From Alloalcanivorax mobilis (GTDB lineage Bacteria; Pseudomonadota; Gammaproteobacteria; Pseudomonadales; Alcanivoracaceae), in the NCBI RefSeq assembly GCF_002864685.1, contig NZ_NMQZ01000022.1:1-64000 (forward strand): a stretch of 64,000 bases of DNA, in the 5' to 3' direction. Shown here piece after piece: positions 1 to 64,000 of this stretch. The stretch's first letter is position 1, and each line of letters opens with the position of its first letter. Both the position numbers and the translations under genes were made by a program. A model generated the notes under the pieces. The model was not told where the DNA came from, did not search any database, and saw only the letters and a list, made by a program, of their open reading frames with translations.

Positions 1-461
1 GGGGAAGGGCCCTCCAGAGCGGTACGGTAGGATCGTGGCGACTAGAGGACGTGACCAGACCGAGGAACTTAACCAAAGGGCATTGATGGCTCTGCCAGCA
101 ACCCTGTGAGTAAAGCGATTTCCCGGTAAACCAATAGGCCAACCTTAAGCCCATCGTCGGGTCGCTCGCTGCTCAAAAGTCATTATCGACACCAAACCGC
201 GCCGTCGCGGTCCTGGCGGTACTATGACCCGTGGCGGTGACGCTGCTCAGTGAGCGGGACAAGGGCGGTGCCTGGAGGGAGCTGTGTGGCCAGGGATGGC
301 CAAACAAACAGCGGCCATGGATGGCTTGAGCGGTCCCGGAAGGCACCGCCCTTGTCCCGCGTCCTCAATAGCGCCACCCAGACACGATCCCAAAAGACAA
401 TTCCCGCTAGTCCGCGATGAACCTTTTCTATGCTTTAAGGATGGCTTTATCTGGCCTGTTC
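1..461. other. Intergenic/non-coding left edge
   Basis: No convincing gene is seen. A short open frame at 284-532 is low-complexity and runs into fabI antisense, so I reject it. The stretch holds a large inverted repeat at 254-360 (separate entry) and a KOPS octamer at 2-9. The first 250 bases could be the end of a feature that starts outside the window, but I recognise no RNA family in them. Confidence 0.5.
254..360. repeat. Large hairpin with perfect 20-bp arms
   Basis: The arm at 254-273 (GCGGGACAAGGGCGGTGCCT) is the exact reverse complement of 341-360. The 67-nt loop contains smaller palindromic pieces such as TGGCCAGGGATGGCCA and GGCCATGGATGGC. It lies downstream of fabI, so it could act as a terminator, but there is no T-run; the internal sub-palindromes resemble a dispersed palindromic repeat family. 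Its nature is inferred only. Confidence 0.7.
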
Positions 462-1271
462 CTACGCGGCTCCGCCTTCCTGCTCATCAAAGGGCATGGA
501 AACGGTGGCGGCGCCGGCGTCCACGTAGGTGATTTCGCCGGTGATCCCGGAGGCCAGGTCCGAGCACAGGAAGGCGGCGGTGTTGCCCACTTCCTCAATG
601 GTGACGTTGCGGCGCAGCGGCGCCTTGGCGGCGTTGTAATCGAGCATCATGCGAAACTTCTTGATGCCGGACGCGGCCAGAGTGCGGATCGGGCCAGCGG
701 AAATGCCGTTCACGCGCACGCCTTCGGGGCCCATGCTCGAGGCCAGGTAGCGCACCGAGGCTTCCAGGCTCGCTTTGGCCAGGCCCATGACATTGTAGTT
801 GGGCACGGTCTGGCGGGAGGCGTGGTAGCTGAGCGTCAACAGCGCGCCCTGGCGGCCCTGCATCAGCGGCTTGGCGGCCTGCGCCAGCGCCACGAAGCTG
901 TACGCGGAAATGTCGTGGGCAATGCGGAAGCCCTCGCGGGTGGCGACGTCGACGAAGTTGCCGTCCAGCTCGCTGCCGGGCGCGAAACCGACCGCGTGCA
1001 CCACGCCATCGAGTCCATCCCACTGTTTGCCAAGGCCGGCGAACACCTGCGCGATCTCGTCGTCGGAGGTGACGTCGCAGGGAAAACACAGGGCTTCATT
1101 GCTGGCGCAGCGCTCGGCGACCTTCAATACCCGGCTTTTCAGCTTGTCGTTCTGGTAGGTGAAAGCGAGCTCGGCGCCTTCACGGTGCATCGCGTCGGCG
1201 ATGCCGGTGGCGATGGAGCGGTCACTGGCGATGCCGACGATCAGGAATCGCTTACCGGTGAGAAAACCCAT
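462..1271 (-). CDS. fabI: Enoyl-[acyl-carrier-protein] reductase (NADH) FabI
   Basis: Catalyses the last reduction of each fatty-acid elongation cycle, trans-2-enoyl-ACP to acyl-ACP, in the cytoplasm. The 269-residue length is typical. The N-terminal FabI nucleotide-binding pattern GIASDRSIA starts near residue 13, and the catalytic Tyr-x6-Lys appears as NYNVMGLAK (Y159, K166), with the second conserved tyrosine at Y149 (LSYHAS). It is the triclosan-target subtype by its motif spacing. It sits after the leftward peptide-transporter operon with about a 100-bp gap, so it probably has its own promoter. As I recall, fabI precedes the same transporter in Pseudomonas. Confidence 0.97.
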
Positions 1272-1379
1272 GTCATATCCTCAAAGTGTGTGCGCCGGAG
1301 GGCCGGCGGAAAGCGCCGAGCAAGGCGTCATTCGCCCTAGTATAGGAGATTGTCAGGCCGGAAAAAGCCGGTGCCGGCG

Positions 1380-2993
1380 TCAATGTGCAACGGCTTGTTT
1401 CCTGTGGCGGCTGAACGCCGCGTCGATCAGTTGCCGGGTGTAATCCTGCGCCGGCGCGGTGAACAGCTGCTCGGTGTCGCCCGCTTCGATCACTTTGCCA
1501 TGCCGCATCACCATAAGGCGATGGCTGATGGCGCGCACCACTTTGAGGTCATGGCTGATAAACAGATAGCTCAGGCCGTGGCGGTCCTGCAGTGTTTTCA
1601 GCAGTTCCAGCACCTGCGCCTGCACACTGCGATCCAGCGCCGAGGTGGGTTCGTCCAGAATCAGCAGGTCCGGTTGCACCACCAGGGCCCGGGCAATGGC
1701 GATGCGCTGGCGCTGGCCGCCGGAAAATTCGTGGGGGTAGCGATCCACGGCCTCGGCGCTTAAGCCCACTTCCTCCAGCAGGGCGCGGGTGCGCGCCTGG
1801 CGCTGGGCGGCGTTCAGGTCTTTGTGATGCACCCGCAGCCCCTCGCTGACCGCCTGGCCCACGGTCAGGCGCGGATTGAGGCTGCCGTAGGGGTCCTGGA
1901 ACACCACCTGCAGATGGCGCCGCCAGGGGCGCAACGCCGCGCCGTGCAAGGTATCCAGGCGCTGGTCGAGCAGGGTAATGCGGCCGGCGGCGTGGGTGAG
2001 CCTGAGCAGCGCCAGCGCCAGCGTCGACTTTCCGGAGCCGGATTCGCCCACTACCCCGAGCGTCTCGCCGCGCCGCACCTGCAGCGACACCCGGTCCACT
2101 GCGTTAAGGCTGTCGCGGCCACCAAAGCCGCCGAAGCGGCGGCGGCCATGGAACCGTACCAGAAGATCCTCGGCGTTGAGTAACAGGGGCGCGTCAGCGG
2201 GCAGGGGGCGCGGCGCGCCGCCGGGCTCGGCGGCGATCAGGTGGCGGGTGTAGTCCGCCTTCGGTCGCTCCAGAACATCGTCCACCGGGCCGCTCTCCAC
2301 CAGTTTGCCGCGGTGCATCACCGCCACGTCCTCGGCGAAGCGGCTGACCAGGCCGAGGTCGTGGCTGATCAGCAGAATGCCCAGGTTCAGTTCACGCTGA
2401 AGGCGCTTGAGCAGTTCCAGAATGGTTTCCTGGATGGTCACATCCAGCGCCGTGGTGGGCTCGTCGGCGATCAGTAAACGCGGATTGTTGGCCAGCGCCA
2501 TGGCGATCATCACCCGCTGACGCTGGCCGCCGCTGAGCTGATGCGGATAACGCGCCAGCGTCTCGGCGCTGGCCGGCAGGTCCACCTGGGCGAGCAGTTC
2601 CAGGCTGCGCGCGCGCACCGCCTGCCGCCCCAGCCCCTGGTGCACGCGGATCGCCTCGCCGATTTGCTTGCCGACGCTGTGCAGCGGATTGAGCGCGGTG
2701 AGCGGTTCTTGGAAGATGGTGCCGATGTCGCCGCCGCGCAGCCGGCGGCGGCGGGCGTCGGGCCAGCCCTGGACGTCCTCGCCATCCAGTTCGATGGCGC
2801 CGGCGCGGTGGTGGGCGCCGGCCGGCAGCAAATCCAGAATCGACAAGGCGGTGAGCGATTTCCCGGAGCCGGATTCCCCCACCAGCGCCAGCATGCGCCC
2901 GGCCTCCACGGTCAGGCTGACGCCATCCACCGCCGGGCGCGCCGGGTCGTCAAACCAGACGCTCAGGTCGTTCAACCGCATCAGCGCGCTCAT
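1380..2993 (-). CDS. yejF: Peptide ABC transporter, fused double ATP-binding protein (YejF/DppDF type)
   Basis: A 537-residue protein with two full ABC ATPase domains. Domain 1 has Walker A GESGSGKS at residues 39-46, signature LSGGQRQR and Walker B LLIADEP. Domain 2 repeats GESGSGKS near residue 315, then FSGGQRQR and LLILDEP. It energises oligopeptide uptake through the two permeases encoded just upstream. The start ATG overlaps the stop of the preceding permease gene (ATGA, 2993-2990), which indicates translational coupling. It is the last gene of the four-gene operon. In Pseudomonas the matching system (Npp) imports peptidyl-nucleoside antibiotics and peptides; the substrate here is not known. 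Confidence 0.93.
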
Positions 2994-4015
2994 TGGTACT
3001 TCCTCGGGTCGAAGGCATCGCGGATCGCTTCACCGATAAACACCAGCAGCGACAGCATCAGCGCCAGCGTGGCGAAGGCACTGAGGCCCAGCCAGGGCGC
3101 TTGCAGGTTGGCCTTGCCCTGGCCGAGCAGTTCGCCCAGCGACGGGTCGCCGGGTGGCAGACCGAAACCGATGAAATCCAGCGAGGTGAGCAGCACCACC
3201 GAGGCATTGAGCACGAAGGGCAGGAAGGTCAGGGTGGCGACCATGGCGTTGGGCAGCATATGGCGAAACAGAATCACCGGCGTGCGCACACCCAGTGCCT
3301 GAGCGGCGCGCACGTAGTCCAGGTTGCGGCCGCGCAGAAACTCCGCGCGCACCAGATCCACCAGGGTCATCCAGGAAAACAGCAACATCACTAGCAGCAG
3401 GCTCCAGAACCCCGGCACCATGAAACTGGAGAGCACGATAATCAGGTAGAGAATCGGCATGCTCGACCACACTTCCATAAAGCGCTGGCCGGCCAGATCC
3501 AGCCAGCCGCCGTAGTAGCCTTGCAGAGCGCCAACCACCACGCCCACCAGGCTGGAACCGATGGTCAGCATCAGGCCAAACAGGATCGAGGTGCGAAAGC
3601 CGTAAATCAGACGCGCCAGCACGTCGCGGCCCTGATCGTCGGTGCCCAGCCAGTTTTCCGCCGACGGCGGCGCCGGCGCCGGCACCTGGAGGTCGTAATT
3701 GATGGTGTTGTAGCTGTAGCGGATCGGTGGCCACAGCATCCAGCCGTCGGCGTTGATCAAATCGCGCACGTAGGGGTCGCGGTAATTCGCTTCGGTCTCG
3801 AACAGCCCGCCAAACACGGTTTCCGGATAGGTGTTGAAGACCGGCAGGTACAGTTCGTTCTGATAGCTGACCAGCAACGGTTTGTCGTTGGCCACGAACT
3901 CGGCGCCGAGGCTGAGCACGAACAGCACCGCGAACACCCACATGGACCAGTAGCCGCGCCGGTTGCGCCGAAACGCCCGCCATTGCCGTTGCAGTACCGG
4001 ATTGCGCATCGGCAT
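2990..4015 (-). CDS. yejE: Peptide ABC transporter permease (YejE/DppC type)
   Basis: Inner-membrane permease of the BPD_transp_1 family, about 341 residues from the chosen start. A first hydrophobic segment (WSMWVFAVLFVLSL) is followed by a large periplasmic insert typical of YejE, then a cluster of transmembrane helices with the EAA-loop region (AAQALGVRTPVILFRHMLPN) that contacts the ATPase. I choose the ATG at 4015 (MPMRNPVLQ) because it overlaps the upstream yejB stop as TGATG; an in-frame upstream ATG at 4057 would lie well inside yejB. Confidence 0.92.
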   Translation of the reverse strand: MPMRNPVLQRQWRAFRRNRRGYWSMWVFAVLFVLSLGAEFVANDKPLLVSYQNELYLPVFNTYPETVFGGLFETEANYRDPYVRDLINADGWMLWPPIRYSYNTINYDLQVPAPAPPSAENWLGTDDQGRDVLARLIYGFRTSILFGLMLTIGSSLVGVVVGALQGYYGGWLDLAGQRFMEVWSSMPILYLIIVLSSFMVPGFWSLLLVMLLFSWMTLVDLVRAEFLRGRNLDYVRAAQALGVRTPVILFRHMLPNAMVATLTFLPFVLNASVVLLTSLDFIGFGLPPGDPSLGELLGQGKANLQAPWLGLSAFATLALMLSLLVFIGEAIRDAFDPRKYQ

Positions 4016-5100
4016 CAGCGCGCCCTCCGCTCGAAATCGATGCGCGGGTCCACCCACATATAAGTGAGATCGGAGAGCAGCTTAAGCACCATTCCCAGCA
4101 GGGTGAAGATAAAGAGAGTACCGAACACCACCGGGTAGTCGCGGTTGATCACCGATTCGAAGCCGAGCAGGCCGAGCCCGTCCAGGGAGAAAATGTATTC
4201 AATCAGCATCACGCCGGTGAAGAACATGCTGACAAAGGCGGCCGGAAAGCCGGCGATGATGATCAACATGGCGTTGCGGAACACATGGCCGTAGAGCACC
4301 CGGTTTTCCGTGAGTCCCTTGGCGCGGGCGGTTTGTACGTATTGCTTGCCGATCTCGTCGAGGAAGGAGTTTTTGGTGAGCATGGTCAGGGTGGCGAAAT
4401 TGCCCACCACGATGGCCACCGTGGGCAGGAAGATATGGCGGGCGTAGTCGAGCAGCTTCTGCCAGCCGGAGAGCTGAGCGAAGTTGTCCGAGGTCAGCCC
4501 GCGCAGCGGGAACCAGTCGAAGTAGGAGCCGCCGGCGAACAGCACCACCAGCAAAATGGCGATCAGGAAGCTGGGAATCGCGTAACCGACAATGATCGCC
4601 GTGCTGGTCCACACGTCGAAGCGCGAACCGTCGCGCACCGCCTTGCGAATGCCCAGCGGGATCGCCACCAGGTAGGTGATCAGCGTACTCCACAAGCCCA
4701 GCGAGATGGACACCGGCAGGCGCTCGGCGATCAGCGTGCTGACCGGGCGATCGCGATAGTAGGATTCACCGAAATCAAAGCTCAGGTAGTGCTTGACCAT
4801 CAGCCAGAATCGTTCCGGCGCCGGCTTGTCGAAGCCGTAAAGCTTCTCGACGCGCTCCACCAGATCCGCGGGCAGGCCCTGGGAGCCACGGTAATTATGG
4901 TTGCCGCTGGTCACCACATCGGCGGTGGTGCCGGCGAAGCCGCCGCCGGCACCACCGCCACCGCCCAGCCCCTGAAGCTGCGCCAGCGCCTTCTCCACGG
5001 GGCCGCCGGGGGCGCCTTGCACGATCACGAAATTGAGCAGCAGGATGCCGAACAGGGTGGGGACGATCAGCAGCAGCCGTTTGAGAATATAGATCAGCAT
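4015..5100 (-). CDS. yejB: Peptide ABC transporter permease (YejB/DppB type)
   Basis: A 361-residue permease with an N-terminal transmembrane helix ([20 protein letters not shown]) and five more helices toward the C-terminus. The coupling loop reads [21 protein letters not shown] glycine-rich insert ([13 protein letters not shown]) near residue 45 is unusual compared with DppB but is found in YejB-like proteins. The start overlaps the yejA stop (TAATG) and the stop overlaps the yejE start, so the whole cluster is one mRNA. Confidence 0.93.
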
Positions 5101-6938
5101 TATTGCGCGCTTTTATCCCACCAGATGTCGAGGGCGCCGTCCACGTTCACGTAGGGTGGCAGGGGCGGATGCTTGAGCCGCGATTGATAGGCGAAGCGGT
5201 GGTGATCCAGATACCAGTTGGGAATCACATAAAAGCCCCACTGCAACGCCCGGTCAAGAGCGTGGCAACGGGTCACCAGCGCTTCGCGGCTGTCCGCGGA
5301 AATCACCTTTTCCACCAGCGCATCAATCGCCGGGTTGCTGACCCCGGCGGTGTTGCGGCTGCTTTCCCGCTTGGCGGAAGCCGAGCTCCAGTAATCGCGC
5401 TGCTCGTTGCCCGGTGACGGCGATTGCCCCCAACCACCGACGACCATGTCGTAGTCGTAGCTGCGCAGGCGCTGAACATACTGGGACTCATCCACGCGCA
5501 CCACGCTGGTGTCGATGCCCAGCACCTTGAGGTTGCGGGTGAATGGCAGCACCACGCGCTCGAAGGCCGGGCTGTAAAGCAGAAACTCAAAACGCACCGG
5601 CTTGCCCTCGGGGTTGTACAGCTGATTGCCCTCAATCCGATAACCGGCCTGCTTCAGCATCGCCTGGGCATGGCGCAGATTGTCGCGGGGGCGCCCGGAG
5701 CCATCGGAGGAGGGCGGCTGGTAACTTTCGGTGAAGACCCGTGCCGGCAGGTCCTTTTTCAGCGGCTCCAGTAATTTAAGCTCAGCCTGGTCCGGGAGGC
5801 CGGAGGCGGCCAGATCGGAGTTCTCGAAATAGCTGCGGGTGCGTTTGTACTCGCCATAAAAAAGATGCTTGTTGGACCATTCAAAATCGAACGCGTAGGC
5901 CATCGCTTCACGCAGCACCGGGTCCTGGAACACCGGCCGCCGGGTGTTGAAGATAAAGCCCTGCATGCCCGCCGGGTTGCTGTGCGCCACCTCCTCGGTC
6001 AGCAGGGTGCCGTCACGAAACGCCTCGCCGGTGTAGGAGGTCGCCCAGTATTTGGCGTTGGTCTCAAAGCGCCAATCGTAATCGCCCCGCTTAAAGGCCT
6101 GCAGCGCCACGGTGTCATCCAGGTAGTACTCGAACACGATGCGGCCAAAATTATTGTGCCCGCGCATCACCGGCAGATCCCTGGCCCAGTAATCGTCACG
6201 GCGTTCGTAAACCACCCGCTTGCCGGCTTTGAAACTGGCGATTTTGTAGGGGCCGGAGCCCAGCGGGGGCACCAGGGTGGCGTTCTCGAAATTCTTGTCT
6301 TTCCAATAGTGCTTGGGCAGCACCGGCATCTGCCCGACGATCATCGCCAGCTCCGGGTTCCGACCGGAACGGAAAGTGAATTTCACTTTGCGCTTGGAGA
6401 GCGCTTCAACCTGGGTGACGTCGCCATAGTAATAGGCGTAGAAGGGCGCCCCGTGCTCCTTGAGCTGCTCGAAGGTCCACACCACGTCGTCGGCGAGAAT
6501 CGGCTCACCGTCCGCGAAGCGCGCGTTTTCACGCAGGGTGTAGGCGACCCAGCTGCGATCGTCCGGCCACTCGATGGTCTTGGCCAGCAGGCCGTATTCG
6601 GTGAACGGTTCGTCCAGGCTGGGCACCACCAGGCTGTCGTAAAGATAGCTGTTGCCCAGGGCGCCGATGCCGGAGGCCGAGTTGCCCTTGGGCAACCAGG
6701 GCATGAAGCTGTCGAACCCGCCAATCACGTGCAGTTTCAGTTGCCCGCCTTTGGGGGCATCCGGGTTGACGTAGTCGAAGTGGGAAAAATCCGGCCCGTA
6801 TTTGGGCTCACCATGCATGGCGATGGCGTGGGCGCGGTGCACCTCGGCGAAGGCGGGGCCGGCCAGCAAAATGGCGGCGGCACACAGCCAGAAACGGCTT
6901 GGCAAGAAAACCCGGAAACAAAAGGCGACGCCTGTCAT
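5100..6938 (-). CDS. yejA: Periplasmic peptide-binding protein (YejA type, SBP_bac_5)
   Basis: Solute-binding protein of about 612 residues from the ATG at 6938. It has a Sec signal peptide (hydrophobic [16 protein letters not shown], then [16 protein letters not shown]), as in YejA. The SBP family 5 core is visible: [12 protein letters not shown], then the [26 protein letters not shown] segment region and a C-terminal [11 protein letters not shown]. An AGGAG lies 12 nt upstream of 6938, whereas the longer frame from 7073 adds a non-signal leader, so 6938 is preferred. First gene of the operon, overlapping yejB by one base. Confidence 0.92.
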
Positions 6939-7085
6939 CGTTATTGTGGACTCCTGGCTGAGGGCGTTTGCGACACCATAGCCCAGCGCGGCCGGTTCAC
7001 CAACCGTGCCGGGACCCGCAGCATTGGACCGCAACGGGGCGCCGGGTTCCCCGAGGGCCGCATCGAAACGCAATGGCCACCGTGA

Positions 7086-8654
7086 TCAGGGCGCGTTACG
7101 GATATCCACGTACAAAGTCAGTTGGTCGCCGGGGCGCAGATAGCGTCGGCGTTCCACGGTGTGATTCCAATCGCGGATCTGCGTGACCGAGACATTGAAA
7201 CGATCGGCGATGGCGTACAACGAGTCGCCGTTGCGCACTGAGTAGCGCACCTTGCGGATCATTTCCTGGCGCGCACTTTCGCTGGCGCCGCTGTCGCCTC
7301 CCTGCCGCCAGATCGCCAGGGTCTGGCCGACTTGCAGCGGCTTGCCCGGGGACAGGTCGTTCCATTTCGCCAAGGCGTTGACGGTCACATCATGGTGCCG
7401 CGCGATGCGCCACAGGGTATCGCCGCGGCTGACCCGGTAATCAATGCGCTGGCGGGATTGTTCCTGGCCGGCCAGCGCTTCACCGGCGCTGGCCGCACTA
7501 CCGGCGGCGGCGGGGATCAACAGCACCCGGCCGGCGATGATGGTGTTGTTGTGAAGGCGATTGATATTGCGCAACACCGCCGGGGTGGTGCGATTGTGGC
7601 GGGCGATGGCCACCAGGGTGTCGCCCCGGCGAATGGTGTATCGCTGCCAGCTCAGGCGCTGGTCATCGGGTAGATCGGCGAGGCGGCTTTTGAACAGCGC
7701 GGCCTTGTCCACCGGTACCAGCAATTTATGCGGGCCATCCGGGGCGGTGGCCCAGCGGTTGAACGCCGGGTTCAACAGGTACAGCTCTTCGGTGGAAATC
7801 TGCGCCAGCCGAGCGGCCTCGGCCAGATCGATCTGGCCGCCCACGTCGACCGCCTTGAAGTAGGCTTCATCGGGAATCTCATGGAGTGTCACGCCGTATT
7901 CCCGCGGATCGGCCACGATCTGGGCCACGGCCAGCAGCTTCGGTACATAGGCGGTGGTTTCGCGGGGCAGGTTCAGGTGCCAGAAATCGGTCGGCTCGCC
8001 GGCCTCTTCGTTGCGGCGGATCGCCCGTGACACCGTGCCGCCGCCGGCATTGTACGAAGCCAACGCCAGCAGCCAGTCGCCGTCGAAGCGATCAGCGAGC
8101 TGCTGCAGGTAATCCAGCGCCGCCCGGGTGGAGCGCACGATATCGCGGCGGCCGTCGTACCACCAGGTCTGATCGAGGCCGAAATACTCACCGGTGGAGG
8201 GAATAAACTGCCAGGGCCCGGCGGCCTGGCCGTGGGAGTAGGCGAACGGATCGAAGGCGCTCTCAACCACCGGCAGGAGCACCAGTTCGGCGGGCATGTC
8301 GCGCCGCTCGGCTTCCTCGACAATAAAGTGCAGATAGCGCTCGGCGCGGGTGGTGACGCGGGTGAAGTAAGCCGGGTGGCGGGCATACCATTCGCGCTGC
8401 AAGCGAATGCGCTGATTATCCTGATGCGGATCAAGCGCGTAACCGGCGCGGATTCGGTCCCAGATGTCCTGGTCTTCCAGGGGCGCCGGTTTTTTCACCG
8501 GCGCCGGCTCGGCCATGCCGTTGGCCAGATCCGGCTGATCCAGCGCTGGCTCGGCGGCCGGCATGGGCGGCAGCTCATCCACCGGCGGCGCCACCGCACA
8601 GCCGGAAGACAGCATAATGATCCCCAGGGCGAAACAACCAATAAGTCTATTCAT
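7086..8654 (-). CDS. mltD: Membrane-bound lytic murein transglycosylase D (lipoprotein)
   Basis: Cleaves peptidoglycan glycan strands. Starting at the ATG at 8654 gives a lipoprotein signal with lipobox LSSGC (Cys19). The SLT catalytic domain follows, with the catalytic Glu in VVESAFDPFAYS and the AAGPWQFIPSTG motif. Three LysM peptidoglycan-binding modules lie in the C-terminal half (YTIRRGDTLVAIARHN, YRVSRGDTLWRIARHH, YSVRNGDSLYAIADRF), typical of MltD. The longer frame to 8714 would bury the signal peptide. It lies upstream of the yej genes on the same strand, with a 150-bp gap. Confidence 0.94.
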   Translation of the reverse strand: MNRLIGCFALGIIMLSSGCAVAPPVDELPPMPAAEPALDQPDLANGMAEPAPVKKPAPLEDQDIWDRIRAGYALDPHQDNQRIRLQREWYARHPAYFTRVTTRAERYLHFIVEEAERRDMPAELVLLPVVESAFDPFAYSHGQAAGPWQFIPSTGEYFGLDQTWWYDGRRDIVRSTRAALDYLQQLADRFDGDWLLALASYNAGGGTVSRAIRRNEEAGEPTDFWHLNLPRETTAYVPKLLAVAQIVADPREYGVTLHEIPDEAYFKAVDVGGQIDLAEAARLAQISTEELYLLNPAFNRWATAPDGPHKLLVPVDKAALFKSRLADLPDDQRLSWQRYTIRRGDTLVAIARHNRTTPAVLRNINRLHNNTIIAGRVLLIPAAAGSAASAGEALAGQEQSRQRIDYRVSRGDTLWRIARHHDVTVNALAKWNDLSPGKPLQVGQTLAIWRQGGDSGASESARQEMIRKVRYSVRNGDSLYAIADRFNVSVTQIRDWNHTVERRRYLRPGDQLTLYVDIRNAP

Positions 8655-8896
8655 AACAATAAGATACAGATTAAATTTCGAGCCGATTCTAGGCATCCCC
8701 TCCCGAACCGGCAAGCAAAAAAGCGCTTAGGCAGCCCTCCCGGCGTGCCTCTTTGTTGGAATTGGTATCCCCATCACGATCCAGCGAAAAGACGCTGGAC
8801 GCGAATCGATTCAGCAAAAGTCGTGCCTGAAAACGCCCCGATCCCCGTGCTCCGGTGTCGCGCCACCGCCGACCCCGGCGTGGCGGGCCGGCTTAT

Positions 8897-9670
8897 TCAG
8901 GCGGAATCCTTCCAGCGCCGCAGGGCGGCGAAATTCTCCACGCAACTGTCCGGCGCCACGCCGAAATGGGTCTCGCAGGCATGCCGCAATTGCGGCTCGG
9001 CGGAGCGCAAGAACGGATTGGTGCGCCGCTCCTCGCCAATCGTGGAGGGCAGGGTAATGCGATCCTGCTCGCGCAGTGCGCGCACTTGCTCCAGGCGCGC
9101 CAGCACGTTGTTGTCTTGCGGCGACACGCTGGCCGCGAAGGTCAGATTGGCGAGCGTGTATTCATGGGCGCAGAACACCCGGGTTTCTTCCGGCAGCGCG
9201 GCCAGGCGCGTCAGCGAGTGGTGCATCTGTTCCGGCGTGCCCTCGAACAGCCGGCCGCAGCCGCCCGCGAACAGGGTGTCGCCGCAGAACAGCCAGCCCT
9301 GGCCGGCGGCGTAAAAGGCGATATGCCCGAGGGTGTGTCCGGGCACCTCCAGTACGTCCAGTTCCAGGTCCGGCCCGCTCAGGCGCACCCGGTCGCCATC
9401 ATTGAGCGGGTGGCCAATTTCCGGAATCGATTCCCGCGCTGGCCCGTACACCGGAATCGAACGCTGCCGGCACAGGGCACTGACACCGCCGACATGATCC
9501 GGGTGATGGTGGGTGATCAGAATCGCGCTCAGGGTCAGACCCTGTTCGCTCAGCCACGCTTCCACCGGCGCCGCGTCCCCGGGATCGACCACCACGCACC
9601 GGTCGCCCTCAACAATGGCCCAGATGTAGTTGTCCCGGAACGCCGGGATCGCCGTAGGGGCTTTCAACAT
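8897..9670 (-). CDS. gloB: Hydroxyacylglutathione hydrolase (glyoxalase II)
   Basis: A 257-residue metallo-beta-lactamase-fold enzyme that hydrolyses S-lactoylglutathione in methylglyoxal detoxification. The binuclear metal motif THHHPDHVGG is present, followed by GHTLGHIAFY and the FCGDTLFAGGCGRLFEGTPEQM segment diagnostic of GloB, and CAHEYTLANLTFA. The length is normal for the family. It diverges from the methyltransferase gene at 9724 across a 53-bp gap that must hold both promoters. Confidence 0.95.
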   Translation of the reverse strand: MLKAPTAIPAFRDNYIWAIVEGDRCVVVDPGDAAPVEAWLSEQGLTLSAILITHHHPDHVGGVSALCRQRSIPVYGPARESIPEIGHPLNDGDRVRLSGPDLELDVLEVPGHTLGHIAFYAAGQGWLFCGDTLFAGGCGRLFEGTPEQMHHSLTRLAALPEETRVFCAHEYTLANLTFAASVSPQDNNVLARLEQVRALREQDRITLPSTIGEERRTNPFLRSAEPQLRHACETHFGVAPDSCVENFAALRRWKDSA

Positions 9671-9723
9671 GACGTGCTACCCTTGCCGTATTCACTGCCA
9701 AGGTTACAGGACCCGCTCGAAAA

Positions 9724-10530
9724 ATGTCAGACATGCGCCTGCCGCCGCTCGCCCGGCGACCTTTCCGCCGCCATCCGGAGGACATGCCGGAACGCTTTGA
9801 TCGCTGGCTCGACAGCGAGGCCGGCGCCGCCGTACTGGCGGCGGAACGGGCCATGCTCGCCGATCTGTTGCCGCGCATGGTCGGCCAACGCGCGGTCGAA
9901 GTGGCCAGCGGGCGCGGCCGCGACATGCTGGCCGGCATCCGCCTGCCGTGGCGCTGCGCGATCACCGCCAGCGGCTTCGCCAACGGCCAGGTCCAGGCTC
10001 TGCCGCAGGCGTTACCGGTGGCCAAAAACAGCGTGGATGTGATGCTGCTGCACCATGGCCTGGAATTTCACGACGCCCCCCACCAGGTGCTGCGCGAAGC
10101 GGCCCGGTGCGTGGCCCCGGGCGGCGTTCTCGCGGTGGTCGGATTCCATCCGCTCAGCCCCATGGGCTTGGCGCGCTGGGTGCGTACCGGTGCCAACCGC
10201 CCGGGCTGGAACGGACGTTATTTCCGCCCCTATCGGGTCAGCGACTGGCTGCATGTTCTGGGCTTCGAGGTCGAGGGGCTGGCCAGCGGCTTTCATAATC
10301 TGCCGCTCTCCGACCGTGGCCGGGCGCGGCTGCGCTGGCTGGAATGGCTCGGTGAGCATTTCTGGTGGCGCTACGGCGGGGTGTACCTGTTGGTCGCGCG
10401 TAAGCGCGCGGCGATGCTGCGGCCGGCGGCCCCGGCGCGGCGCTTTCAGCGCCCGCCACCCACGGTGATTTCGGTGCCGGTGGCGCGCTGGCGACAACAA
10501 CGAAACTGGGAGCTTGAGAGACCCGAATGA
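9724..10530 (+). CDS. Class I SAM-dependent methyltransferase family protein
   Basis: A 268-residue protein whose degenerate SAM-binding start ([13 protein letters not shown]) and post-I region ([37 protein letters not shown]) match the methyltransferase 11 type found between gloB and rnhA in Pseudomonas and relatives. The usual GxGxG is replaced by ASGRGRD, so binding may be altered. The substrate is unknown. Its stop overlaps the rnhA start (ATGA at 10527), so the two are coupled; the C-terminal tail is Arg/Pro-rich. Confidence 0.8.
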
Positions 10531-10970
10531 GAGAAGTGGACATTTTCACCGACGGCGCCTGCCGGGGTAATCCGGGGCCGGGTGGCTGGGGGGCGATACT
10601 GCGCGCCGGCAGCCACGAGAAAGAGTTGTTTGGCGGCGAGACCCCGACCACCAACAACCGCATGGAATTGATGGCGGCGATTCAGGCTCTGGAAGCGCTG
10701 CGCGAACCCTGCAAGGTGGTGCTGACCACGGATTCCCAATACGTGCGCAAAGGCATCACCGAGTGGATGCACAACTGGAAAAAACGCGGCTGGCGCACCG
10801 CCGGCAAGCAGCCGGTCAAGAACGTGGACCTCTGGCAGCGTCTTGACCAGGCTTGCCAGCGGCACCAGATCGACTGGCGCTGGGTCAAGGGGCACAGTGG
10901 CCACGTCGACAACGAGCGGGCCGACCAGTTGGCCAACCGGGGCATCGATGAGATGGAGACAAGCGCGTGA
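10527..10970 (+). CDS. rnhA: Ribonuclease HI
   Basis: Degrades the RNA strand of RNA-DNA hybrids. The 147-residue protein shows the DEDD catalytic set: Asp in [15 protein letters not shown], Glu in NNRMELMAA, Asp in LTTDSQYV and Asp in [11 protein letters not shown]. The basic handle region ([18 protein letters not shown]) of E. coli-type RNase HI is present. It overlaps the methyltransferase upstream and dnaQ downstream (GTGA), the classic rnhA-dnaQ pairing. Confidence 0.97.
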
Positions 10971-11686
10971 GACAGATTGTTCTGGATACCGAAACCACCG
11001 GCCTGGACCCGCTCGGCGGACACCGTATCATCGAAATTGGCTGTGTCGAAGTGGAGAACCGCCGGCTTACCGGCAATAACCTGCATCTCTACATCAACCC
11101 GGAGCGGGACATCGACGAAGGCGCGCTGGAAGTGCACGGCATTACCCGTGAATTCCTCTCCGACAAGCCGGTCTTCGAACACATCGTTGATGAACTGATC
11201 GGTTTCATCGACGGCGCCGAGCTGGTGATTCACAACGCGCCGTTCGACGTCGGCTTTCTCAACCACGAGTTCAAGCTGCTCAAGCGCGGCCTGGGCACCG
11301 TGGAGCAGCGCTGCGGGATTCTCGACACCCTGAGAATGGCGCGCGAAATGCACCCGGGCCAAAAGAACAGCCTGGATGCGCTGTGCCGGCGCTACCATGT
11401 GGAAAATGGCCACCGCGAGCTGCACGGCGCGTTGCTGGACGCGGAGATCCTCGCCGACGTCTATCTGGCGATGACCGGTGGCCAGACGCGCCTGTCGCTG
11501 GGCGGCGCCGACACCGGCGGCCAGCACGGCCAGGTGGCGGAAACGATCCGCCGGCTGAGCGCCGACCGGCCGGCCATTGCCGTGATTCGCGCCAGCGAAG
11601 ACGATCTGCAGCGCCATCGCCATAAGCTTGAAACGATGGCCGGCAACAACGATCAGCTCACCCTCTGGCAGCAGCTGGAAGGGTAA
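10967..11686 (+). CDS. dnaQ: DNA polymerase III epsilon subunit (3'-5' proofreading exonuclease)
   Basis: A 239-residue DEDDh exonuclease. Exo I is [10 protein letters not shown], Exo II is HNAPFDVGF and Exo III is [14 protein letters not shown]. The C-terminal tail that binds the alpha subunit is present, ending [12 protein letters not shown]. It starts with GTG, which overlaps the rnhA stop. A GC hairpin follows at 11691-11709. Confidence 0.96.
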
Positions 11687-11690
11687 AACC

Positions 11691-11709
11691 GCCGCGCCCC
11701 CAGCGCGGC
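11691..11709. terminator. Bidirectional terminator hairpin between dnaQ and nhaB
   Basis: GCCGCGC at 11691-11697 pairs with GCGCGGC at 11703-11709 around a 5-nt loop, between two convergent genes. A strong T-run is missing, so efficiency is uncertain. Confidence 0.6.
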
Positions 11710-11716
11710 GCCTTGA

Positions 11717-13321
11717 TCAAAGCGACCCGGGGGCGCGGTGGTCGGCGCCGGCCTCCAGATTCAGGTCGCGCGCCTGGTGATGTTCGATCCAGCCTTGCTG
11801 GTACATCCATTGGGTGGCCGGTTCCAGCGCCACCGACGCCATCAGCAGGCCGGTGAGGCTCATGACCACGGTGTAGGGCAGGGCCATCAAAACCATGCGC
11901 CCATAGGACAACCGCACCAGCGGCGCCAACGCCGAGGTGAGCAGGAACAAGAACGCCGCCTGGCCGTTCGGCGTGGCCACCGAAGGAATATTGGTACCGG
12001 TGTTGATCGCGATCGCCAGCAGGTCAAAGGTGTCGCGGCTGATCTCGTTGTTCAGTAACGCTTTGCTCACTTCGTCCATGTAGACGGTGGCCACGAACAC
12101 ATTGTCCGAGATTGCCGAGAGCAGGCCGTTGGCGATATAGAACGCCGGCGCCTGGACATGCCGCTCAAGCTGCAGCACGAACTCGATCAGCGGCGTGAAC
12201 AACTGCTGATCGGCGATCACCGCGACAATCGCGAAGAACACGGTGAGCAGGGCGGTGAACGGCAACGCCTCTTCAAACGCCTGGCCGAGGCGATGCTCCT
12301 CGATGATGCCGCAGAACGAGGTGGCGAGAATAATCACGCTCAGCCCCACCAGTCCCACCGCCGCCGCATGGGTGGCCAGCCCCACCACCAGCCACAGCGC
12401 GATCAGCGCCTGCACGGCGAGATTGACCTTGTCGCGCAAAGTGCGCCGCCGGGCCAGTTCGCTGGCGTGCTGCGCCATGATCGAACGCACCTTGTCCGGC
12501 AGGCCTTCGCCATAGCCGAAGGCGCCGCTGATTTCCAATAACGCGCAGGTGAGCAGGCCCATCACCAGTACCGGCAGGCTGATCGGCGCCATGCGCAGGA
12601 AAAACTCACCGAATTCCCACTGCGCCTGGGTGGCGATCAGCAGGTTCTGTGGCTCGCCCACCAGGGTGCAAACGCCGCCCAGCGCGGTGCCCACGGCGGC
12701 GTGCATCAGCAGGCTGCGCAGGAAAGCGCGGAAGCGCCGCAGATCCTCACGATGCAGTTCCTGAACGGCGGTGTCGTCGCCGTGGTCGTGGCTTTGCTGG
12801 CTGTTGCCGGAGGCGACCTTGTGATAGATGCCGTAGAAGCCGGTGCACACGGCGATCACCACCGCGGTCACGGTCAGGGCATCCAGAAACGCCGACAGCG
12901 CCGCCGCGGCGATCGAGAACAGCAGGCTAAGCACCACCTTGGAGCGCACCCCCAGCAGAATGCGGGTAAAGGTGTAGAGCAGCAGGTCCTTGAGGAAGAA
13001 GATGCCGGCGACCATGAAGATCAGCAGCAATAGCACCTCCATGTTGCCCTCAACCTTGTGGAGCACCATTTCCGGGGTGGTGAGGCCGATGATCAGCGCC
13101 TCGATGGCGAGCAGGCCGCCAGGCTGGAGTGGATAGCATTTCAGCGCCATCGCCAGGGTGAAAATGAACTCCGCCATCAACAGCCAACCGGCCGTCACTT
13201 CGCCGAGGGTCCAAGCGACCAGGGGATTGATGATCAGGAAACCAACAATGGTGGCTTTGTACCAGGCGGGCGCCTGACCGAGGAAATTCTGCGCAAAAGC
13301 GCGACCAACGTGGGTGGTCAT
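11717..13321 (-). CDS. nhaB: Na+/H+ antiporter NhaB
   Basis: A 534-residue inner-membrane antiporter that extrudes Na+ in exchange for H+. The NhaB start is clear ([17 protein letters not shown], then the LIINPLVAW helix). About 12 hydrophobic segments follow, including [24 protein letters not shown] and [16 protein letters not shown], both hallmark regions. A His/Asp-rich loop ([17 protein letters not shown]) separates the halves. It lies in the same position as in Pseudomonas, convergent with dnaQ. Confidence 0.96.
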
Positions 13322-13741
13322 GACACGACTTCCTGCCGGTTATTATTGGGAGGCTCTGGAATCCTCTGAATCTCCGCCGTGGTTTTCCTGCTAGGGTTTT
13401 CCGGCTCACGTCCGCGCCGGAACAGCCGGGCCCATGGGGCGTATTCAGAGGTTTACCGGGCGCGGCAATCATAAGCACTTCCCGGGCACTTGCAAAACGG
13501 CGTACATCCCAAGGGCTTGCGCAGGCGGTTTCGCGGCTCCGTGATGGCTCCCCCGTTGCCTGTGGCAGGGTTATCATTTTTCCTTTAAATCAGTTGCTTA
13601 GGAAAGAAAGTTGACGCATTGTTTAGGGAAACATTGAGTCATCCCGGCACGCGCCGGCGGTCAGGCCGGTGCTCCGGTGGGGTACCGGGTTGCGTGGCCC
13701 GGGCGCCGTTATAATAAACATCGGGTGTTCGCGGAGAATCC
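13322..13741. other. Divergent intergenic region nhaB/fimL
   Basis: 420 bp with no credible gene; an open frame at 13050-13577 is mostly antisense to nhaB. It must hold both promoters. Near the fimL side is a perfect TATAAT at 13710-13715. The centre (about 13580-13640) is markedly AT-richer than its surroundings. Confidence 0.6.
13690..13715 (+). promoter_or_regulatory. Possible fimL promoter
   Basis: TATAAT at 13710-13715 lies 26 bp before the fimL ATG. The only nearby -35-like element, TTGCGT at 13690-13695, is 14 bp away, which is short, so the -10 box is the supported part. Confidence 0.4.
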
Positions 13742-15433
13742 ATGGTCGCCATTACCAACACCACCTCGCTGACTTTTCTGAAAGACGCCATCGATACCAC
13801 GCTTGGCGAAGCGGAGGCGAACGTCGAGGCGTTCGCTGAAGATCAGGCTCAGCCGGCTGTGCTGGATCAATGCGCGGAATCGTTTCATCAGCTGCGCGGT
13901 ATCTCGCAGATGCTGGAGCTGTCCGCCGCCGCCTTGCTCAGTGAAGAGATGGAGCTGGCCTGCCAGGAGCTGAAGCGCCATGGCGAGCGGCCGCTGATGC
14001 AGGCGCTGAGCAATGCCGTGGTGCTGCTCGGGCGCTATTTCGAATACGTTCAGCTTAAGGACCGCACGCTGCCGGAAATGTTGATCGGCGGCATTAATGA
14101 GTTACGCCGCGCCGCCGGCAAGGCGCTGATTCAAGAAAGCCATTTCTTCAGCGTCGACCTGTCGAGGCCGCGCACGCCGCCGGCGGCGCCCGGTGACCAC
14201 ATCGCCCTGGCCCGGCAAAGCCGGCGCTTGCGGCATATGTATCAGGTCGGCCTGCTGGGCCTGCTGCGCGGCCAGAACCGGGACGCGCACCTGAGATTGA
14301 TGGCGCGAGCCCTGGAGCGCGTCGATGGCCTGTCTGGCGCAGGCGCCAACAGCCGCTTCTGGTGGGTGGCCCGGGCCGCCACCGAAACCCTGGCGGTGGA
14401 TGGCCTGGTGATCACCCCCGCGCGCAAGGCGCTGCTGGCCCAGTATGATCGGCAATTGAAGAAACTGATCTACGACGGCGACCATGCCCTGCAACAGGAA
14501 GCGCCACTGCTGTTGATCAAAGAGAGCCTCTATCTGACCAGCCTGGGTGCCGGCAGCGGGCCGGCCGCCGCCGAGGTGCGTGCCGCCTTCGCCCTGGAAC
14601 GCGGCGCCAGCGACGCGGATTTGCAGCGCGAGCTGGCGCTGATGACCGGCTCCAGAGGCTCGGTGATCCGTTCCGTCGCCGGCGCCCTCAAGGATGAGAT
14701 CAATCAGATCAAGGAGACCCTGGACCTGGCCGCCCAGGGCGTGGCGGATGTCGATTACCGGGCGGTCGCCGAAGGCATGCGCCGGGTCGCCAGCACTCTG
14801 GAGATGGTCGGTAAGGAATCAGAAGCCGCCGCCCTGCGTGAGCGCGCCACCCAGGTGGCGGGCTGGCCCGCCGACACGGACGTGGACAGCGGCGACTTCC
14901 ATGCCCTGGTCGATGATCTGCTCGCCGCCGAGAACATCGTTGCCTCTCTGGAGCGCAGCCTGGCGCCCTCGGACGACGTGCGCCGCGCAGCCACCAACAG
15001 CCGTATTTCACTGTATCAACTGGATGAGGCGCGCATGACCGTGGTGGGCGAGTGCCGCGCCGGGCTGGCGCTGGCGAAACGTTCGCTGGCCGCGTATATG
15101 GAAAACCAGTGGGACCCGATGCACCTGAGCAACCTGCCGGGCACCTTCGCGAGCATTTCCGGCGGGCTGATGTTTCTGGAGCTGGAGCGCGCCTGCCAGG
15201 TGGTGAAGGCGTGCCGGGCGCAGATCGAGGAACAACTGATCGGCGCCAGCCAGCCGCCCGGCCAGCCAGTCATGGAAACCCTTGCCGACGCGCTCACCGG
15301 GATCGATTACTATCTGGAGAGCATGGAAGAGCAAAAACCGATTGGTGATGGCGTCTTGGACGTGGCCGAACAAGCGGTGGCCGAGCTGGGCTACCCGGTG
15401 ACCCACGACGCCACGGGGAGTGAGCGTGTCTGA
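13742..15433 (+). CDS. fimL: FimL-type ChpA-N-terminal-like protein (type IV pilus/cAMP regulation)
   Basis: A 563-residue soluble protein, the usual size of FimL, which resembles the N-terminal half of the ChpA chemotaxis kinase but has no kinase or receiver domain. In P. aeruginosa FimL promotes adenylate cyclase activity and twitching. The assignment rests on the length, the helical Hpt-like repeats and the nhaB-fimL-nudC order. In the first domain the sequence ESFHQLRGISQM keeps an Hpt-like H-x-L-R-G histidine (H49). GGAG lies just upstream of the start ATG. It overlaps nudC by a few bases. Confidence 0.82.
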   Translation: MVAITNTTSLTFLKDAIDTTLGEAEANVEAFAEDQAQPAVLDQCAESFHQLRGISQMLELSAAALLSEEMELACQELKRHGERPLMQALSNAVVLLGRYFEYVQLKDRTLPEMLIGGINELRRAAGKALIQESHFFSVDLSRPRTPPAAPGDHIALARQSRRLRHMYQVGLLGLLRGQNRDAHLRLMARALERVDGLSGAGANSRFWWVARAATETLAVDGLVITPARKALLAQYDRQLKKLIYDGDHALQQEAPLLLIKESLYLTSLGAGSGPAAAEVRAAFALERGASDADLQRELALMTGSRGSVIRSVAGALKDEINQIKETLDLAAQGVADVDYRAVAEGMRRVASTLEMVGKESEAAALRERATQVAGWPADTDVDSGDFHALVDDLLAAENIVASLERSLAPSDDVRRAATNSRISLYQLDEARMTVVGECRAGLALAKRSLAAYMENQWDPMHLSNLPGTFASISGGLMFLELERACQVVKACRAQIEEQLIGASQPPGQPVMETLADALTGIDYYLESMEEQKPIGDGVLDVAEQAVAELGYPVTHDATGSERV

Positions 15434-16271
15434 AAGTGATATCAATCCGATGGACCTGTCGTCGCCGGAACCGCGCGACGCCGATCAGGCCTGGTTGTTC
15501 GTGATCCACGACCAACAGCTGTGTGTTTCCCCGGAGCGCGCTCCGGACGCCGGTTTGCCGCGCGCGCCGGCGTTTTTGCTGCGTCAGCACCCGAGCTACC
15601 GCTTCCTCGGCCTGCTCAACGGCGAGCCGTGCTATGTCTGCCGGCAGGCGGACCACGAGCTCTCCGATGGGCCGCTCTATCCGGTGCAATTGCGCGAATT
15701 GATGGGCGAGATGGACGAGGCCCTGTTCACCATGGCGGCGCGCGCCTTGCAGGTGTTGAGCTGGCTCGGCAATCACCGCTTCTGTAGCCGTTGTGGCGCG
15801 CCCACCGAGCCGCATGAGCGTGAGCTGGCGATGCTGTGCAGCGCCTGCGATTACCGCCAGTACCCACGCATCACGCCCTGCATCATCGCCCTGGTCAGCG
15901 ACGGTGAGTACGCGCTGCTGGGCCGCTCGGCGCGCTTTCCATCCGGGTTCTATTCTTGCCTGGCCGGATTCATGGAAGCCGGTGAAACCGCCGAGCAGGC
16001 GGTGCGTCGGGAGGTAATGGAAGAGGTCGGCGTGCGCGTCGATGAGCTGCGTTACGCGCGCAGCCAGTCGTGGCCGTTTCCCCATTCGCTGATGATCGGC
16101 TTTCAGGCTCGCTACGCCGGCGGCGATATTCATATCGATGACGATGAAATCGTCGACGCGCGCTGGTTCCACTACAACGATCTGCCACGCATACCGCCGC
16201 CGGGCAGCATCGCGCGTACCTTGATCGATGACTGGCGCGGCGCCTTTCAGCCATTACACGACGGCCGCTAG
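15426..16271 (+). CDS. nudC: NAD(H) pyrophosphatase / RNA-NAD decapping hydrolase NudC
   Basis: Hydrolyses NADH to NMNH and AMP and removes NAD caps from RNA. The 281-residue protein carries the four-cysteine zinc ribbon (CSRCGAP then CSACDYRQYP), a Nudix box (GFMEAGETAEQAVRREVMEEVG) and the NADH-specific motif SQSWPFPHSLM. I prefer GTG 15426, with GGGGAG five bases upstream, over GTG 15420, which overlaps that sequence. It overlaps the fimL 3' end by 8 bp. Confidence 0.93.
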   Translation: MSESDINPMDLSSPEPRDADQAWLFVIHDQQLCVSPERAPDAGLPRAPAFLLRQHPSYRFLGLLNGEPCYVCRQADHELSDGPLYPVQLRELMGEMDEALFTMAARALQVLSWLGNHRFCSRCGAPTEPHERELAMLCSACDYRQYPRITPCIIALVSDGEYALLGRSARFPSGFYSCLAGFMEAGETAEQAVRREVMEEVGVRVDELRYARSQSWPFPHSLMIGFQARYAGGDIHIDDDEIVDARWFHYNDLPRIPPPGSIARTLIDDWRGAFQPLHDGR

Positions 16272-16283
16272 AGGGCGCCTTTA

Positions 16284-16931
16284 ATGAGCTTCAATCTCGC
16301 ACCCGTGGGCATTCTGGCGATCAGCCTCGTTCTGGTTCTGCTCGGCGCCTGGATACTGCTGCGCCACCGCTGGGTGCTGCAGTGGATCAAGGGCACGCTC
16401 GGCCTGGCGGTGCTGGCGATGGCGGTCTACCTGGTGCTGGTGGCGATCAATCTGTACAGCTTTCAGGAGCTGAACGGTGAAACGCCGGTGGCCACCGTCA
16501 GTTTTCGTGCCGCCGGCGAGCAAGCCTATATCGCCACGCTCACGCGGGCCGACGGCACCGCCCGGGACTACCGGCTGCGCGGTGATCAATGGCAGCTGGA
16601 TGCCCGGGTGATCAAATGGAAAACGCCTTTTGCCCTGCTCGGCCTGAAACCCGGTTACCAGCTGGATCGTCTTCAGGGGCGCTATTTCGCCCTTGAAGAC
16701 GAGCGCTCCAAGGAACGCACCGTCTATGGCCTGCGCGACCAGGCAGTGGGGCTGGATATCTGGCGCCAGGCGCGCGAGGGCTGGAGTTTCCTGGTCGATG
16801 CGCGCTATGGTAGCGCCGCTTATCTGCCAATGGCCGATGGCGCCATTTTCGAAGTAACCGTGACCCCGGGCGGTCTGATGGGCCGCCCCCTGAACGGCAG
16901 TGCCCAGCAAGCCGTGTCGGGGTGGCAATAA
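16284..16931 (+). CDS. Predicted membrane-anchored protein (PA1824-like)
   Basis: A 215-residue protein with two N-terminal transmembrane helices (ILAISLVLVLLGAWILL and TLGLAVLAMAVYLVLVAINLYSF), then a soluble domain of about 150 residues, probably periplasmic, that is rich in aromatic and charged residues. It follows nudC by 12 bp, so is probably co-transcribed. The same kind of protein follows nudC in Pseudomonas. Biochemical function unknown. Confidence 0.8.
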   Translation: MSFNLAPVGILAISLVLVLLGAWILLRHRWVLQWIKGTLGLAVLAMAVYLVLVAINLYSFQELNGETPVATVSFRAAGEQAYIATLTRADGTARDYRLRGDQWQLDARVIKWKTPFALLGLKPGYQLDRLQGRYFALEDERSKERTVYGLRDQAVGLDIWRQAREGWSFLVDARYGSAAYLPMADGAIFEVTVTPGGLMGRPLNGSAQQAVSGWQ

Positions 16932-16960
16932 CGCGCGCGGCGGTCCGTGCGCATCCATCC

Positions 16961-16994
16961 GTGCGCAACAATCTGCCTGTGCGCAACAATCTGC
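16961..16994 (+). repeat. 16-bp direct repeat upstream of sohB
   Basis: GTGCGCAACAATCTGC occurs at 16961-16976 and again, exactly, at 16979-16994. A third degenerate copy of the GTGCGCA core is at about 16947. It sits immediately before the sohB start, so it could bear on its expression or simply be slippage-derived. Confidence 0.8.
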
Positions 16995-17005
16995 GAGAGT
17001 AGACG

Positions 17006-18058
17006 GTGATCCAGTTTCTGTTTGAGTACGGCATGTTCCTGGCCAAGGTCGCGACCCTGGTGGTGGCGATTCTGTTCGTGATCGGTGGCATCGCCACGGC
17101 CGCCGCGCGCAGCCGCCAGCGCGCCCACCGCGAGGGCGATCTGCAGGTGAAACACCTCAACGAAGAGTTCGAGGATCTGCGTGACAGCATCGAAAGTCAG
17201 GTTCTGCCCGCCGGCCTGCGCAAGGCGCAGGCCAAAAAGAAGCGCAAGGAACAAAAGGCTCTGGACAAGCAACGCAAAAAGGCCGGTGGCGACACCAAGG
17301 CCAAGCCGCGCCTGTTCGTGCTTGATTTCAACGGCGACATTCACGCCAGTGACGTGGAGCGCATGCGCAACGAGATCACCGCCTTGCTGGAAGTCGCCGA
17401 CAAAGACGACGAAGTGCTGCTGCGGCTGGAAAGCCCCGGTGGCCTGGTGCACAGCTACGGCCTGGCGGCCTCCCAGCTGAAACGGCTGCGCGGCCGTGGC
17501 CTGAAGCTGACCGTGGCGGTGGACCAGGTGGCGGCCAGCGGCGGTTACATGATGGCCTGCATCGCGGACCGCATCATCGCCGCGCCGTTTTCGGTGATCG
17601 GTTCCATTGGCGTGGTCGCCCAGGTGCCGAATTTCCATCGTCTGTTGAAGAAAAACGACATCGACGTGGAGATGATGACCGCCGGCGAGTACAAGCGCAC
17701 CGTCACCATGCTTGGCGAGAACACCGAGAAGGGCAAACGCAAATTCCAGGAAGAGCTGGAAGAGACGCACCAGTTATTCAAGAGCTTCGTGCGCGAACAC
17801 CGCCGTGGTCTGGACATCGACCAGGTGGCCACCGGCGAGCACTGGTTCGGTACCCGCGCCCGGGAGCTGGGGCTGGTGGATGAGATCATGACCAGTGATG
17901 AGTATCTGCAAACCCGCAAAGAACAGCTCGATATTTACGAATTGAGCTGGGAGCAGCGTCGCAAGCTCGCCGAGCGGCTGGGCTTTTCCATGGAGGCGGC
18001 CGGGCTGCGTCTGGTTGACCGCTTCTGGCACCGTGGTTCCCAGCGTCATTTGCACTGA
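17006..18058 (+). CDS. sohB: Inner-membrane peptidase SohB (S49 family)
   Basis: A 350-residue signal-peptide-peptidase-like serine protease. An N-terminal transmembrane helix (KVATLVVAILFVIGGIA) is followed by a charged Lys-rich linker, then the S49 domain with the nucleophile serine in QVAASGGYMMACIAD and the dyad lysine in EYKRTVTMLGENTEKGK. Start codon GTG. The C-terminus is the usual LRLVDRFWHR type. Confidence 0.93.
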   Translation: MIQFLFEYGMFLAKVATLVVAILFVIGGIATAAARSRQRAHREGDLQVKHLNEEFEDLRDSIESQVLPAGLRKAQAKKKRKEQKALDKQRKKAGGDTKAKPRLFVLDFNGDIHASDVERMRNEITALLEVADKDDEVLLRLESPGGLVHSYGLAASQLKRLRGRGLKLTVAVDQVAASGGYMMACIADRIIAAPFSVIGSIGVVAQVPNFHRLLKKNDIDVEMMTAGEYKRTVTMLGENTEKGKRKFQEELEETHQLFKSFVREHRRGLDIDQVATGEHWFGTRARELGLVDEIMTSDEYLQTRKEQLDIYELSWEQRRKLAERLGFSMEAAGLRLVDRFWHRGSQRHLH

Positions 18059-18087
18059 TCCGGCTGGCTGGCCGGTAGGAGAGAGGC

Positions 18088-19080
18088 ATGGCCTTCAAGG
18101 CATTGATTACCGACAAAACCGACAGCGGCTATCAGAGCCATATCGGCGAGCGTAACCTGGAAGACCTGCCCGAGGGCGAGGTTCTGGTTAAAGTCGCCTA
18201 TTCGTCCTTGAACTACAAAGACGCTTTGTCCGCATCGGGCAACAAGGGCGTCACGCGGTCTTTCCCGCACACTCCCGGCATTGACGCGGTGGGCGTGGTG
18301 GAGCAGGCGGCGAACGGCCCGTTCAGCGTCGGCGACGCGGTGATCTGCACCGGTTACGACCTGGGCATGAACACCGCCGGCGGCTACGGCGATTACATCC
18401 GCGTACCGGCGGAGTGGCTGGTGCCGCTGCCGCGGGGGCTGCAACCCCGTGACGCCATGGTGCTTGGCACCGCCGGCCTGACCGCCGCGCTGTGCGTGGA
18501 AGCGTTGCTGGATACCGGTTTGCAACCCGATCAGGGCGAAATCCTGGTGACCGGCGCCACCGGCGGCGTCGGCAGCACGGCGGTGTCGATCCTGTCACGG
18601 CTGGGCTTTCAAGTGGTCGCGGTCACCGGCAAGGCGGAGGCTCACGACTGGCTGCGTGAGCTGGGTGCCAGCGACATCATCGGCCGCGAAGCGCTGCTGG
18701 AGGGCACCGAAAAGCCGATGCTGAAACCGCGCTGGGCCGGGGCGGTGGACTGCGTGGGCGGCGATACCCTGGTGGGGGCTCTGAAAAGCCTCAAGTACGG
18801 CTGCAGCGCGGCCTGCTGCGGCCTGGCCGGCTCCCCCAGCCTGGCCAATCTGAGCGTGTTCCCCTTTATTCTGCGCGGCGTCAATCTTCTGGGCGTGGAC
18901 AGCGTGGAATTGCCCTGCGAAGTGAAGCAGCAGATGTGGCAGTTGCTGGCCAGTGACTGGACCCCGGACCTGAAAACCCTGGAGGCCGCCGAAGTGGAGC
19001 GCGCCGATTTGCCGCAGTGGTTCGAGCGCATCCTGGCCGGTGGGGTGCGTGGCCGGGTGGTGGTCAAGGTGGCTGGCTAA
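18088..19080 (+). CDS. acuI: Acryloyl-CoA reductase-type quinone oxidoreductase (YhdH/AcuI family)
   Basis: A 330-residue MDR-superfamily NADPH-dependent reductase without zinc ligands. Features are the N-terminal YSSLNYKDALSASG, the Rossmann glycine motif VTGATGGVGSTAVSIL and the YhdH-type ending GGVRGRVVVKVAG. AcuI reduces acryloyl-CoA to propionyl-CoA and protects against acrylate; this exact substrate is inferred from the family. The start has a good AGGAG. It follows sohB by 30 bp. Confidence 0.88.
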   Translation: MAFKALITDKTDSGYQSHIGERNLEDLPEGEVLVKVAYSSLNYKDALSASGNKGVTRSFPHTPGIDAVGVVEQAANGPFSVGDAVICTGYDLGMNTAGGYGDYIRVPAEWLVPLPRGLQPRDAMVLGTAGLTAALCVEALLDTGLQPDQGEILVTGATGGVGSTAVSILSRLGFQVVAVTGKAEAHDWLRELGASDIIGREALLEGTEKPMLKPRWAGAVDCVGGDTLVGALKSLKYGCSAACCGLAGSPSLANLSVFPFILRGVNLLGVDSVELPCEVKQQMWQLLASDWTPDLKTLEAAEVERADLPQWFERILAGGVRGRVVVKVAG

Positions 19081-19123
19081 AGCCAACCGCTGAACATCGA
19101 TCATGAGCGATAAGGAGCGTCCC

Positions 19124-20182
19124 ATGAGCGCAACGTCGTCGCCCGGCACGCCGGGCTGGGTCAAATTCTCGCTGCAACTGGACGGCGCCGGTGGCGCCGT
19201 TCCTTTCACTCTGCAAGAGCGTTTGCCGGATACCGGCAGCCCGGTCTGGGTGCACCTGGATTACACCTTCAGCGAGGCCCGCGAATGGCTTGAACGGCAG
19301 ACGGCGGTGCCGGAAGCCGCCGTGGAAGCCTTGCTGGCCCAGGAGACCCGGCCCCGGGTCTCCGACGTGGGCGGCGGCCTACTGGTCTATCTGCGCGGGG
19401 TGAATCTGTACCCGGATGCGCGCCCCGAGGACATGATCGCGGTGCGTCTGTGGGTCAAGGATCGTCTCGTCATCAGCACCCAGAAACGGCAGTTGTTCAC
19501 CCTTACTGAAATCACCGAGGACCTGGCCAAGGGGCAGGGGCCGACGTCGGCGTCCCAGTTGCTGGCCTGGCTGGTGGACGGCCTGATCTGGCGCATGGAA
19601 GAGGTGATCGAACGCATCGAGGATCTGGTGGGCGAGTGCTCGGACAGCCTGGAGCACTCCCCGGACCGGGCGCTGACCCACGCGATCAGCAGCGTGCGCC
19701 GACGCGCCATTGCCCTGCGCCGCTACCTGGCGCCGCAACGGGAGGCGATCACCCGCCTGCAGAGCGACACGCGGCTGGAACGCCACGACAGCGAGCTGAT
19801 CCGGGAAGCCGGCGACCGGCTGCAGCGCCTGGTGGAAGATCTGGACGCCGCCCGCGACCAGGCCACGCTGTTGCAGGAAGAAGTGTTCGCGATTCAGAAC
19901 GAAGCGATCAATGACCGCATGTATCTGCTCGCCATTATCAGCGCCATTTTCCTGCCGCTGGGCTTTCTCACCGGGCTGTTCGGCATCAATATCGGCGGCA
20001 TGCCCGGCGTTGAAGACCCCCACGCGTTCTGGTGGTTTGTCGGCTTCCTGGTGGTGATCTCGTTGGGCTTGCTGTTCTGGATGATCCGCCGCCGCTGGTT
20101 CGGCAACCGCGCCAGCAAGGCGGTACGCCTGGGTCGGCTCGGGATTCTGCCGCGCACCAACTGGTTGCTTAGGAAGAAGTAG
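19124..20182 (+). CDS. zntB: Zinc transporter ZntB / CorA-family ion channel
   Basis: About 352 residues. A large N-terminal cytoplasmic funnel domain is followed by a long coiled-coil stretch and two C-terminal transmembrane helices. The loop between them reads LTGLFGINIGGMPGVEDPHAFWW, the ZntB variant in which CorA's GMN is GIN. I choose ATG 19124, which has AAGGAG six bases upstream, rather than ATG 19103. Known ZntB proteins move Zn2+; the direction is debated. Convergent with cysI. Confidence 0.88.
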   Translation: MSATSSPGTPGWVKFSLQLDGAGGAVPFTLQERLPDTGSPVWVHLDYTFSEAREWLERQTAVPEAAVEALLAQETRPRVSDVGGGLLVYLRGVNLYPDARPEDMIAVRLWVKDRLVISTQKRQLFTLTEITEDLAKGQGPTSASQLLAWLVDGLIWRMEEVIERIEDLVGECSDSLEHSPDRALTHAISSVRRRAIALRRYLAPQREAITRLQSDTRLERHDSELIREAGDRLQRLVEDLDAARDQATLLQEEVFAIQNEAINDRMYLLAIISAIFLPLGFLTGLFGINIGGMPGVEDPHAFWWFVGFLVVISLGLLFWMIRRRWFGNRASKAVRLGRLGILPRTNWLLRKK

Positions 20183-20191
20183 GTTTTCTGT

Positions 20192-20348
20192 GTCGGACGT
20201 CTGACGTCGGATGTCCGACGCCAAGGTCAAAAGCCGTTGTTTAGAGCCTTGCGACTACGCGAACGGATCTCACCTGGCGCCAGACTTTGAGTGGCGGGTT
20301 GTTGAGCGTCAGACGTCCGACGTCAGACGTCAGACGTCAGACGTCAGA
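20192..20348. repeat. GACGTC-type microrepeats: hairpin plus six tandem heptamers
   Basis: GTCGGAC (20192-20198) pairs with GTCCGAC (20213-20219), forming a hairpin after zntB. At 20307-20348 there are six direct heptamers, CGTCAGA five times and one CGTCCGA. The two clusters are mutually complementary and lie between convergent genes, so they could form one long stem that stops transcription. The cluster also supplies the last codons and stop of the DUF934 gene. Confidence 0.85.
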
Positions 20349-20864
20349 CACCTCTTCCAACTCATGCCGGCGCCGATAGATCGGGCGGTTGTCGTGAACG
20401 TCCGCCTGGTAAGTCACGGTGAACGGGCGCAGGCCATTGTTAAGGGCTTGTTCGATATCCCGGTCAGCGCGCACTTCGAAAGCGTTGAAGCCAACCCGGT
20501 GCATGTAGAAGAGCTGGTCCTGGAGCACGTCGCCAACCGCGCGCACCTCACCGGTGAAGCCGTAGCGGGTGCGCAGTTCACGGGCGTAGGAGTAGCCACG
20601 GCCGTCCTTGAAGGCCGGGAAGTGGATCGCCACCAGGGGCAGGGCGGCCAGATCCTCGGCCAGATCGACCGGTTCTTCGCCGGGTTCCAGGCAAACGCCC
20701 ACCGGGTCGCTGCGTTCCAGCAGGGCCGCCTTGTGCTCCTTCCAGTAGGCCAGCGGCACGATCACCGCGCCGCTGTCGGGCAGGCTTTCCTGTTCCAGTT
20801 GTCCGGCATCGAAGCGCTGCCATTGGTTGTCGACGATCTCACCGTCGAGAATCAGCTTACCCAT
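20337..20864 (-). CDS. DUF934 family protein (CysI partner)
   Basis: A 175-residue DUF934 protein, a family almost always encoded next to CysI-type sulfite reductase. Conserved segments include HFPAFKDGRGYSYARELR and DVLQDQLFYMHRVGFNAFEV. The start ATG at 20864 overlaps the cysI stop by 8 bases, so it is translationally coupled. The role is unproved; family context suggests a sulfite-reduction electron-transfer or assembly partner. The last residues (EVSDV, then TGA) are encoded by the heptamer repeat, so the C-terminus has probably been altered by repeat insertion or expansion. Confidence 0.88.
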   Translation of the reverse strand: MGKLILDGEIVDNQWQRFDAGQLEQESLPDSGAVIVPLAYWKEHKAALLERSDPVGVCLEPGEEPVDLAEDLAALPLVAIHFPAFKDGRGYSYARELRTRYGFTGEVRAVGDVLQDQLFYMHRVGFNAFEVRADRDIEQALNNGLRPFTVTYQADVHDNRPIYRRRHELEEVSDV

Positions 20865-22506
20865 AGACCGCCTCCTTGAACGGGTCCATACCGATGCGCT
20901 CGTAGGTATCGATGAACGGTTCGTTTTCCAAGCGGTTGTCCACATAAAGCCGGATGATTTTATCGATCACCCCGGTCACTTCGTCGGCCTCGAAGGAGGG
21001 GCCCATCTTCTCACCGATGTGAGAGAGCTTATCGCCCCGTCCACCCAGGGTGATCTGATAGAACTCCTTGCCTTTTTTGTCGACGCCGAGAATGCCGATG
21101 TGGCCGATGTGGTGATGGCCACAGGCGTTCATGCAGCCGGAAATATTGACGTCCAGCGGCCCCAGGTCGTGCACGAAATCCATGTCGTCGAAGCGACGCT
21201 GAATGCCCTCGGCGATGGGAATGGATTTGGCGTTCGCCAGCGAGCACAGGTCACCGCCGGGGCAGGCGACGATGTCGGTGATCAGCCCCAGGTTGGGGGT
21301 GGCGAAGCCGAGCGCGTCCAGTTGCTGCCACACCTCAAAGAGTTGATCGGCGGCAACATCGGCCAGCACCATGTTCTGCTGGTGGGTGTTGCGCGCCTCG
21401 CCGAAGCTGTAGCGGTCCGCCAGGTCGGCGATCGCGTCGAGCTGCTCGTCGCTGACGTCGCCGGGCACCCGCCCGGTCTTTTTCAGGGTCAGCACCACGG
21501 CCCGATAACCGGCCTGCTTGTGCGCGCGGGTGTTGGTGTGGAACCAGCGGTTGAACGCCCGATTCTCGTCCAGCGCGCTCTGCAGCGCGGTGCTGTCCAC
21601 CCCGGAGCGGTATTCGGGGGTCTGGAAGCAGTTCTTGATGCGCGCCACTTCCTCTTCGGTGAGGGTCATGGCGCCGCCTTTCAGCTCGGCGAACTCCGCC
21701 TCCACCAATTCACGATATTTCTCCGGTCCCAGTGCCTTGACCAGGATCTTGATGCGCGCCTTGAACTTGTTGTCCCGGTTGCCGTACTTGTTGTAGACCC
21801 TCAGGATCGACTCCAGGTAGGGCAGCAGATCCTGCCACGGCACGAATTCGCCAATCACGGCGCCGGTCATCGGCGTGCGGCCCAGGCCACCACCGGCCCA
21901 TACCTGGAAGCCGGTTTCACCGTTGCTGTCGTGCAGCACCTGAACACCGATGTCGTGCACGCCAATCAGCGCCGGGTCGGCGTCGGGCACCGAGTTCACG
22001 GCGATCTTGAATTTACGGGGCAGGTAGGCGAACTCGGGGTTGAAGGTGGCCCACTGACGGATGATTTCGCACCACGGGCGGGGGTCTTCAATCTCTTTCG
22101 GATTGACGCCAGCCAGCTCGTCGGTGGTGATATTGCGGATGCAATTGCCGCTGGTCTGGATAGCGTGCATCTGCACACCGGCGAGCTGCTCGAGGATGTC
22201 CGGTACGTCCTCCAACTCCGGCCAGTTCAGTTGAATGTTCTGGCGGGTGCTGACATGGCAAAAGCCTTTGTCGTATTCGCGCACCACATTGGCCAGAGTA
22301 CGCAACTGCTGGCTGGCGAGCATGCCGTAGGGCACCGAAATGCGCAGCATCGGCGCATAACGCTGAATATAGAGGCCGTTCTGCAGGCGCAAGGCCAGGA
22401 ACTCGTCTTCGCTGAGCTCGCCGGCCAGATAGCGGCGGGTCTGATCGCGATACTGGGCGACCCGCTCTTGCAGAAGTCTTTGGTCGTAATCCTGATAGAC
22501 GTACAT
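20857..22506 (-). CDS. cysI: Sulfite reductase, siroheme/4Fe-4S hemoprotein (CysI type)
   Basis: A 549-residue enzyme that reduces sulfite to sulfide in cysteine synthesis. Two nitrite/sulfite-reductase repeats are visible. Cysteines that could hold the coupled siroheme and 4Fe-4S centre lie in ACPGGDLC and SGCMNACGHHHIGHIG. The N-terminus MYVYQDYDQRLLQERVAQYR is that of the Pseudomonas monomeric form. No CysJ flavoprotein is nearby, as expected for this type. The AT-rich region upstream holds an inverted repeat (separate entry). Confidence 0.93.
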   Translation of the reverse strand: MYVYQDYDQRLLQERVAQYRDQTRRYLAGELSEDEFLALRLQNGLYIQRYAPMLRISVPYGMLASQQLRTLANVVREYDKGFCHVSTRQNIQLNWPELEDVPDILEQLAGVQMHAIQTSGNCIRNITTDELAGVNPKEIEDPRPWCEIIRQWATFNPEFAYLPRKFKIAVNSVPDADPALIGVHDIGVQVLHDSNGETGFQVWAGGGLGRTPMTGAVIGEFVPWQDLLPYLESILRVYNKYGNRDNKFKARIKILVKALGPEKYRELVEAEFAELKGGAMTLTEEEVARIKNCFQTPEYRSGVDSTALQSALDENRAFNRWFHTNTRAHKQAGYRAVVLTLKKTGRVPGDVSDEQLDAIADLADRYSFGEARNTHQQNMVLADVAADQLFEVWQQLDALGFATPNLGLITDIVACPGGDLCSLANAKSIPIAEGIQRRFDDMDFVHDLGPLDVNISGCMNACGHHHIGHIGILGVDKKGKEFYQITLGGRGDKLSHIGEKMGPSFEADEVTGVIDKIIRLYVDNRLENEPFIDTYERIGMDPFKEAVYG

Positions 22507-22531
22507 GTTGCACCGTCGCTAATTCATTGAT

Positions 22532-22556
22532 TTATAAAGGCTAATCACCTTTATAA
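22532..22556. promoter_or_regulatory. Operator-like inverted repeat upstream of cysI
   Basis: TTATAAAGG (22532-22540) and CCTTTATAA (22548-22556) form a perfect 9-bp inverted repeat with a 7-bp spacer, 26 bp upstream of the cysI start. The flanking 22570-22620 is AT-rich with TATAAG-like boxes on the minus strand. It could be a regulator site or a 5'-UTR hairpin; the regulator is not identified. Confidence 0.65.
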
Positions 22557-22673
22557 GGAGGATCGGCGGGAAATGTAGCAAACGCGGCTTATACTTAAAA
22601 GAAATATATTGCTATATCCCTAGTGTATCCCGTGATAAAGGGGCGCGTTTTCACACCGCGACAAGGTGCTGGG

Positions 22674-22901
22674 TCAGGGCGTGCCCGCCGAGTTGATCAC
22701 CATGCTCACCACCACGATCATGGTAATCACCACGGCGATCACCATGATCGCGAACACGCCGATGTAATCGCCGGCGCGTCCTTTTTTGAAATCACGCTCC
22801 CGGTTGGCGCTGCTCTGAACACCAAACAGCGCCGCCAGCGAGCTTTGCAGGACATGGATAAAACCCGGTTTCTGGCCTTGTTCGTCGTCTTTGTCGCTCA
22901 T
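22674..22901 (-). CDS. DUF2970 small membrane protein
   Basis: About 75 residues from ATG 22901. The DUF2970 signature is visible (PGFIHVLQSSLAALFGVQSSANRERDF), then a C-terminal transmembrane helix (IGVFAIMVIAVVITMIVVVSMVI). Function unknown. It stands alone between cysI and nfuA. Confidence 0.82.
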   Translation of the reverse strand: MSDKDDEQGQKPGFIHVLQSSLAALFGVQSSANRERDFKKGRAGDYIGVFAIMVIAVVITMIVVVSMVINSAGTP

Positions 22902-23112
22902 AGCGATCATGCCTCTCACACGTCAATTCGCGTTGAACCCACGCATTGTGGTTGCGCTTGCCCGGCGGGGCCGCTTCCGGACAGGGCTGCATGATAGTGG
23001 CCGGCGCGGCAAAGAAAAACCTCTCTGGCGCTTTTCCCGGCGCCGGGCCTCCCACCGGGAGCATTTCCGGCGGTGGCGTGGCGCGGGCTGTCGCAGCGAT
23101 TGATTTCGCCCA

Positions 23113-23140
23113 TTGCAACCGGGCAATACCTGACTAAAAT
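23113..23140 (+). promoter_or_regulatory. nfuA promoter
   Basis: TTGCAA at 23113-23118 and TAAAAT at 23135-23140 are separated by 16 bp, about 30 bp upstream of the nfuA ATG. The -10 box is covered by the IscR-like site. Confidence 0.6.
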
Positions 23141-23150
23141 AGTCAGGAAA
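23126..23150. promoter_or_regulatory. IscR type-1 binding site upstream of nfuA
   Basis: The sequence around GACTAAAATAGTC at 23132-23144, extended by ATACCT on the left and AGGAAA on the right, fits the palindromic type-1 IscR consensus closely. It overlaps the -10 box, consistent with repression by 2Fe-2S IscR and derepression when Fe-S clusters are scarce. Confidence 0.75.
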
Positions 23151-23169
23151 GCCCCAACCAGGAACTGGA

Positions 23170-23763
23170 ATGAGCGAAACACTGATCAGCATCACCGATT
23201 CAGCCCAGGATTACCTGCGGGATCTGCTCTCCCGTCAAGACCAGGACAACATCGGCGTACGTATTTTCGTGGAGCGCCCGGGTACCCCTCACGCCGAGTG
23301 CTGCATGGCTTATTGCCCGGATGGCGAGCAGGAAGACGACGATGTGCGCTTCGACTACGAAGGCTTTCACGCCTGGATCGAAGGCAAAAGCGTTCGCTAC
23401 CTGGAAGACGCGGTGATCGATTACAAGAAGGATTCCATGGGCGGCCAGCTTACCTTCCGCGCACCCAAGTCCCGGGTGCCCGACATCAGCCCCGATGCCT
23501 CCCTGGAAGAACGCATCAACTATATCCTGTACGCCGAGATCAACCCCAACCTGGCCTCCCACGGTGGCAACGTTCAGTTACTGGAACTGACCGAGGACAA
23601 TGTGGCGGTGCTGGAGTTTGGCGGCGGTTGCCAGGGGTGTTCGGTGGTTGATGTGACCCTGCGCGACGGCGTTGAGCGCACGCTTAAGGAACGCCTGCCG
23701 GAACTGACCGGAGTCCGCGACAAGACCGACCACACCGTTACCGAAAACGCCTACTACAGCTGA
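23170..23763 (+). CDS. nfuA: Fe/S biogenesis protein NfuA
   Basis: A 197-residue 4Fe-4S carrier protein. The N-terminal half is a degenerate A-type domain (MSETLISITDSAQDYLRDLL, then VFVERPGTPHAECCMAY). The C-terminal Nfu domain has the cluster-binding CxxC in FGGGCQGCSVVDVTL. It delivers clusters to client enzymes under oxidative or iron stress. The upstream IscR-like site fits that role. An AGGA lies before the ATG. Confidence 0.96.
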   Translation: MSETLISITDSAQDYLRDLLSRQDQDNIGVRIFVERPGTPHAECCMAYCPDGEQEDDDVRFDYEGFHAWIEGKSVRYLEDAVIDYKKDSMGGQLTFRAPKSRVPDISPDASLEERINYILYAEINPNLASHGGNVQLLELTEDNVAVLEFGGGCQGCSVVDVTLRDGVERTLKERLPELTGVRDKTDHTVTENAYYS

Positions 23764-23770
23764 GAAGATT

Positions 23771-23821
23771 GCTACAAGCCGCAAGCTACAAGCTACATTT
23801 TGTAGCCTGCAGCTTGCAGCT
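23771..23821. terminator. Hairpin microrepeat between nfuA and M48 protease genes
   Basis: Variants of GCTACAAGC and GCAAGCTAC repeat and fold back on themselves. The core is GCTACA (23792-23797) against TGTAGC (23801-23806), extended by AAGCT/AGCTT and GCAAG/CTTGC pairs. It lies between convergent genes and probably terminates both. Confidence 0.7.
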
Positions 23822-23823
23822 GA

Positions 23824-24606
23824 TCAACCGCAACTTGGCCGTTTACCGGCCGTTTTCGCTTGCTGATACAACCCCTGCGCCTTGGGCATGTTGGCCTCAA
23901 GGCCCTTGATGCGGCTCTCGTTGGAGGGGTGGGTGGAAAGGAATTCCGGCGGGCTGTTGCCATTGGCCTGCGCCATGTTCCGCCACAACGCCACGCTCTG
24001 TTCCGGGTTGAAGCCCGCTTCCGCCATTAACTGCAGACCGATCACGTCAGCCTCGGATTCGTGCTTGCGGCTGAACGGCAGCGCGATGCCGTATTGCGTG
24101 CCCACGCCGAGCAAGGCGAACAGGGTGGATTTCTCGCCGCTCTCGGAGCCGGCCAGGGCGGCCAGCAATTGGGCGCCGGTCTGGGTGGCGTATTGCAACG
24201 ACATGCGCTCGTTGGAGTGATGGGCGATCACATGGCCCACTTCGTGGCCGAGCACCGCCGCCAACTGATCCTGATTCTTGGCCACTTTAAGCAGGCCGGT
24301 ATGCACGCCGATCTTGCCGCCCGGCAAAGCGAAGGCGTTGGCGGTGTCGTCCTTGAACACGGTTACTTCCCAGGTCTGGCCGTCGTCGACCACGGCGGTG
24401 ATGGCATCCGCCACGCACTGCACATAACGACTTTGCGACGTACCGGAAACGGTAGGCTGTTCCTCCTTCATCTGTGCGTAGGCGGTGACCCCCATCTGAT
24501 CCATTTCCGATTCCGGCAGCAGCAGGAACTGGTGGCGACCCAGCGGCGAGGTGGCACAGGCGGTCAATATCAGCACCGTGAGCGGCGTTAACAGCATGCG
24601 TTTCAT
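23824..24606 (-). CDS. M48 family metalloprotease lipoprotein
   Basis: About 260 residues from ATG 24606. A lipoprotein signal with lipobox LTAC, then a peptidase M48 domain with the zinc motif HEVGH (LGHEVGHVIAHHSNERM), the third-ligand region SRKHESEADVIGLQLMAEAG and the FLSTHPSNESRI motif. It is related to LoiP/YcaL-type periplasmic proteases that act in outer-membrane protein quality control; which one is not certain. An AGGAG precedes this start. Confidence 0.9.
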   Translation of the reverse strand: MKRMLLTPLTVLILTACATSPLGRHQFLLLPESEMDQMGVTAYAQMKEEQPTVSGTSQSRYVQCVADAITAVVDDGQTWEVTVFKDDTANAFALPGGKIGVHTGLLKVAKNQDQLAAVLGHEVGHVIAHHSNERMSLQYATQTGAQLLAALAGSESGEKSTLFALLGVGTQYGIALPFSRKHESEADVIGLQLMAEAGFNPEQSVALWRNMAQANGNSPPEFLSTHPSNESRIKGLEANMPKAQGLYQQAKTAGKRPSCG

Positions 24607-24638
24607 TAAAATCGGACTCCTCGGTTCCCTGTGTTTCG

Positions 24639-26303
24639 TTATTCCCATTCACGCAGGTGGCGCCGGCTGACCCACAACAGCCAGGTGGACCAGACGCCGG
24701 CCCCCAATAGTACCAGCACACCCAGCGCGGAGATGCCCCACGGCGCCGGCGGCACCCGGGCGGCGAGTAAAATGGTGCCGCTGAGGATGCCACTGATCAC
24801 CAGCAGCGCCTGGATCTGACGATATTGGCCCCGTTCCAGCCTGGCCACCAGCCTTTCCAGGTGACGCGGGTCCAGGCCGCTGTCGGCACCGGGACGCACC
24901 GCGCCGGGCGGGTCCGGCGGTGCGTAGGCGCGGTCCACCACGTCCAGCGCCCGCAGGCCCAGATTGCGGGCCAGACGGCGCGGCGAATAGCGGTGGCGCA
25001 CCAGGCGCTGCATCAGCGGCCGGGCCTCCTCGATCAGATCGAACCCCGGGTTCAGCAGCCGGCCGAACCCCTCCAGGGTAATCAATGTCTTCAGCAACAG
25101 AGCAATGTCGCTGGGCAGCACCAGCCCGTGGTTGCGCACCAGAGCGGTGATGTCGCCAATCAGCGCGCTGATGTCCAGTTCCGCCAGTGGCAGGCCGTAA
25201 TACCGGGAGATCACGTCTTCCACGTCCGCCACCAGTTGCTCAAAGTTCACCGGCTGGCCATCGGACCAGGCCGAGAGCACGGCGGCGCCCTGTTCCGGCT
25301 CGCGGGTGATGATGGCGCGCACCAGCCGCACGATCTGCTCGCGGCGACCATCGCTGAGTTTGCCGACCATGCCGAAATCGAGCATGGCGATGCGGTTGCC
25401 AGGCAGGATCAGAAAATTGCCAGGGTGCGGGTCGGCGTGGAAAAAACCGTCTTCGAGGGCCATCTTCCAGGCCAGGGTGGCGCCACGGCGAGCGATCAGG
25501 GCGCGATCCAGGCCGGCGGCGTCCAACTGCCCCAGTGCCCGTGCCGGAATGCCCTCGATGCGCTCCTGCACCTGCAGGCTGTCGCTGCTGTACTGCCAGA
25601 TCACCCGGGGCACGATCAGCCACTTAAAGCCGCGCAGGTTCTTGCGAATGCGGCTGGCGTTGCGCGCCTCGATGGTGAAATCCAGTTCGCGCATCAGCGA
25701 GCGGCGAAATTCGCGCACCAGCTCCACCGGCCGGTAACGGCGCAGCTCCACGGAATTGTCCGAGGCCAGCTTGGCGAGTTGATCGAGCAGGCGCAGATCC
25801 GATTCGATCATGGCGGCGATGCCGGGCTTGCGAATTTTCAGGACCACGCGCTGGCCGGTAAGGGTAATCGCCGCGTGCACCTGGCCAATCGAGGCCACGC
25901 CCACCGGCGTTTCATCCACGTACGAGAACAACCGGTTCAGTGGCTCGCCAAGGGTGGCTTCCAGCCCCGGACGCAGCGCCGCGAAGGGCAGGGCGGTGGC
26001 GCGGTCCTGGAGTTGCTCGAACTCGGCGATCCAGTCCGGCGGAAACAGATCCACCCGGGTGGCCAGCAACTGGCCGAGTTTCACGTAGGTGGGGCCCATT
26101 TCCTCCAGGGCATGGCGCAACCGCTCGGCGGTGCCCATGCGCAGAAAACGGCTCTCGCCGCCATGACGCATCAGGCGGCCGGCTTGCTCCACCGGCGTCG
26201 CCAACCCGACCCGCCGGAGCACATCAGTGAAACCGTATTTCAGCAGAATGCCGGCCACTTGATTGAGGCGGCGCAGATCCTTACCGGTGTGCAACAGGCT
26301 CAT
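24639..26303 (-). CDS. UbiB/AarF (ABC1) family atypical kinase
   Basis: About 554 residues from ATG 26303 (MSLLHTGKDLRRLNQVAGIL). ABC1 hallmarks: KxGQ motif (YVKLGQLLATR), Ala-rich loop (GVASIGQVHAA), VLKIRKPG lysine, FHADPHPGNFLIL and LDFGMVG, plus two C-terminal transmembrane helices. This layout is that of UbiB, needed for ubiquinone synthesis, but the gene is outside the usual ubiE-ubiJ-ubiB cluster, so it may be a paralogue. The frame to 26504 extends over the divergent promoter region and is not preferred. Confidence 0.85.
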   Translation of the reverse strand: MSLLHTGKDLRRLNQVAGILLKYGFTDVLRRVGLATPVEQAGRLMRHGGESRFLRMGTAERLRHALEEMGPTYVKLGQLLATRVDLFPPDWIAEFEQLQDRATALPFAALRPGLEATLGEPLNRLFSYVDETPVGVASIGQVHAAITLTGQRVVLKIRKPGIAAMIESDLRLLDQLAKLASDNSVELRRYRPVELVREFRRSLMRELDFTIEARNASRIRKNLRGFKWLIVPRVIWQYSSDSLQVQERIEGIPARALGQLDAAGLDRALIARRGATLAWKMALEDGFFHADPHPGNFLILPGNRIAMLDFGMVGKLSDGRREQIVRLVRAIITREPEQGAAVLSAWSDGQPVNFEQLVADVEDVISRYYGLPLAELDISALIGDITALVRNHGLVLPSDIALLLKTLITLEGFGRLLNPGFDLIEEARPLMQRLVRHRYSPRRLARNLGLRALDVVDRAYAPPDPPGAVRPGADSGLDPRHLERLVARLERGQYRQIQALLVISGILSGTILLAARVPPAPWGISALGVLVLLGAGVWSTWLLWVSRRHLREWE

Positions 26304-26447
26304 GCCCGAACTCCGTGCGGGTGACGTTGGCGGGCGGAAAAAACGGCGGCGATCAAACGGAAGAGGGCGAAACCCATGCCATGCGTCCGGGCGGCTTTTC
26401 TGGCAAGATGCCACGGCCCCGATCACCACTGCAAGCACGGAGCCGAG

Positions 26448-26771
26448 ATGAGCAAACCTTTTCTGCGCGACGATCTGGTGGAAGTGCGCAACAGCCCGAT
26501 CCACGGTCGCGGTTTATTCGCCCGCGCCGACATTCCCCGCGAGACCCTGCTGGGCCGGGTGAAAACCCAGCCGGCCAAGGGCAACGGCCCCTATGTGCTG
26601 TGGATCGACGATCAGGGCGAGGAGCGTTATCGGGTGCTTTGCGATCTGCGCTTTATCAACCACGGCAAAAAACCCAATGTCGCCTACTACGACGACCTCA
26701 CCGTGGTGGCCCTGAAACGGATCAAAGCCGGCCAGGAGTTGCTGCACGATTACGGGGAAGAATGGGCTTAG
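26448..26771 (+). CDS. SET domain-containing protein
   Basis: A 107-residue minimal SET domain. The core motifs are SPIHGRGLFARADIPRETLLG at the N-terminus, RFINHGKKPNVAY (the NH-x-P type motif that binds SAM) and the ending ELLHDYGEEWA with the catalytic-region tyrosine. SET proteins methylate lysines; bacterial substrates are largely unknown. Start ATG 26448 is preferred over ATG 26376 because the SET fold begins right after it. Confidence 0.88.
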   Translation: MSKPFLRDDLVEVRNSPIHGRGLFARADIPRETLLGRVKTQPAKGNGPYVLWIDDQGEERYRVLCDLRFINHGKKPNVAYYDDLTVVALKRIKAGQELLHDYGEEWA

Positions 26772-26838
26772 GAAGCCTCTAAAACCGTAGCGTGCCGCGA
26801 AGAGCGCGGCCCGAAGCGCAACGGGTTTCAACGATTCC

Positions 26839-27561
26839 CTAGAAGGGCACCGCTGAAACGAACTCCCGCCACAGGCCGGTGCGCGGATGATTGAAGGCCA
26901 GTCGGTGCGCGTGCAGCAGCAGGCGATCACTGCGATTGAGGATGTCCGCCGGCGCGTACAGATCACAGCCGAGTATCGGGTGGCCCAGCTCGCGGCAATG
27001 AATCCGCAATTGGTGGCTGCGTCCAGTCACCGGGCGAAGCCGTAAGCGGCTGGTATCGCCACGTGAATCGCGTCCCAGCACCTGAAAGCGGGTGAGGGCC
27101 GGTTTGCCGGTTTCGAAACACACTTTTTGCAGTGGCCGTTTGGGCCAGTCGGCGATCAGTGGCAGGGCGACTTCACCGTGATCCTCGCCCACCAGGCCCG
27201 CCACCACCGCCTGGTATTCCTTGGCCACCTGCCGGCGCTGGAACGCACGGCTGAGTTGGCTTTGCGCCGCCCGATTGAGGGCGAACACCATGATCCCCGA
27301 GGTGTCCAGATCAAGCCGGTGCACCAGGCGCACGTCCTCATGGTCGCGGGCCAGCCGGCGAATCACGCAATCCTTATTTTCCGGCGCACGGCCGGGCACG
27401 CTCAGCAGGAAGGCGGGCTTGCTGATCACCAGAATGTCGCTGTCCTGATAAATAGGCGTCACCGGGTCCGGGCATACCGGCACGATATAGTGCTCGGGCT
27501 GTTCGGCGCGGGTCAGGCGCCGGGCGCCCGCGTCATTCTCCCCAGACAATGCGGTGGACAT
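26839..27561 (-). CDS. RluA-family pseudouridine synthase
   Basis: A 240-residue rRNA/tRNA pseudouridine synthase. The catalytic aspartate is in RLVHRLDLDTSGIMVFAL, followed by AKEYQAVV and the conserved LRLRPVTGRSHQLRIHCRELGHPILGC. It has no S4 domain and resembles the RluA subclass. The start lies 29 bp inside the upstream lon gene and no better start with a ribosome site is seen, so coupling to lon is likely. The exact target uridine cannot be told. Confidence 0.88.
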   Translation of the reverse strand: MSTALSGENDAGARRLTRAEQPEHYIVPVCPDPVTPIYQDSDILVISKPAFLLSVPGRAPENKDCVIRRLARDHEDVRLVHRLDLDTSGIMVFALNRAAQSQLSRAFQRRQVAKEYQAVVAGLVGEDHGEVALPLIADWPKRPLQKVCFETGKPALTRFQVLGRDSRGDTSRLRLRPVTGRSHQLRIHCRELGHPILGCDLYAPADILNRSDRLLLHAHRLAFNHPRTGLWREFVSAVPF

Positions 27562-29914
27562 CGCTGTAGTGCGCGGCGAAGTGCACGGTCATACCCTGTT
27601 TGATGTACTCCGGCAATTCCTGGTAATCGCGCTCGCAGGCCTTGGGCAGCAATACTTCGCGCAGGCCGGCGCGGCGCGCGGCGATGATTTTCTCGCGAAT
27701 GCCACCCACCGCCAGAACCTGTCCGGTCAGCGTCAGTTCGCCGGTCATCGCCAGCTTACGAGGCAGGCGTTTGCCGGTGGCCAGCGACACCAGCGCGGTG
27801 GCCATGGTGACACCGGCGCTGGGGCCATCCTTGGGGGTGGCGCCTTCGGGAACGTGCAAATGCACGAACGATTCGTCGAACCAGTCGCCGCTGCCGCCGA
27901 ATTCGGGCAGATGGCTGGCCACATAACTGTAGGCGATCTCAGCGGATTCCTTCATCACGTCACCAAGCTGGCCGGTCTGCTTGAAACCACGCCGCTGGGC
28001 GTGCACCTGGCTGGCCTCGATGGACAGAGTCGCGCCGCCCATGGACGTCCACGCCAGGCCGGTGACCACGCCGATACCACGCTGGGTGCGTTCTTTCTGG
28101 AAATACGGCTGGCCGAGAAACTCGGTGAGATTCTTGCCAGTGACGCTCAGTTTCTGCTCGCCCGAGAGCAAGCGGACCGCCGCCTTGCGGATGATCTTGT
28201 TGAGCTGCTTTTCCAGGTTGCGCACGCCGGCTTCGCGGGCGTAGCCCTCGGCGATCTGCCGCAACGCGCTGTCACTGATCTTCAGTTGCGAGGGCTTCAC
28301 GCCGGCGCGTTCCAGCGCCCGTGGCCACAGGTGGTTGCGGGCGATCTCGACTTTCTCTTCGGTGATGTAGCCGCTCAGGCGGATCATCTCCATGCGATCA
28401 AGCAACGGGCCGGGGATCGAATCCAGAGTGTTGGCGGTGCACACGAACAGGCAATGGCTGAGATCGAGCCGCTCATCCAGATAATGGTCGAGAAAATCCT
28501 GGTTCTGCTCCGGATCGAGTACCTCGAGCAATGCCGAGGCCGGGTCGCCCTGGAACGACTGGCCGAGCTTGTCGATCTCGTCGAGCATGATCACCGGGTT
28601 GGCGGTGCCGGCTTCCTTGAGTGCCTGGGTGAACTTGCCGGGCAGGGCGCCAATGTAGGTGCGCCGGTGGCCCTTGATTTCCGCCTCGTCGCGCATGCCG
28701 CCAAGGCTGAAACGGTAGAACTTACGGCCCAGCGCCTCGGCGATGGAGCGGCCGATGCTGGTCTTACCGACCCCGGGAGGGCCGACCAGCAGAATGATCG
28801 AGCCTTTCACTTCGCCGCGCAGCGAGCCGACCGCCAGAAACTCGATGATCCGGTCCTTGACGTCGGACAGGCCGCTGTGATGCTCGCTCAGTACCGTGCG
28901 CGCGTGTTTGAGGTCCAGGTTGTCGTCGGAGTAGCGGCCCCAGGGCACGCTGGTGAGCCAATCCAGGTAATTGCGGGTCACCGCGTATTCGGGCGATCCG
29001 CTTTCCAATACCTTGAACTTGCGCAGCTCCTCATCGAAGCGCTTTTGCACCGCCGGTGGCGGCGCCAGCGCCGCCATGCGCTCCACGAATTCGTCGGCGT
29101 CGGCGGTGCGGTCGTCTTTCTCCAACCCCAGTTCGCGCTGGATCACCTTAAGCTGCTCCTTAAGGAAAAACTCGCGCTGATGCTTGTTGATCTTTTCGTT
29201 CACCTCGTCGCGGATCTGATTCTGCAGACGCGCGACCTCCACCTCTTTCTTGACCAGCGTCAGCACCCGCTCCATGCGCGCCTTGAGCGGCACGGTCTCG
29301 AGTATCTTTTGCAGCTCGTCGCCTTCGGCGCTGGTCAGCGCGGCGGCGAAATCGGTGAGCGGCGACGGGTCGCGGGGGGAGAAATTCTGCAGGTAATGCT
29401 TCAGACCTTCGTTGTACAGCGGGTTAAGCGGCAGCAGTTCCTTGATGGTATTGGTGATCGCCATCGCGTAGGCGCGCAGATTATCATCCATCTGGTCCTT
29501 GGATTCCGGGTAGCTGACTTCCGCCATGACCGGCCGTTTACGGCTCATGAAACCTTCGATGCGGAAGCGGGCGAGCCCCTGGGCAACCACTTGAATCTGG
29601 TTCTGCTCCATGTTCACCGCGTGCACCTTCACCAGACACCCGAACGCCGGAAAGTCCTCGGTGCTGACCTGATCCGGGTCGCGGTCGCCGATGTAGACCA
29701 GCCCGAGCGCGTGATGGGGAGTCTGACCGACGCGCTCCAGGGTGCTCTGCCACTGCTCAGGGTCCAGCAACAGGGGTTGCACCAGGCCGGGCATGAACGG
29801 CCGGTGGCGCACCGGAATCAGATAAACCCGTTGCGGCAGGTTCTGATCGGGCAGCGCCAGGGCGCCCTGCGGAGTGGAAGCTTGTTCGATGGTCTGATTA
29901 TCGTCCTGACTCAT
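27533..29914 (-). CDS. Lon-family ATP-dependent protease, AsrA-like subtype
   Basis: About 793 residues from ATG 29914. It contains the LON substrate-binding domain (VYLIPVRHRPFMPG), AAA+ module (Walker A GPPGVGKTS, Walker B VIMLDEIDK) and Ser-Lys protease domain (catalytic serine in PKDGPSAGVTM). The N-terminal region (ELLPLNPLYNEGLKHYLQNF, KHQREFFLKEQLKVIQRELG) looks more like P. aeruginosa AsrA, a second Lon that controls heat-shock and aminoglycoside responses, than classic Lon, which normally sits with clpX. Subtype is recall-based. Confidence 0.88.
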   Translation of the reverse strand: MSQDDNQTIEQASTPQGALALPDQNLPQRVYLIPVRHRPFMPGLVQPLLLDPEQWQSTLERVGQTPHHALGLVYIGDRDPDQVSTEDFPAFGCLVKVHAVNMEQNQIQVVAQGLARFRIEGFMSRKRPVMAEVSYPESKDQMDDNLRAYAMAITNTIKELLPLNPLYNEGLKHYLQNFSPRDPSPLTDFAAALTSAEGDELQKILETVPLKARMERVLTLVKKEVEVARLQNQIRDEVNEKINKHQREFFLKEQLKVIQRELGLEKDDRTADADEFVERMAALAPPPAVQKRFDEELRKFKVLESGSPEYAVTRNYLDWLTSVPWGRYSDDNLDLKHARTVLSEHHSGLSDVKDRIIEFLAVGSLRGEVKGSIILLVGPPGVGKTSIGRSIAEALGRKFYRFSLGGMRDEAEIKGHRRTYIGALPGKFTQALKEAGTANPVIMLDEIDKLGQSFQGDPASALLEVLDPEQNQDFLDHYLDERLDLSHCLFVCTANTLDSIPGPLLDRMEMIRLSGYITEEKVEIARNHLWPRALERAGVKPSQLKISDSALRQIAEGYAREAGVRNLEKQLNKIIRKAAVRLLSGEQKLSVTGKNLTEFLGQPYFQKERTQRGIGVVTGLAWTSMGGATLSIEASQVHAQRRGFKQTGQLGDVMKESAEIAYSYVASHLPEFGGSGDWFDESFVHLHVPEGATPKDGPSAGVTMATALVSLATGKRLPRKLAMTGELTLTGQVLAVGGIREKIIAARRAGLREVLLPKACERDYQELPEYIKQGMTVHFAAHYSDVHRIVWGE

Positions 29915-30021
29915 GATCTCGACTCGCTGAGTAAGCGGGGATTCAAGTGCCCGGCCGCCGGAAAAATGCACGGCGAAAGAAAACGGACACAGACAGCAAG
30001 ATGGTGCCCGGGATCACATTT

Positions 30022-30675
30022 TCAATCCCGGTCTATGATCAACAACTCGGCGCTGAGTGCTTTCGGTGTTTGGGTACGGCGCTCCACCAGACGCGCATTA
30101 AGATGGGCCTGGCAACGCTCGGCCAGGGCGTAAAACGGTGAACGGCCAGGATCGGCAATGATGATGCGGCGCACGCCCTGGCCAAGGGCCCGGCGGATCA
30201 GGTTGTACAACACCGGGGTCAGTTCATCCCAGAAGCAGATGTCGGCGCCGGTGATCACGTCCACGCCGTCCAGACGCTGGCGGGTCAGCTTTTCGAACCG
30301 GCAGCGCAATGGCGTCACTTCCACCCGGTTGATGGCGGCGTGCAACTCAAGGTAGGGGAATACATCCTGATCCGCGTCCACCGCGGTGACCCGCGCACCG
30401 AAGCGCTTGGCCACATAGATCGACAATGGCCCCCAACCGCAACCGATGTCCATCAGATGGGTATCCGCGCCCAGCCCCAGCCCGGCGCGGGTGCGGTTCA
30501 GTTCATCCATGATCAGAAAGCTGGAGTTCCACACTTTATTGCCGTGGATCGAAGGAATGTGCTCACGCTTGAGGCGGCGGACTTCGCGGTGCCCGGCACG
30601 CAGCAGAGTAATGCCGCGAGTACTGAGAGTGTGGGGTTCTCCCCGACGGATCACGGGGATGGAAGAAGCGCTCAT
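30022..30675 (-). CDS. Class I SAM-dependent methyltransferase
   Basis: About 217 residues. The SAM-binding motif I is LMDIGCGWGPLSIYVAKRFG, followed by the acidic VTAVDADQDVF and motif IV GADICFWDEL. It is a small-molecule-type methyltransferase; substrate unknown. The start is uncertain: ATG 30675 is chosen, ATG 30708 adds 11 residues; neither has a clear ribosome site. A 7-bp inverted repeat (30008-30014/30025-30031) overlaps the 3' end and may stop transcription. Confidence 0.78.
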   Translation of the reverse strand: MSASSIPVIRRGEPHTLSTRGITLLRAGHREVRRLKREHIPSIHGNKVWNSSFLIMDELNRTRAGLGLGADTHLMDIGCGWGPLSIYVAKRFGARVTAVDADQDVFPYLELHAAINRVEVTPLRCRFEKLTRQRLDGVDVITGADICFWDELTPVLYNLIRRALGQGVRRIIIADPGRSPFYALAERCQAHLNARLVERRTQTPKALSAELLIIDRD

Positions 30676-30754
30676 CTGGGTTTCCGGGCGGCTAAAAAAA
30701 GAAGACATTACGGGCGCCGGGCGGCGGGTTCAAGCGCCGCCGGCACCGTTGTGC

Positions 30755-31717
30755 TTATTGGTCCTGGTCGCCGTCCACCTCCTGCCAGAAGGCGCGAAAG
30801 GCGTCGGCGGTTTTCTCCGGCGCTTCCGCCATCGGCACATGGCCCACGTCATCGAAGATGATGGCGCGCACATCGGGCAGCTCGCGCTTGAAACCGTCCA
30901 CGTTCTCCAGACTGAGCAGCCGGTCCTTGCGGCCCCAGATCACCAGCGCCGGGGTCTTCACCTCCGGCAACACGCCGCGACCGCGCAAGCGCATGGCCGG
31001 GTCGAGATTGATGTCCTGCCACACTTTTTCCGCCACCTCGGCGTTGGCCGCTTTTTCCTCGCCCATGGCGGTAATCACAAAGCCCGGCACGCCCACGGAC
31101 TGCTCACTGGCCCAATCCAGGGTTTCATGAAATTCCTCGGCGGTGTGTGGAATCAGCGGGTTGCCGGCGCTGCGTTCGATGGTATTGAGAAATTCCGGGG
31201 TTTCCAGGGTCAGGCCGGCGGAATCCACCAGCCCCAACGACACGATCCGTTGCGGTTGGCGGCGCGCCATCTCAATGGCGATGGCACCGCCCACCGAGTT
31301 GCCGGCAACGTGGAAGCGCTTAACACCCAGGGTGTCCATCAGTGTGAACAGCCGCTCGGCCTGTTCGCTGATGCCGTAGTTCATGTCCGTGCGCCGGGTG
31401 CTCTGGCCGTGGCCGGGCATGTCCGGAATCACAAAGCCGTATTCACCCTCAAGCTCGTTGGCGAAATGAATCCAATTGCTGGAATCCGCGCCAAACCCGT
31501 GAATCAGCAGCACCGTGGGCACGTCATCCGGCGCCTTGGAGCGCAGCAGGTGCCAGCTGATGCCGTCATCGGTGTCGAGGGTCTGGTCGTGCAGGCCGGC
31601 CCGCCATTTCTCGAAACCCATGCCATTGTGATAGGCCCACTGGCGCATGCCGTCGCAACCGCCCAGCAGCAGCAGTGTCGCGCAAAGCAAAAAAACGCGT
31701 ATTGTTTTTGAATGCAT
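30755..31717 (-). CDS. Alpha/beta hydrolase lipoprotein (lipase/esterase-like)
   Basis: A 320-residue protein with a lipoprotein signal peptide (VFLLCATLLLLGGC), so probably membrane-anchored outside the cytoplasm. The alpha/beta-hydrolase triad is readable: oxyanion HGFGADSSNW, nucleophile GNSVGG, Asp in WGRKDRLLSL and His in DDVGHVPMAEAP. It resembles psychrophilic Moraxella-type Lip1 lipases; the natural ester is unknown. Confidence 0.85.
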   Translation of the reverse strand: MHSKTIRVFLLCATLLLLGGCDGMRQWAYHNGMGFEKWRAGLHDQTLDTDDGISWHLLRSKAPDDVPTVLLIHGFGADSSNWIHFANELEGEYGFVIPDMPGHGQSTRRTDMNYGISEQAERLFTLMDTLGVKRFHVAGNSVGGAIAIEMARRQPQRIVSLGLVDSAGLTLETPEFLNTIERSAGNPLIPHTAEEFHETLDWASEQSVGVPGFVITAMGEEKAANAEVAEKVWQDINLDPAMRLRGRGVLPEVKTPALVIWGRKDRLLSLENVDGFKRELPDVRAIIFDDVGHVPMAEAPEKTADAFRAFWQEVDGDQDQ

Positions 31718-31861
31718 GAAATGTCCCTCTTCATGGCTTTTGATTGTTGTTGCTTATCGGCTTGAAAACCGCCTTTGCTCATCACTGTAGCGGCTTTTCA
31801 GGGAACGGGCGCGGCGCCAATACGGCCCAAGAGGACAAAATAGGTAAAACTTCAAGGCTCC

Positions 31862-32710
31862 CTAGCGACTCTTCAGGTTCCAGACGCCGGCGCCGATCAC
31901 CAGCAAGGTGCCCAGCAGGGTGGAAAGCGCCAGGGTTTCGCCCCAGAACAGCCATCCCATGAACGCCGCCCAGATCACCGCTGCGTAGTTGTACACGCCA
32001 ACCTGGCCGGGGCGGGCGATTTGATAGGCGGTGGTCATGGCGAACTGACCGGCGATCGCCACCGAGCCGATCGCCAGCAGCCACAACATTTGTTCCAGTG
32101 AAGGCAGGTCACGGTGCCAGAGCAGTGACAACGCGGAAAACAGCGTCGCGAACAGGGAAAAGTAGAACACCACCCGATGCGGCGGCTCGCTGACCGCCAT
32201 GCGGCGAATGCTCACCTTGGCGACACTCATGATGGCGGCGCCGGCCAGCGCCACCAACATGACCGGCTCGATCACACCGCGATCGGCGCGCATGATGATT
32301 CCAACGCCGACAAAACCCAGCAGGATGGCCAGCGCGGTACGCGGGCTCAGGCCTTCGCGCAGCCACAACCAGGCGACCAGCGGTAGAAAGAACGGCACGG
32401 TCATTTTCACCAGTACCGCTTCCGCCAGCTGAATGTGGCCGATGGTATAGAAAAAACAGAACATGGCGGCGACGCCGGTAAAGCCGCGCACGAAATGCAG
32501 ACGCAGATGGCGGGTGCCCAGGTCGCGGATGCCACCGCTGACCATCAGCACCGGAATCAACACCACCAGGCCCACCAGATTGCGGCCGAACACGATGGTC
32601 TCGGTGGGCAGCGTTTCCGACAGGTGCTTGATCAGCGCCGCCATCACCGCCAGCAAGCCCTCGCCGAGAATCAGCAGCAGGGCGCCTTTGAGGGGCTGAT
32701 CCGCCTTCAA
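31862..32710 (-). CDS. DMT-superfamily (EamA) transporter
   Basis: A 282-residue inner-membrane protein with ten hydrophobic segments in two EamA repeats, for example [24 protein letters not shown] at the start and [19 protein letters not shown] at the end. Such proteins export metabolites or amino acids; substrate unknown. Its ATG overlaps the stop of the truncated rimO frame (ATGA), so it is translated behind that stub. Confidence 0.88.
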
Positions 32711-32925
32711 GGCTCCGACCGCGCGGTCAGCGGGCGTGCCCAGAGATCATGAACGCCGGCCTTGGCGTCGTCGATAAAACCGCAGGTGTTGACCACCACC
32801 ACGTCGGCGTCATCATAACGGGCGGTGACCTGGTAACCTTCGGGGCGCAACTGGGTAAGAATGCGCTCGGAGTCCACCCGCGCCTTCGGACAACCCAGGC
32901 TGCTAAAGCCAACTTTTCCGGACAT
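32707..32925 (-). pseudogene. rimO: Truncated rimO (ribosomal protein S12 methylthiotransferase, N-terminal stub)
   Basis: The first about 56 codons encode a faithful RimO N-terminus ([20 protein letters not shown] and [19 protein letters not shown]), including two of the cysteines of the auxiliary Fe-S cluster. The frame then switches to an unrelated tail ([16 protein letters not shown]) and stops. A functional RimO is about 440 residues and needs a radical-SAM CxxxCxxC, which is absent here or nearby. It is coupled to the DMT transporter start, so the rimO promoter and leader now drive that gene. Confidence 0.85.
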
Positions 32926-32996
32926 ACGCCACCTCGAACTCAGGGTGCGGCATTCTACCGCCAGTGTCCCGGCCTGACCATGGAGCGAACCCGTCG

Positions 32997-33521
32997 ATGC
33001 GTTGTTTTATCGGCCTCAATGTCACCGATGCGACGGCGCGGCGTCTGCGGAGCCTGCCGATGCCAGCCGGGGTGCGGCCGGTGCCGCTGGCTGACTACCA
33101 TCTCACCCTGGCGTTTCTCGGTGACCAGAACGAGACCGGCGCGAAACACCTGTGGCCCGACCTGCAGGCAGCCGTCGCGCCACTGACGCCTTTTACCCTG
33201 ACTCTCGCCTCGGTGATGGCGTTTCCGGACCACGGTGGCCCGATCTGGGCGGCCAGAGCGCTCGCCGAAGCGCCGCTGCTCGCCCTTCACCGGGCGGTGC
33301 GTGGGGTGCTGGATCACGCTGGCGTGCCGGCGGACCAGCACGACTTCGCGCCCCACGTCACCCTGGGGCGGGGCAGGGCGCCCCTCACCGCCACGCCGCT
33401 GCCCGGCCCCTGGACCATGCCGGTGCGGGAAGTGATCTTTTATGAAAGCCCCGGCGCCGGGCAGGCCTACCGCCCGCTGGCGGTGTTTCCGCTCGGTGCT
33501 GGCCACCTCCACCCGGCATGA
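32997..33521 (+). CDS. thpR: RNA 2',3'-cyclic phosphodiesterase
   Basis: A 174-residue 2H-phosphoesterase formerly called 2'-5' RNA ligase (LigT). Both catalytic H-x-T-x motifs are present: HLTLAFLG and HVTLGRGR. The start ATG 32997 gives the usual MRCFIGL opening. It is divergent from the rimO stub, and a terminator follows. Confidence 0.93.
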
Positions 33522-33571
33522 GATCCTCAGCCGCCGTCGCCCGCACCGCCCTGAACACCTGCCCGAAAACG

Positions 33572-33602
33572 ACAAAGCCCCGGCCAATGGCCAGGGCTTT
33601 GT
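33572..33602 (-). terminator. Terminator after pntB (may also serve thpR)
   Basis: ACAAAGCCCCGGCC pairs, with one mismatch, with GGCCAGGGCTTTGT around a short AAT loop. On the minus strand the stem is followed by GTCGTTTTCG, a modest T-run, so it fits the end of the pnt operon. Confidence 0.8.
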
Positions 33603-33652
33603 CGGTGCAGGCCTGCTTGCGCGGGCTTGCCAGGTCGGGTTGACCGGTTCGG

Positions 33653-35035
33653 TCAGCCTTCCTTGAGGGCCGCGTTGATGTCGACCACCGCGCCTTTGCC
33701 GTCGCCGAACAACATCAGGGTGTTGTCCATGGCGAACAGCGGGTTGGGCAAACCGGCGAAACCGGGGCTCAAGGAGCGCTTCACCACCACCACGGTTCTG
33801 GCTTTGTCCACGTTGAGAATCGGCATGCCGTAGATCGGGCTGCCTTTGTCTTCGCGGGCCATCGGGTTGGTGACGTCGTTGGCGCCCAGGACAATGGCCA
33901 CGTCGGTCTGTTCGAAGGTCGGGTTGATGGCGTCCATGTCCTTGAGCTTGTCATAGGACACTTCCGCCTCCGCCAACAGGACGTTCATGTGACCGGGCAT
34001 ACGACCCGCCACCGGATGGATCGCATACTCCACTTCCACCCCTTTCGCTTCCAGGGTATCGGCCAGATCACGCACCGCATGCTGCGCCTGTGCCATGGCG
34101 AGACCGAAGCCGGGCACGATCACCACGCGTTGGGCGGTTTCCAGCAGCATCGCCACTTCCTCGGCGGAGGTGGATTTGATCTTGCCTTCGTAGACTTCGT
34201 CCTGGTCCATCACCGAGCCGCCTTCGGCCATCACGCCGAACAGCACGTTGGTGAGAGAGCGGTTCATCGCCTTACACATGATCTGGGTGAGGATCAGGCC
34301 CGACGCGCCCACCAGGGAACCGGTGATGATCAGAGCGCTGTTGCCCATCACGAAACCGGCGGCGGACGCGGCCACCCCGGAGTAGGCGTTGAGCAGGGAG
34401 ATCACCACCGGCATGTCGGCGCCGCCGATCGGGATCACCAGCAGCACGCCCAGCACCAGGGCAGCCACCGCCATGGCCCAGAAAATGCCGTGGGCGCCGG
34501 GGTTCTGCACCAGTACGGCAATCGCCAGCAGGGAGCCGAGCAGCAGTACGGCGTTGACCGCCTTCATGCCCGGGAACCCCAACGGCTTGCCGTCGATCAG
34601 TTCCTGCAGCTTGGCGAACGCCACCAGCGAGCCGGTCAGGGTGACCGCGCCGATCAGCACCGCCAGGCCCGCGGCGATAATGCCAACCGTGTCGGGGTAA
34701 CCGCCGCGATAGAACTCGGCCGCCGCCACGGCGAACGAGGCACCGCCACCGAAACCGTTGAGCAGGGCCACCATTTGCGGCATGGAGGTCATCTGTACTT
34801 TTTTCGCCATCACGGCGCCGATCACGCCACCGATGACCACACCGGCGATGATGGTGCCGTAGGAAACGATGTCGTGGTGGAGCAGGGTGATCACGCAGGC
34901 CACGCCCATGCCGGTGGCGGCCAACAGATTGCCGCGTACCGCGGTTTTCGGTTTGGTCAGGCCCTTGATGCCGAGAACGAACAGTACGGCGGCGATCAAG
35001 TAGGCGATATCGATCCAGTTCTGGGAAAGATTCAT
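33653..35035 (-). CDS. pntB: NAD(P) transhydrogenase subunit beta
   Basis: A 460-residue proton-translocating transhydrogenase subunit. The N-terminal half has about eight transmembrane helices; the C-terminal dIII domain binds NADP(H) (VIVPGFGLAMAQAQHAVRDL and VAIVLGANDVTNPMAREDKGSPIYGMP). It couples hydride transfer from NADH to NADP+ to the proton gradient. Last gene of the operon; four bases separate it from pntA2. Confidence 0.97.
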   Translation of the reverse strand: MNLSQNWIDIAYLIAAVLFVLGIKGLTKPKTAVRGNLLAATGMGVACVITLLHHDIVSYGTIIAGVVIGGVIGAVMAKKVQMTSMPQMVALLNGFGGGASFAVAAAEFYRGGYPDTVGIIAAGLAVLIGAVTLTGSLVAFAKLQELIDGKPLGFPGMKAVNAVLLLGSLLAIAVLVQNPGAHGIFWAMAVAALVLGVLLVIPIGGADMPVVISLLNAYSGVAASAAGFVMGNSALIITGSLVGASGLILTQIMCKAMNRSLTNVLFGVMAEGGSVMDQDEVYEGKIKSTSAEEVAMLLETAQRVVIVPGFGLAMAQAQHAVRDLADTLEAKGVEVEYAIHPVAGRMPGHMNVLLAEAEVSYDKLKDMDAINPTFEQTDVAIVLGANDVTNPMAREDKGSPIYGMPILNVDKARTVVVVKRSLSPGFAGLPNPLFAMDNTLMLFGDGKGAVVDINAALKEG

Positions 35036-35038
35036 CGG

Positions 35039-35314
35039 TTACTTCCTCTTGAACATCGCCAGCATTCGATTGGTGACCATAAAGCCGCCAACCACGTTGA
35101 TGGTCGCGAGGACCACAGCGATGAAACCCAGTACCTGGACCAGAACGCTGTCATTGGAACCGGCGGCGATCAGCGCGCCTACCAGGGTAATGCCGGAGAT
35201 CGCGTTGGAACCGGACATCAACGGCGTATGCAGAGTCGGCGGCACCTTGGTGATCAGTTCCACACCCAGGAAGATCGCCAACACAAAGAGAGTAAGTTGC
35301 GCTACGAAATCCAT
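35039..35314 (-). CDS. pntA2: NAD(P) transhydrogenase subunit alpha part 2 (membrane)
   Basis: A 91-residue membrane subunit with three helices (FVAQLTLFVLAIFLGVELI and two more), containing PPTLHTPLMSGSNAISGITLVGAL. In this split form the alpha subunit is two proteins. The start overlaps the pntA1 stop (TAATG). Confidence 0.95.
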   Translation of the reverse strand: MDFVAQLTLFVLAIFLGVELITKVPPTLHTPLMSGSNAISGITLVGALIAAGSNDSVLVQVLGFIAVVLATINVVGGFMVTNRMLAMFKRK

Positions 35315-36549
35315 TACTTCTCCTCCTCCCCGGCACCGGCTTCGCTGGTGTCGGCTTCGGGTTCGGCTTTCTTGATTTCCGGCAGGCCCAGCATTTCGCG
35401 CAGGCGCGCTTGCGGCACATCGCCATCGTGGCTGATAACGGTTTCGGCGACGATCTGGTCTTCAAAGTCCAGTTGCAGGTCACCGTTGTCGTCCAGCAGC
35501 AGCTTAAGCAGGTTTTCCATGTTCTTGCCGAACATCTGGCTGGCATGGAACGCCACCGTGGAGGGCACGTTGGTGGGGCCGATAATGGTCACGCCATGTT
35601 CGACGATGGTTTCACCGGCCTGGGTGAGCTCGCAGTTGCCTCCGCGCTCGGCGGCCAGATCGACCACCACGGAACCGGGTTTCATCGCCTTGACCATGTC
35701 GGCGGTGACCAGGATCGGGCTCTTGGCGCCGGGTACCGCGGCGGTGGTGATCACCACATCCATCTCGCGGATCACCTCGGTCATCAGCTCACGCTGACGT
35801 TTGAGGAAATCCTCGCCCTGGGCCTTGGCGTAGCCGCCGCTGCCTTCCGCTTCACCGGTGTCCAGATCCAGCTCCACGGGCTTGGCGCCCACCGACAGAA
35901 TCTGTTCACGGGCGGCGGGGCGCACGTCGTAGGCTTCGACGATGGCACCCAGACGCTTGGCGGTGGCGCAGGCCTGAAGCCCGGCCACGCCAGCGCCCAT
36001 CACGAACACCCGGGAGGCGTTCAGGGTGCCGGCCGCGGTCATGTTCATCGGGAACATACGGGGTGAGGCACTGGCGGCCAGCAACACGCACTTATAACCG
36101 GCGATCATGGCCATGGAAGAAAGCACGTCCATGGACTGCGCGCGAGTGATGCGCGGCACCAGTTCCAACGCCAGACCGGTGACCTTACGCTCGGCAAGGG
36201 TTTGCGCGAACGCGGCATTGGCCAGCGGATCGGTCATGCCAATAAGGAACTGTCCCGCCTTGAGGCTGTCCAGGTCTTTATCGCCATTGGTCGTATTGCT
36301 ACCCGGGGTCTGAACTTGGAGGATAGCTTGAGCGGAAGAGAAGAGGTCGTCCCGACCGGCCAGTTTAGCGCCGGCCTTCTCGTATTCGGCATCGGTAAAG
36401 CCGGCGGCTTCGCCCGCACCGCGCTCAATGAGAATTTCCAGGCCTTCTTTTTTCAGCAGCACACCGACGTTGGCGGGCGTCAGTGCGACGCGCTCCTCAC
36501 CGGGGCAGATTTCCTTGGGAACACCGATAATCACCTGCGTTACCCCCAT
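35314..36549 (-). CDS. pntA1: NAD(P) transhydrogenase subunit alpha part 1 (NAD-binding)
   Basis: The 411-residue dI domain that binds NAD(H). Motifs are the alanine-dehydrogenase-like start (GVPKEICPGEERVALTPANV), the mobile-loop region and VFVMGAGVAGLQACATAKRLGA, then PVELDLDTGEAEGSGGYAK. It lacks the membrane tail, which is encoded by pntA2. First gene of the operon; a structured leader lies upstream. Confidence 0.95.
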   Translation of the reverse strand: MGVTQVIIGVPKEICPGEERVALTPANVGVLLKKEGLEILIERGAGEAAGFTDAEYEKAGAKLAGRDDLFSSAQAILQVQTPGSNTTNGDKDLDSLKAGQFLIGMTDPLANAAFAQTLAERKVTGLALELVPRITRAQSMDVLSSMAMIAGYKCVLLAASASPRMFPMNMTAAGTLNASRVFVMGAGVAGLQACATAKRLGAIVEAYDVRPAAREQILSVGAKPVELDLDTGEAEGSGGYAKAQGEDFLKRQRELMTEVIREMDVVITTAAVPGAKSPILVTADMVKAMKPGSVVVDLAAERGGNCELTQAGETIVEHGVTIIGPTNVPSTVAFHASQMFGKNMENLLKLLLDDNGDLQLDFEDQIVAETVISHDGDVPQARLREMLGLPEIKKAEPEADTSEAGAGEEEK

Positions 36550-36761
36550 TTGTATGGTTCGTAAATACGGGCCCCCAAAGCGGCTGAGTGCAGCCGTTTT
36601 TTCGGGGGACCTCGAAAAACGGCCGGTTTATAGAGACTGTACAAACGTACAGACTTTTAACCGGCCGCAGAGCAGGGTGCTAACCATATGGTGGAGTTGC
36701 GAACTTGGCAAATAAGAAATGGTTATTGAACTGATAAATGGTCAATAAATGATCGAAATGA
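36550..36761 (-). promoter_or_regulatory. pnt operon leader and promoter region
   Basis: Two nested structures are visible. CGGCTG (36581-36586) pairs with CAGCCG (36591-36596), followed on the plus strand by six T; outer CCCCC/GGGGG runs extend the stem. Further from the gene, GGCCGGTT (36621-36628) and AACCGGCC (36659-36666) flank a smaller palindrome CTGTAC/GTACAG (36637-36642/36647-36652). A TATAAA box on the minus strand lies between them. This looks like an operator-controlled promoter followed by a leader hairpin. Confidence 0.55.
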
Positions 36762-38192
36762 TCATGTTTTTTCCGTCTTGGCGCCTATTTTTTGAGCAAC
36801 CCGTTGCTGATCCTCTTCCTCGCGCATGTGCACGAACGGCTCCAGAATGGTGTTTCCACGAACTTTCGCGCGGATCACGTGTAAAAATGTGTAAGCCCCC
36901 AGCAGTTTGCGAAACAGAAAAATAAACTCCTTCGGTGGCACATCGAAATGCACCGACAGAGCAGTGCGGCTGGCCCGATTCATAACCCGGTTGGGCAGAT
37001 CGCTTTCCCCCCACAGGTATTCACCACGCTCATTGATCACCGCGTCCGGAGGCGGGAACCGGTCCGGGTCCTGAAGGGCTTCGATGGCCTCGAAACACAG
37101 CGCCGCGAAGTCGTCCAGCAAACGCTTGGGCACATCACCGGAGAGAAACTCCAACGCTCGCATGGCCCGTTGCAGCCGATCACTGTCATGATACCAGGAG
37201 GCACGGATCATCTCGCGGCCCGGGCCCAGCACCTGGTCATCGAAATCACGGATGGCGCCGAAATCGAGCAGCACTATGTGGTCCTTGCCGTCGTCGCCGA
37301 CCCGCAGCAGATAGTTGCCGAAATTCGGATCGGTCTGCATCTTGTTCCACTCGAACACCTCCCGGCAGCACAGTTCCATGATCGCGCGGCCGAGAAAATT
37401 GCGGCGCTCCTGGCTCAACGACACCACCGACGGGTCGCTGATGTGCACGCCTTCTTCGTAGGAGAGGCAAAGAATGTTGTGGGTGGAATACTCGCCAAAC
37501 ACTTCCGGCACCACGAAACGCGGATCGTCCTTGAGCGCCTCACGGAAATGCCGGGTGGTGTGCGCCTCAAGATCGTAATCCACCTCTCTGCCGAGCATGT
37601 CGCGGACTTCGTTGAGCCATTGATTGAACTGTTCGGTGATCGGCACCAGGCGGCTGAGTTTGAGCAGCCGCACCAGCGCGCGCATATCGGAGTCGATGGC
37701 ATCGGCGACACCCGGGTACTGAATCTTGAGTACCAGCTCGCGACCGTCGCTTTTGCGCCGCGCACGGTGCACCTGGCCGAGGCTGGCGGCGCCCAGGGGT
37801 TCCGGGTTGACCTCAAGCTCACGCAATTTGACGGCGCCGAGCTGCTTGCGCAGATGCTTCTCCACGGCGCTCCATTCCAGTGCCGTGGTGTTGTTTTCCA
37901 GGGTGTGCAAAGCGGCGGTCACTTCCTCGGGCAAAAAGTGCTCGCCAAACAGGGCCATCATCTGGCCGATCTTCACCACCGATCCCTTTAACTGGCCCAG
38001 TTCATCCACCAGTTCACGAGCGCGCAGGGACAGATTTTGCCGCTGCCGCTGTTCGCGCTGGTCAGCCGAGGCGAACAGACTTCCGGCGCTGGAGGTCGCG
38101 TAGCGCGCCCCGGCCAGAAAGCCGGCGCGGGCCATGGAAAAGCGACGTTCCAGTGAGCCTGTTTTTACCCGTTTAACGGTTTTTCGTGCCAT
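36762..38192 (-). CDS. AarF/ABC1 family kinase-like protein
   Basis: About 476 residues from ATG 38192 (MARKTVKRVKTGSLERRFS). ABC1 motifs: VKIGQMMALFGE (KxGQ), GAASLGQVHRAR, LVLKIQYPG lysine, QTDPNFGNYLLR and LLDFGAIRDF. No C-terminal transmembrane pair is seen, so it differs from the UbiB-like protein encoded at 24639. Such proteins are atypical kinases or ATPases linked to lipid and quinone metabolism. The longer frame to 38795 overlaps the divergent hydrolase gene and is rejected. Confidence 0.86.
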   Translation of the reverse strand: MARKTVKRVKTGSLERRFSMARAGFLAGARYATSSAGSLFASADQREQRQRQNLSLRARELVDELGQLKGSVVKIGQMMALFGEHFLPEEVTAALHTLENNTTALEWSAVEKHLRKQLGAVKLRELEVNPEPLGAASLGQVHRARRKSDGRELVLKIQYPGVADAIDSDMRALVRLLKLSRLVPITEQFNQWLNEVRDMLGREVDYDLEAHTTRHFREALKDDPRFVVPEVFGEYSTHNILCLSYEEGVHISDPSVVSLSQERRNFLGRAIMELCCREVFEWNKMQTDPNFGNYLLRVGDDGKDHIVLLDFGAIRDFDDQVLGPGREMIRASWYHDSDRLQRAMRALEFLSGDVPKRLLDDFAALCFEAIEALQDPDRFPPPDAVINERGEYLWGESDLPNRVMNRASRTALSVHFDVPPKEFIFLFRKLLGAYTFLHVIRAKVRGNTILEPFVHMREEEDQQRVAQKIGAKTEKT

Positions 38193-38252
38193 AGTTCCTC
38201 GCGCGAAGGGCAGCTGAACGCCCTGCATTCTAGCTGATTTGGGGATCGATGT

Positions 38253-39062
38253 ATGGCCGGCACCACCTGGATTCTGCTGCGCGGCCTGGTGCGCGAGCAG
38301 GCCCATTGGGATGACTTTCCCGAGCGCTTTGCTCACGCCCTCGGCAGCGGCCACCGGATTGTCTGCCTGGACCTGCCCGGCAACGGGCAATTGCATGCAC
38401 AGCCCAGCCCGGCGCGGGTTGACGCCATGGTCGACGCCGCGCGCCAGCAGGTGCGTGAACGGGGCATCCGTGGGCCACTGCGTCTGGTGGCGCTGTCCCT
38501 GGGAGGGATGGTGGCCGTGCAGTGGCTTTGCAACCACCCCGACGAGATCGAAGCGGTGGCGTTGATCAATTCCAGCGCCGCGCGCTTCAGCCCGTTCTGG
38601 AAGCGGCTGCGGCCGATGAACTATGCGAGCATCGTGTTCCAGGGGCTGTTGGGCCGTGACCGTTTGCGCCGCGAGCGGATGATTCTGCGCATCAGTACCA
38701 ACCTGCTCAACCCGGAACAACGCGAGCGCCTGGCCGAGCGGTTCACCGAGGTGGATCGGCTGCGGCCGGTCAGCGCCGCCAACACGGTGCGGCAATTATG
38801 GGCGGCGCTGCGCTTCCGGGCGCCAGTGGCGCTGCCACCGGCGGTGCCGGTGCTGGTGATCAACGGCGCCGGCGACCGCCTGGTCCACCCGGATTGCTCC
38901 CGGGACCTGGCACGCCACTGGCAACAGCCGTTGCTGGCGCACCCGGACGGCGGCCACGACCTGTCGCTGGACGCCCCGGAATGGCTGGCGCGAACCCTGC
39001 TCCGCTGGTGGACAGAGCAGGGCCAAATGTCTCCGGTTGACGGCTCCAAGCGTCTCGCCTAG
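38253..39062 (+). CDS. Alpha/beta hydrolase
   Basis: A 269-residue cytosolic hydrolase. The nucleophile elbow is ALSLGG (near residue 87), the Asp is in INGAGDRLVHP and the His is in DGGHDLSL. The start motif LLRGLVREQAHWDDFP takes the place of the usual HG oxyanion loop. Substrate unknown. Divergent from the ABC1 kinase across 60 bp and followed by the MpaB-like gene. Confidence 0.82.
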   Translation: MAGTTWILLRGLVREQAHWDDFPERFAHALGSGHRIVCLDLPGNGQLHAQPSPARVDAMVDAARQQVRERGIRGPLRLVALSLGGMVAVQWLCNHPDEIEAVALINSSAARFSPFWKRLRPMNYASIVFQGLLGRDRLRRERMILRISTNLLNPEQRERLAERFTEVDRLRPVSAANTVRQLWAALRFRAPVALPPAVPVLVINGAGDRLVHPDCSRDLARHWQQPLLAHPDGGHDLSLDAPEWLARTLLRWWTEQGQMSPVDGSKRLA

Positions 39063-39106
39063 CTTCATGAAAACCGACCCGTTGCGCTGACCGCCGGAGA
39101 ACATCA

Positions 39107-40249
39107 ATGGCCACCCCCGAGGAACAACGCCGCCTTACCCTGGGGCCGCGCAACCCGCGCGAGCGCATCTGGTTTGATCGTTACAGCCACCCCAATCTGC
39201 AGCGCTGGCGCCAAGTGCAGGACCCGCTGGCGGATGCCTGCCTGGCGTCGATTTCGTTTCGCCGGCCCTCCGGCTTATTGGACGAGGTGGAACGGCGCGC
39301 GGTGGAGCAGGGCGGCGTTTACCGCGATTTTCTCGAACACTGCCACAGCGTGCCGGCCTGGGTGGATTTCCAGGCGATGGACCTGGGGCGGCGTATGTAC
39401 CGCCGCCATGGCGCCTTGCAGGGGCTGGTGCTGATGTGTTCGAGCCTGGTGGAAGGCTACGCCCACAACAAACCCAGCCAGGTGCTGGTGGCCACCGGGC
39501 GTCTGCAGGAAGACGTTTCCCGGCGCATCTATGAAACCGGCCAGATGCTGCACAACATCGCCGCGCCCGAGGGGCTGCGCCCGGGCGGTCTTGGCCACCG
39601 CACCCTGATGGAAGTGCGACTGCTGCACGCCGCTGTGCGCCGTCATCTTGACGACAGCGGCCGCTGGAACAGCGATCTCTATGACCTGCCGATCAACCAG
39701 GAAGACATGGCCGGCACCGTGCTGGAGTTCGATTACATGGTGGTGCGAGGCTTACGGCGACTGGGCCTGTATATAAGCCGCCGTGAGCACGAGGCGATGC
39801 ATTATTTCTGGCGCTATGCCGGCTATCTTCTCGGCGTGGACGAAGCCCTGCTGACGGCCACCATCGAAGAGCAGGAAATTCTGGCGCTGCAACTGACCTC
39901 CCACCTCTATGAACCCACCGCCGACAGCGAAGCGCTGGCCAAGGCGCTGCTCCGCGACATGGCCAACAAGCCTCCGTTTCACCTTCCCTACGATGTGCTG
40001 CTGGCGATCAGCCGTTTCTTAATTGGCGATGCCATGGCCGATGATCTGCGCATTCACAACCGGGTCTCTTCGGCGGCGGCGGTGCGCATGCTCAGGGCCA
40101 CCCTGGGCGTGGCCAGCCTGGGGCAACGGCTGCTGCCGGAACGCGCCAAACGACGCCTGGAAGACATCAACCATGGCCTTGGGCGGCGCACGCTGAACGT
40201 GGGCCTGGGCAAAACACCGGCCCGCTGGGGATTCAAGGCAATGGCCTGA
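39107..40249 (+). CDS. Oxygenase MpaB family protein (DUF2236)
   Basis: A 380-residue largely helical protein of the DUF2236/latex-clearing-protein superfamily, members of which bind heme b. Features include FDRYSHPNLQRWRQVQDPLAD, HRTLMEVRLLHAAVRRHL (candidate heme-ligand histidine) and INQEDMAGTVLEFDYMVVRGL. Some relatives cleave isoprenoids or demethylate mycophenolic acid; the substrate here is unknown. Downstream of an alpha/beta hydrolase by 45 bp, a likely pair. Confidence 0.83.
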   Translation: MATPEEQRRLTLGPRNPRERIWFDRYSHPNLQRWRQVQDPLADACLASISFRRPSGLLDEVERRAVEQGGVYRDFLEHCHSVPAWVDFQAMDLGRRMYRRHGALQGLVLMCSSLVEGYAHNKPSQVLVATGRLQEDVSRRIYETGQMLHNIAAPEGLRPGGLGHRTLMEVRLLHAAVRRHLDDSGRWNSDLYDLPINQEDMAGTVLEFDYMVVRGLRRLGLYISRREHEAMHYFWRYAGYLLGVDEALLTATIEEQEILALQLTSHLYEPTADSEALAKALLRDMANKPPFHLPYDVLLAISRFLIGDAMADDLRIHNRVSSAAAVRMLRATLGVASLGQRLLPERAKRRLEDINHGLGRRTLNVGLGKTPARWGFKAMA

Positions 40250-40337
40250 CGCCGCCATCGAAGGGCAAAGCACGGCAAACGGGCGAGCCAACAGGATTCC
40301 GGCCAAGGCCGGCGGGGAGGCGTGAATAACGGGGAGG

Positions 40338-40359
40338 GCCGCCGGGTTGTCCCGGCGGC
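40338..40359. terminator. Bidirectional terminator between MpaB-like gene and prc
   Basis: GCCGCCGGG (40338-40346), loop TTGT, CCCGGCGGC (40351-40359), followed by GGGTTTGAT. Perfect 9-bp stem between convergent genes. Confidence 0.75.
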
Positions 40360-40367
40360 GGGTTTGA

Positions 40368-42476
40368 TCAGGCGCCTTTGTCGGCCACCCGCTGGTGACT
40401 CATCAGGCTCACCAGGTCGGCGAGAATCTCGCCGGCCTCTTTCAGGTAGGGGTCTTTGCTCATCGGCTCTTCCGCGGATTCCGGGTCCAGAGCGCGCTGC
40501 TCTTCGAGGGTGCGCAGATCGGCCATCTTTTTGATTGGCTCTTCACCACGAGCCTTGCGCACCGCGTTCTCGATGGCCAGCCGCTGCTGATCGAATTGCT
40601 GTTGCCAGGCGCGGCGCTTTTTCTCATCCAGAGTGACCACGCGACGCTCGCGAGCCTGGTCGAGCAACCCACGCAGCTTCTCCACATAGACAAACTCCGG
40701 ATCACTCTTGATGCGCGCTTCGTGACGCTTGCGCAGATCGGGCAGCAACGGCACCAAGTCGTGCACCGGTGTGTATTTGGCCGGATCGATCTCATCCCAG
40801 GGCATGGCGTTGGGCTGGGTGCTCTCACCCACCTCATCCTTGTTGATCAGCGAAGGCATGGTGACATCCGGCACGATGCCCAGATTCTGGTTGCTGGAGC
40901 CCGACACCCGATAGAACTTGGCGTTGGTCATTTTCAGCTTGCCGTGATTCAGATCCAGCAGGGTTTGCACGGTGCCCTTGCCGTAGGTCTGATCGCCAAC
41001 GATCAATGCCCGGCCATAATCCTGCATCGCGCCGGCGAAAATCTCCGAGGCCGAGGCGCTGTAGCGGTTCACCAATACCGCCATCGGCCCGGCATAGAGA
41101 ATCCCCGGGTATTGATCGCTTTCGACGCTGACGCGGCCACCGGCTTCACGCACCTGCACGGTCGGCCCGCGATTGATGAACAGGCTGACCAGCTTGTTCA
41201 CCTCCAGCAGGGAGCCGCCGCCGTTGTTGCGCAGATCAATGGCCAGCGCGTCGACGTTTTCCTTGCGCAGCTCCATCAACAGTTGCGCCACGTCGCGGGT
41301 GGTGCTGGTGTAATCCGGGTCGCCACGGTGAAAGGCGTTGAAGTCCAGATAGAATGCCGGGATTTCAATCACCCCGAGTTTCATCGGTTTGCCATCACGG
41401 GTGATATCGATCACCGCCTTCTTGGCCGCTTGTTCTTCCAGCACCACCTTGTTGCGGGTAATCGACAGCGTGTGGGTGTCGTGCTCGCCGGCGCCGCCGG
41501 CCGGGATCACTTCAAGGCGCACCTTGGAACCCTTGGGTCCGCGAATCTTGTCCACCACCTCGTCCAGGCGCATGCCGATGATGTTGACCATGTCCTTGTC
41601 TTCCTGGCCCACACCGACAATGCGATCCGCCGGCTTAAGCTGGCCGGACTTGGCCGCCGGCCCGCCGGGCACCAGGCGCACCACCTTGGTGTAGCCGTCT
41701 TCGTACTGCAGCACCGCGCCGATGCCCTCCAGGGAGCGGCTCATGCTGATGTCGAAGTTTTCCGAATTGTGCGGGGTAAAGTAGGTGGTGTGCGGATCAA
41801 AGCTTTGTGTCACCGCGTTCATATAAAGCTGAAACACATCCTCGGAGGTGTTCTGGCGAACCCGATCAAGCTGGCTTTGATAGCGGCTGACCAGGCGCTT
41901 TTGAATCTCTTTCTCGTCGGTGCCGTTGAGGCGCATGGACAGCACCGCGTTTTTCAGCTGCCGATCCCAGATCCGGCCAAGAGCGTCCTGATCCGATGCC
42001 CAATCCGCTTTGGTGCGATCCAGTTCCACCGGCGTGTCATCATCGAAGCGCCAATCATCAAACCCGGCGTTCAGTTCGGCGACGATGGCGGTAAGCCTTG
42101 TTTCCAGATGGCTCTGGTAACGGTTGAAAATGGTGTAGCCGCCCTCCAGCACGCCCTCGCCGAGTTGATCGTCAAGCTTGTCCCGATACACCTGGAACGC
42201 CTGGATGTCCTGCTGGCTGAGAAACAGCCGATTGGGGTCCAGGTCCTTGAGATACTGGGCGAAGATCCGCTCGGAGAGTGCATCATTGAATTTCAGCCGC
42301 AGGTAATGCAGGTCCAGGCGGTCAACGATTTCCTCGGTGGCTTCGCGCTGCACCTCGGTGGGCTTGAGAGCCCCCTCGACCTCCGGAGCGGGGCGCAGGC
42401 TGCCGCCGACCTGAAGGGCGCCACACAGCAGTACGATTGCCAGAAGCACACCAAACAACTTTCGAAACACGGACAT
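40368..42476 (-). CDS. prc: Tail-specific (C-terminal processing) protease Prc/Tsp
   Basis: A 702-residue periplasmic S41 protease with an N-terminal signal anchor (LFGVLLAIVLLCGALQVGG). It has a PDZ domain (GIGAVLQYEDGYTKVVRLVPGGPAAKSG), a catalytic serine in NRYSASASEIFAGAMQDYG, a lysine in YGKGTVQ, and the C-terminal Tsp-type domain. It degrades or trims periplasmic proteins, including peptidoglycan hydrolases. ATG 42476 is chosen because the frame's more upstream start at 42488 is TTG. Confidence 0.95.
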   Translation of the reverse strand: MSVFRKLFGVLLAIVLLCGALQVGGSLRPAPEVEGALKPTEVQREATEEIVDRLDLHYLRLKFNDALSERIFAQYLKDLDPNRLFLSQQDIQAFQVYRDKLDDQLGEGVLEGGYTIFNRYQSHLETRLTAIVAELNAGFDDWRFDDDTPVELDRTKADWASDQDALGRIWDRQLKNAVLSMRLNGTDEKEIQKRLVSRYQSQLDRVRQNTSEDVFQLYMNAVTQSFDPHTTYFTPHNSENFDISMSRSLEGIGAVLQYEDGYTKVVRLVPGGPAAKSGQLKPADRIVGVGQEDKDMVNIIGMRLDEVVDKIRGPKGSKVRLEVIPAGGAGEHDTHTLSITRNKVVLEEQAAKKAVIDITRDGKPMKLGVIEIPAFYLDFNAFHRGDPDYTSTTRDVAQLLMELRKENVDALAIDLRNNGGGSLLEVNKLVSLFINRGPTVQVREAGGRVSVESDQYPGILYAGPMAVLVNRYSASASEIFAGAMQDYGRALIVGDQTYGKGTVQTLLDLNHGKLKMTNAKFYRVSGSSNQNLGIVPDVTMPSLINKDEVGESTQPNAMPWDEIDPAKYTPVHDLVPLLPDLRKRHEARIKSDPEFVYVEKLRGLLDQARERRVVTLDEKKRRAWQQQFDQQRLAIENAVRKARGEEPIKKMADLRTLEEQRALDPESAEEPMSKDPYLKEAGEILADLVSLMSHQRVADKGA

Positions 42477-42515
42477 GGGCTGACTCAATGGCTTGTTTTG
42501 TAGGGCAGTATAGCA

Positions 42516-42559
42516 GGCCGTTTAAAAAACGCTCTGACCGGTCAGGCCGATAAACGGCC
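42516..42559. promoter_or_regulatory. Nested palindromes upstream of prc
   Basis: GGCCGTTT (42516-42523) and AAACGGCC (42552-42559) flank the perfect palindrome CTGACCGGTCAG (42534-42545). It lies 40-80 bp upstream of the prc start, where an operator would be expected. The regulator is unknown. Confidence 0.55.
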
Positions 42560-42729
42560 ACTTTATTAAATGGCGGTAAAAATACCGTCCCCGCTGGCGG
42601 TATCGCCGGCTGGTGAGGGCGGTTGCCGCGCCTGGCGCCCGCGGATCATCGCACGGGCCCGTGACCACGCATAGGCAAACGGCCGGGCTGACGACATACT
42701 GTGCGCAACGCCGACCCCCAGGAGTTTTC

Positions 42730-43953
42730 GTGCATCGTCTGTTTACCACTTTCTTTCTGATCGGCATTGCCGGCGCTTTGTTCCAATTGATTGGCGGCGA
42801 TTTGCAAGCGCCCGGGCGGGTGGTGGCGGCATTGTGGGAAGCGGCCGATCTGGCGGTCACCGTCAGCCTCGGTCTGGTCGGTGTGCTGGCGTTGTGGAGC
42901 GGTCTGTTCCGGCTTGCCGAACACAGCCGCCTGGCCGACCGGCTTTCCGCCCGGGTGCGGCCGTTGTTGTCGCGGCTGATGCCCTCGCTGAACGATAACC
43001 CGGGTGCCGGCGCCGGCGTGTCGATGAATCTGGCCGCCAACATGCTGGGCCTGGATAACGCCGCCACGCCGCTGGGCCTGCGCGCCATGGAGGACCTGCA
43101 AAAAAGCAATCCGCAGCCGCACCGCGCCAGCGACAGCCAGATCATGTTTCTGGTGCTCAATACCTCTTCGGTAACCCTGGTGCCGGTCACTGTTCTGCTC
43201 TACCGGGCCCAGCAGGGCGCCGCCGATCCGGCGGCGGTCTATCTGCCCATGCTGATGGCAACCACCGTCTCCACCTTTGTCGGCGTCTGGCTGGTGGCGC
43301 GCATTCAGCGCATTTCCCTGCGCGATCCGTTATTGCTGGCGGTGGCGCTGGGCTGGCTGGCGCTGCTGGCGCTGATGGGCCTGGGCGTGTGGCTGGCACC
43401 ACCGGAACTGGGCGCCACCCTTTCCGGATTGGTCGGTAATCTGATTCTGTTGGCGGTGATCGCCCTGTTCTTCATCGCCGCCTGGCGCGCCGGCGTGGAC
43501 AGCTACGACAGCTTCGTGGAGGGGGCCAAAGAGGGCTTTACCCTGGCGGTCAGGCTGATTCCCTATTTGGTGGCGATGCTGGTGGCGATCGCCATGCTGC
43601 GCGCCAGCGGCGTGCTGGAACTGGCGCTCGGCGTGATTCGCCAAGGGGCCGCGGCCCTGGGCTGGGACACCCGCTTCGTGGACGCGCTGCCGGTGGCGTT
43701 GCTCAAACCATTGAGCGGCTCCGGCGCCCGTGCCGCCATGCTCGATGTAATGCAGACCCATGGCGTGGATTCCCTGGCGGGGCGCATGGCGGCGGTGATG
43801 CAGGGCTCCACCGAGACCACCTTCTATGTGCTCGCGGTGTACTTCGGCAGCGTCGGCATACGCGATTTCCGCTATGCGCTGTGGTGTGGTCTGGCGGCCG
43901 ACGCGGCCGGGCTGGTTTCAGCAATTTTGCTCAGCTATGTGTTTTTCGGCTGA
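42730..43953 (+). CDS. Nucleoside recognition (SpmA/SpmB-like, Gate domain) membrane protein
   Basis: About 407 residues from GTG 42730, which has AGGAG seven bases upstream and gives HRLFTTFFLIGIAGALFQL. It is an inner-membrane protein with many hydrophobic helices and two Gate domains, corresponding to fused SpmA (NMLGLDNAATPLGLRAMEDL) and SpmB (LPVALLKPLSGSGARAAMLD). Function in non-sporulating bacteria is unknown. Its stop abuts the alkB-like stop: TGATCA holds both. Confidence 0.88.
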   Translation: MHRLFTTFFLIGIAGALFQLIGGDLQAPGRVVAALWEAADLAVTVSLGLVGVLALWSGLFRLAEHSRLADRLSARVRPLLSRLMPSLNDNPGAGAGVSMNLAANMLGLDNAATPLGLRAMEDLQKSNPQPHRASDSQIMFLVLNTSSVTLVPVTVLLYRAQQGAADPAAVYLPMLMATTVSTFVGVWLVARIQRISLRDPLLLAVALGWLALLALMGLGVWLAPPELGATLSGLVGNLILLAVIALFFIAAWRAGVDSYDSFVEGAKEGFTLAVRLIPYLVAMLVAIAMLRASGVLELALGVIRQGAAALGWDTRFVDALPVALLKPLSGSGARAAMLDVMQTHGVDSLAGRMAAVMQGSTETTFYVLAVYFGSVGIRDFRYALWCGLAADAAGLVSAILLSYVFFG

Positions 43954-44580
43954 TCAGCGGCGCGCGACGATGTCGCGGAAGGTGAGATTCAGCCTGGGCT
44001 GCACGACGCGGCGGCGGCGGGGCAGGGCGTGCTCAAAATCCTGCTGGACCCTCGGCGACATCACCAACAGGCTGTCGTGGGCAAGGCTGAGCACATGGCT
44101 TTGCCGGCCGCTGCCGTAGCGGCGGAAAGCGAAATCGCGGCTGGCACCCAGGTTATAAGACAGAATCCACGGCGCCGCGCCCAGCTCGGGTTCGTTGTCG
44201 CGGTGCCAGCCCATGGCGTCGTCGCCGTCGCGGTAAAGATTGGCGAGGGCGCCGTTGGGGTGGCGGCCGCTGCATTCACCAAGCGCCACCAGCAACGGCG
44301 ACAGCGCCGCCGGCCAGCCATCGGCGTGGTGATCGATGCCGGAATAGCGGTAGCGCACGCCGGCCTCGCCCAGCCAACAGGTCAGGCGAGGCACCGGGTG
44401 TTCGCGTCCGTACAGTTTCAGCCGTGGCTGCCGCCAAGGAAGTTGGTTACAAAGCGTGTTGAACAACGCCGTGGCCGATGCGCCCAAAAGCCCCGTGATC
44501 AGCCATACCCGGGCGCCACCGTCGAGCACCAGCGGTGTGCCGTGGCGGTTAAGTCGTTGTTCGGTGGAGTTGACAGTCAT
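43954..44580 (-). CDS. AlkB-type alpha-ketoglutarate/Fe(II) dioxygenase
   Basis: A 208-residue 2OG-Fe(II) oxygenase of the ALKBH2/3-like group, which reverses 1-methyladenine and 3-methylcytosine in DNA or RNA. Iron ligands H-x-D are in WHRDNEPELG and the distal His in DFEHALPRR; the 2OG-binding arginines are in RLNLTFR. The substrate loop YRDGDDAMGWH is also as expected. Convergent with the SpmAB gene with no gap. Confidence 0.92.
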   Translation of the reverse strand: MTVNSTEQRLNRHGTPLVLDGGARVWLITGLLGASATALFNTLCNQLPWRQPRLKLYGREHPVPRLTCWLGEAGVRYRYSGIDHHADGWPAALSPLLVALGECSGRHPNGALANLYRDGDDAMGWHRDNEPELGAAPWILSYNLGASRDFAFRRYGSGRQSHVLSLAHDSLLVMSPRVQQDFEHALPRRRRVVQPRLNLTFRDIVARR

Positions 44581-44870
44581 TGCGCACTGCTCTATCTAGC
44601 AGGCTGCTGGAAGCCCCTTGCGTTACGGGCTGTCCCAGACGGGCCGTCCCGGACAGGCCGTCCCGGACGGGCCGTCCCGGACTGGCCTGGCAAGGCGCGA
44701 GGAGGAAAGTTTAGCGTGCGGAATGAACGGTGAGCAACGCCGGAGCCATTTTCACGCAATGCCGCGTTGCGATTCGCCTGGCTGGCAAGCCAAACTACCG
44801 CCCAGCGCCTTGGCTTACGCGGAAACGACCTTCGGCGAGACCATCAAACTTAACGTGAACAGGCCCTAGC
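44581..44870. other. Intergenic region alkB-like/corA with tandem repeat
   Basis: 290 bp with no gene I trust. It holds four 14-bp tandem units (separate entry). The corA-proximal 150 bp presumably carry the corA promoter, though no strong box is seen. Confidence 0.6.
44627..44682 (+). repeat. Four tandem 14-bp units
   Basis: Units at 44627, 44641, 44655 and 44669. The second and fourth are identical (GGGCCGTCCCGGAC), the third differs at its first base (A) and the first is GGGCTGTCCCAGAC. Each unit contains the inverted GTCC/GGAC pair, so the array can fold into several alternative hairpins. Confidence 0.9.
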
Positions 44871-45821
44871 ATGCTGCACGTCTACGACATCGAAAGAGGA
44901 GTGCTGCGCGAGCGCGACGTGGCGGAACTGACTCCGGCCACCGCGGAGGCCGCCGCCTGGATCGATCTGGTTGATGCCACCGATGAGGAGAGGCATCAGG
45001 TTCAGCACCTGTTCCGTCAGGCTCTGCCCGAGTCCGACGACGTCGAGGAGATCGAGGCGTCCGCCCGGTTTTTCCACGACGAACACGGCCTGCACGTTCA
45101 CTCCCTGTTTGCCTACCAGGCCGAGGGCCGCCACCGCACCTCCACCGTGGCGTTCGTTCTGCAGCCCGGCCGGCTGCTGACCTTCCGCGATTCCCGTCTG
45201 CCGGATTTCCGTCTGATGCGCATGCGCATGCGGCGCGGCTGGGTACGGGTGCAGGAGCCGCTGGATATCCTGCTGAGCATTCTCGAACAGAAAACCGAGA
45301 ACCTGGCGGATACCCTGGAAGACATCCACCGGGATTTGGAAGACGTCAGCTACCTGGTGCTGGAGGATGAGGAGTCGGAGCTCGAAGACGGCATCGAGAG
45401 ACTGGCCCACCTGGAAGACAGCAACGGCAAGATCCGCCTGTGTCTGATGGACACCCAGCGCTCGATCTCCTTCATTCAGCGCTACGTGCGCGCCGACAAA
45501 GAACGCCGCCGCACCTGCTCGGAGATCCAGCACGACCTGGATACCTTGATGTCCCACGCCACGTTTCTGTTCGAGAAAATCAACTTCCTGATGGATTCCA
45601 CCCAGGGCTTCATCAACATCGAACAGAACCAGATCATCAAGATTTTCTCGATCGCCGCGGTGGTGTTCCTGCCCCCCACCATGATCGCCAGCATCTACGG
45701 CATGAACTTCCAGGTAATGCCGGAACTGAACTGGGAATTCGGCTACCCGGCGGTGATCGGTTTGATGATTCTCTCCGGCTGCGCGCCGTATTGGTATTTC
45801 AAGCGCAAGGGATGGTTGTAG
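44871..45821 (+). CDS. corA: CorA-family magnesium/cobalt transporter
   Basis: A 316-residue pentameric Mg2+ channel family member. A long N-terminal cytosolic domain is followed by two C-terminal helices with the signature loop YGMNFQVMPELNWEFGYP (true GMN). The basic sphincter end is YFKRKGWL. This is the second CorA-superfamily gene in the window, distinct from the ZntB type at 19124. Confidence 0.93.
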   Translation: MLHVYDIERGVLRERDVAELTPATAEAAAWIDLVDATDEERHQVQHLFRQALPESDDVEEIEASARFFHDEHGLHVHSLFAYQAEGRHRTSTVAFVLQPGRLLTFRDSRLPDFRLMRMRMRRGWVRVQEPLDILLSILEQKTENLADTLEDIHRDLEDVSYLVLEDEESELEDGIERLAHLEDSNGKIRLCLMDTQRSISFIQRYVRADKERRRTCSEIQHDLDTLMSHATFLFEKINFLMDSTQGFINIEQNQIIKIFSIAAVVFLPPTMIASIYGMNFQVMPELNWEFGYPAVIGLMILSGCAPYWYFKRKGWL

Positions 45822-45827
45822 AGGCGA

Positions 45828-45904
45828 GTTGAAAGTTAAAAGTTAAAAGGGCGGCTTCGGATCACACCCGTGCCCCTTTCAACTTTTAACTTGTCACTTT
45901 CAAC
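45828..45904. terminator. AGTTAAAAG-type microrepeat hairpin
   Basis: Outer arms GTTGAAAGT (45828-45836) and ACTTTCAAC (45896-45904) pair perfectly; inner AAAAGTTAAAAGGG and CCCTTTCAACTTTT pair with one mismatch. It lies between convergent corA and the metallohydrolase gene and probably ends both transcripts. Confidence 0.75.
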
Positions 45905-45910
45905 TGCTTT

Positions 45911-46744
45911 TCACACCGACCATTTGCCCTGATCGTGGCGCACGCGGTCGTCTTCGCGCAGTTTGATCAGGTGCGCTTCCAGCGACAGGCAGGCGACGCC
46001 GTGAAGGAAGGCCGGGACGTCGGCGTAAACCCGAGTGACCAGTTCCTGCACCGTGGCCGGGTTGGCGTCCAGGGCGGCGAACACTTTTTTCTCGCGTTCC
46101 AGGCGATGGGCAATGGTGTGTTCCACGGTACCTTTGGGGTCGCTGATCACGTCGCCATGGCCAGGCGCCATCAGGGTGATGGCATAGTCGTTGAGCAACG
46201 CCAGGGAATTCAGGTAAGCGCTCATCGAACCGGACGGCGGCGCGATCACCACCGTGGAGCCCTGAATCAGATGATCGCCGGTGAACAACAGCGCTTGGTC
46301 CACCATCAAATAACACAGATGGTTGCCCACGTGGCCGGGGGTCGCGATCACTTCCACGTCGATACCGCCACAATCCAGATGCTCGCCGTGCCGCAGCACG
46401 CGCTCAGCTTGCCAGGTATCGTCCTGGAGGCCGTCATCGGGCACCGTGGGGCCAAGAAGGCGGGCGCCGGTGGCCCGCGCCAGGGCGTGGGCACCCGGGG
46501 AGTGATCCCGGTGCGTATGCGTCACCAGAATCTGCTCGATCGGACGCCCGATCTGTTTTGCCGCGGCCAGCAGGGCGCGGGTGTGTTCTTCGTCCACGGG
46601 ACCGGGATCGATCACCGTGAGGGCATGTTCGCCAAGCAGATAACTGTTGGTGCCCGGCCCGGTCATCATGCCGGGATTACGGCCCAGAACACGCCAGGCA
46701 TGGGGGACGATCGGAGTCGGCTCCCCGGGAATCAACGCCGCCAT
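45911..46744 (-). CDS. MBL-fold metallohydrolase (LACTB2-like)
   Basis: A 277-residue metallo-beta-lactamase-fold protein. The zinc motif is THTHRDHSPGAHAL, with further ligands in TPGHVGNHLCYL and FTGDHLIQGSTVVI. The C-terminal winged-helix-like tail (LEAHLIKLREDDRVRHDQGKW) matches LACTB2-type nucleases/hydrolases rather than glyoxalase II. Substrate unknown. Start ATG has a good GGAGAG. Confidence 0.85.
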   Translation of the reverse strand: MAALIPGEPTPIVPHAWRVLGRNPGMMTGPGTNSYLLGEHALTVIDPGPVDEEHTRALLAAAKQIGRPIEQILVTHTHRDHSPGAHALARATGARLLGPTVPDDGLQDDTWQAERVLRHGEHLDCGGIDVEVIATPGHVGNHLCYLMVDQALLFTGDHLIQGSTVVIAPPSGSMSAYLNSLALLNDYAITLMAPGHGDVISDPKGTVEHTIAHRLEREKKVFAALDANPATVQELVTRVYADVPAFLHGVACLSLEAHLIKLREDDRVRHDQGKWSV

Positions 46745-46869
46745 GAACTCTCCTGCAGCCGGTGAAAGGGTCAGCGAGCCGGCATTGTGACCATTTAGTC
46801 GATAATTGCAAAGTCCCGCGCCCCGATGACAGGTCGCGGCGCATCACGTAGGGCAGGGCAGGATGAGGA

Positions 46870-47346
46870 TCAGCCCTGGTAGGCGTTCACACTGAGCACG
46901 CTGACCCGCCAGCGATCCGGGCTGATCGGCTGCGCCGGCCGATCCACCAACAGGGACAGCGGGTAGCGTCCGCCGGGAGGGATGTGCATCAGCACCGGCA
47001 CCTCCTGCTGATAGAGCACCTCGCAGGCGCTGGCCGGCGGGCAGCGCAAAGCCTGCGCCCGCACGCGCAGACCGGACACCGCGTGTTCACCGAGATTGGC
47101 TACGTCTCCCACCAGCCGGAAGCCGGTCTCGGTGGTGCGCACCCGTTCGATGGACACCTGCACGGTGGACGGGTCCGCGGCCACCTGACGTTCACGTTCG
47201 GTGAACAGCCAGGCGGCGATGAACACCAGCGCGGCGACCACCACCGCGCCGAGGGTCAGGTAGAAGGGCCGTCGGCCGGCCTGCCAACTTCCGCGCAGCA
47301 GTACCGCCACGGCGAGAATCACAATCGCAATCAACAAAAAACGCAT
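46870..47346 (-). CDS. Hypothetical membrane-anchored protein
   Basis: 158 residues from ATG 47346 (MRFLLIAIVILAVAVLLRG). Two N-terminal hydrophobic segments (residues 3-16 and about 27-46) are followed by a beta-rich outer domain (GFRLVGDVANLGEHAVSGLRVRAQALRCP) that resembles FxLYD/immunoglobulin-like modules. Two cysteines (CPPASAC) could form a disulfide. Function unknown. The frame extends to 47460 but this start begins at the membrane segment. Confidence 0.7.
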   Translation of the reverse strand: MRFLLIAIVILAVAVLLRGSWQAGRRPFYLTLGAVVVAALVFIAAWLFTERERQVAADPSTVQVSIERVRTTETGFRLVGDVANLGEHAVSGLRVRAQALRCPPASACEVLYQQEVPVLMHIPPGGRYPLSLLVDRPAQPISPDRWRVSVLSVNAYQG

Positions 47347-47472
47347 GGTGAGCCTGGTCTCCCTGGTCAGTGAGGGGTGTGGATAGGCGCTCGCCATCGC
47401 CATGATGAAGGAATCCGGCTTTTTTATCCGCCATTCCTTCTTATAATCCTCGCCACGCAAAGGAGAAGTCGC

Positions 47473-48255
47473 ATGCTGATCGTGGTATCCCCGGCGAAAA
47501 CGCTGGATTACGAATCACCGTTACCCGCCCTTCGGGCCACCCGCCCGCGCCTGCTTGAGGATAGCGCCATTCTGATTGAGAGGGCCCGGCGGCTCTCTCC
47601 CGCGCAGCTTTCCAGCCTGATGAAAGTCAGCGACCGCATCGCGCATCTGAACGTGGAGCGCTTCGCCCAATGGTCGACCCCGTTTGATAAAGACAACGCC
47701 CGCCCGGCGATCTTCGCGTTCAAGGGCGATGTCTATACCGGCCTGGATGTGAATCGCTTCAATGGCGACGACTTGAAAGCCGCGCAACGGCGCCTGCGCA
47801 TCCTCAGTGGTCTGTATGGCCTGCTGCGGCCGCTGGATCTGATGCAACCGTATCGGCTGGAAATGGGCACCCGGCTGGACAACGAGCGGGGAGGGGACCT
47901 CTACCAGTTCTGGGGTGACATCGTCACCGATTTGCTGCGCAAGGACATGAACGCCGCCGGCACCGATGTGCTGGTGAATCTGGCCTCCAACGAATATTTC
48001 AAAGCGGTGCGCCCCAAGCGCCTGCCCGGGCCGGTGATCGAGCCGGTGTTTCACGACGAAAAGAACGGCCAATACAAGGTGATCAGCTTCTACGCCAAGA
48101 AAGCGCGTGGGCTGATGGCCGCCTGGATTCTACGCAACGGCGTCGACCAGCCCGCCGATCTGAAAAAATTCCGGGAAGCGGGCTACCGCTACGACAAGCA
48201 GCATTCCACCGACAACCGACCGCTGTTCCGGCGCGCCGAGGGCGCAAGCGCCTGA
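47473..48255 (+). CDS. yaaA: Peroxide stress protein YaaA (DUF328)
   Basis: 260 residues. The start MLIVVSPAKTLDYESPLP is diagnostic, and TGLDVNRFNGDDLKAAQRRLRILSGLYGLLRPLDLMQPYRLEMG is the family core. YaaA limits intracellular free iron and Fenton damage under H2O2 stress and binds DNA. AGGAG precedes ATG 47473. Confidence 0.95.
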   Translation: MLIVVSPAKTLDYESPLPALRATRPRLLEDSAILIERARRLSPAQLSSLMKVSDRIAHLNVERFAQWSTPFDKDNARPAIFAFKGDVYTGLDVNRFNGDDLKAAQRRLRILSGLYGLLRPLDLMQPYRLEMGTRLDNERGGDLYQFWGDIVTDLLRKDMNAAGTDVLVNLASNEYFKAVRPKRLPGPVIEPVFHDEKNGQYKVISFYAKKARGLMAAWILRNGVDQPADLKKFREAGYRYDKQHSTDNRPLFRRAEGASA

Positions 48256-48264
48256 CCTCGCGGC

Positions 48265-49182
48265 TCAGGCGCTCCAGTCCGACTCGAAGCCGTCCGGTTT
48301 GATCACCAGCACATCGTTGCTGGCGCGGGTCAGCAGCGCTTCGGCGGTGGCACCCAGCAGCAGGCGCTCAAAGGTGTTACGGCGCACCGTGCCCACCACC
48401 AGAATGTCGGAGCCGTGTTCCTCACAGTATTCCGCCAGAGTGCTTGAGATCGGACCTTCCAGAAGATGGGTCTTGTCGGCATCGAGCTGATGGCGGTGGG
48501 CGAACTGATCCAGCGCTTTGCGATGATAGTCACGGATATTGGCACTGCTGGCGGCGTATTCCGGTAACGCTTCACCGGCCACCAGCAACAGGGTTTCGTC
48601 CGGGTGCTCGAGCACATGCACCGCATCCAGTTCCGCTTGCAGGGCGTCGCCCCAGCGCTGGGCGGCGTGGAACACGGTGGCGTCGAGGCCGTCTTCCCGT
48701 TCTTCCGGCTCCACCGCCATGGTGATCCTGGGCACCGCCGACCAGGGGCGCGAATGCACGCACAGCACCGCGCAGGGTGCGCGCCGGATCAGCATCCAGT
48801 CACGCGGGGTGAACAGGTGGCGCTTAATGGTGCCTTCTTCGCTGGTGTGGACCACCACCAGAGTGGGCCGGCAGTCTTTCACCGTGTCGCGCAGACTTTC
48901 TTCCACGTCCTTGCTGACATTGACGCGCGTCTCCAGCACCGCGCCGCCGGCAAGCTCCTCGATACGCCGTTCCCAAGCGGTGCGTATCTGCTGGCCGGCC
49001 GCTTCCAGCCGCTGCTCGTCACCGCCCACCGCCCGGCGCATTGCCGGGGAGTCCGCGTTCACCGCCACGGTCAACGGCAAAGAACTCGCCTGAGCAAGCA
49101 GCAGCGCTTTTTTCAGCGCCGGCTGAGGCGCTTTCAAGTCGCGATCGAGGAACACCAGAATACCGTCGTGTGACTGTGCCAT
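48265..49182 (-). CDS. Tandem universal stress protein (UspE-like)
   Basis: A 305-residue protein with two Usp domains. Each begins with a beta-strand such as GILVFLDRDLKAPQPALKKALLLA, and the second ends with GSDILVVGTVRRNTFERLLLGATAEALL, carrying the G-x2-G-x9-G(S/T)-type nucleotide-binding pattern. Usp proteins aid survival in starvation and low oxygen. A promoter with TATAAT lies upstream. It is the last host gene before the prophage. Confidence 0.9.
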   Translation of the reverse strand: MAQSHDGILVFLDRDLKAPQPALKKALLLAQASSLPLTVAVNADSPAMRRAVGGDEQRLEAAGQQIRTAWERRIEELAGGAVLETRVNVSKDVEESLRDTVKDCRPTLVVVHTSEEGTIKRHLFTPRDWMLIRRAPCAVLCVHSRPWSAVPRITMAVEPEEREDGLDATVFHAAQRWGDALQAELDAVHVLEHPDETLLLVAGEALPEYAASSANIRDYHRKALDQFAHRHQLDADKTHLLEGPISSTLAEYCEEHGSDILVVGTVRRNTFERLLLGATAEALLTRASNDVLVIKPDGFESDWSA

Positions 49183-49259
49183 AAGACCTCCATGCAGGCT
49201 CGCCGAGCGCCATCTGGCGCACTGCGGCGTGGCCGTATTGGATGCCAGCCGCGTGAACC

Positions 49260-49290
49260 ATTATAGAGTCCGTCTGACCCGAAATATCAA
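49260..49290 (-). promoter_or_regulatory. Promoter of the universal stress protein gene
   Basis: On the minus strand TTGATA (49285-49290) and a perfect TATAAT (49260-49265) are 19 bp apart, about 80 bp upstream of the start. The TTGAT could be half of an Anr/Fnr site, but the second half is not convincing. Confidence 0.5.
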
Positions 49291-49388
49291 CCGGCCATAC
49301 GGCGATGGCGGTGGTGAGTGTCATGGCACGGGCGGGCCAGATCGCCGGGGGCCGAACAACCCAGGGTAAGCCCCGCCGTGGCATCGAT

Positions 49389-49416
49389 AACTACGTGTAA
49401 TGTATAGTTTTGTCAA
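49389..49416 (+). other. attL: hybrid dif-like XerCD site (left prophage junction)
   Basis: XerC box ACTACGTGTAA (49389-49399), central hexamer TGTATA (49400-49405) and a divergent XerD arm GTTTTGTCAAT (49406-49416). The first 17 bases match attR exactly. The divergent arm is taken to be phage-derived. Confidence 0.92.
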
Positions 49417-49440
49417 TGGCCGGGGGCGGGGCCGGCCATT
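49413..49440. repeat. Hairpin overlapping the phage XerD arm
   Basis: CAATGGCCGG (49413-49422) and CCGGCCATTG (49431-49440) form a perfect 10-bp stem with a GC-rich 8-base loop, starting inside the attL XerD arm. It could end the repressor transcript (no T-run) or give the phage attachment site a folded form in single-stranded DNA. Confidence 0.7.
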
Positions 49441-49455
49441 GCTAAGCCACTGATT

Positions 49456-49743
49456 TTAGGCGGCTATTTGCTGGGCAATGTGGCGCCAGTGCTGCGACAT
49501 TTTGTCACTGCCGCGCTTTTCGGAGCGTTCAATTTGAAGCCACAAAATGACCAGCTCAGGGTCTAAACCGGTCAGGTCAGCGATGTCTAAGCCTACCTCG
49601 TCATCCATCACTGTTCCGCGCTTATACCAGCAGCGAACGGCTTCCGGGGACATGTCCAAGCACTTGGCCAGGGCATAGGAAGATTCCTTTCCAATCACGG
49701 ACTTACAGAGGTCCGCAAGCTGAACCGTGGTCATGATTTCCAT
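49456..49743 (-). CDS. Phage HTH regulator, DUF3693-like (repressor candidate)
   Basis: A 95-residue protein transcribed away from the rest of the phage. A helix-turn-helix is read in SYALAKCLDMSPEAVRCWYKRG (residues about 22-43), then VGLDIADLTGLDPELVILWLQIERSEK, as in the DUF3693 phage family. By position (leftmost, divergent from the lytic operon) it is the best lysogeny repressor candidate. Start may be residue 4 (MTTVQL). A palindrome ACAGCC/GGCTGT lies 34-49 bp upstream. Confidence 0.72.
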   Translation of the reverse strand: MEIMTTVQLADLCKSVIGKESSYALAKCLDMSPEAVRCWYKRGTVMDDEVGLDIADLTGLDPELVILWLQIERSEKRGSDKMSQHWRHIAQQIAA

Positions 49744-49964
49744 GTGATCGCACCTTCGTTTTTACACCAGGAACAAACAGCCCGCCGGCTGTCAAGAGTA
49801 GAGCACCCGAAAAAAATAATACGTGGTTTCCTCTCGCATAGCCAATGGGCGACGCCGTTTGCATACCTGATGCCGTTTGGCGTTTGATGTTTGCCGTGAC
49901 CCCGGGGGATGGCCGCCCGGCCTGAACCCGGGGCACCTCAAACAAACAACATGGGGTCACGGCC
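49744..49964. promoter_or_regulatory. Divergent control region of the prophage
   Basis: 221 bp between the repressor and the first rightward gene. It contains ACAGCC/GGCTGT (49777-49782/49787-49792) next to a minus-strand TTGACA (49790-49795); GCCGTTTG twice, 18 bp apart (49854 and 49872); and a perfect 11-bp inverted repeat GCCGTGACCCC (49893-49903) / GGGGTCACGGC (49953-49963) ending two bases before the next ATG. Operators, early promoter and possibly the replication origin could lie here. Confidence 0.65.
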
Positions 49965-50219
49965 ATGAAAAAAACGATGTACCGAGTGGGGGTTCCCTGG
50001 ACCGAGTTTCCAGAGGATGGGTTCACCTACCTGATGCCCGACTCGGACCCAACGAACAAAAAGACGTTTACCGGGGATAGGTTCGAGCCGTTCCCGCTGG
50101 ACAGGCCCGTAGACGATGCGGCCCTGTACGACGCAAAAACAATGTCCACCTGGGTGCAGGTGCTCGCCAGCCGTTACGAATGCGTCGTGGTCGAGCGCGT
50201 GGAGGTGGCCGATGAATAA
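49965..50219 (+). CDS. Prophage early protein, unknown
   Basis: 84 residues, acidic, no membrane segment (MKKTMYRVGVPWTEFPEDG). First gene of the rightward operon; its ATG follows directly after the long inverted repeat, with no good ribosome site, so that structure may govern its translation. It overlaps the next gene by 8 bp. No family recognised. Confidence 0.65.
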   Translation: MKKTMYRVGVPWTEFPEDGFTYLMPDSDPTNKKTFTGDRFEPFPLDRPVDDAALYDAKTMSTWVQVLASRYECVVVERVEVADE

Positions 50220-50526
50220 GCGCGAATTCCACGAACAGGGTATTTTGATCGCAGAGGCGGCGTTGCCGTATTTGCTGCGGCGGGCTGGGGAGTGGCGCGA
50301 GGCCGAGGGCCATAATGGCGGCGTCGTCATTTTTTACGGCGCAGAGGTGGCGGGCTGGATGGATAAGCTGCGCGATCCTCAGCATTGGTGCCCTGGCTGT
50401 CTGGCAGTCACAAAGTTCGGCGGTGTGTGGCGTGCCCATGGCGGCGACGATCACAGCGGCGCCCGCCAGTGGGTCGAGGTGATGCCGGAGCAGGAGTTGG
50501 ATGCTCAGGGGGTGTGTGATGACTGA
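50212..50526 (+). CDS. Prophage early protein, unknown
   Basis: 104 residues from ATG 50212, which has GGAGG seven bases upstream. It contains one CPGC pair (HWCPGCLAVT) and many aromatic residues. It overlaps genes on both sides, so is part of the early operon. Function unknown. Confidence 0.65.
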   Translation: MNKREFHEQGILIAEAALPYLLRRAGEWREAEGHNGGVVIFYGAEVAGWMDKLRDPQHWCPGCLAVTKFGGVWRAHGGDDHSGARQWVEVMPEQELDAQGVCDD

Positions 50527-50896
50527 CGCCACCTACCAGCAATGCCGCGCCGAAATTGACCGCTGCCTGGGCCGCCCGGCCCGGGAATCTGAATCCCTCC
50601 TGTGGGACAACCTGACGATACGCCAGCGCATCATGCTGCTGCGCGCCGTGGGCCTGAGCCCCGCCGAGTGCGGTTACAGCTATTCCGTGCTCACCGTGGC
50701 CCAGCGCCACCGCATCATGCGCGTGCTCACCGAGTGGTTGGGCACCGTTGATCGCCTGAAAACCCTCATGGCGTCGATCACCACCGAAAACCTTGAAACG
50801 CATTGGGAGCGTGTGCGCGGCCATGACCTGGACCCGCGCCTGCGGGAATACTGGCGCGGCCAGGGCGAGCAACCGCCCCGGGAGCGTGCGGCATGA
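50519..50896 (+). CDS. Prophage early protein, unknown
   Basis: 125 residues from ATG 50519, which overlaps the previous gene by 8 bases. It is helical and charged (RIMLLRAVGLSPAECGYSYSVLTVAQRHRIMRVL), possibly a DNA- or protein-binding helical bundle. No family recognised. Confidence 0.62.
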   Translation: MTDATYQQCRAEIDRCLGRPARESESLLWDNLTIRQRIMLLRAVGLSPAECGYSYSVLTVAQRHRIMRVLTEWLGTVDRLKTLMASITTENLETHWERVRGHDLDPRLREYWRGQGEQPPRERAA

Positions 50897-51048
50897 ACCC
50901 GATGTACTCGGCTCTCGGCATCATTGATGGGTATCTGCCGCCGGCGCGCCTGCTGGCAGGCCCGTACCATCCGGGGCCGGGCCGCCCGGGAAAAACCGGT
51001 GTTGCCGCTGCCAAGCGGGCGGCGCGCCGGCGGAGGACGCGCCGATGA
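50893..51048 (+). CDS. Small basic prophage peptide
   Basis: 51 residues. The ATG overlaps the previous stop (ATGA) and its stop overlaps the next ATG. The C-terminus is very basic (KRAARRRRTRR). The chain of overlaps supports translation; function unknown. Confidence 0.45.
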   Translation: MNPMYSALGIIDGYLPPARLLAGPYHPGPGRPGKTGVAAAKRAARRRRTRR

Positions 51049-51143
51049 TGGCCAGCCCCGAATCCATCACCCGCGCCCGCCTGATCGGCCACGGCATCAC
51101 CCTGGTGCTCTGCATGCTGGCCTGCGCCTATGTGGGGCCGTGA
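51045..51143 (+). CDS. Small transmembrane prophage peptide
   Basis: 32 residues with one hydrophobic helix (ITLVLCMLACAYVG). It starts with ATGA overlapping the previous stop and ends as TGATG overlapping the Rep start, so Rep translation is coupled to it. Possible holin-like or membrane-anchoring role, unproved. Confidence 0.45.
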   Translation: MMASPESITRARLIGHGITLVLCMLACAYVGP

Positions 51144-52939
51144 TGCTGACCGCACACTGGCAACAAACCCAACAGGCGGCGATGGCAGCCCGAGCCCGGG
51201 CGCACCTGCTGGACCAGCAGAGGTTCGCGGATGAAAACCGCACCTGGGCCGAGCGCACCGCCGGGCCGGCCTGGGCGGCGCTCCAGCGCCCCTACATGGC
51301 CATCGCCCAGCGCGCCAGCTACGCCGACGCAAGCCGCTACCTGAGCGACTACGCGCCCCTGGTGCGCCATGACCTGTATCTGGCCGACACCGATGCCGGC
51401 ATACGGGCGTTTTGCGATCAGCGTGTGCAGGAATGTCGCCGCTGGATCATGGCCGAGAGCGAAACAGACGCGCTGCGCTACTGCGCCGCCATCCTGGATC
51501 GCTACGGACTGGACTGGCCCGCGCCGGCGTCGCCGATTGATGGCCCGGCGGTGGACCTGTTCCCACTGGCCGCCCGGCTCCAGTGCCCGAAATGGTGGAG
51601 ACGCCGAGTGCGCGTGCTCCAGGCGCGGGAGGTCGATCAATACGCCCGGCAACGCCGCCGCGTCGCGAAATACCGCGAGGTCTACTGTTCCGATTGGCTG
51701 GTGAAAAACCGCCGGGCGGCGGCGCGCCGGAATCGCGACATGCTGGAGAGCACCACCGCCACCAATGATGACGGCCAGGAATACACCCTGGCGGAGCTGG
51801 CCGATCTGGGCACCGCGAACCTGAGCAACCGCCGCAATGAGCTGATGACCCGCATTCGGGGATTCGAAGAAGTGGCCACCGCCAGGGGCCACGCCGGCGT
51901 GTTCTGGACGTTCACCACCGCGAGCCGCTGGCACCGTATGCGCTGGCTACCGAAACCCGGCAAAGCTGTGAAAAACAGCCGGTGGGAGGGCAGCACGCCC
52001 CGCGACGCGCAAAACCAGCTCTGCACGCTGTGGGCGCGCATCCGGGCGGCGCTGCACCGTGCGGAAATCCGAGTTTACGGGTTCCGGGTGGCGGAGCCGC
52101 ACCATGACGGCACGCCCCATTGGCATCTGCTGCTGTTCATGCGCCCGGGCGACGTGCGCGCCGCCCGCCGGATCGCTCGCCGGGTGCTGGTGATGGCCGA
52201 CAACCCCACCGAGCGCGGTGCACGCCGGCGTCGATTCGAGCATGTGCAGATGGACGCCAGCCGGGGCACTGCCGCCGGCTACATCGCGAAGTACATCGCG
52301 AAAAACATTGATGGCCGGGGCGTGCGAGGCGCCCTGGGCGAGCAGGATGACGATAGCGGCCTGGACATGAGCAACGCCGCCGAGCGCGTCCAGGCATGGG
52401 CGAGCGGGTGGGGCATCCGTCAGTTTCAGCAGATCGGCGGCCCCAGCGTCACCGTGTGGCGGGAGCTGCGCCGGCTGTGGGCCAGCGGTGGCCCCACCAC
52501 CGGCGACCTGTTCGACGCGGGAGACGCCCTGGAGGCCGCCGGCGAGGCAGCCGACGCCGGCGATTGGGCGGCTTACGTCGAGGCCATGGGCGGCCCGGAG
52601 CTGCCGCGTGCAAACCGGATTATCTCGCCCGGCTACTGGCTGGAGTCGGGAATCGACACCGACACCGGCGAGGTAGTACCAGGCCGGGCGACCACCGAGT
52701 ACGGCGACCGCACCGCCGGCGCGCTGTTCGGTTTATGGGCGGGCACAAAACCGGTGCTGACCCGGTTTTATCGCTGGGCGATCAGCTACGCCAGAAAACC
52801 AGAAAAGAAACCGGAAATTAAACCTGTTGCGGGGTGGTTTTTAACCGCCCCCATGGAGCTGCTGCGCGCCGCCGAAAGAATCGCGGCGGTGCGGGCTGGA
52901 CCGCCGCGCCCTGGCGCGGCCTTGGACTTGTGTCAATAA
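51143..52939 (+). CDS. Rolling-circle replication initiator, HUH endonuclease (phage GPA/PM2 P12-like)
   Basis: 598 residues from ATG 51143. The metal-binding HUH motif is in HHDGTPHWHLLLF (H326, H328); the nicking tyrosines are spaced Y-x3-Y in GYIAKYIAKN (Y380, Y384), the arrangement of superfamily I Reps such as the phi-X174 A protein and PM2 P12. It should nick the double-stranded origin and drive rolling-circle replication with host helicase and polymerase. The long N-terminal region is helical and Arg-rich. Largest phage gene. Confidence 0.9.
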   Translation: MLTAHWQQTQQAAMAARARAHLLDQQRFADENRTWAERTAGPAWAALQRPYMAIAQRASYADASRYLSDYAPLVRHDLYLADTDAGIRAFCDQRVQECRRWIMAESETDALRYCAAILDRYGLDWPAPASPIDGPAVDLFPLAARLQCPKWWRRRVRVLQAREVDQYARQRRRVAKYREVYCSDWLVKNRRAAARRNRDMLESTTATNDDGQEYTLAELADLGTANLSNRRNELMTRIRGFEEVATARGHAGVFWTFTTASRWHRMRWLPKPGKAVKNSRWEGSTPRDAQNQLCTLWARIRAALHRAEIRVYGFRVAEPHHDGTPHWHLLLFMRPGDVRAARRIARRVLVMADNPTERGARRRRFEHVQMDASRGTAAGYIAKYIAKNIDGRGVRGALGEQDDDSGLDMSNAAERVQAWASGWGIRQFQQIGGPSVTVWRELRRLWASGGPTTGDLFDAGDALEAAGEAADAGDWAAYVEAMGGPELPRANRIISPGYWLESGIDTDTGEVVPGRATTEYGDRTAGALFGLWAGTKPVLTRFYRWAISYARKPEKKPEIKPVAGWFLTAPMELLRAAERIAAVRAGPPRPGAALDLCQ

Positions 52940-52953
52940 CTGTACGGTGAGCA

Positions 52954-53157
52954 ATGCGGAACGCGGATTACAGAAAATATTTTGGGGAGCGGCTGATGGT
53001 CGAGCGGGTCATTCACTGGCTGGCCGACAATCCGCCACCGAACGGGTGGCGCGGCGGTTGCTACGCCTGGGCATACGCGGAAATGCCGCTGGAGCCCGGG
53101 GAGAGATTCACGGTGAAACGGATACGCAAGGGGATTGGTGATGGCGGTAAAAAATAA
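52954..53157 (+). CDS. Small prophage protein, unknown
   Basis: 67 residues, basic C-terminus (FTVKRIRKGIGDGGKK), no membrane helix. It begins 14 bp after Rep and overlaps the next gene. Unknown. Confidence 0.55.
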   Translation: MRNADYRKYFGERLMVERVIHWLADNPPPNGWRGGCYAWAYAEMPLEPGERFTVKRIRKGIGDGGKK

Positions 53158-53509
53158 CGCGGTGGTAGGGCACATCGAGTGCCCGCTGTGCAACGGCAAC
53201 GCCACGGTGCATTCGTGCATGGTGGGGCGCGGGCGAGCGCGTGAGGCGCTGTACATCCGGTGTGGGACTGTCTCGAACGGCTGCGGCTGCATCCAGCCCT
53301 ACGGCCCCACCGGGCAGGCGTTTATCCGCGACCGATACCGGCCAATCGACGCGCCCGCCGCCGATCCGGCCCCGGCGCCCGGCCCTGAACCGGTGGCCGA
53401 TCCCGCGCCGGCGGCGAACGGCGATGAATACACGCCGGGCGAGCCGGCGGAAACCGATCAAAAACCGAAACGGCGCGGGTTCCTGTCCGCGCTACTGAGC
53501 GAGGAGTAA
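53141..53509 (+). CDS. Zinc-finger protein, possible late-gene activator
   Basis: 122 residues from ATG 53141, with AAGGGG seven bases upstream. A four-cysteine zinc ribbon is seen as CPLC, a later HSC, then CGTVSNGCGC, resembling Ogr/Delta-type phage activators. The second half is Pro/Ala/Asp-rich and disordered, ending KRRGFLSALLSEE. PM2 encodes small zinc-finger factors that switch on its virion operon; the same job here is inference. Confidence 0.6.
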   Translation: MAVKNNAVVGHIECPLCNGNATVHSCMVGRGRAREALYIRCGTVSNGCGCIQPYGPTGQAFIRDRYRPIDAPAADPAPAPGPEPVADPAPAANGDEYTPGEPAETDQKPKRRGFLSALLSEE

Positions 53510-53516
53510 GCCACGG

Positions 53517-54008
53517 ATGGCGACCAAAAAACCGGAAAAAACCGAAACCCCGGCCACGGACGGCCAACACGCTAAACCAGAGCCTAAGCCAGAACCGATA
53601 CCGGAAAAACCGGATTACTCGGCGCTGGAGGCCATCGCCGGAGAAGACAGCGCGAACGACGATTACAAACCGGAGCCGGGCGGTGATAAACCGGAACCGG
53701 CCAGCGTCGGCGCCAAGGAACTGGCCATGCTGTATCACATGGTTTACGGCGTCGCGGCGGCCCGCCTGGGCGCCCATTGGGCGATCACCGAAACCGAGGC
53801 CAATGACCTGGGCCGGGCCACCGACGCTGTGCTGGCCAAATACGGTGCCCGAATGGCGATGGGGCCGGAGTTCACGTTGGTGATGACGGCGGCGATCATC
53901 ACCGCGCCCCGCGCCATGCTGACCCTGGCGGATCGTGGCAAAAAACCGGACGAAAAACCGAAACAAGCCGAACCGGCCAGCCTGGAGGCGGGCGATGGCG
54001 GTCAATAA
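53517..54008 (+). CDS. Prophage protein with disordered N-terminus, packaging-associated by position
   Basis: 163 residues. The first 65 are Pro/Glu/Lys-rich (PEPKPEPIPEKPD), then a helical domain (AKELAMLYHMVYGVAAARLGAHW and FTLVMTAAIITAPRAML, the latter possibly membrane-associated), then a charged tail. It overlaps the ATPase start by 14 bp, so the two are coupled. No family recognised. Confidence 0.6.
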   Translation: MATKKPEKTETPATDGQHAKPEPKPEPIPEKPDYSALEAIAGEDSANDDYKPEPGGDKPEPASVGAKELAMLYHMVYGVAAARLGAHWAITETEANDLGRATDAVLAKYGARMAMGPEFTLVMTAAIITAPRAMLTLADRGKKPDEKPKQAEPASLEAGDGGQ

Positions 54009-54633
54009 AAACCCAGCGCTCGACGCCCGGCACACGCTGGTGGTGGGCGCCACCGGCGCCGGTAAATCTCAGGCCATTAAAAACCTGATACCGCGACGGG
54101 GTGTGCGCGTGATCGCGTTCGATCCGGACGGCGATCACGGGTGCCATGAGTTCGCCAGCCTGCCGGCGTTTGCCCGGGAGCTGAAGAGGGCGGACCGGTC
54201 GGGGCGCAATTATCGGCTGGCCTACACCGGCGCCACCAGTCCAGACGATTTGCAGCGGTTTTGTTCCTGTGTGTGGGCAGTGCTGGACGGCAACCGCGAT
54301 ACGCATGTGATTTTGGAAGAGGCCGCGCAGTTCACAAGCGGCAGCGGTCCAGCCACCGATGCCCTGGCAAACCTCTACCTGCGGTCGCGCAAATACGGCG
54401 GCATCTTGTACGGGGTGGGGCAGCGGGCAGCGGAGATTCCCAGCACCATGCGCATGAACAGCGCCCACAAGTACATTGGCGTGCTCCAGGGTTCTTTGGA
54501 CGCAAAAGCGGCCATGGCGATGACCGATATACCGGTGGAAACCCTGCTGAAAACCCCGCCCAAGCAGTTGCGATTTTGGCGGAAGTCGGATGGCGAAGCA
54601 CCCGAATACCTGCAATTCAAATATCTCGGCTGA
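53995..54633 (+). CDS. Genome-packaging ATPase (P9-type, FtsK/HerA superfamily)
   Basis: 212 residues. Walker A is VVGATGAGKSQAI (residues 16-28), Walker B is HVILEEAAQF (E108/E109), and a downstream GVGQRAAEIPSTMRMNSAHK carries sensor/arginine-finger-like residues. Small size and the THxxxEE pattern fit the A32-like packaging ATPases of double-jelly-roll viruses (PRD1 and PM2 P9). Filamentous Zot proteins are the main alternative, but those carry a C-terminal membrane helix, absent here. GGAGG precedes ATG 53995. Confidence 0.82.
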   Translation: MAVNKNPALDARHTLVVGATGAGKSQAIKNLIPRRGVRVIAFDPDGDHGCHEFASLPAFARELKRADRSGRNYRLAYTGATSPDDLQRFCSCVWAVLDGNRDTHVILEEAAQFTSGSGPATDALANLYLRSRKYGGILYGVGQRAAEIPSTMRMNSAHKYIGVLQGSLDAKAAMAMTDIPVETLLKTPPKQLRFWRKSDGEAPEYLQFKYLG

Positions 54634-54660
54634 ATTAAATTAAACCTAAAAAACAGGTGA

Positions 54661-54685
54661 ACGGCGCTGCGGCGCCGTTTTTTTT
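54661..54685 (+). terminator. Rho-independent terminator between replication and virion genes
   Basis: ACGGCGC (54661-54667), loop TGCG, GCGCCGT (54672-54678), then an uninterrupted run of eight T (54678-54685). It is the strongest terminator in the window and splits the phage operon. Confidence 0.9.
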
Positions 54686-54834
54686 GTTGACCGGAAACCT
54701 GAACGCCATGGTTCGCTGCGTCCTGCACCCGCCGGCGATTCGCACCCGCCGGCACCAGGACAGGGATGGAGAGGCACAGGGATGTGCGCCTTTTTCACCC
54801 GGTGGTTTGCTAAACAACCGTGGGAACACTACCG
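54686..54834. promoter_or_regulatory. Probable late promoter region
   Basis: About 150 bp between the terminator and the first virion ORF. No strong consensus -35/-10 pair is seen; TTGACC lies at 54686-54691 without a matching -10. That fits a promoter needing a phage activator. An open frame crossing this region (54657-54902) reads through the terminator and is rejected. Confidence 0.4.
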
Positions 54835-54930
54835 ATGAACAAGTCACGTTTGATTACCGTCGCGATGGCCGTTGCTGTTATCGCCGTGCTGAACCGCACT
54901 AGCCAGGGTAAAACCCTGCTGAACGGCTAA
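54835..54930 (+). CDS. Tiny membrane protein (virion-type)
   Basis: 31 residues, one hydrophobic helix (LITVAMAVAVIAVL) then TSQGKTLLNG. Its TAA overlaps the next ATG (TAATG). PM2-type virions carry many such peptides in the inner membrane; assignment by analogy. Confidence 0.55.
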   Translation: MNKSRLITVAMAVAVIAVLNRTSQGKTLLNG

Positions 54931-55094
54931 TGGACGCGCTCAGCGATCCGGTCGGCTACGTCCGACAAAACACTGACCCGAAGATCGTGGTCAGTTCCGT
55001 GATAGCAGCCATCGCCGTGGGCGGTGTGCTGTTGTTAATGAGTAAATCCGGTGTTGGCCCGCTCCAAGCGGTGGCCCGCGCCGCCGGCAAATAG
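54930..55094 (+). CDS. Small membrane protein (virion-type)
   Basis: 54 residues with one transmembrane helix (VVSSVIAAIAVGGVLLLMS) and a basic tail (AVARAAGK). It lies immediately before the capsid gene, as small membrane proteins do in PM2-like genomes. Confidence 0.6.
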   Translation: MDALSDPVGYVRQNTDPKIVVSSVIAAIAVGGVLLLMSKSGVGPLQAVARAAGK

Positions 55095-55106
55095 CAGGGA
55101 CGCAAA

Positions 55107-55955
55107 ATGCCTCTCGCAATCGAGCGTAACGAAATTGAATTGACCACTCCGAACGGGGTGAGCAAGGGCGGTGTGGCCACGTTCCAGTTGCCGCGCGGCC
55201 TGCGGTTCCATCATCTGCGGATCGAGTACACCGGCGTGCTCGCCGACTACCCGGAAATCCGCGTAAAGGCGAACACCGAGACGGTCCGCCGCTACTCGTT
55301 TACCGAACAGGACATGATGAATCAGGCCGACAAATTGCCGGCTGCCGGTGACCTCGGTTACCTGCTGGTTCCGTTCGATAAAATCCACGGTCGCATCCGC
55401 GAATCCGAGGAAGAAACCGCGCTCAACGTGGGCCGCCCTGCTGGCGCCGATCCGCAACCCGGCGAGATCACTAACGCCGAGGTGCAGATTGAAATCAGCG
55501 GCGCCATGGCTGTGGACCCGCAACTGAAAATTTGGGCCACCGTGAGCAACGCGGTGCCCGGTGGCGCCGGCATTGTGCGCCACTTCGTGAAAACGTCTCG
55601 CAACGCCGGCGGCGCCGGTGAGCTGGACATCCAGGATTTGGATTACAACCGCCCCAACCGGGCGTTTATCCGCCGCATGTTCCTGGCCACCGATAAAATT
55701 TCCCGGATCAAAATCAAACGGGATGACCGGATCATTTTCGACCGCTCCCGGGCGATCAACAACGGCGTGATTCTGGAGGGTGGTTACCGCGTCCAGCCCG
55801 CCGGCTACACGCTGATCGACCGGTCTGAATACGGCTACGGCGGCCTGCGGATCAGCACTATCGGTGCACAGTCGTTCCGCCTCCAGCTCGAATTCACCGA
55901 GGCGGCGCCGTCGTTCGGGATCATCACCGAGTACATCGGCGCGCTGGTCGCGTAA
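55107..55955 (+). CDS. Candidate major capsid protein, double jelly-roll
   Basis: 282 residues, close to PM2 P2 (about 269). It is beta-rich with no signal or membrane helix, and starts MPLAIERNEIELTTPNGVS, a capsid-like opening. Two beta-sandwich halves can be imagined around a central linker near residues 105-120 (NVGRPAGADPQPGEI); conserved-looking strands include AEVQIEISGAMAVDPQLKIWA and SFRLQLEFTEAAP. The call rests on size, position after the ATPase and the tailless gene set; a structure prediction would decide it. Confidence 0.78.
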   Translation: MPLAIERNEIELTTPNGVSKGGVATFQLPRGLRFHHLRIEYTGVLADYPEIRVKANTETVRRYSFTEQDMMNQADKLPAAGDLGYLLVPFDKIHGRIRESEEETALNVGRPAGADPQPGEITNAEVQIEISGAMAVDPQLKIWATVSNAVPGGAGIVRHFVKTSRNAGGAGELDIQDLDYNRPNRAFIRRMFLATDKISRIKIKRDDRIIFDRSRAINNGVILEGGYRVQPAGYTLIDRSEYGYGGLRISTIGAQSFRLQLEFTEAAPSFGIITEYIGALVA

Positions 55956-55978
55956 ACGGGCCGGAGTAGGGGAACCGC

Positions 55979-56263
55979 ATGAGCATCTGGTCTCAGATCG
56001 GCGACACGTTCGGCGACGCCTGGGAGACGGTTAACACCGGCGCCCAGCAGTACGTGAAAAATGAGGTTGGCGATTGGGTTTCCGAGCAGCAGGGCCGCCC
56101 GGAAACCGTCAACCAGGAGGCGTCGCCGGCGCCCTATGCCGGTGACGCGGCAGTGGCCCAGCAACAGGCCGACGCGATCCGCGCCACGCTCCAACAGTGG
56201 AAAACCCCGGCCATGCTGGTCCTGGGTGGTCTCGCCGTCTACCTGATTGCGAGCCGCATCTGA
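55979..56263 (+). CDS. Virion membrane-protein candidate
   Basis: 94 residues. A soluble Gln/Glu-rich N-terminal part is followed by a C-terminal helix (PAMLVLGGLAVYLIASRI). AGGGGA precedes the ATG and the stop overlaps the next start (TGATG). Confidence 0.65.
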   Translation: MSIWSQIGDTFGDAWETVNTGAQQYVKNEVGDWVSEQQGRPETVNQEASPAPYAGDAAVAQQQADAIRATLQQWKTPAMLVLGGLAVYLIASRI

Positions 56264-56514
56264 TGGTGGGCATCGGCGGACTACTCGGCGGGATGGGCGG
56301 CCAGGGCTCGTCATTCGGCAACGCCGGCCCGAGCTCCGTGGGCGACACCTTCACCGGTGCCGTGGACATGGGCGGGCCGGTCGTGAACTTCGCGGGCGCC
56401 GGCGGAACGGCAACGTCATCAACCGGCGGCCTGCCGGCGCTCTCACCCAACACCATGATGCTGGCCGGCGCTGCGGCGCTGGTGCTGCTGCTGGTGTGGA
56501 AGCGCAAAAAGTAA
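56263..56514 (+). CDS. Glycine-rich virion membrane-protein candidate
   Basis: 83 residues. A Gly/Ser-rich N-terminal half (GIGGLLGGMGGQGSSFGNAG) and a C-terminal helix with a basic stop-transfer (MMLAGAAALVLLLVWKRKK). Coupled to the preceding gene. Unknown role. Confidence 0.65.
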   Translation: MVGIGGLLGGMGGQGSSFGNAGPSSVGDTFTGAVDMGGPVVNFAGAGGTATSSTGGLPALSPNTMMLAGAAALVLLLVWKRKK

Positions 56515-56972
56515 CGCGCTGGTGCCCGGCGGTTCATGCCGCTGTGGTGGCCAGCACAGGAACAGAGGCCGCCGTCGAGCTGCGAGACATGTGGCAACGG
56601 CGCGAGGTCGCCGCGTTCACCGCCGCCGGCAGTGTAGTGGTGATCGAGATATGGCGGGATGCCGATGGCCTGGTCGGGGCGTTCCAGGCCTGCCAGGGGC
56701 CGGGCGCCTACGCGATCACCCGGGCGGTGATCGAACAGGCCGCCGGCGCCGGGGTTCAGCGGTTTCAGTGTGAGGCGGACACCGCCGCCCATGCGCGCCT
56801 CTACGGTCGCTGGGGGCGCTGGCTACAAAACGCGGGAGTGATAACAGAGTGGCGAGTAGCAGCAGTTCCAAACAATCGACCAGCGTCACCAATGTCCGCG
56901 AGGACAACATTTTCTCCAACTCGGGCGTATCGGGTGACGTTCTCAATATCGGCAAAGCGGGCGGCGACGTAA
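56496..56972 (+). CDS. Possible GNAT-like protein overlapping its neighbours
   Basis: The frame from GTG 56496 encodes 158 residues with an acetyltransferase-like look (EIWRDADGLVGAFQACQGPGAYAITRAVIEQAAGAGVQRFQCEAD, then HARLYGRWGRWLQNAGV). GTG 56544 is an alternative start. It overlaps the next gene by 124 bp, where its last 40 residues may be unimportant. Codon composition in the middle looks coding. GNAT membership is tentative. Confidence 0.5.
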   Translation: MEAQKVTRWCPAVHAAVVASTGTEAAVELRDMWQRREVAAFTAAGSVVVIEIWRDADGLVGAFQACQGPGAYAITRAVIEQAAGAGVQRFQCEADTAAHARLYGRWGRWLQNAGVITEWRVAAVPNNRPASPMSARTTFSPTRAYRVTFSISAKRAAT

Positions 56973-57319
56973 CCGTCAACACCACCGATCACGGCGCCGT
57001 CGCGGCGGCCCTGGAGGCAAACCAGGGCATCGCGTCAACGGCGTTCGAGCAGGCCTTCGGCTTCGGCAACGCCGCGCTGGACGCGAACACCGACACCGTA
57101 GAAACCGCTCTCAACGCGAACCGCGACGTGATATCCGATGCGTTTTCATCGATGGAGTGGCGCGACCAGCAACAGAGCCAGCAGATCAGCCGGGCGTTCG
57201 ATTTCGCCCAAAGCGCCGCCACCAGTGACAGCGCTGAAACCATGCAATCCGCATTCAAATACACCGCGTTGGCCGTGGCTGCTGCCGCCGGCGCCTACCT
57301 GATTAGCCGGAGCGCCTGA
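56849..57319 (+). CDS. Virion protein candidate with helical repeats and C-terminal membrane helix
   Basis: 156 residues starting at GTG 56849. A Ser-rich start is followed by a Gly/Asp-rich beta-like stretch (SGDVLNIGKAGGDVTVNT), then a long Ala-rich amphipathic helical part and a C-terminal helix (ALAVAAAAGAYLISRSA). It may bridge the membrane and the capsid or spike; unproved. Confidence 0.68.
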   Translation: MASSSSSKQSTSVTNVREDNIFSNSGVSGDVLNIGKAGGDVTVNTTDHGAVAAALEANQGIASTAFEQAFGFGNAALDANTDTVETALNANRDVISDAFSSMEWRDQQQSQQISRAFDFAQSAATSDSAETMQSAFKYTALAVAAAAGAYLISRSA

Positions 57320-57320
57320 T

Positions 57321-58721
57321 ATGGACCACCGTCGCACGCTCGCCCCCGGTGAGCTGATCCAGATCAAAACCGCCGGCGATTACATCTACTGCAAATGGTC
57401 AGACCGCCCCGTGCGCGTGCTGATCGAGGGCGAACCGGTCGAAATGATGACCGGCGACCTCTGGCGCCCCGCCGGCGGGTTTAATGGTTTCGAGGTGGAG
57501 AACCGGGGTAACGAAAACCCGGTGGCGGTGATCTTCACTGTCGGGCGGGGCAGCTACAACCGCCAGACCATCCAGGGCGAGGTCACCGTAAACCCCGGTA
57601 TCCGGGGCCGTGACGGTCAGTTTGTCGATGACACCCGTTCAACCGTGGCGCTGCGGGTCGCACTCGGAAACATCACGCCGGTTTCGTACAACGCCGGGCA
57701 GCAAATGGCAGTGATCGGCACCGGGCTGCCGACGCCGGCAAACGGGCGGCCGATCCCGCTGGATGACGGGCGTATTGTCGTTGGTAACTACTCGGCACCC
57801 TGGCGCGTCTATGATCCAGAGGGCGGCTATTCCGAGCTGGCCGGGTTCGATAACGACGCGGGCGACGCCATGGGGGTTCAGGTGGGCCGAGAGCTATGGA
57901 TCGCGGTGCGTGAGACGCTGCCAACAAAACATGTGGCGATCTGGTGCTACGACGCGGCGGCGCTTTCGTTTCGGCGTAAGTTCCCCACTGGGCTCACAGG
58001 TGGGTATCTGTATTTGCGGGCTATGACGGTGGGCGATGGCCGAATCTACGTAAAAACCGAAGGCGCCAGTGGCCAGTCCGATACTGTCGTGATGATGGAT
58101 ATGAGCGGCACGGTGCTGCGGCAGGTTTCAGTCGATCACTCAACAAAGTCGCTCGTTGTCTACGGCGGACTGTTGTACATGGTCGGTGTCGGGGGATTCG
58201 ACAACGCCGCCGTTATTTTGGACGCCGTCACCCTGGAGACGGTACCGGAGAGCGAGGGCAAGTTGCCGGCAATGGACGGCGCGGGAACGCTATCCGGAGT
58301 GGCGCTGGATCACCGTGGTGATCTGATTAGGATCGGGAGCACCGGGGTGCTGTCGCGCTGTTCTGCTACCGATCAGACGTTGACGGTTTCCGGGAGCGTA
58401 TCGAGCTGCGCCGGTGCCGGCATGCTGCGCCGTGATCGTGTTGTATCGCGTGCGCTGGTGGCGGCGGAGCGTCAGCCTAACGGATCGGTGATGCTCTCCG
58501 GAGAGCTGCTGCGCGCCGCGCTGGAAATTTACACGGGGCGATTCATGCCGGCAGATTATCTTGATTATGTCTACGCCGTGGTGGCCGACAACCTGAACGG
58601 AATCAGTCCCCGCGTGATCGATGCGGGCGGGCAATCGTTCGCCGCTGCCGGGCTCGTTGATGACGCCTACGGGACATTCCCTCAAACCCTGAAAATAACG
58701 CTCCGGGAGGGGCTGCTCTGA
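57321..58721 (+). CDS. Spike / receptor-binding protein candidate
   Basis: 466 residues, beta-rich, the largest virion-side protein. The N-terminal about 95 residues (LIQIKTAGDYIYCKWSDRPVRVLIEG) look like a vertex-attachment domain; residues 120-330 carry propeller-like repeats (DDGRIVVGNYSAPWRVYDPEGG, VGDGRIYVKTEG, YGGLLYMVGVGG). PM2's P1 spike has a similar place and size class. It starts 2 bp after the previous stop and overlaps the next gene by one base. Confidence 0.62.
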   Translation: MDHRRTLAPGELIQIKTAGDYIYCKWSDRPVRVLIEGEPVEMMTGDLWRPAGGFNGFEVENRGNENPVAVIFTVGRGSYNRQTIQGEVTVNPGIRGRDGQFVDDTRSTVALRVALGNITPVSYNAGQQMAVIGTGLPTPANGRPIPLDDGRIVVGNYSAPWRVYDPEGGYSELAGFDNDAGDAMGVQVGRELWIAVRETLPTKHVAIWCYDAAALSFRRKFPTGLTGGYLYLRAMTVGDGRIYVKTEGASGQSDTVVMMDMSGTVLRQVSVDHSTKSLVVYGGLLYMVGVGGFDNAAVILDAVTLETVPESEGKLPAMDGAGTLSGVALDHRGDLIRIGSTGVLSRCSATDQTLTVSGSVSSCAGAGMLRRDRVVSRALVAAERQPNGSVMLSGELLRAALEIYTGRFMPADYLDYVYAVVADNLNGISPRVIDAGGQSFAAAGLVDDAYGTFPQTLKITLREGLL

Positions 58722-59134
58722 TGGAATTCGCAAATAAAACTCAGATTCAATTTGAGCCCGGCGCGCCAGCGTTTGGTCTCACTGCGGCGGGCGAAGCCTA
58801 CGACACTCCAGAGTGGTTCCGGGATCGCCTGGGCGACCTGTCGCGGCTCCAGTACATCGCCGCTGAGTGGGCGGTGGAGCTGACGGCCAGCGAGGTCAGC
58901 GCCGGCGTCGTAACCGTCGAGCTGCTCGCGGGCAGCACCGTGGTAGACAGCATTGAGGTGGGTTTCTCTGCTGGCGCGACTACTGGTGTGTTGCGGGAGG
59001 TCGATCTGTTCGGCGTCGGCGGTGGCCAGCGTTTGCACGTTCGCGCAACGGTGACCACTGAGGGGGCCGGCACCGCCGCCGTGAAAACGTGGCTCTCAAT
59101 CGCTCAACCGCTCGTAGTGGGTAGCTGCGGGTAA
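58721..59134 (+). CDS. Beta-rich virion protein candidate
   Basis: 137 residues, predicted nearly all beta (VVTVELLAGSTVVDSIEVGF, RLHVRATVTTEGAG). It is coupled to the spike candidate (ATG overlapping its stop), so may be a spike accessory or minor capsid part. No family recognised. Confidence 0.6.
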   Translation: MEFANKTQIQFEPGAPAFGLTAAGEAYDTPEWFRDRLGDLSRLQYIAAEWAVELTASEVSAGVVTVELLAGSTVVDSIEVGFSAGATTGVLREVDLFGVGGGQRLHVRATVTTEGAGTAAVKTWLSIAQPLVVGSCG

Positions 59135-59751
59135 TGTGGCCGCTGGCTCTGATCGGAGTTGGTGCCGGCCTGTGGTGGGTCTGGCAACGGCAGGCCGGGC
59201 AGGGCGGTGGTACCACGCCGGCCCCTGGTGCATCCAGCAGCACAGGCACGGATACGGTGCTGGGCGGAATCATTGATGAACTGCTCAACACCGTCGCGAA
59301 CAACGGCGCTGGCGCGTCCACGGATGGACCGATGAATATGGACCCGAATCTGCCGAGAGGCATCCGCAACAACAACCCCGGCAACATCCGGCGATCCGCC
59401 GACGCATGGCAGGGGCTCAGTGACACGCAAACCGACACCGCATTTTTCCAGTTCAGGGCGCCGCTCTACGGCATCCGAGCCCTGGCAAAAATCCTGCGCA
59501 ACTATCGCGACCTGTACGGCCTGTACACCGTGCGCGGCATCATCAATCGGTGGGCGCCGCCGGTGGAGAACAACACCGGTGCCTACGTCAACGCCGTGGC
59601 CGGCGCCATGGGCGTGAGCGCGGACGTGCCGCTGCAATGGGACCTGGGCGAGCTGCGCGCTCTGGTCGGCGCGATCATCAAACACGAAAACGGTCAGCAA
59701 CCCTACACCGCGTCGCTGCTCGATCAGGCGATCCAGGCGGCGGGCTGGTAA
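59134..59751 (+). CDS. Virion-associated peptidoglycan hydrolase (transglycosylase-like, membrane-anchored)
   Basis: 205 residues. An N-terminal membrane anchor (WPLALIGVGAGLWWVW) and Gly/Ser linker precede a domain starting at residue 75 with RGIRNNNPGNIRRS, the hallmark of the phage structural/lytic domain found in many tailless-phage and prophage virion proteins. The domain continues to IIKHENGQQPY. It should open the cell wall during entry. Overlaps by one base on each side. Confidence 0.78.
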   Translation: MWPLALIGVGAGLWWVWQRQAGQGGGTTPAPGASSSTGTDTVLGGIIDELLNTVANNGAGASTDGPMNMDPNLPRGIRNNNPGNIRRSADAWQGLSDTQTDTAFFQFRAPLYGIRALAKILRNYRDLYGLYTVRGIINRWAPPVENNTGAYVNAVAGAMGVSADVPLQWDLGELRALVGAIIKHENGQQPYTASLLDQAIQAAGW

Positions 59752-60053
59752 TGGCGCTGGTCACCGACAAACAGGCCTGGGTGATCGGCGGCGCGCTGCT
59801 GGTCGGCGGGTATCTGGTGTACCGGGCGCGCAACATGCTGAACCCGGCGAACCCGGGCAACGTGGTGAACCAAACGGTGAACGGCGTAGGGCAGGCCGTC
59901 AGTGGTGACACGGATTGGACCCTGGGCGGGTGGCTGTATGAGGTCACGCATCCGGGCGAGGGGTACGGGTTGAACCCCGAAACGGCGCCGCTCTGGTGGC
60001 GCTTGCAAAACCCTGAACACTACTCACGCGACACAATCATGGATGGGCTCTAA
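59751..60053 (+). CDS. Virion membrane-protein candidate
   Basis: 100 residues. An N-terminal helix (AWVIGGALLVGGYLVYRARN) is followed by a soluble tail containing GNVVNQTVNGVGQAVSGDTDW. Starts as TAATG with the lytic gene. Confidence 0.65.
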   Translation: MALVTDKQAWVIGGALLVGGYLVYRARNMLNPANPGNVVNQTVNGVGQAVSGDTDWTLGGWLYEVTHPGEGYGLNPETAPLWWRLQNPEHYSRDTIMDGL

Positions 60054-60055
60054 CA

Positions 60056-60241
60056 ATGAAAAACTGGATTTCTAAACTGTTCGCCGGCGACTGGGGCAAG
60101 CTGTTGATCGCCGCCATCGTGGGCTCCGCGCTGACCGCCACCGGCCTGCCGCCGGCAGTGATTGGCACCATTGCCACCAGCGCCGGCAACGCCGTGGACA
60201 GCGCCGCCGATGGCCTGGGCCAGGGCGCCGAGTCCGAATAA
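60056..60241 (+). CDS. Small membrane protein
   Basis: 61 residues with one hydrophobic region (LLIAAIVGSALTATGLPPAVIGTIAT), Gly/Ala-rich, acidic tail. Could be a virion peptide or a holin; its place right after the lytic gene makes holin possible. Confidence 0.6.
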   Translation: MKNWISKLFAGDWGKLLIAAIVGSALTATGLPPAVIGTIATSAGNAVDSAADGLGQGAESE

Positions 60242-60414
60242 TGGACGTGGGCGCACTGTTGCAGGCAGTATTGGGCGGTGGCGCGGCTGCGCAAGTCGCC
60301 ACGGTCGCGATCCTCCTGAGCATCCGCAAGGAGAACAAGGAGGCCAACCGGCGTATTAGCCGGCTGGAGCGCGGCGTGTGGCCTGACGTGTTCGGTCGCG
60401 ACACTGACTGTTAG
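60241..60414 (+). CDS. Small membrane protein with charged tail
   Basis: 57 residues. Helix AAAQVATVAILLSI, then a highly charged segment (RKENKEANRRISRLERG), the layout of small holin- or spanin-like proteins. Starts TAATG with the previous gene. Its stop is inside a short hairpin (60403-60419). Confidence 0.55.
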   Translation: MDVGALLQAVLGGGAAAQVATVAILLSIRKENKEANRRISRLERGVWPDVFGRDTDC

Positions 60415-60469
60415 TCAGTTTCTCCATTTGTTTATTCGGATTTAACGCCCGCTCATAGCGGGCTTTTTT
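60403..60469 (+). terminator. Double terminator at the end of the virion operon
   Basis: First hairpin ACTGACT (60403-60409) / AGTCAGT (60413-60419). Second GCCCGC (60447-60452) / GCGGGC (60458-60463) followed by six T (60464-60469). The second overlaps the 3' end of the convergent minus-strand gene. Confidence 0.88.
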
Positions 60470-60843
60470 ATGTCCGGCGCCTGGGGTGCCAGGTGCAGCA
60501 CCGGAGCGGCGGGCCGGCGGCGCAGAGCGCGGTAGTCGGCGGCCATCTGAAACAACGCCCATGACGTGCGCAGTTGCTCCGGGGTCCAGGTTTCGTTCGT
60601 GTCCAGGTGGACCAGCATGCCGCGCCTGAGCCGGAAATGGTGCCACCGGTCATCCGGAATGATCCCCAGCGCGTGGAGCCTGAGCGCCGCCAGATCGGCA
60701 GGCGCTGGCCGGGCGCCGGCGGCCCAGCGCTGCGCGGTGCGCACGCTGCGGCCTGTGAATTTTGCGGCGTGCCAGGGTGACAGGTGCGCGGTTTCGCCGG
60801 TCCAGGGGCATTCAACGCGCACCGCTTGATATTGTTTACGCAT
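60442..60843 (-). CDS. Phage HTH-like protein, DUF3653-like
   Basis: 133 residues, basic. The segment LSPWHAAKFTGRSVRTAQRWAAGARPAP is a helix-turn-helix (residues about 21-48), then LRLHALGIIPDDRWHHFRLRRGML. DUF3653-type proteins occur in small prophages. Encoded convergently to the virion genes at the right end, next to attR, so perhaps a regulator of lysogeny or excision. Its last codons overlap the operon terminator. Confidence 0.7.
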   Translation of the reverse strand: MRKQYQAVRVECPWTGETAHLSPWHAAKFTGRSVRTAQRWAAGARPAPADLAALRLHALGIIPDDRWHHFRLRRGMLVHLDTNETWTPEQLRTSWALFQMAADYRALRRRPAAPVLHLAPQAPDIKKPAMSGR

Positions 60844-61159
60844 AACATCCGATCCCGTTTGTAATGAAATAGTCTAAAAAGGCCCCGAATCCTGTAGGAC
60901 AATCGCGGGGCCGTCACGGTGGGTCTTGACGGGCGGCGTCGTTTCTGTTCCTGGCGGTGCGTGTTCATCCTGAACTACGTGTAATGTATATTATGTTAAA
61001 TAGGGTAAATCAGGCAATCAACGAATACTCCGAAGACCCTCATCGTTTTCCTCCCGGTCCGGTGTTTTTTTTCCTGGCACCGTGAATCCCTCCTGCTCGC
61101 CGACTACACTGTGCACCCGATCGAGACCGCTTCACCAGCCACACTGACCCAGGTGCCCG
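60844..61159. other. Right prophage border and host flank
   Basis: 316 bp without a gene. The phage part (60844-60984) must hold the promoter of the DUF3653-like gene; the host part (61002-61159) holds AT-rich sequence and a GTTTTTTTTCC stretch near 61064. AattR/dif lies at 60974-61001. Confidence 0.6.
60974..61001 (+). other. attR: reconstituted chromosomal dif site
   Basis: XerC box ACTACGTGTAA (60974-60984), central hexamer TGTATA (60985-60990) and XerD box TTATGTTAAAT (60991-61001). The XerD box and hexamer are identical to those of E. coli dif; the XerC box is divergent, as usual for that arm. This is where XerCD should resolve chromosome dimers. Confidence 0.95.
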
Positions 61160-61960
61160 ATGCCCGAGCAAACCCACATCGACACGCCGGAGGGCCGCCT
61201 GTTCGCGGCGCGCTGGTCCGCCAACCGCGCGGCGCGGTCAGATCACGCACCGATCGTCCTGTTCCATGATTCCCTGGGCTGCCTGGCGTTGTGGCGGGAA
61301 TTTCCAGAGGCGCTGTGCCAAGCCACCGGCCGCGACGTGATCGCCTATGACCGGCTCGGGTTTGGCCGTTCGGACCCCTACCCCGGCCGGCTGCCACGGG
61401 ATTTCGTTGAGAAGGAGGCGTACACCGGCTTCGCGGCGCTTTGTCGGGCATTCGAGTTGACCGGCGGTTTCGTGGCTTTGGGGCACAGTGTCGGCGGTGG
61501 CATGGCGGTGGTCTGCGCGGCCACCGCCGGGCTCCGCTGCGAAGCGTTGATCACGGAATCGGCACAGGCCTTCGTGGAGCCGCTGACCCTGGCCGGAATC
61601 CGCGACGCCAAGCAGAGTTTCGCGGCGCCCGGCCAGCTTGACCGGCTGCGAAAACACCATGGCGACAAGGCCCGCTGGGTGCTGGACGCCTGGACCGAAA
61701 CCTGGCTTGACCCGGGCTTCGCGGATTGGTCGTTGGACCCGTGGCTGCCCGAAATCCGCTGCCCGTTGCTGGCCCTGCATGGCGAGCGGGATGAATTCGG
61801 CTCGCCGGCCCATCCGCGGCGCCTCGCCGGGCTGGCTGGCGGCGCTGCCACGGTGGCGTTGTTAGCGGGTGTCGGGCATGTACCACACCGCCAGACGCCG
61901 GCGGCGGTGCTGGCCCGGGTGGCCGACTTCCTGGGCGAGCCGCCCTCGTCTGGCCAATAA
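61160..61960 (+). CDS. Alpha/beta hydrolase
   Basis: 266 residues. Oxyanion FHDSLGCLALWREFP, nucleophile GHSVGGGMAV, Asp in HGERDEFGSP and His in GVGHVPHRQTP. The group includes cytosolic esterases and meta-cleavage-type hydrolases. First host gene after dif. Followed by the phosphoesterase 12 bp downstream, likely an operon. Confidence 0.85.
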   Translation: MPEQTHIDTPEGRLFAARWSANRAARSDHAPIVLFHDSLGCLALWREFPEALCQATGRDVIAYDRLGFGRSDPYPGRLPRDFVEKEAYTGFAALCRAFELTGGFVALGHSVGGGMAVVCAATAGLRCEALITESAQAFVEPLTLAGIRDAKQSFAAPGQLDRLRKHHGDKARWVLDAWTETWLDPGFADWSLDPWLPEIRCPLLALHGERDEFGSPAHPRRLAGLAGGAATVALLAGVGHVPHRQTPAAVLARVADFLGEPPSSGQ

Positions 61961-61972
61961 AAGGGAAAGCCG

Positions 61973-62731
61973 GTGCGTATTCTTGCCCTGAGTGATTTGC
62001 ACAACGAACTGCTGCGCGATCAGCCGGTACCGCCAAGCCTGCCCCAGGTGGATTGCGATGTGATCGTGCTGGCCGGCGACATCGACACCGGCGCGCGCGG
62101 CGTGCGCTGGGCGGCGGATCAGGCGCGGCAACTGGGTAAACCGATTCTCTATGTGGCGGGCAACCACGAACATTATGGCCAGGACATCGGTGCCAACCTG
62201 CGTGCCCTGCGACATTGCGCCCGCGGCACCGGCGTGACCGTGCTGGAGAACGAGCGTCTGGATCTGCACGGCGTGCGCTTTCTCGGTTGCACGTTGTGGA
62301 CCGACTACCGCGCCGGCACCGCCGGCGATGTCGCTGAGAGCATGGCGGTGGCTGGGGCGAGGTTGCCGGATCACCGTTTAATCCGCTCGGCGGGTGCTGC
62401 TTATACGCCGGAGCAGGCGTTACGGCGCCACCGCGCTTCGGTGAGCTGGCTTGGCCAGGAGCTGGCGAGCCCCTTTGACGGGCCGACCGTGGTGATCAGC
62501 CACCACGGGCCGTCCCGGCATTGCGCGCATCCGCGTTTTTCCCCCGGCCCGCTGGACGGCGCCTTTTTTTCCCTGCTCGACGATCTGGTGAGCCAGGCGG
62601 ACCTGTGGATTTATGGGCATACCCATATCTCCGTGGACACCACCGTGGGCGAGTGCCGGCTGGTCTCCAATCAGCGCGGTTACCAGGGCGAGGACGCCCT
62701 CTTCGATGAACGGCGGGTTATCGTTCTATAA
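61973..62731 (+). CDS. Calcineurin-like metallophosphoesterase
   Basis: 252 residues from GTG 61973 (AAGGGA upstream). Metal-binding motifs: LSDLHNELL, VLAGDIDTGA, VAGNHEHYG, ISHHGPSRH and YGHTHISVD, a complete phosphoesterase set. Substrate unknown (nucleotide, phosphoprotein or phospholipid). Confidence 0.9.
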   Translation: MRILALSDLHNELLRDQPVPPSLPQVDCDVIVLAGDIDTGARGVRWAADQARQLGKPILYVAGNHEHYGQDIGANLRALRHCARGTGVTVLENERLDLHGVRFLGCTLWTDYRAGTAGDVAESMAVAGARLPDHRLIRSAGAAYTPEQALRRHRASVSWLGQELASPFDGPTVVISHHGPSRHCAHPRFSPGPLDGAFFSLLDDLVSQADLWIYGHTHISVDTTVGECRLVSNQRGYQGEDALFDERRVIVL

Positions 62732-62740
62732 CGATCCGCA

Positions 62741-64000
62741 TCAGGCGTCCGCGGTGATCGCGACGATGGCCCCGGTCAGGGCGCTGAGCTGCTCCGGCTC
62801 GATAATGAACGGCGGCATGATGTACACCAACCGGCCGAAGGGCCGGATCCAGACACCCTGCTCCACCAGTTCTCTTTGCACTTCGCCCACGTCACAGGGC
62901 TGTTTCAGTTCCACCACGCCGATCGCACCGAGCACCCGCACGTCGGCGACCCGCGATGATTCACGGCACGGCGCCAGTTCCCGTTCCAATTGCGCTTGAA
63001 TGGCCGCCACCCTGCTCTGCCACGGGCTGTCCAGCAGCAGGTCAATGCTGGCGTTGGCCACCGCGCAGGCCAGCGGGTTGCCCATGAACGTGGGGCCGTG
63101 CATCAGCACCCCGGCCTCGCCCTCGCAGATACCGGCGGCCACCCGGTCGGTGCACAGGGTGGCGGCCAGGGTCATGTAGCCGCCGGTGATCGCCTTGCCC
63201 AAACACAGAATGTCCGGGCAGACCCCGGCGTGTTCCAGGGCGAACAGCTTGCCGGAGCGGCCGAAGCCGGTGGCGATCTCATCGAAGATCAGCAGCACGC
63301 CATGTTGGTCGCACAGGCGGCGGGCGCCGCGCAGGTACTCCGGGTGATACAGCCGCATGCCGCCGGCGCCCTGCACCACCGGCTCCAGGATCACCGCCGC
63401 CACTTCATCGCCGTGGCCCTCCAGCAGTTCGCGCAGCGAGTCCAGATCACGCTCGTCCCAGTCTTCGTGGAAACCGGTGCGCGGCGCCTCGGCGAACAGG
63501 TGCGCCGGCAGCACCCTGCTGAACAGATGATGCATGCCGTTGACCGGATCGCAGGTCGCCATCGCCCCGAAGGTATCGCCGTGATACCCGTTGCGCAGCG
63601 CCACCAGCCGGTGCTTTTCCGGTTTGCCCTGGCTGAGCCAGAACTGCAGCGCCATCTTGATCGCCACCTCCACGGACACCGAGCCACTGTCGGCGAGAAA
63701 CACTTTTTGCAAAGGTTCCGGTGTCAGCCGCACCAGGCGCTTGCCAAGCTCCACCGCCGGCTCGTGGGTGAGCCCACCGAACATCACATGGGCCATGCGC
63801 TGCAGCTGATCGGCGGCGGCCTGGTTCAGGCGCGGGTGGTTGTAACCGTGAATCGCCGCCCACCAGGACGACATGCCATCGATCAGCCGGCGGCCATTTT
63901 CCAACTCGATGTAGACGCCGTCGGCGCGCGCCACCGGGTAGGTCGGCAATGGCCGGGAGGTGGAGGTATAGGGGTGCCAGAGGTGGTCGCGATCAAACGC
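62741..64000 (-). CDS. bioA: Adenosylmethionine-8-amino-7-oxononanoate aminotransferase (5' end outside window)
   Basis: Biotin-synthesis PLP aminotransferase, at least 420 residues here. The frame stays open to the window edge, with [19 protein letters not shown] at the start, so the true start lies beyond 64000 (position 63949 is an internal TTG). Motifs: [13 protein letters not shown], the PLP Asp in [15 protein letters not shown] and the lysine in [11 protein letters not shown]. Convergent with the phosphoesterase. Confidence 0.95.

Follow-up and report, generated by a model that had tools for sequence, protein, structure and literature searches.

What kind of element occupies the dif site of Alloalcanivorax mobilis, and whose recombinase put it there? 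In the window (the whole analysed stretch of 64,000 nt) the earlier note had seen a small tailless prophage of the double-jelly-roll type, inserted at dif. This reading is supported: the element carries an HUH replication initiator (Rep), a HerA/FtsK-type ATPase, a P2-type capsid protein and a pair of dif attachment (att) sites. We are fairly confident that it is a temperate, tailless dsDNA phage of the order Vinavirales, probably with a membrane, residing in the dif site of a relative of the oil degrader Alcanivorax. Tailless prophages inserted at dif are already known from other aquatic bacteria; the A. mobilis element adds a member and extends the tailless phages apparently hitchhiking on XerCD to the Alcanivorax family.

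Attachment sites

The boundaries first proposed (49400..60985) held but proved slightly too narrow, the att sites lying at 49,390-49,417 and 60,974-61,001 (both on the plus strand), 11,584 bp apart from start to start. The two copies have in common the sequence AACTACGTGTAATGTATA. The left site (ACTACGTGTAA TGTATA GTTTTGTCAAT) is a hybrid, with the XerC arm and the centre intact and the XerD arm degenerate (5 mismatches in 11 positions). The right site (ACTACGTGTAA TGTATA TTATGTTAAAT) is a complete host dif and the sole dif match in the host genome. A pattern derived from both copies had two matches in the window at up to three mismatches, with 0.00 expected from 100 shuffles. Exactly one dif match (at most one mismatch) was found in 12 of 13 genomes of the genus; the backwards control of the pattern gave zero matches in the same search. 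Dif-type att sites at both ends together with a rebuilt dif, as seen here, are a trait of Xer-exploiting elements (IMEX).

A clean empty site was sought and none was found. In two genomes (G004 and G009) the left flank, dif and the right flank follow in conserved order, with the left flank 23-27 kb away from dif.

Gene content and order

The closest comparison is offered by Alcanivorax sp. NORP25 (G042, NZ_NVWY01000004.1), a host from another genus of the same family, where a syntenic element is bounded by a complete dif at one end and a hybrid site at the other. Of the 23 ORFs in the window's element, 20 have a match there in the same order (tblastn, E ≤ 0.05), with 55% for the capsid protein, 52% for Rep and 60% for the ATPase; it differs in that three early ORFs are unmatched. 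Coordinates below refer to the plus strand unless marked otherwise.

At the left end, a 95-aa HTH protein (49456..49743, minus strand; phrog_4441, HTH DNA-binding, E 2e-15; 62% identity to a NORP25 ORF) is, judging from its position, a putative repressor. The three early ORFs that follow (49965-50219, 50116-50526 and 50501-50896, together 49965..50896) had no Pfam or PHROG match and no NORP25 counterpart; the sole PADLOC result, Cas2e for one of them (E 0.0055), we do not believe. Rep (50924..52939; Phage_GPA, E 1.9e-72) is similar to P12 of phage PM2 (33%, E 2e-58), and its true start is perhaps the ATG at 51143. Next come a 67-aa protein (52954..53157; a 54% identical ORF in NORP25), which corresponds to PM2 P13 by position only and was not matched with PM2 P13 as query, and a 124-aa P14-like regulator with a cysteine-rich N-terminus (53135..53509; PM2 P14, E 8e-13).

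The packaging and structural region begins with a 163-aa ORF-h-like protein, a putative assembly factor (53517..54008; phrog_29676, E 4e-6); PM2 gp h matches its NORP25 counterpart (E 3e-6) and has no direct match to the ORF in the window. The P9-like packaging ATPase of 232 aa (53935..54633; DUF87/HerA, E 4e-5; phrog_2666, E 2e-27; PM2 P9 33%, E 3e-24) matches 47 phage records, solely from Vibrio and Pseudoalteromonas; such an ATPase adjoining the capsid gene is a Vinavirales trait. A 54-aa membrane protein (54930..55094; hydrophobic stretch KD19 2.67; 50% to NORP25) takes the place of PM2 P7 by position only. Beyond the capsid gene, two small membrane proteins of 94 and 105 aa (55979..56514), occupying the P3/P4/P8 position, have C-terminal hydrophobic stretches and weak NORP25 matches. 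The ORF at 56496..56972 (34% to NORP25, E 8e-15) stands where other Vinavirales have a GNAT gene, a name given by position only: it had no GNAT match in Pfam, and the Livvievirus GNAT reached only E 0.9. A 156-aa structural protein candidate with a C-terminal membrane stretch (56849..57319) is similar to the Livvievirus gene 16 product (E 1e-8) and to PG21 (E 1e-5). The 466-aa P1-like spike candidate (57321..58721) is suggested by its position and by conserved ends around a variable middle (19-33% identity in a five-row alignment); it had no match in the phage record collection, and its structural model is poor outside residues 1-78 and a portion of the C-terminus.

In the late region, a 137-aa protein (58721..59134; 46% to NORP25) without Pfam or PHROG match precedes a 205-aa P5-like peptidoglycan hydrolase with an N-terminal anchor (59134..59751; PM2 P5 41%, E 5e-29; phrog_873 endolysin, E 1e-56). 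The lytic enzyme noticed earlier is thus real, but the name 'virion transglycosylase' does not fit a homologue of PM2 P5, which has been placed among LytD-superfamily endolysins (PMC9502842). The PHROG 'tail' names that it also attracts (phrog_2276, phrog_7182) we disbelieve, given the PM2 P5 match and the far better score of phrog_873. Three small proteins of 102, 61 and 57 aa (59745..60414), all matched in NORP25 and bearing hydrophobic stretches, are possible lysis or membrane proteins. The last gene, on the minus strand, encodes a 133-aa regulator candidate positioned like PM2 orf a (60442..60843; 41% to NORP25; a weak match to PM2 orf a, E 0.02); the name 'tail assembly protein' from phrog_1668 (E 2e-5) is not believed.

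The gene set claimed in the earlier note is therefore present: HUH Rep, ATPase, capsid protein, lytic enzyme, a candidate for the spike and short proteins that each have a single hydrophobic stretch. Its description as corticovirus/FLiP-like holds for the corticovirus half, with PM2 homologues in PM2 order; the FLiP half finds no support beyond the common double-jelly-roll fold.

One could argue that such an element is a defective or domesticated remnant, which has kept capsid and replication genes and no longer makes virions, the more so as the spike and several small proteins are candidates. We regard this as unlikely, since the core genes have uninterrupted reading frames of normal length and an order conserved with the NORP25 element at 30-69% identity (longer proteins), and a decaying remnant would not keep such frames and order.

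Integrase genes and dif insertion

A probably intact temperate phage in dif raises the matter of its recombinase. Among the 20 scanned ORFs of the element no integrase was found (Pfam), some ORFs being without any match; the lack of an integrase of its own among these ORFs is again an IMEX trait.

For comparison we used a set of 31 entries, corresponding to 30 loci (G193 and L026 being one contig), in which the order-level loci represent an even draw of 390 genomes, not all of them. The integrases of two Vibrio records, used as queries, had no match in the 31 loci; these queries are too distant, and Pfam was used for the integrase test for that reason. The test omitted G352b, whose genome already contributes a first copy, G183 and G102, whose contigs are short, and L027 and L030, which lack a pair of dif sites and are contigs of their own. 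In another 12 loci with an insertion at dif, the 69 ORFs of at least 200 aa located between the sites included no integrase family. Of the 12 loci without dif that were tested, by contrast, 11 had one, the filter there being end-region ORFs of 240-480 aa. No examined locus combined dif insertion with an integrase gene, and none comes from Vibrio as far as the records show.

Insertion by an unrecognised phage recombinase instead of XerCD could still be imagined, with the three early ORFs without database match as possible carriers, and one published account describes dif-inserted tailless Vibrio prophages as regularly carrying integrases (PMC11630473). Such an origin appears quite improbable here: neither the 20 element ORFs nor the 69 ORFs of the 12 dif loci contain an integrase family, the three early ORFs have no counterpart in the dif-inserted NORP25 element, and the att core is dif itself. 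The Vibrio prophages resemble our element in being tailless and inserted at dif and differ in the integrases reported for them; in the same account, the question of whether tailless dif prophages use host recombinases or their own integrases is left open, and the dif/integrase pattern found here bears on it. Temperate tailless phages at dif or dif-like sites for which XerCD has been proposed, NO16 (proposed Asemoviridae) and Jorvik, have other hosts and are likened to our element by their published descriptions (PMC9966536, PMC10589892).

Capsid protein and related viruses

The 55107..55955 protein, a candidate capsid protein in the earlier note, indeed turned out to have a P2-type double jelly roll; capsid family match and fold together make it a Vinavirales trait. 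The structural claim rests on VIA-align, a re-alignment of Foldseek candidates. PM2 P2 as query gave no pairwise match, and profile and fold alone connect the two proteins. Viral contigs scanned with the element capsid alone yielded no relative.

In the capsid tree the element belongs to a clade of 12 rows (99/95) that extends from Paulavirus 1.080.O to Livvievirus and is, under midpoint rooting, an autolykivirus clade. PM2, GXT1010 and PG21 cluster with G145 and G183 in a different clade (5 rows, 100/99); in this respect the element lacks a Corticoviridae trait. In the tree counts the dif label of L030 is based on one half-site, and the integrase label of two Vibrio records on their GenBank notes.

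PM2 (Pseudoalteromonas phage, Corticoviridae), known as a lytic isolate, thus shares with the element gene order, homologues of P12, P14, P9 and P5 and the capsid fold, but differs in capsid clade and in the missing pairwise capsid match; P12-type Rep with PM2 gene order is a Corticoviridae trait that is present. Vibrio phages 1.249.A and D526 (Livvievirus, Autolykiviridae) are close in the capsid protein (39-40% over 99%) and the hydrolase (58% over 127 aa), while the ATPases compare at only E 9e-7. Both phages encode a type B DNA polymerase and no HUH Rep, and 1.249.A also a putative terminal protein; searching the element with this polymerase and terminal protein at E 1 gave no match, so the Autolykiviridae trait of a protein-primed DNA polymerase plus terminal protein was not found. 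The element combines parts of two virus families, an autolykivirus-type capsid and a Rep-driven temperate genome.

The capsid also decides against other phage types. A FLiP-like ssDNA phage, which would share the double-jelly-roll fold, is very improbable as the FLiP-type capsid is not the closest fold. Inovirus prophages also favour dif and can carry a related Rep, and the Rep of our element does match filamentous phages, with Vaf1 and P2-like tailed phages among its 324 matching phage records, so that Rep by itself is not diagnostic. A filamentous prophage is, however, ruled out by capsid fold and family, alongside the HerA/P9 ATPase and the lack of any Zot or filamentous coat-protein match among the 20 ORFs (Pfam/PHROG), as the earlier note had maintained. 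A tailed phage was tested for with Pfam/PHROG profiles, phage matches of Rep and the capsid fold, and dropped.

Proposed mechanism

For a temperate Vinavirales phage using host recombinases, we propose a circular genome with one half-dif attP, in which the XerC arm and the centre are intact and point to the late genes, while the XerD arm, next to the repressor, is degenerate. XerC and XerD of the host would recombine attP with dif, leaving the hybrid site on the repressor side and rebuilding a complete dif on the late-gene side; chromosome dimer resolution would therefore be kept. Upon induction, Xer excision would free the circle, which Rep would nick for rolling-circle replication and the P9-type ATPase would package into the P2-type capsid; the P5-type lysin and the small membrane proteins may serve release or entry.

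A wider generalization is tentative and may well prove wrong: Vinavirales of Gammaproteobacteria would have a swappable lysogeny end by the repressor, equipped in some phages with a gene for a tyrosine integrase and in the others with a half-dif attP by which XerCD is borrowed. This half-site would occur in two polarities (XerC or XerD arm kept), with the kept arm always toward the late genes and dif always rebuilt there. If so, the constant orientation under flipped polarity would imply a function for the degenerate arm next to the repressor; a phage protein might, for instance, act there to steer Xer integration or excision.

Gene content and affiliation

The element is compact (49,390-61,001 of the window), with a G+C content of 63.9% vs 63.4% for the window. 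Its first gene, encoding an HTH protein on the minus strand, is followed by rightward early genes including the HUH Rep gene, then by genes for the ATPase, a 54-aa membrane protein and the 282-aa capsid protein, whose capsid fold is established; next come, in this order, small membrane proteins, the spike candidate and a peptidoglycan hydrolase, and at the right end three further small proteins and a regulator candidate (minus strand). The earlier note had named Rep, ATPase, capsid protein, spike and small membrane proteins, and all are present (the spike as a candidate only). Its ‘virion transglycosylase’ holds in part: the hydrolase gene exists, but it is matched by PM2 P5 (41%, E 5e-29), which PMC9502842 places among LytD-superfamily endolysins. 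The element ORF located where a GNAT gene would be expected had no match to GNAT.

PM2 has the same gene order, and PMC9502842 gives this arrangement as the core that members of Vinavirales have in common. Among 18 PM2 query proteins, P12 (33%, E 2e-58), P9 (33%, E 3e-24), P14 (E 8e-13) and P5 matched, orf a matched weakly (E 0.02), and the remaining 13, including P2 and P1, reached E-values in the element no better than 0.4. The capsid of the element falls in a different clade from that of PM2. In a tree of 39 capsids, it shares an 11-row clade (100/99) with both Livvievirus isolates and the capsid from Alcanivorax sp. NORP25 (G042), of another genus of the family; the Paulavirus capsid extends this clade to 12 rows (99/95), whereas the PM2, GXT1010 and PG21 capsids are grouped separately with those of genomes G145 and G183. 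Livvievirus has genes for a DNA polymerase of type B and for a putative terminal protein, neither of which found a match in the element, and its ATPase matched weakly (E 9e-7). The make-up of the element is mixed corticovirus/autolykivirus; it fits in Vinavirales, with no clean fit to Corticoviridae or Autolykiviridae.

HUH Rep and type B polymerase were swapped at least twice on the capsid tree (22 rows with assigned state); that replication modules are exchangeable within the PM2 group was already emphasised in PMC5894146. Rep alone is little informative, since its 324 matching phage records include P2-like tailed and filamentous phages. In a dif-inserted relative (G025, L044 4923-6835) the Rep homologue is split into overlapping frames, 4923-6047 and 6029-6835.

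P2_N was detected in 5 of 46 host-family genomes and, at order level, in 22 of the 390 genomes sampled (controls 0/14 each). The NORP25 element matched 20 of 23 window ORFs in the same order, the other three being early ORFs upstream of Rep. At locus L027, ATPase and capsid genes occur at both contig ends (200-1995 and 10218-11986), pointing to an element that is circular or has terminal redundancy. No paper on a double jelly-roll or tailless prophage in Alcanivorax was found in the literature searched, and such a phage appears, as far as known, new for this host family.

Insertion at dif

As the earlier note proposed, insertion is at dif. The right att copy, ACTACGTGTAA TGTATA TTATGTTAAAT, is a complete dif and the sole match to it in this genome; the left copy has the XerC arm and centre intact and 5 of 11 XerD-arm positions mismatched. 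At ≤1 mismatch, exactly one dif was found in 12 of 13 genus genomes and none in the 13th (86% complete). In two genomes (G004 and G009) a single contig carries left flank, dif and right flank in that order; no clean empty site was found, and the neighbourhood is variable, since the left flank lies 23-27 kb from dif.

Across 30 distinct loci (31 entries minus one duplicate), a full dif was found in 13, including all five host-family loci. In all 13 it lies on the downstream side of the capsid gene, at a distance of 5.4-7.8 kb from the gene start; these are not 13 independent trials, as the loci are related by descent. The reversed-sequence control (31 entries) gave no full sites and three half-sites. 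Orientation relative to dif is the same in nine loci and opposite in four. A repressor-side partner half-site was present in 10 of the 13: eight, the window among them, keep the XerC arm (class C) and two, G052 and G041 (the latter weak), the XerD arm (class D); a candidate at L028 is weaker still. One of the ten may be due to chance, given about one control half-site per ten loci. Two stray half-sites were seen at an integrase-bearing locus (G270a). Because the host contributes one arm per junction, the class C and D half-sites together mean that in either polarity the phage arm resembling dif is the one toward the late genes, and the arm toward the repressor lacks this resemblance. No description of this late-end pattern was found in the parts of the literature consulted.

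PM2-like prophages of aquatic bacteria have been known since 2007, when their use of XerC/D was already mentioned as a possibility (PMC1950889), and insertion at dif or dif-like sites is described for NO16 (PMC9966536), Jorvik (PMC10589892) and Vibrio prophages (PMC11630473). Among filamentous phages, those whose attP is one dif-like site recombine in the dsDNA form, XerC-first in VGJ and XerD-first in TLC (PMC4246890). The element is apparently a Xer-hitchhiking temperate tailless phage, which would depend on host Xer, be inducible and form virions.

Integrases in loci with and without dif

Tailless Vibrio prophages at dif are reported in PMC11630473 to carry integrases regularly, the mechanism being left open there. 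In contrast, no integrase families were detected in 69 ORFs of 12 dif loci (window excluded; three loci truncated by contig ends) or among the 20 window ORFs scanned. An Int_N-type tyrosine integrase was present in 11 of 12 loci without dif, one apiece except at L079 (G407), where two distinct genes (14970-15944 and 16145-17464) adjoin at the element end. Genome G352 carries an integrase-type element twice (L080 and L081, equal match scores).

On the capsid tree there were at least six changes between dif and integrase mode (27 rows) and at least four between classes C and D (14 rows); G041/G374 and G107/G407 are close capsid pairs with unlike insertion modes. The sole exception among the 12 loci without dif was G300, with neither dif nor integrase found. 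Its element (L075) is enclosed by a 20-bp direct repeat (4342-4361 and 14625-14644; 19/20 identical, 10,283 bp apart), loosely dif-like and palindromic in look, perhaps a different Xer-type site and reminiscent of Jorvik (PMC10589892). Dus (dihydrouridine synthase family) was matched by 2 of 49 ORFs near the element ends in the 12 loci that lack dif, which agrees with dusA being a reported hotspot of insertion for tailless Vibrio prophages.
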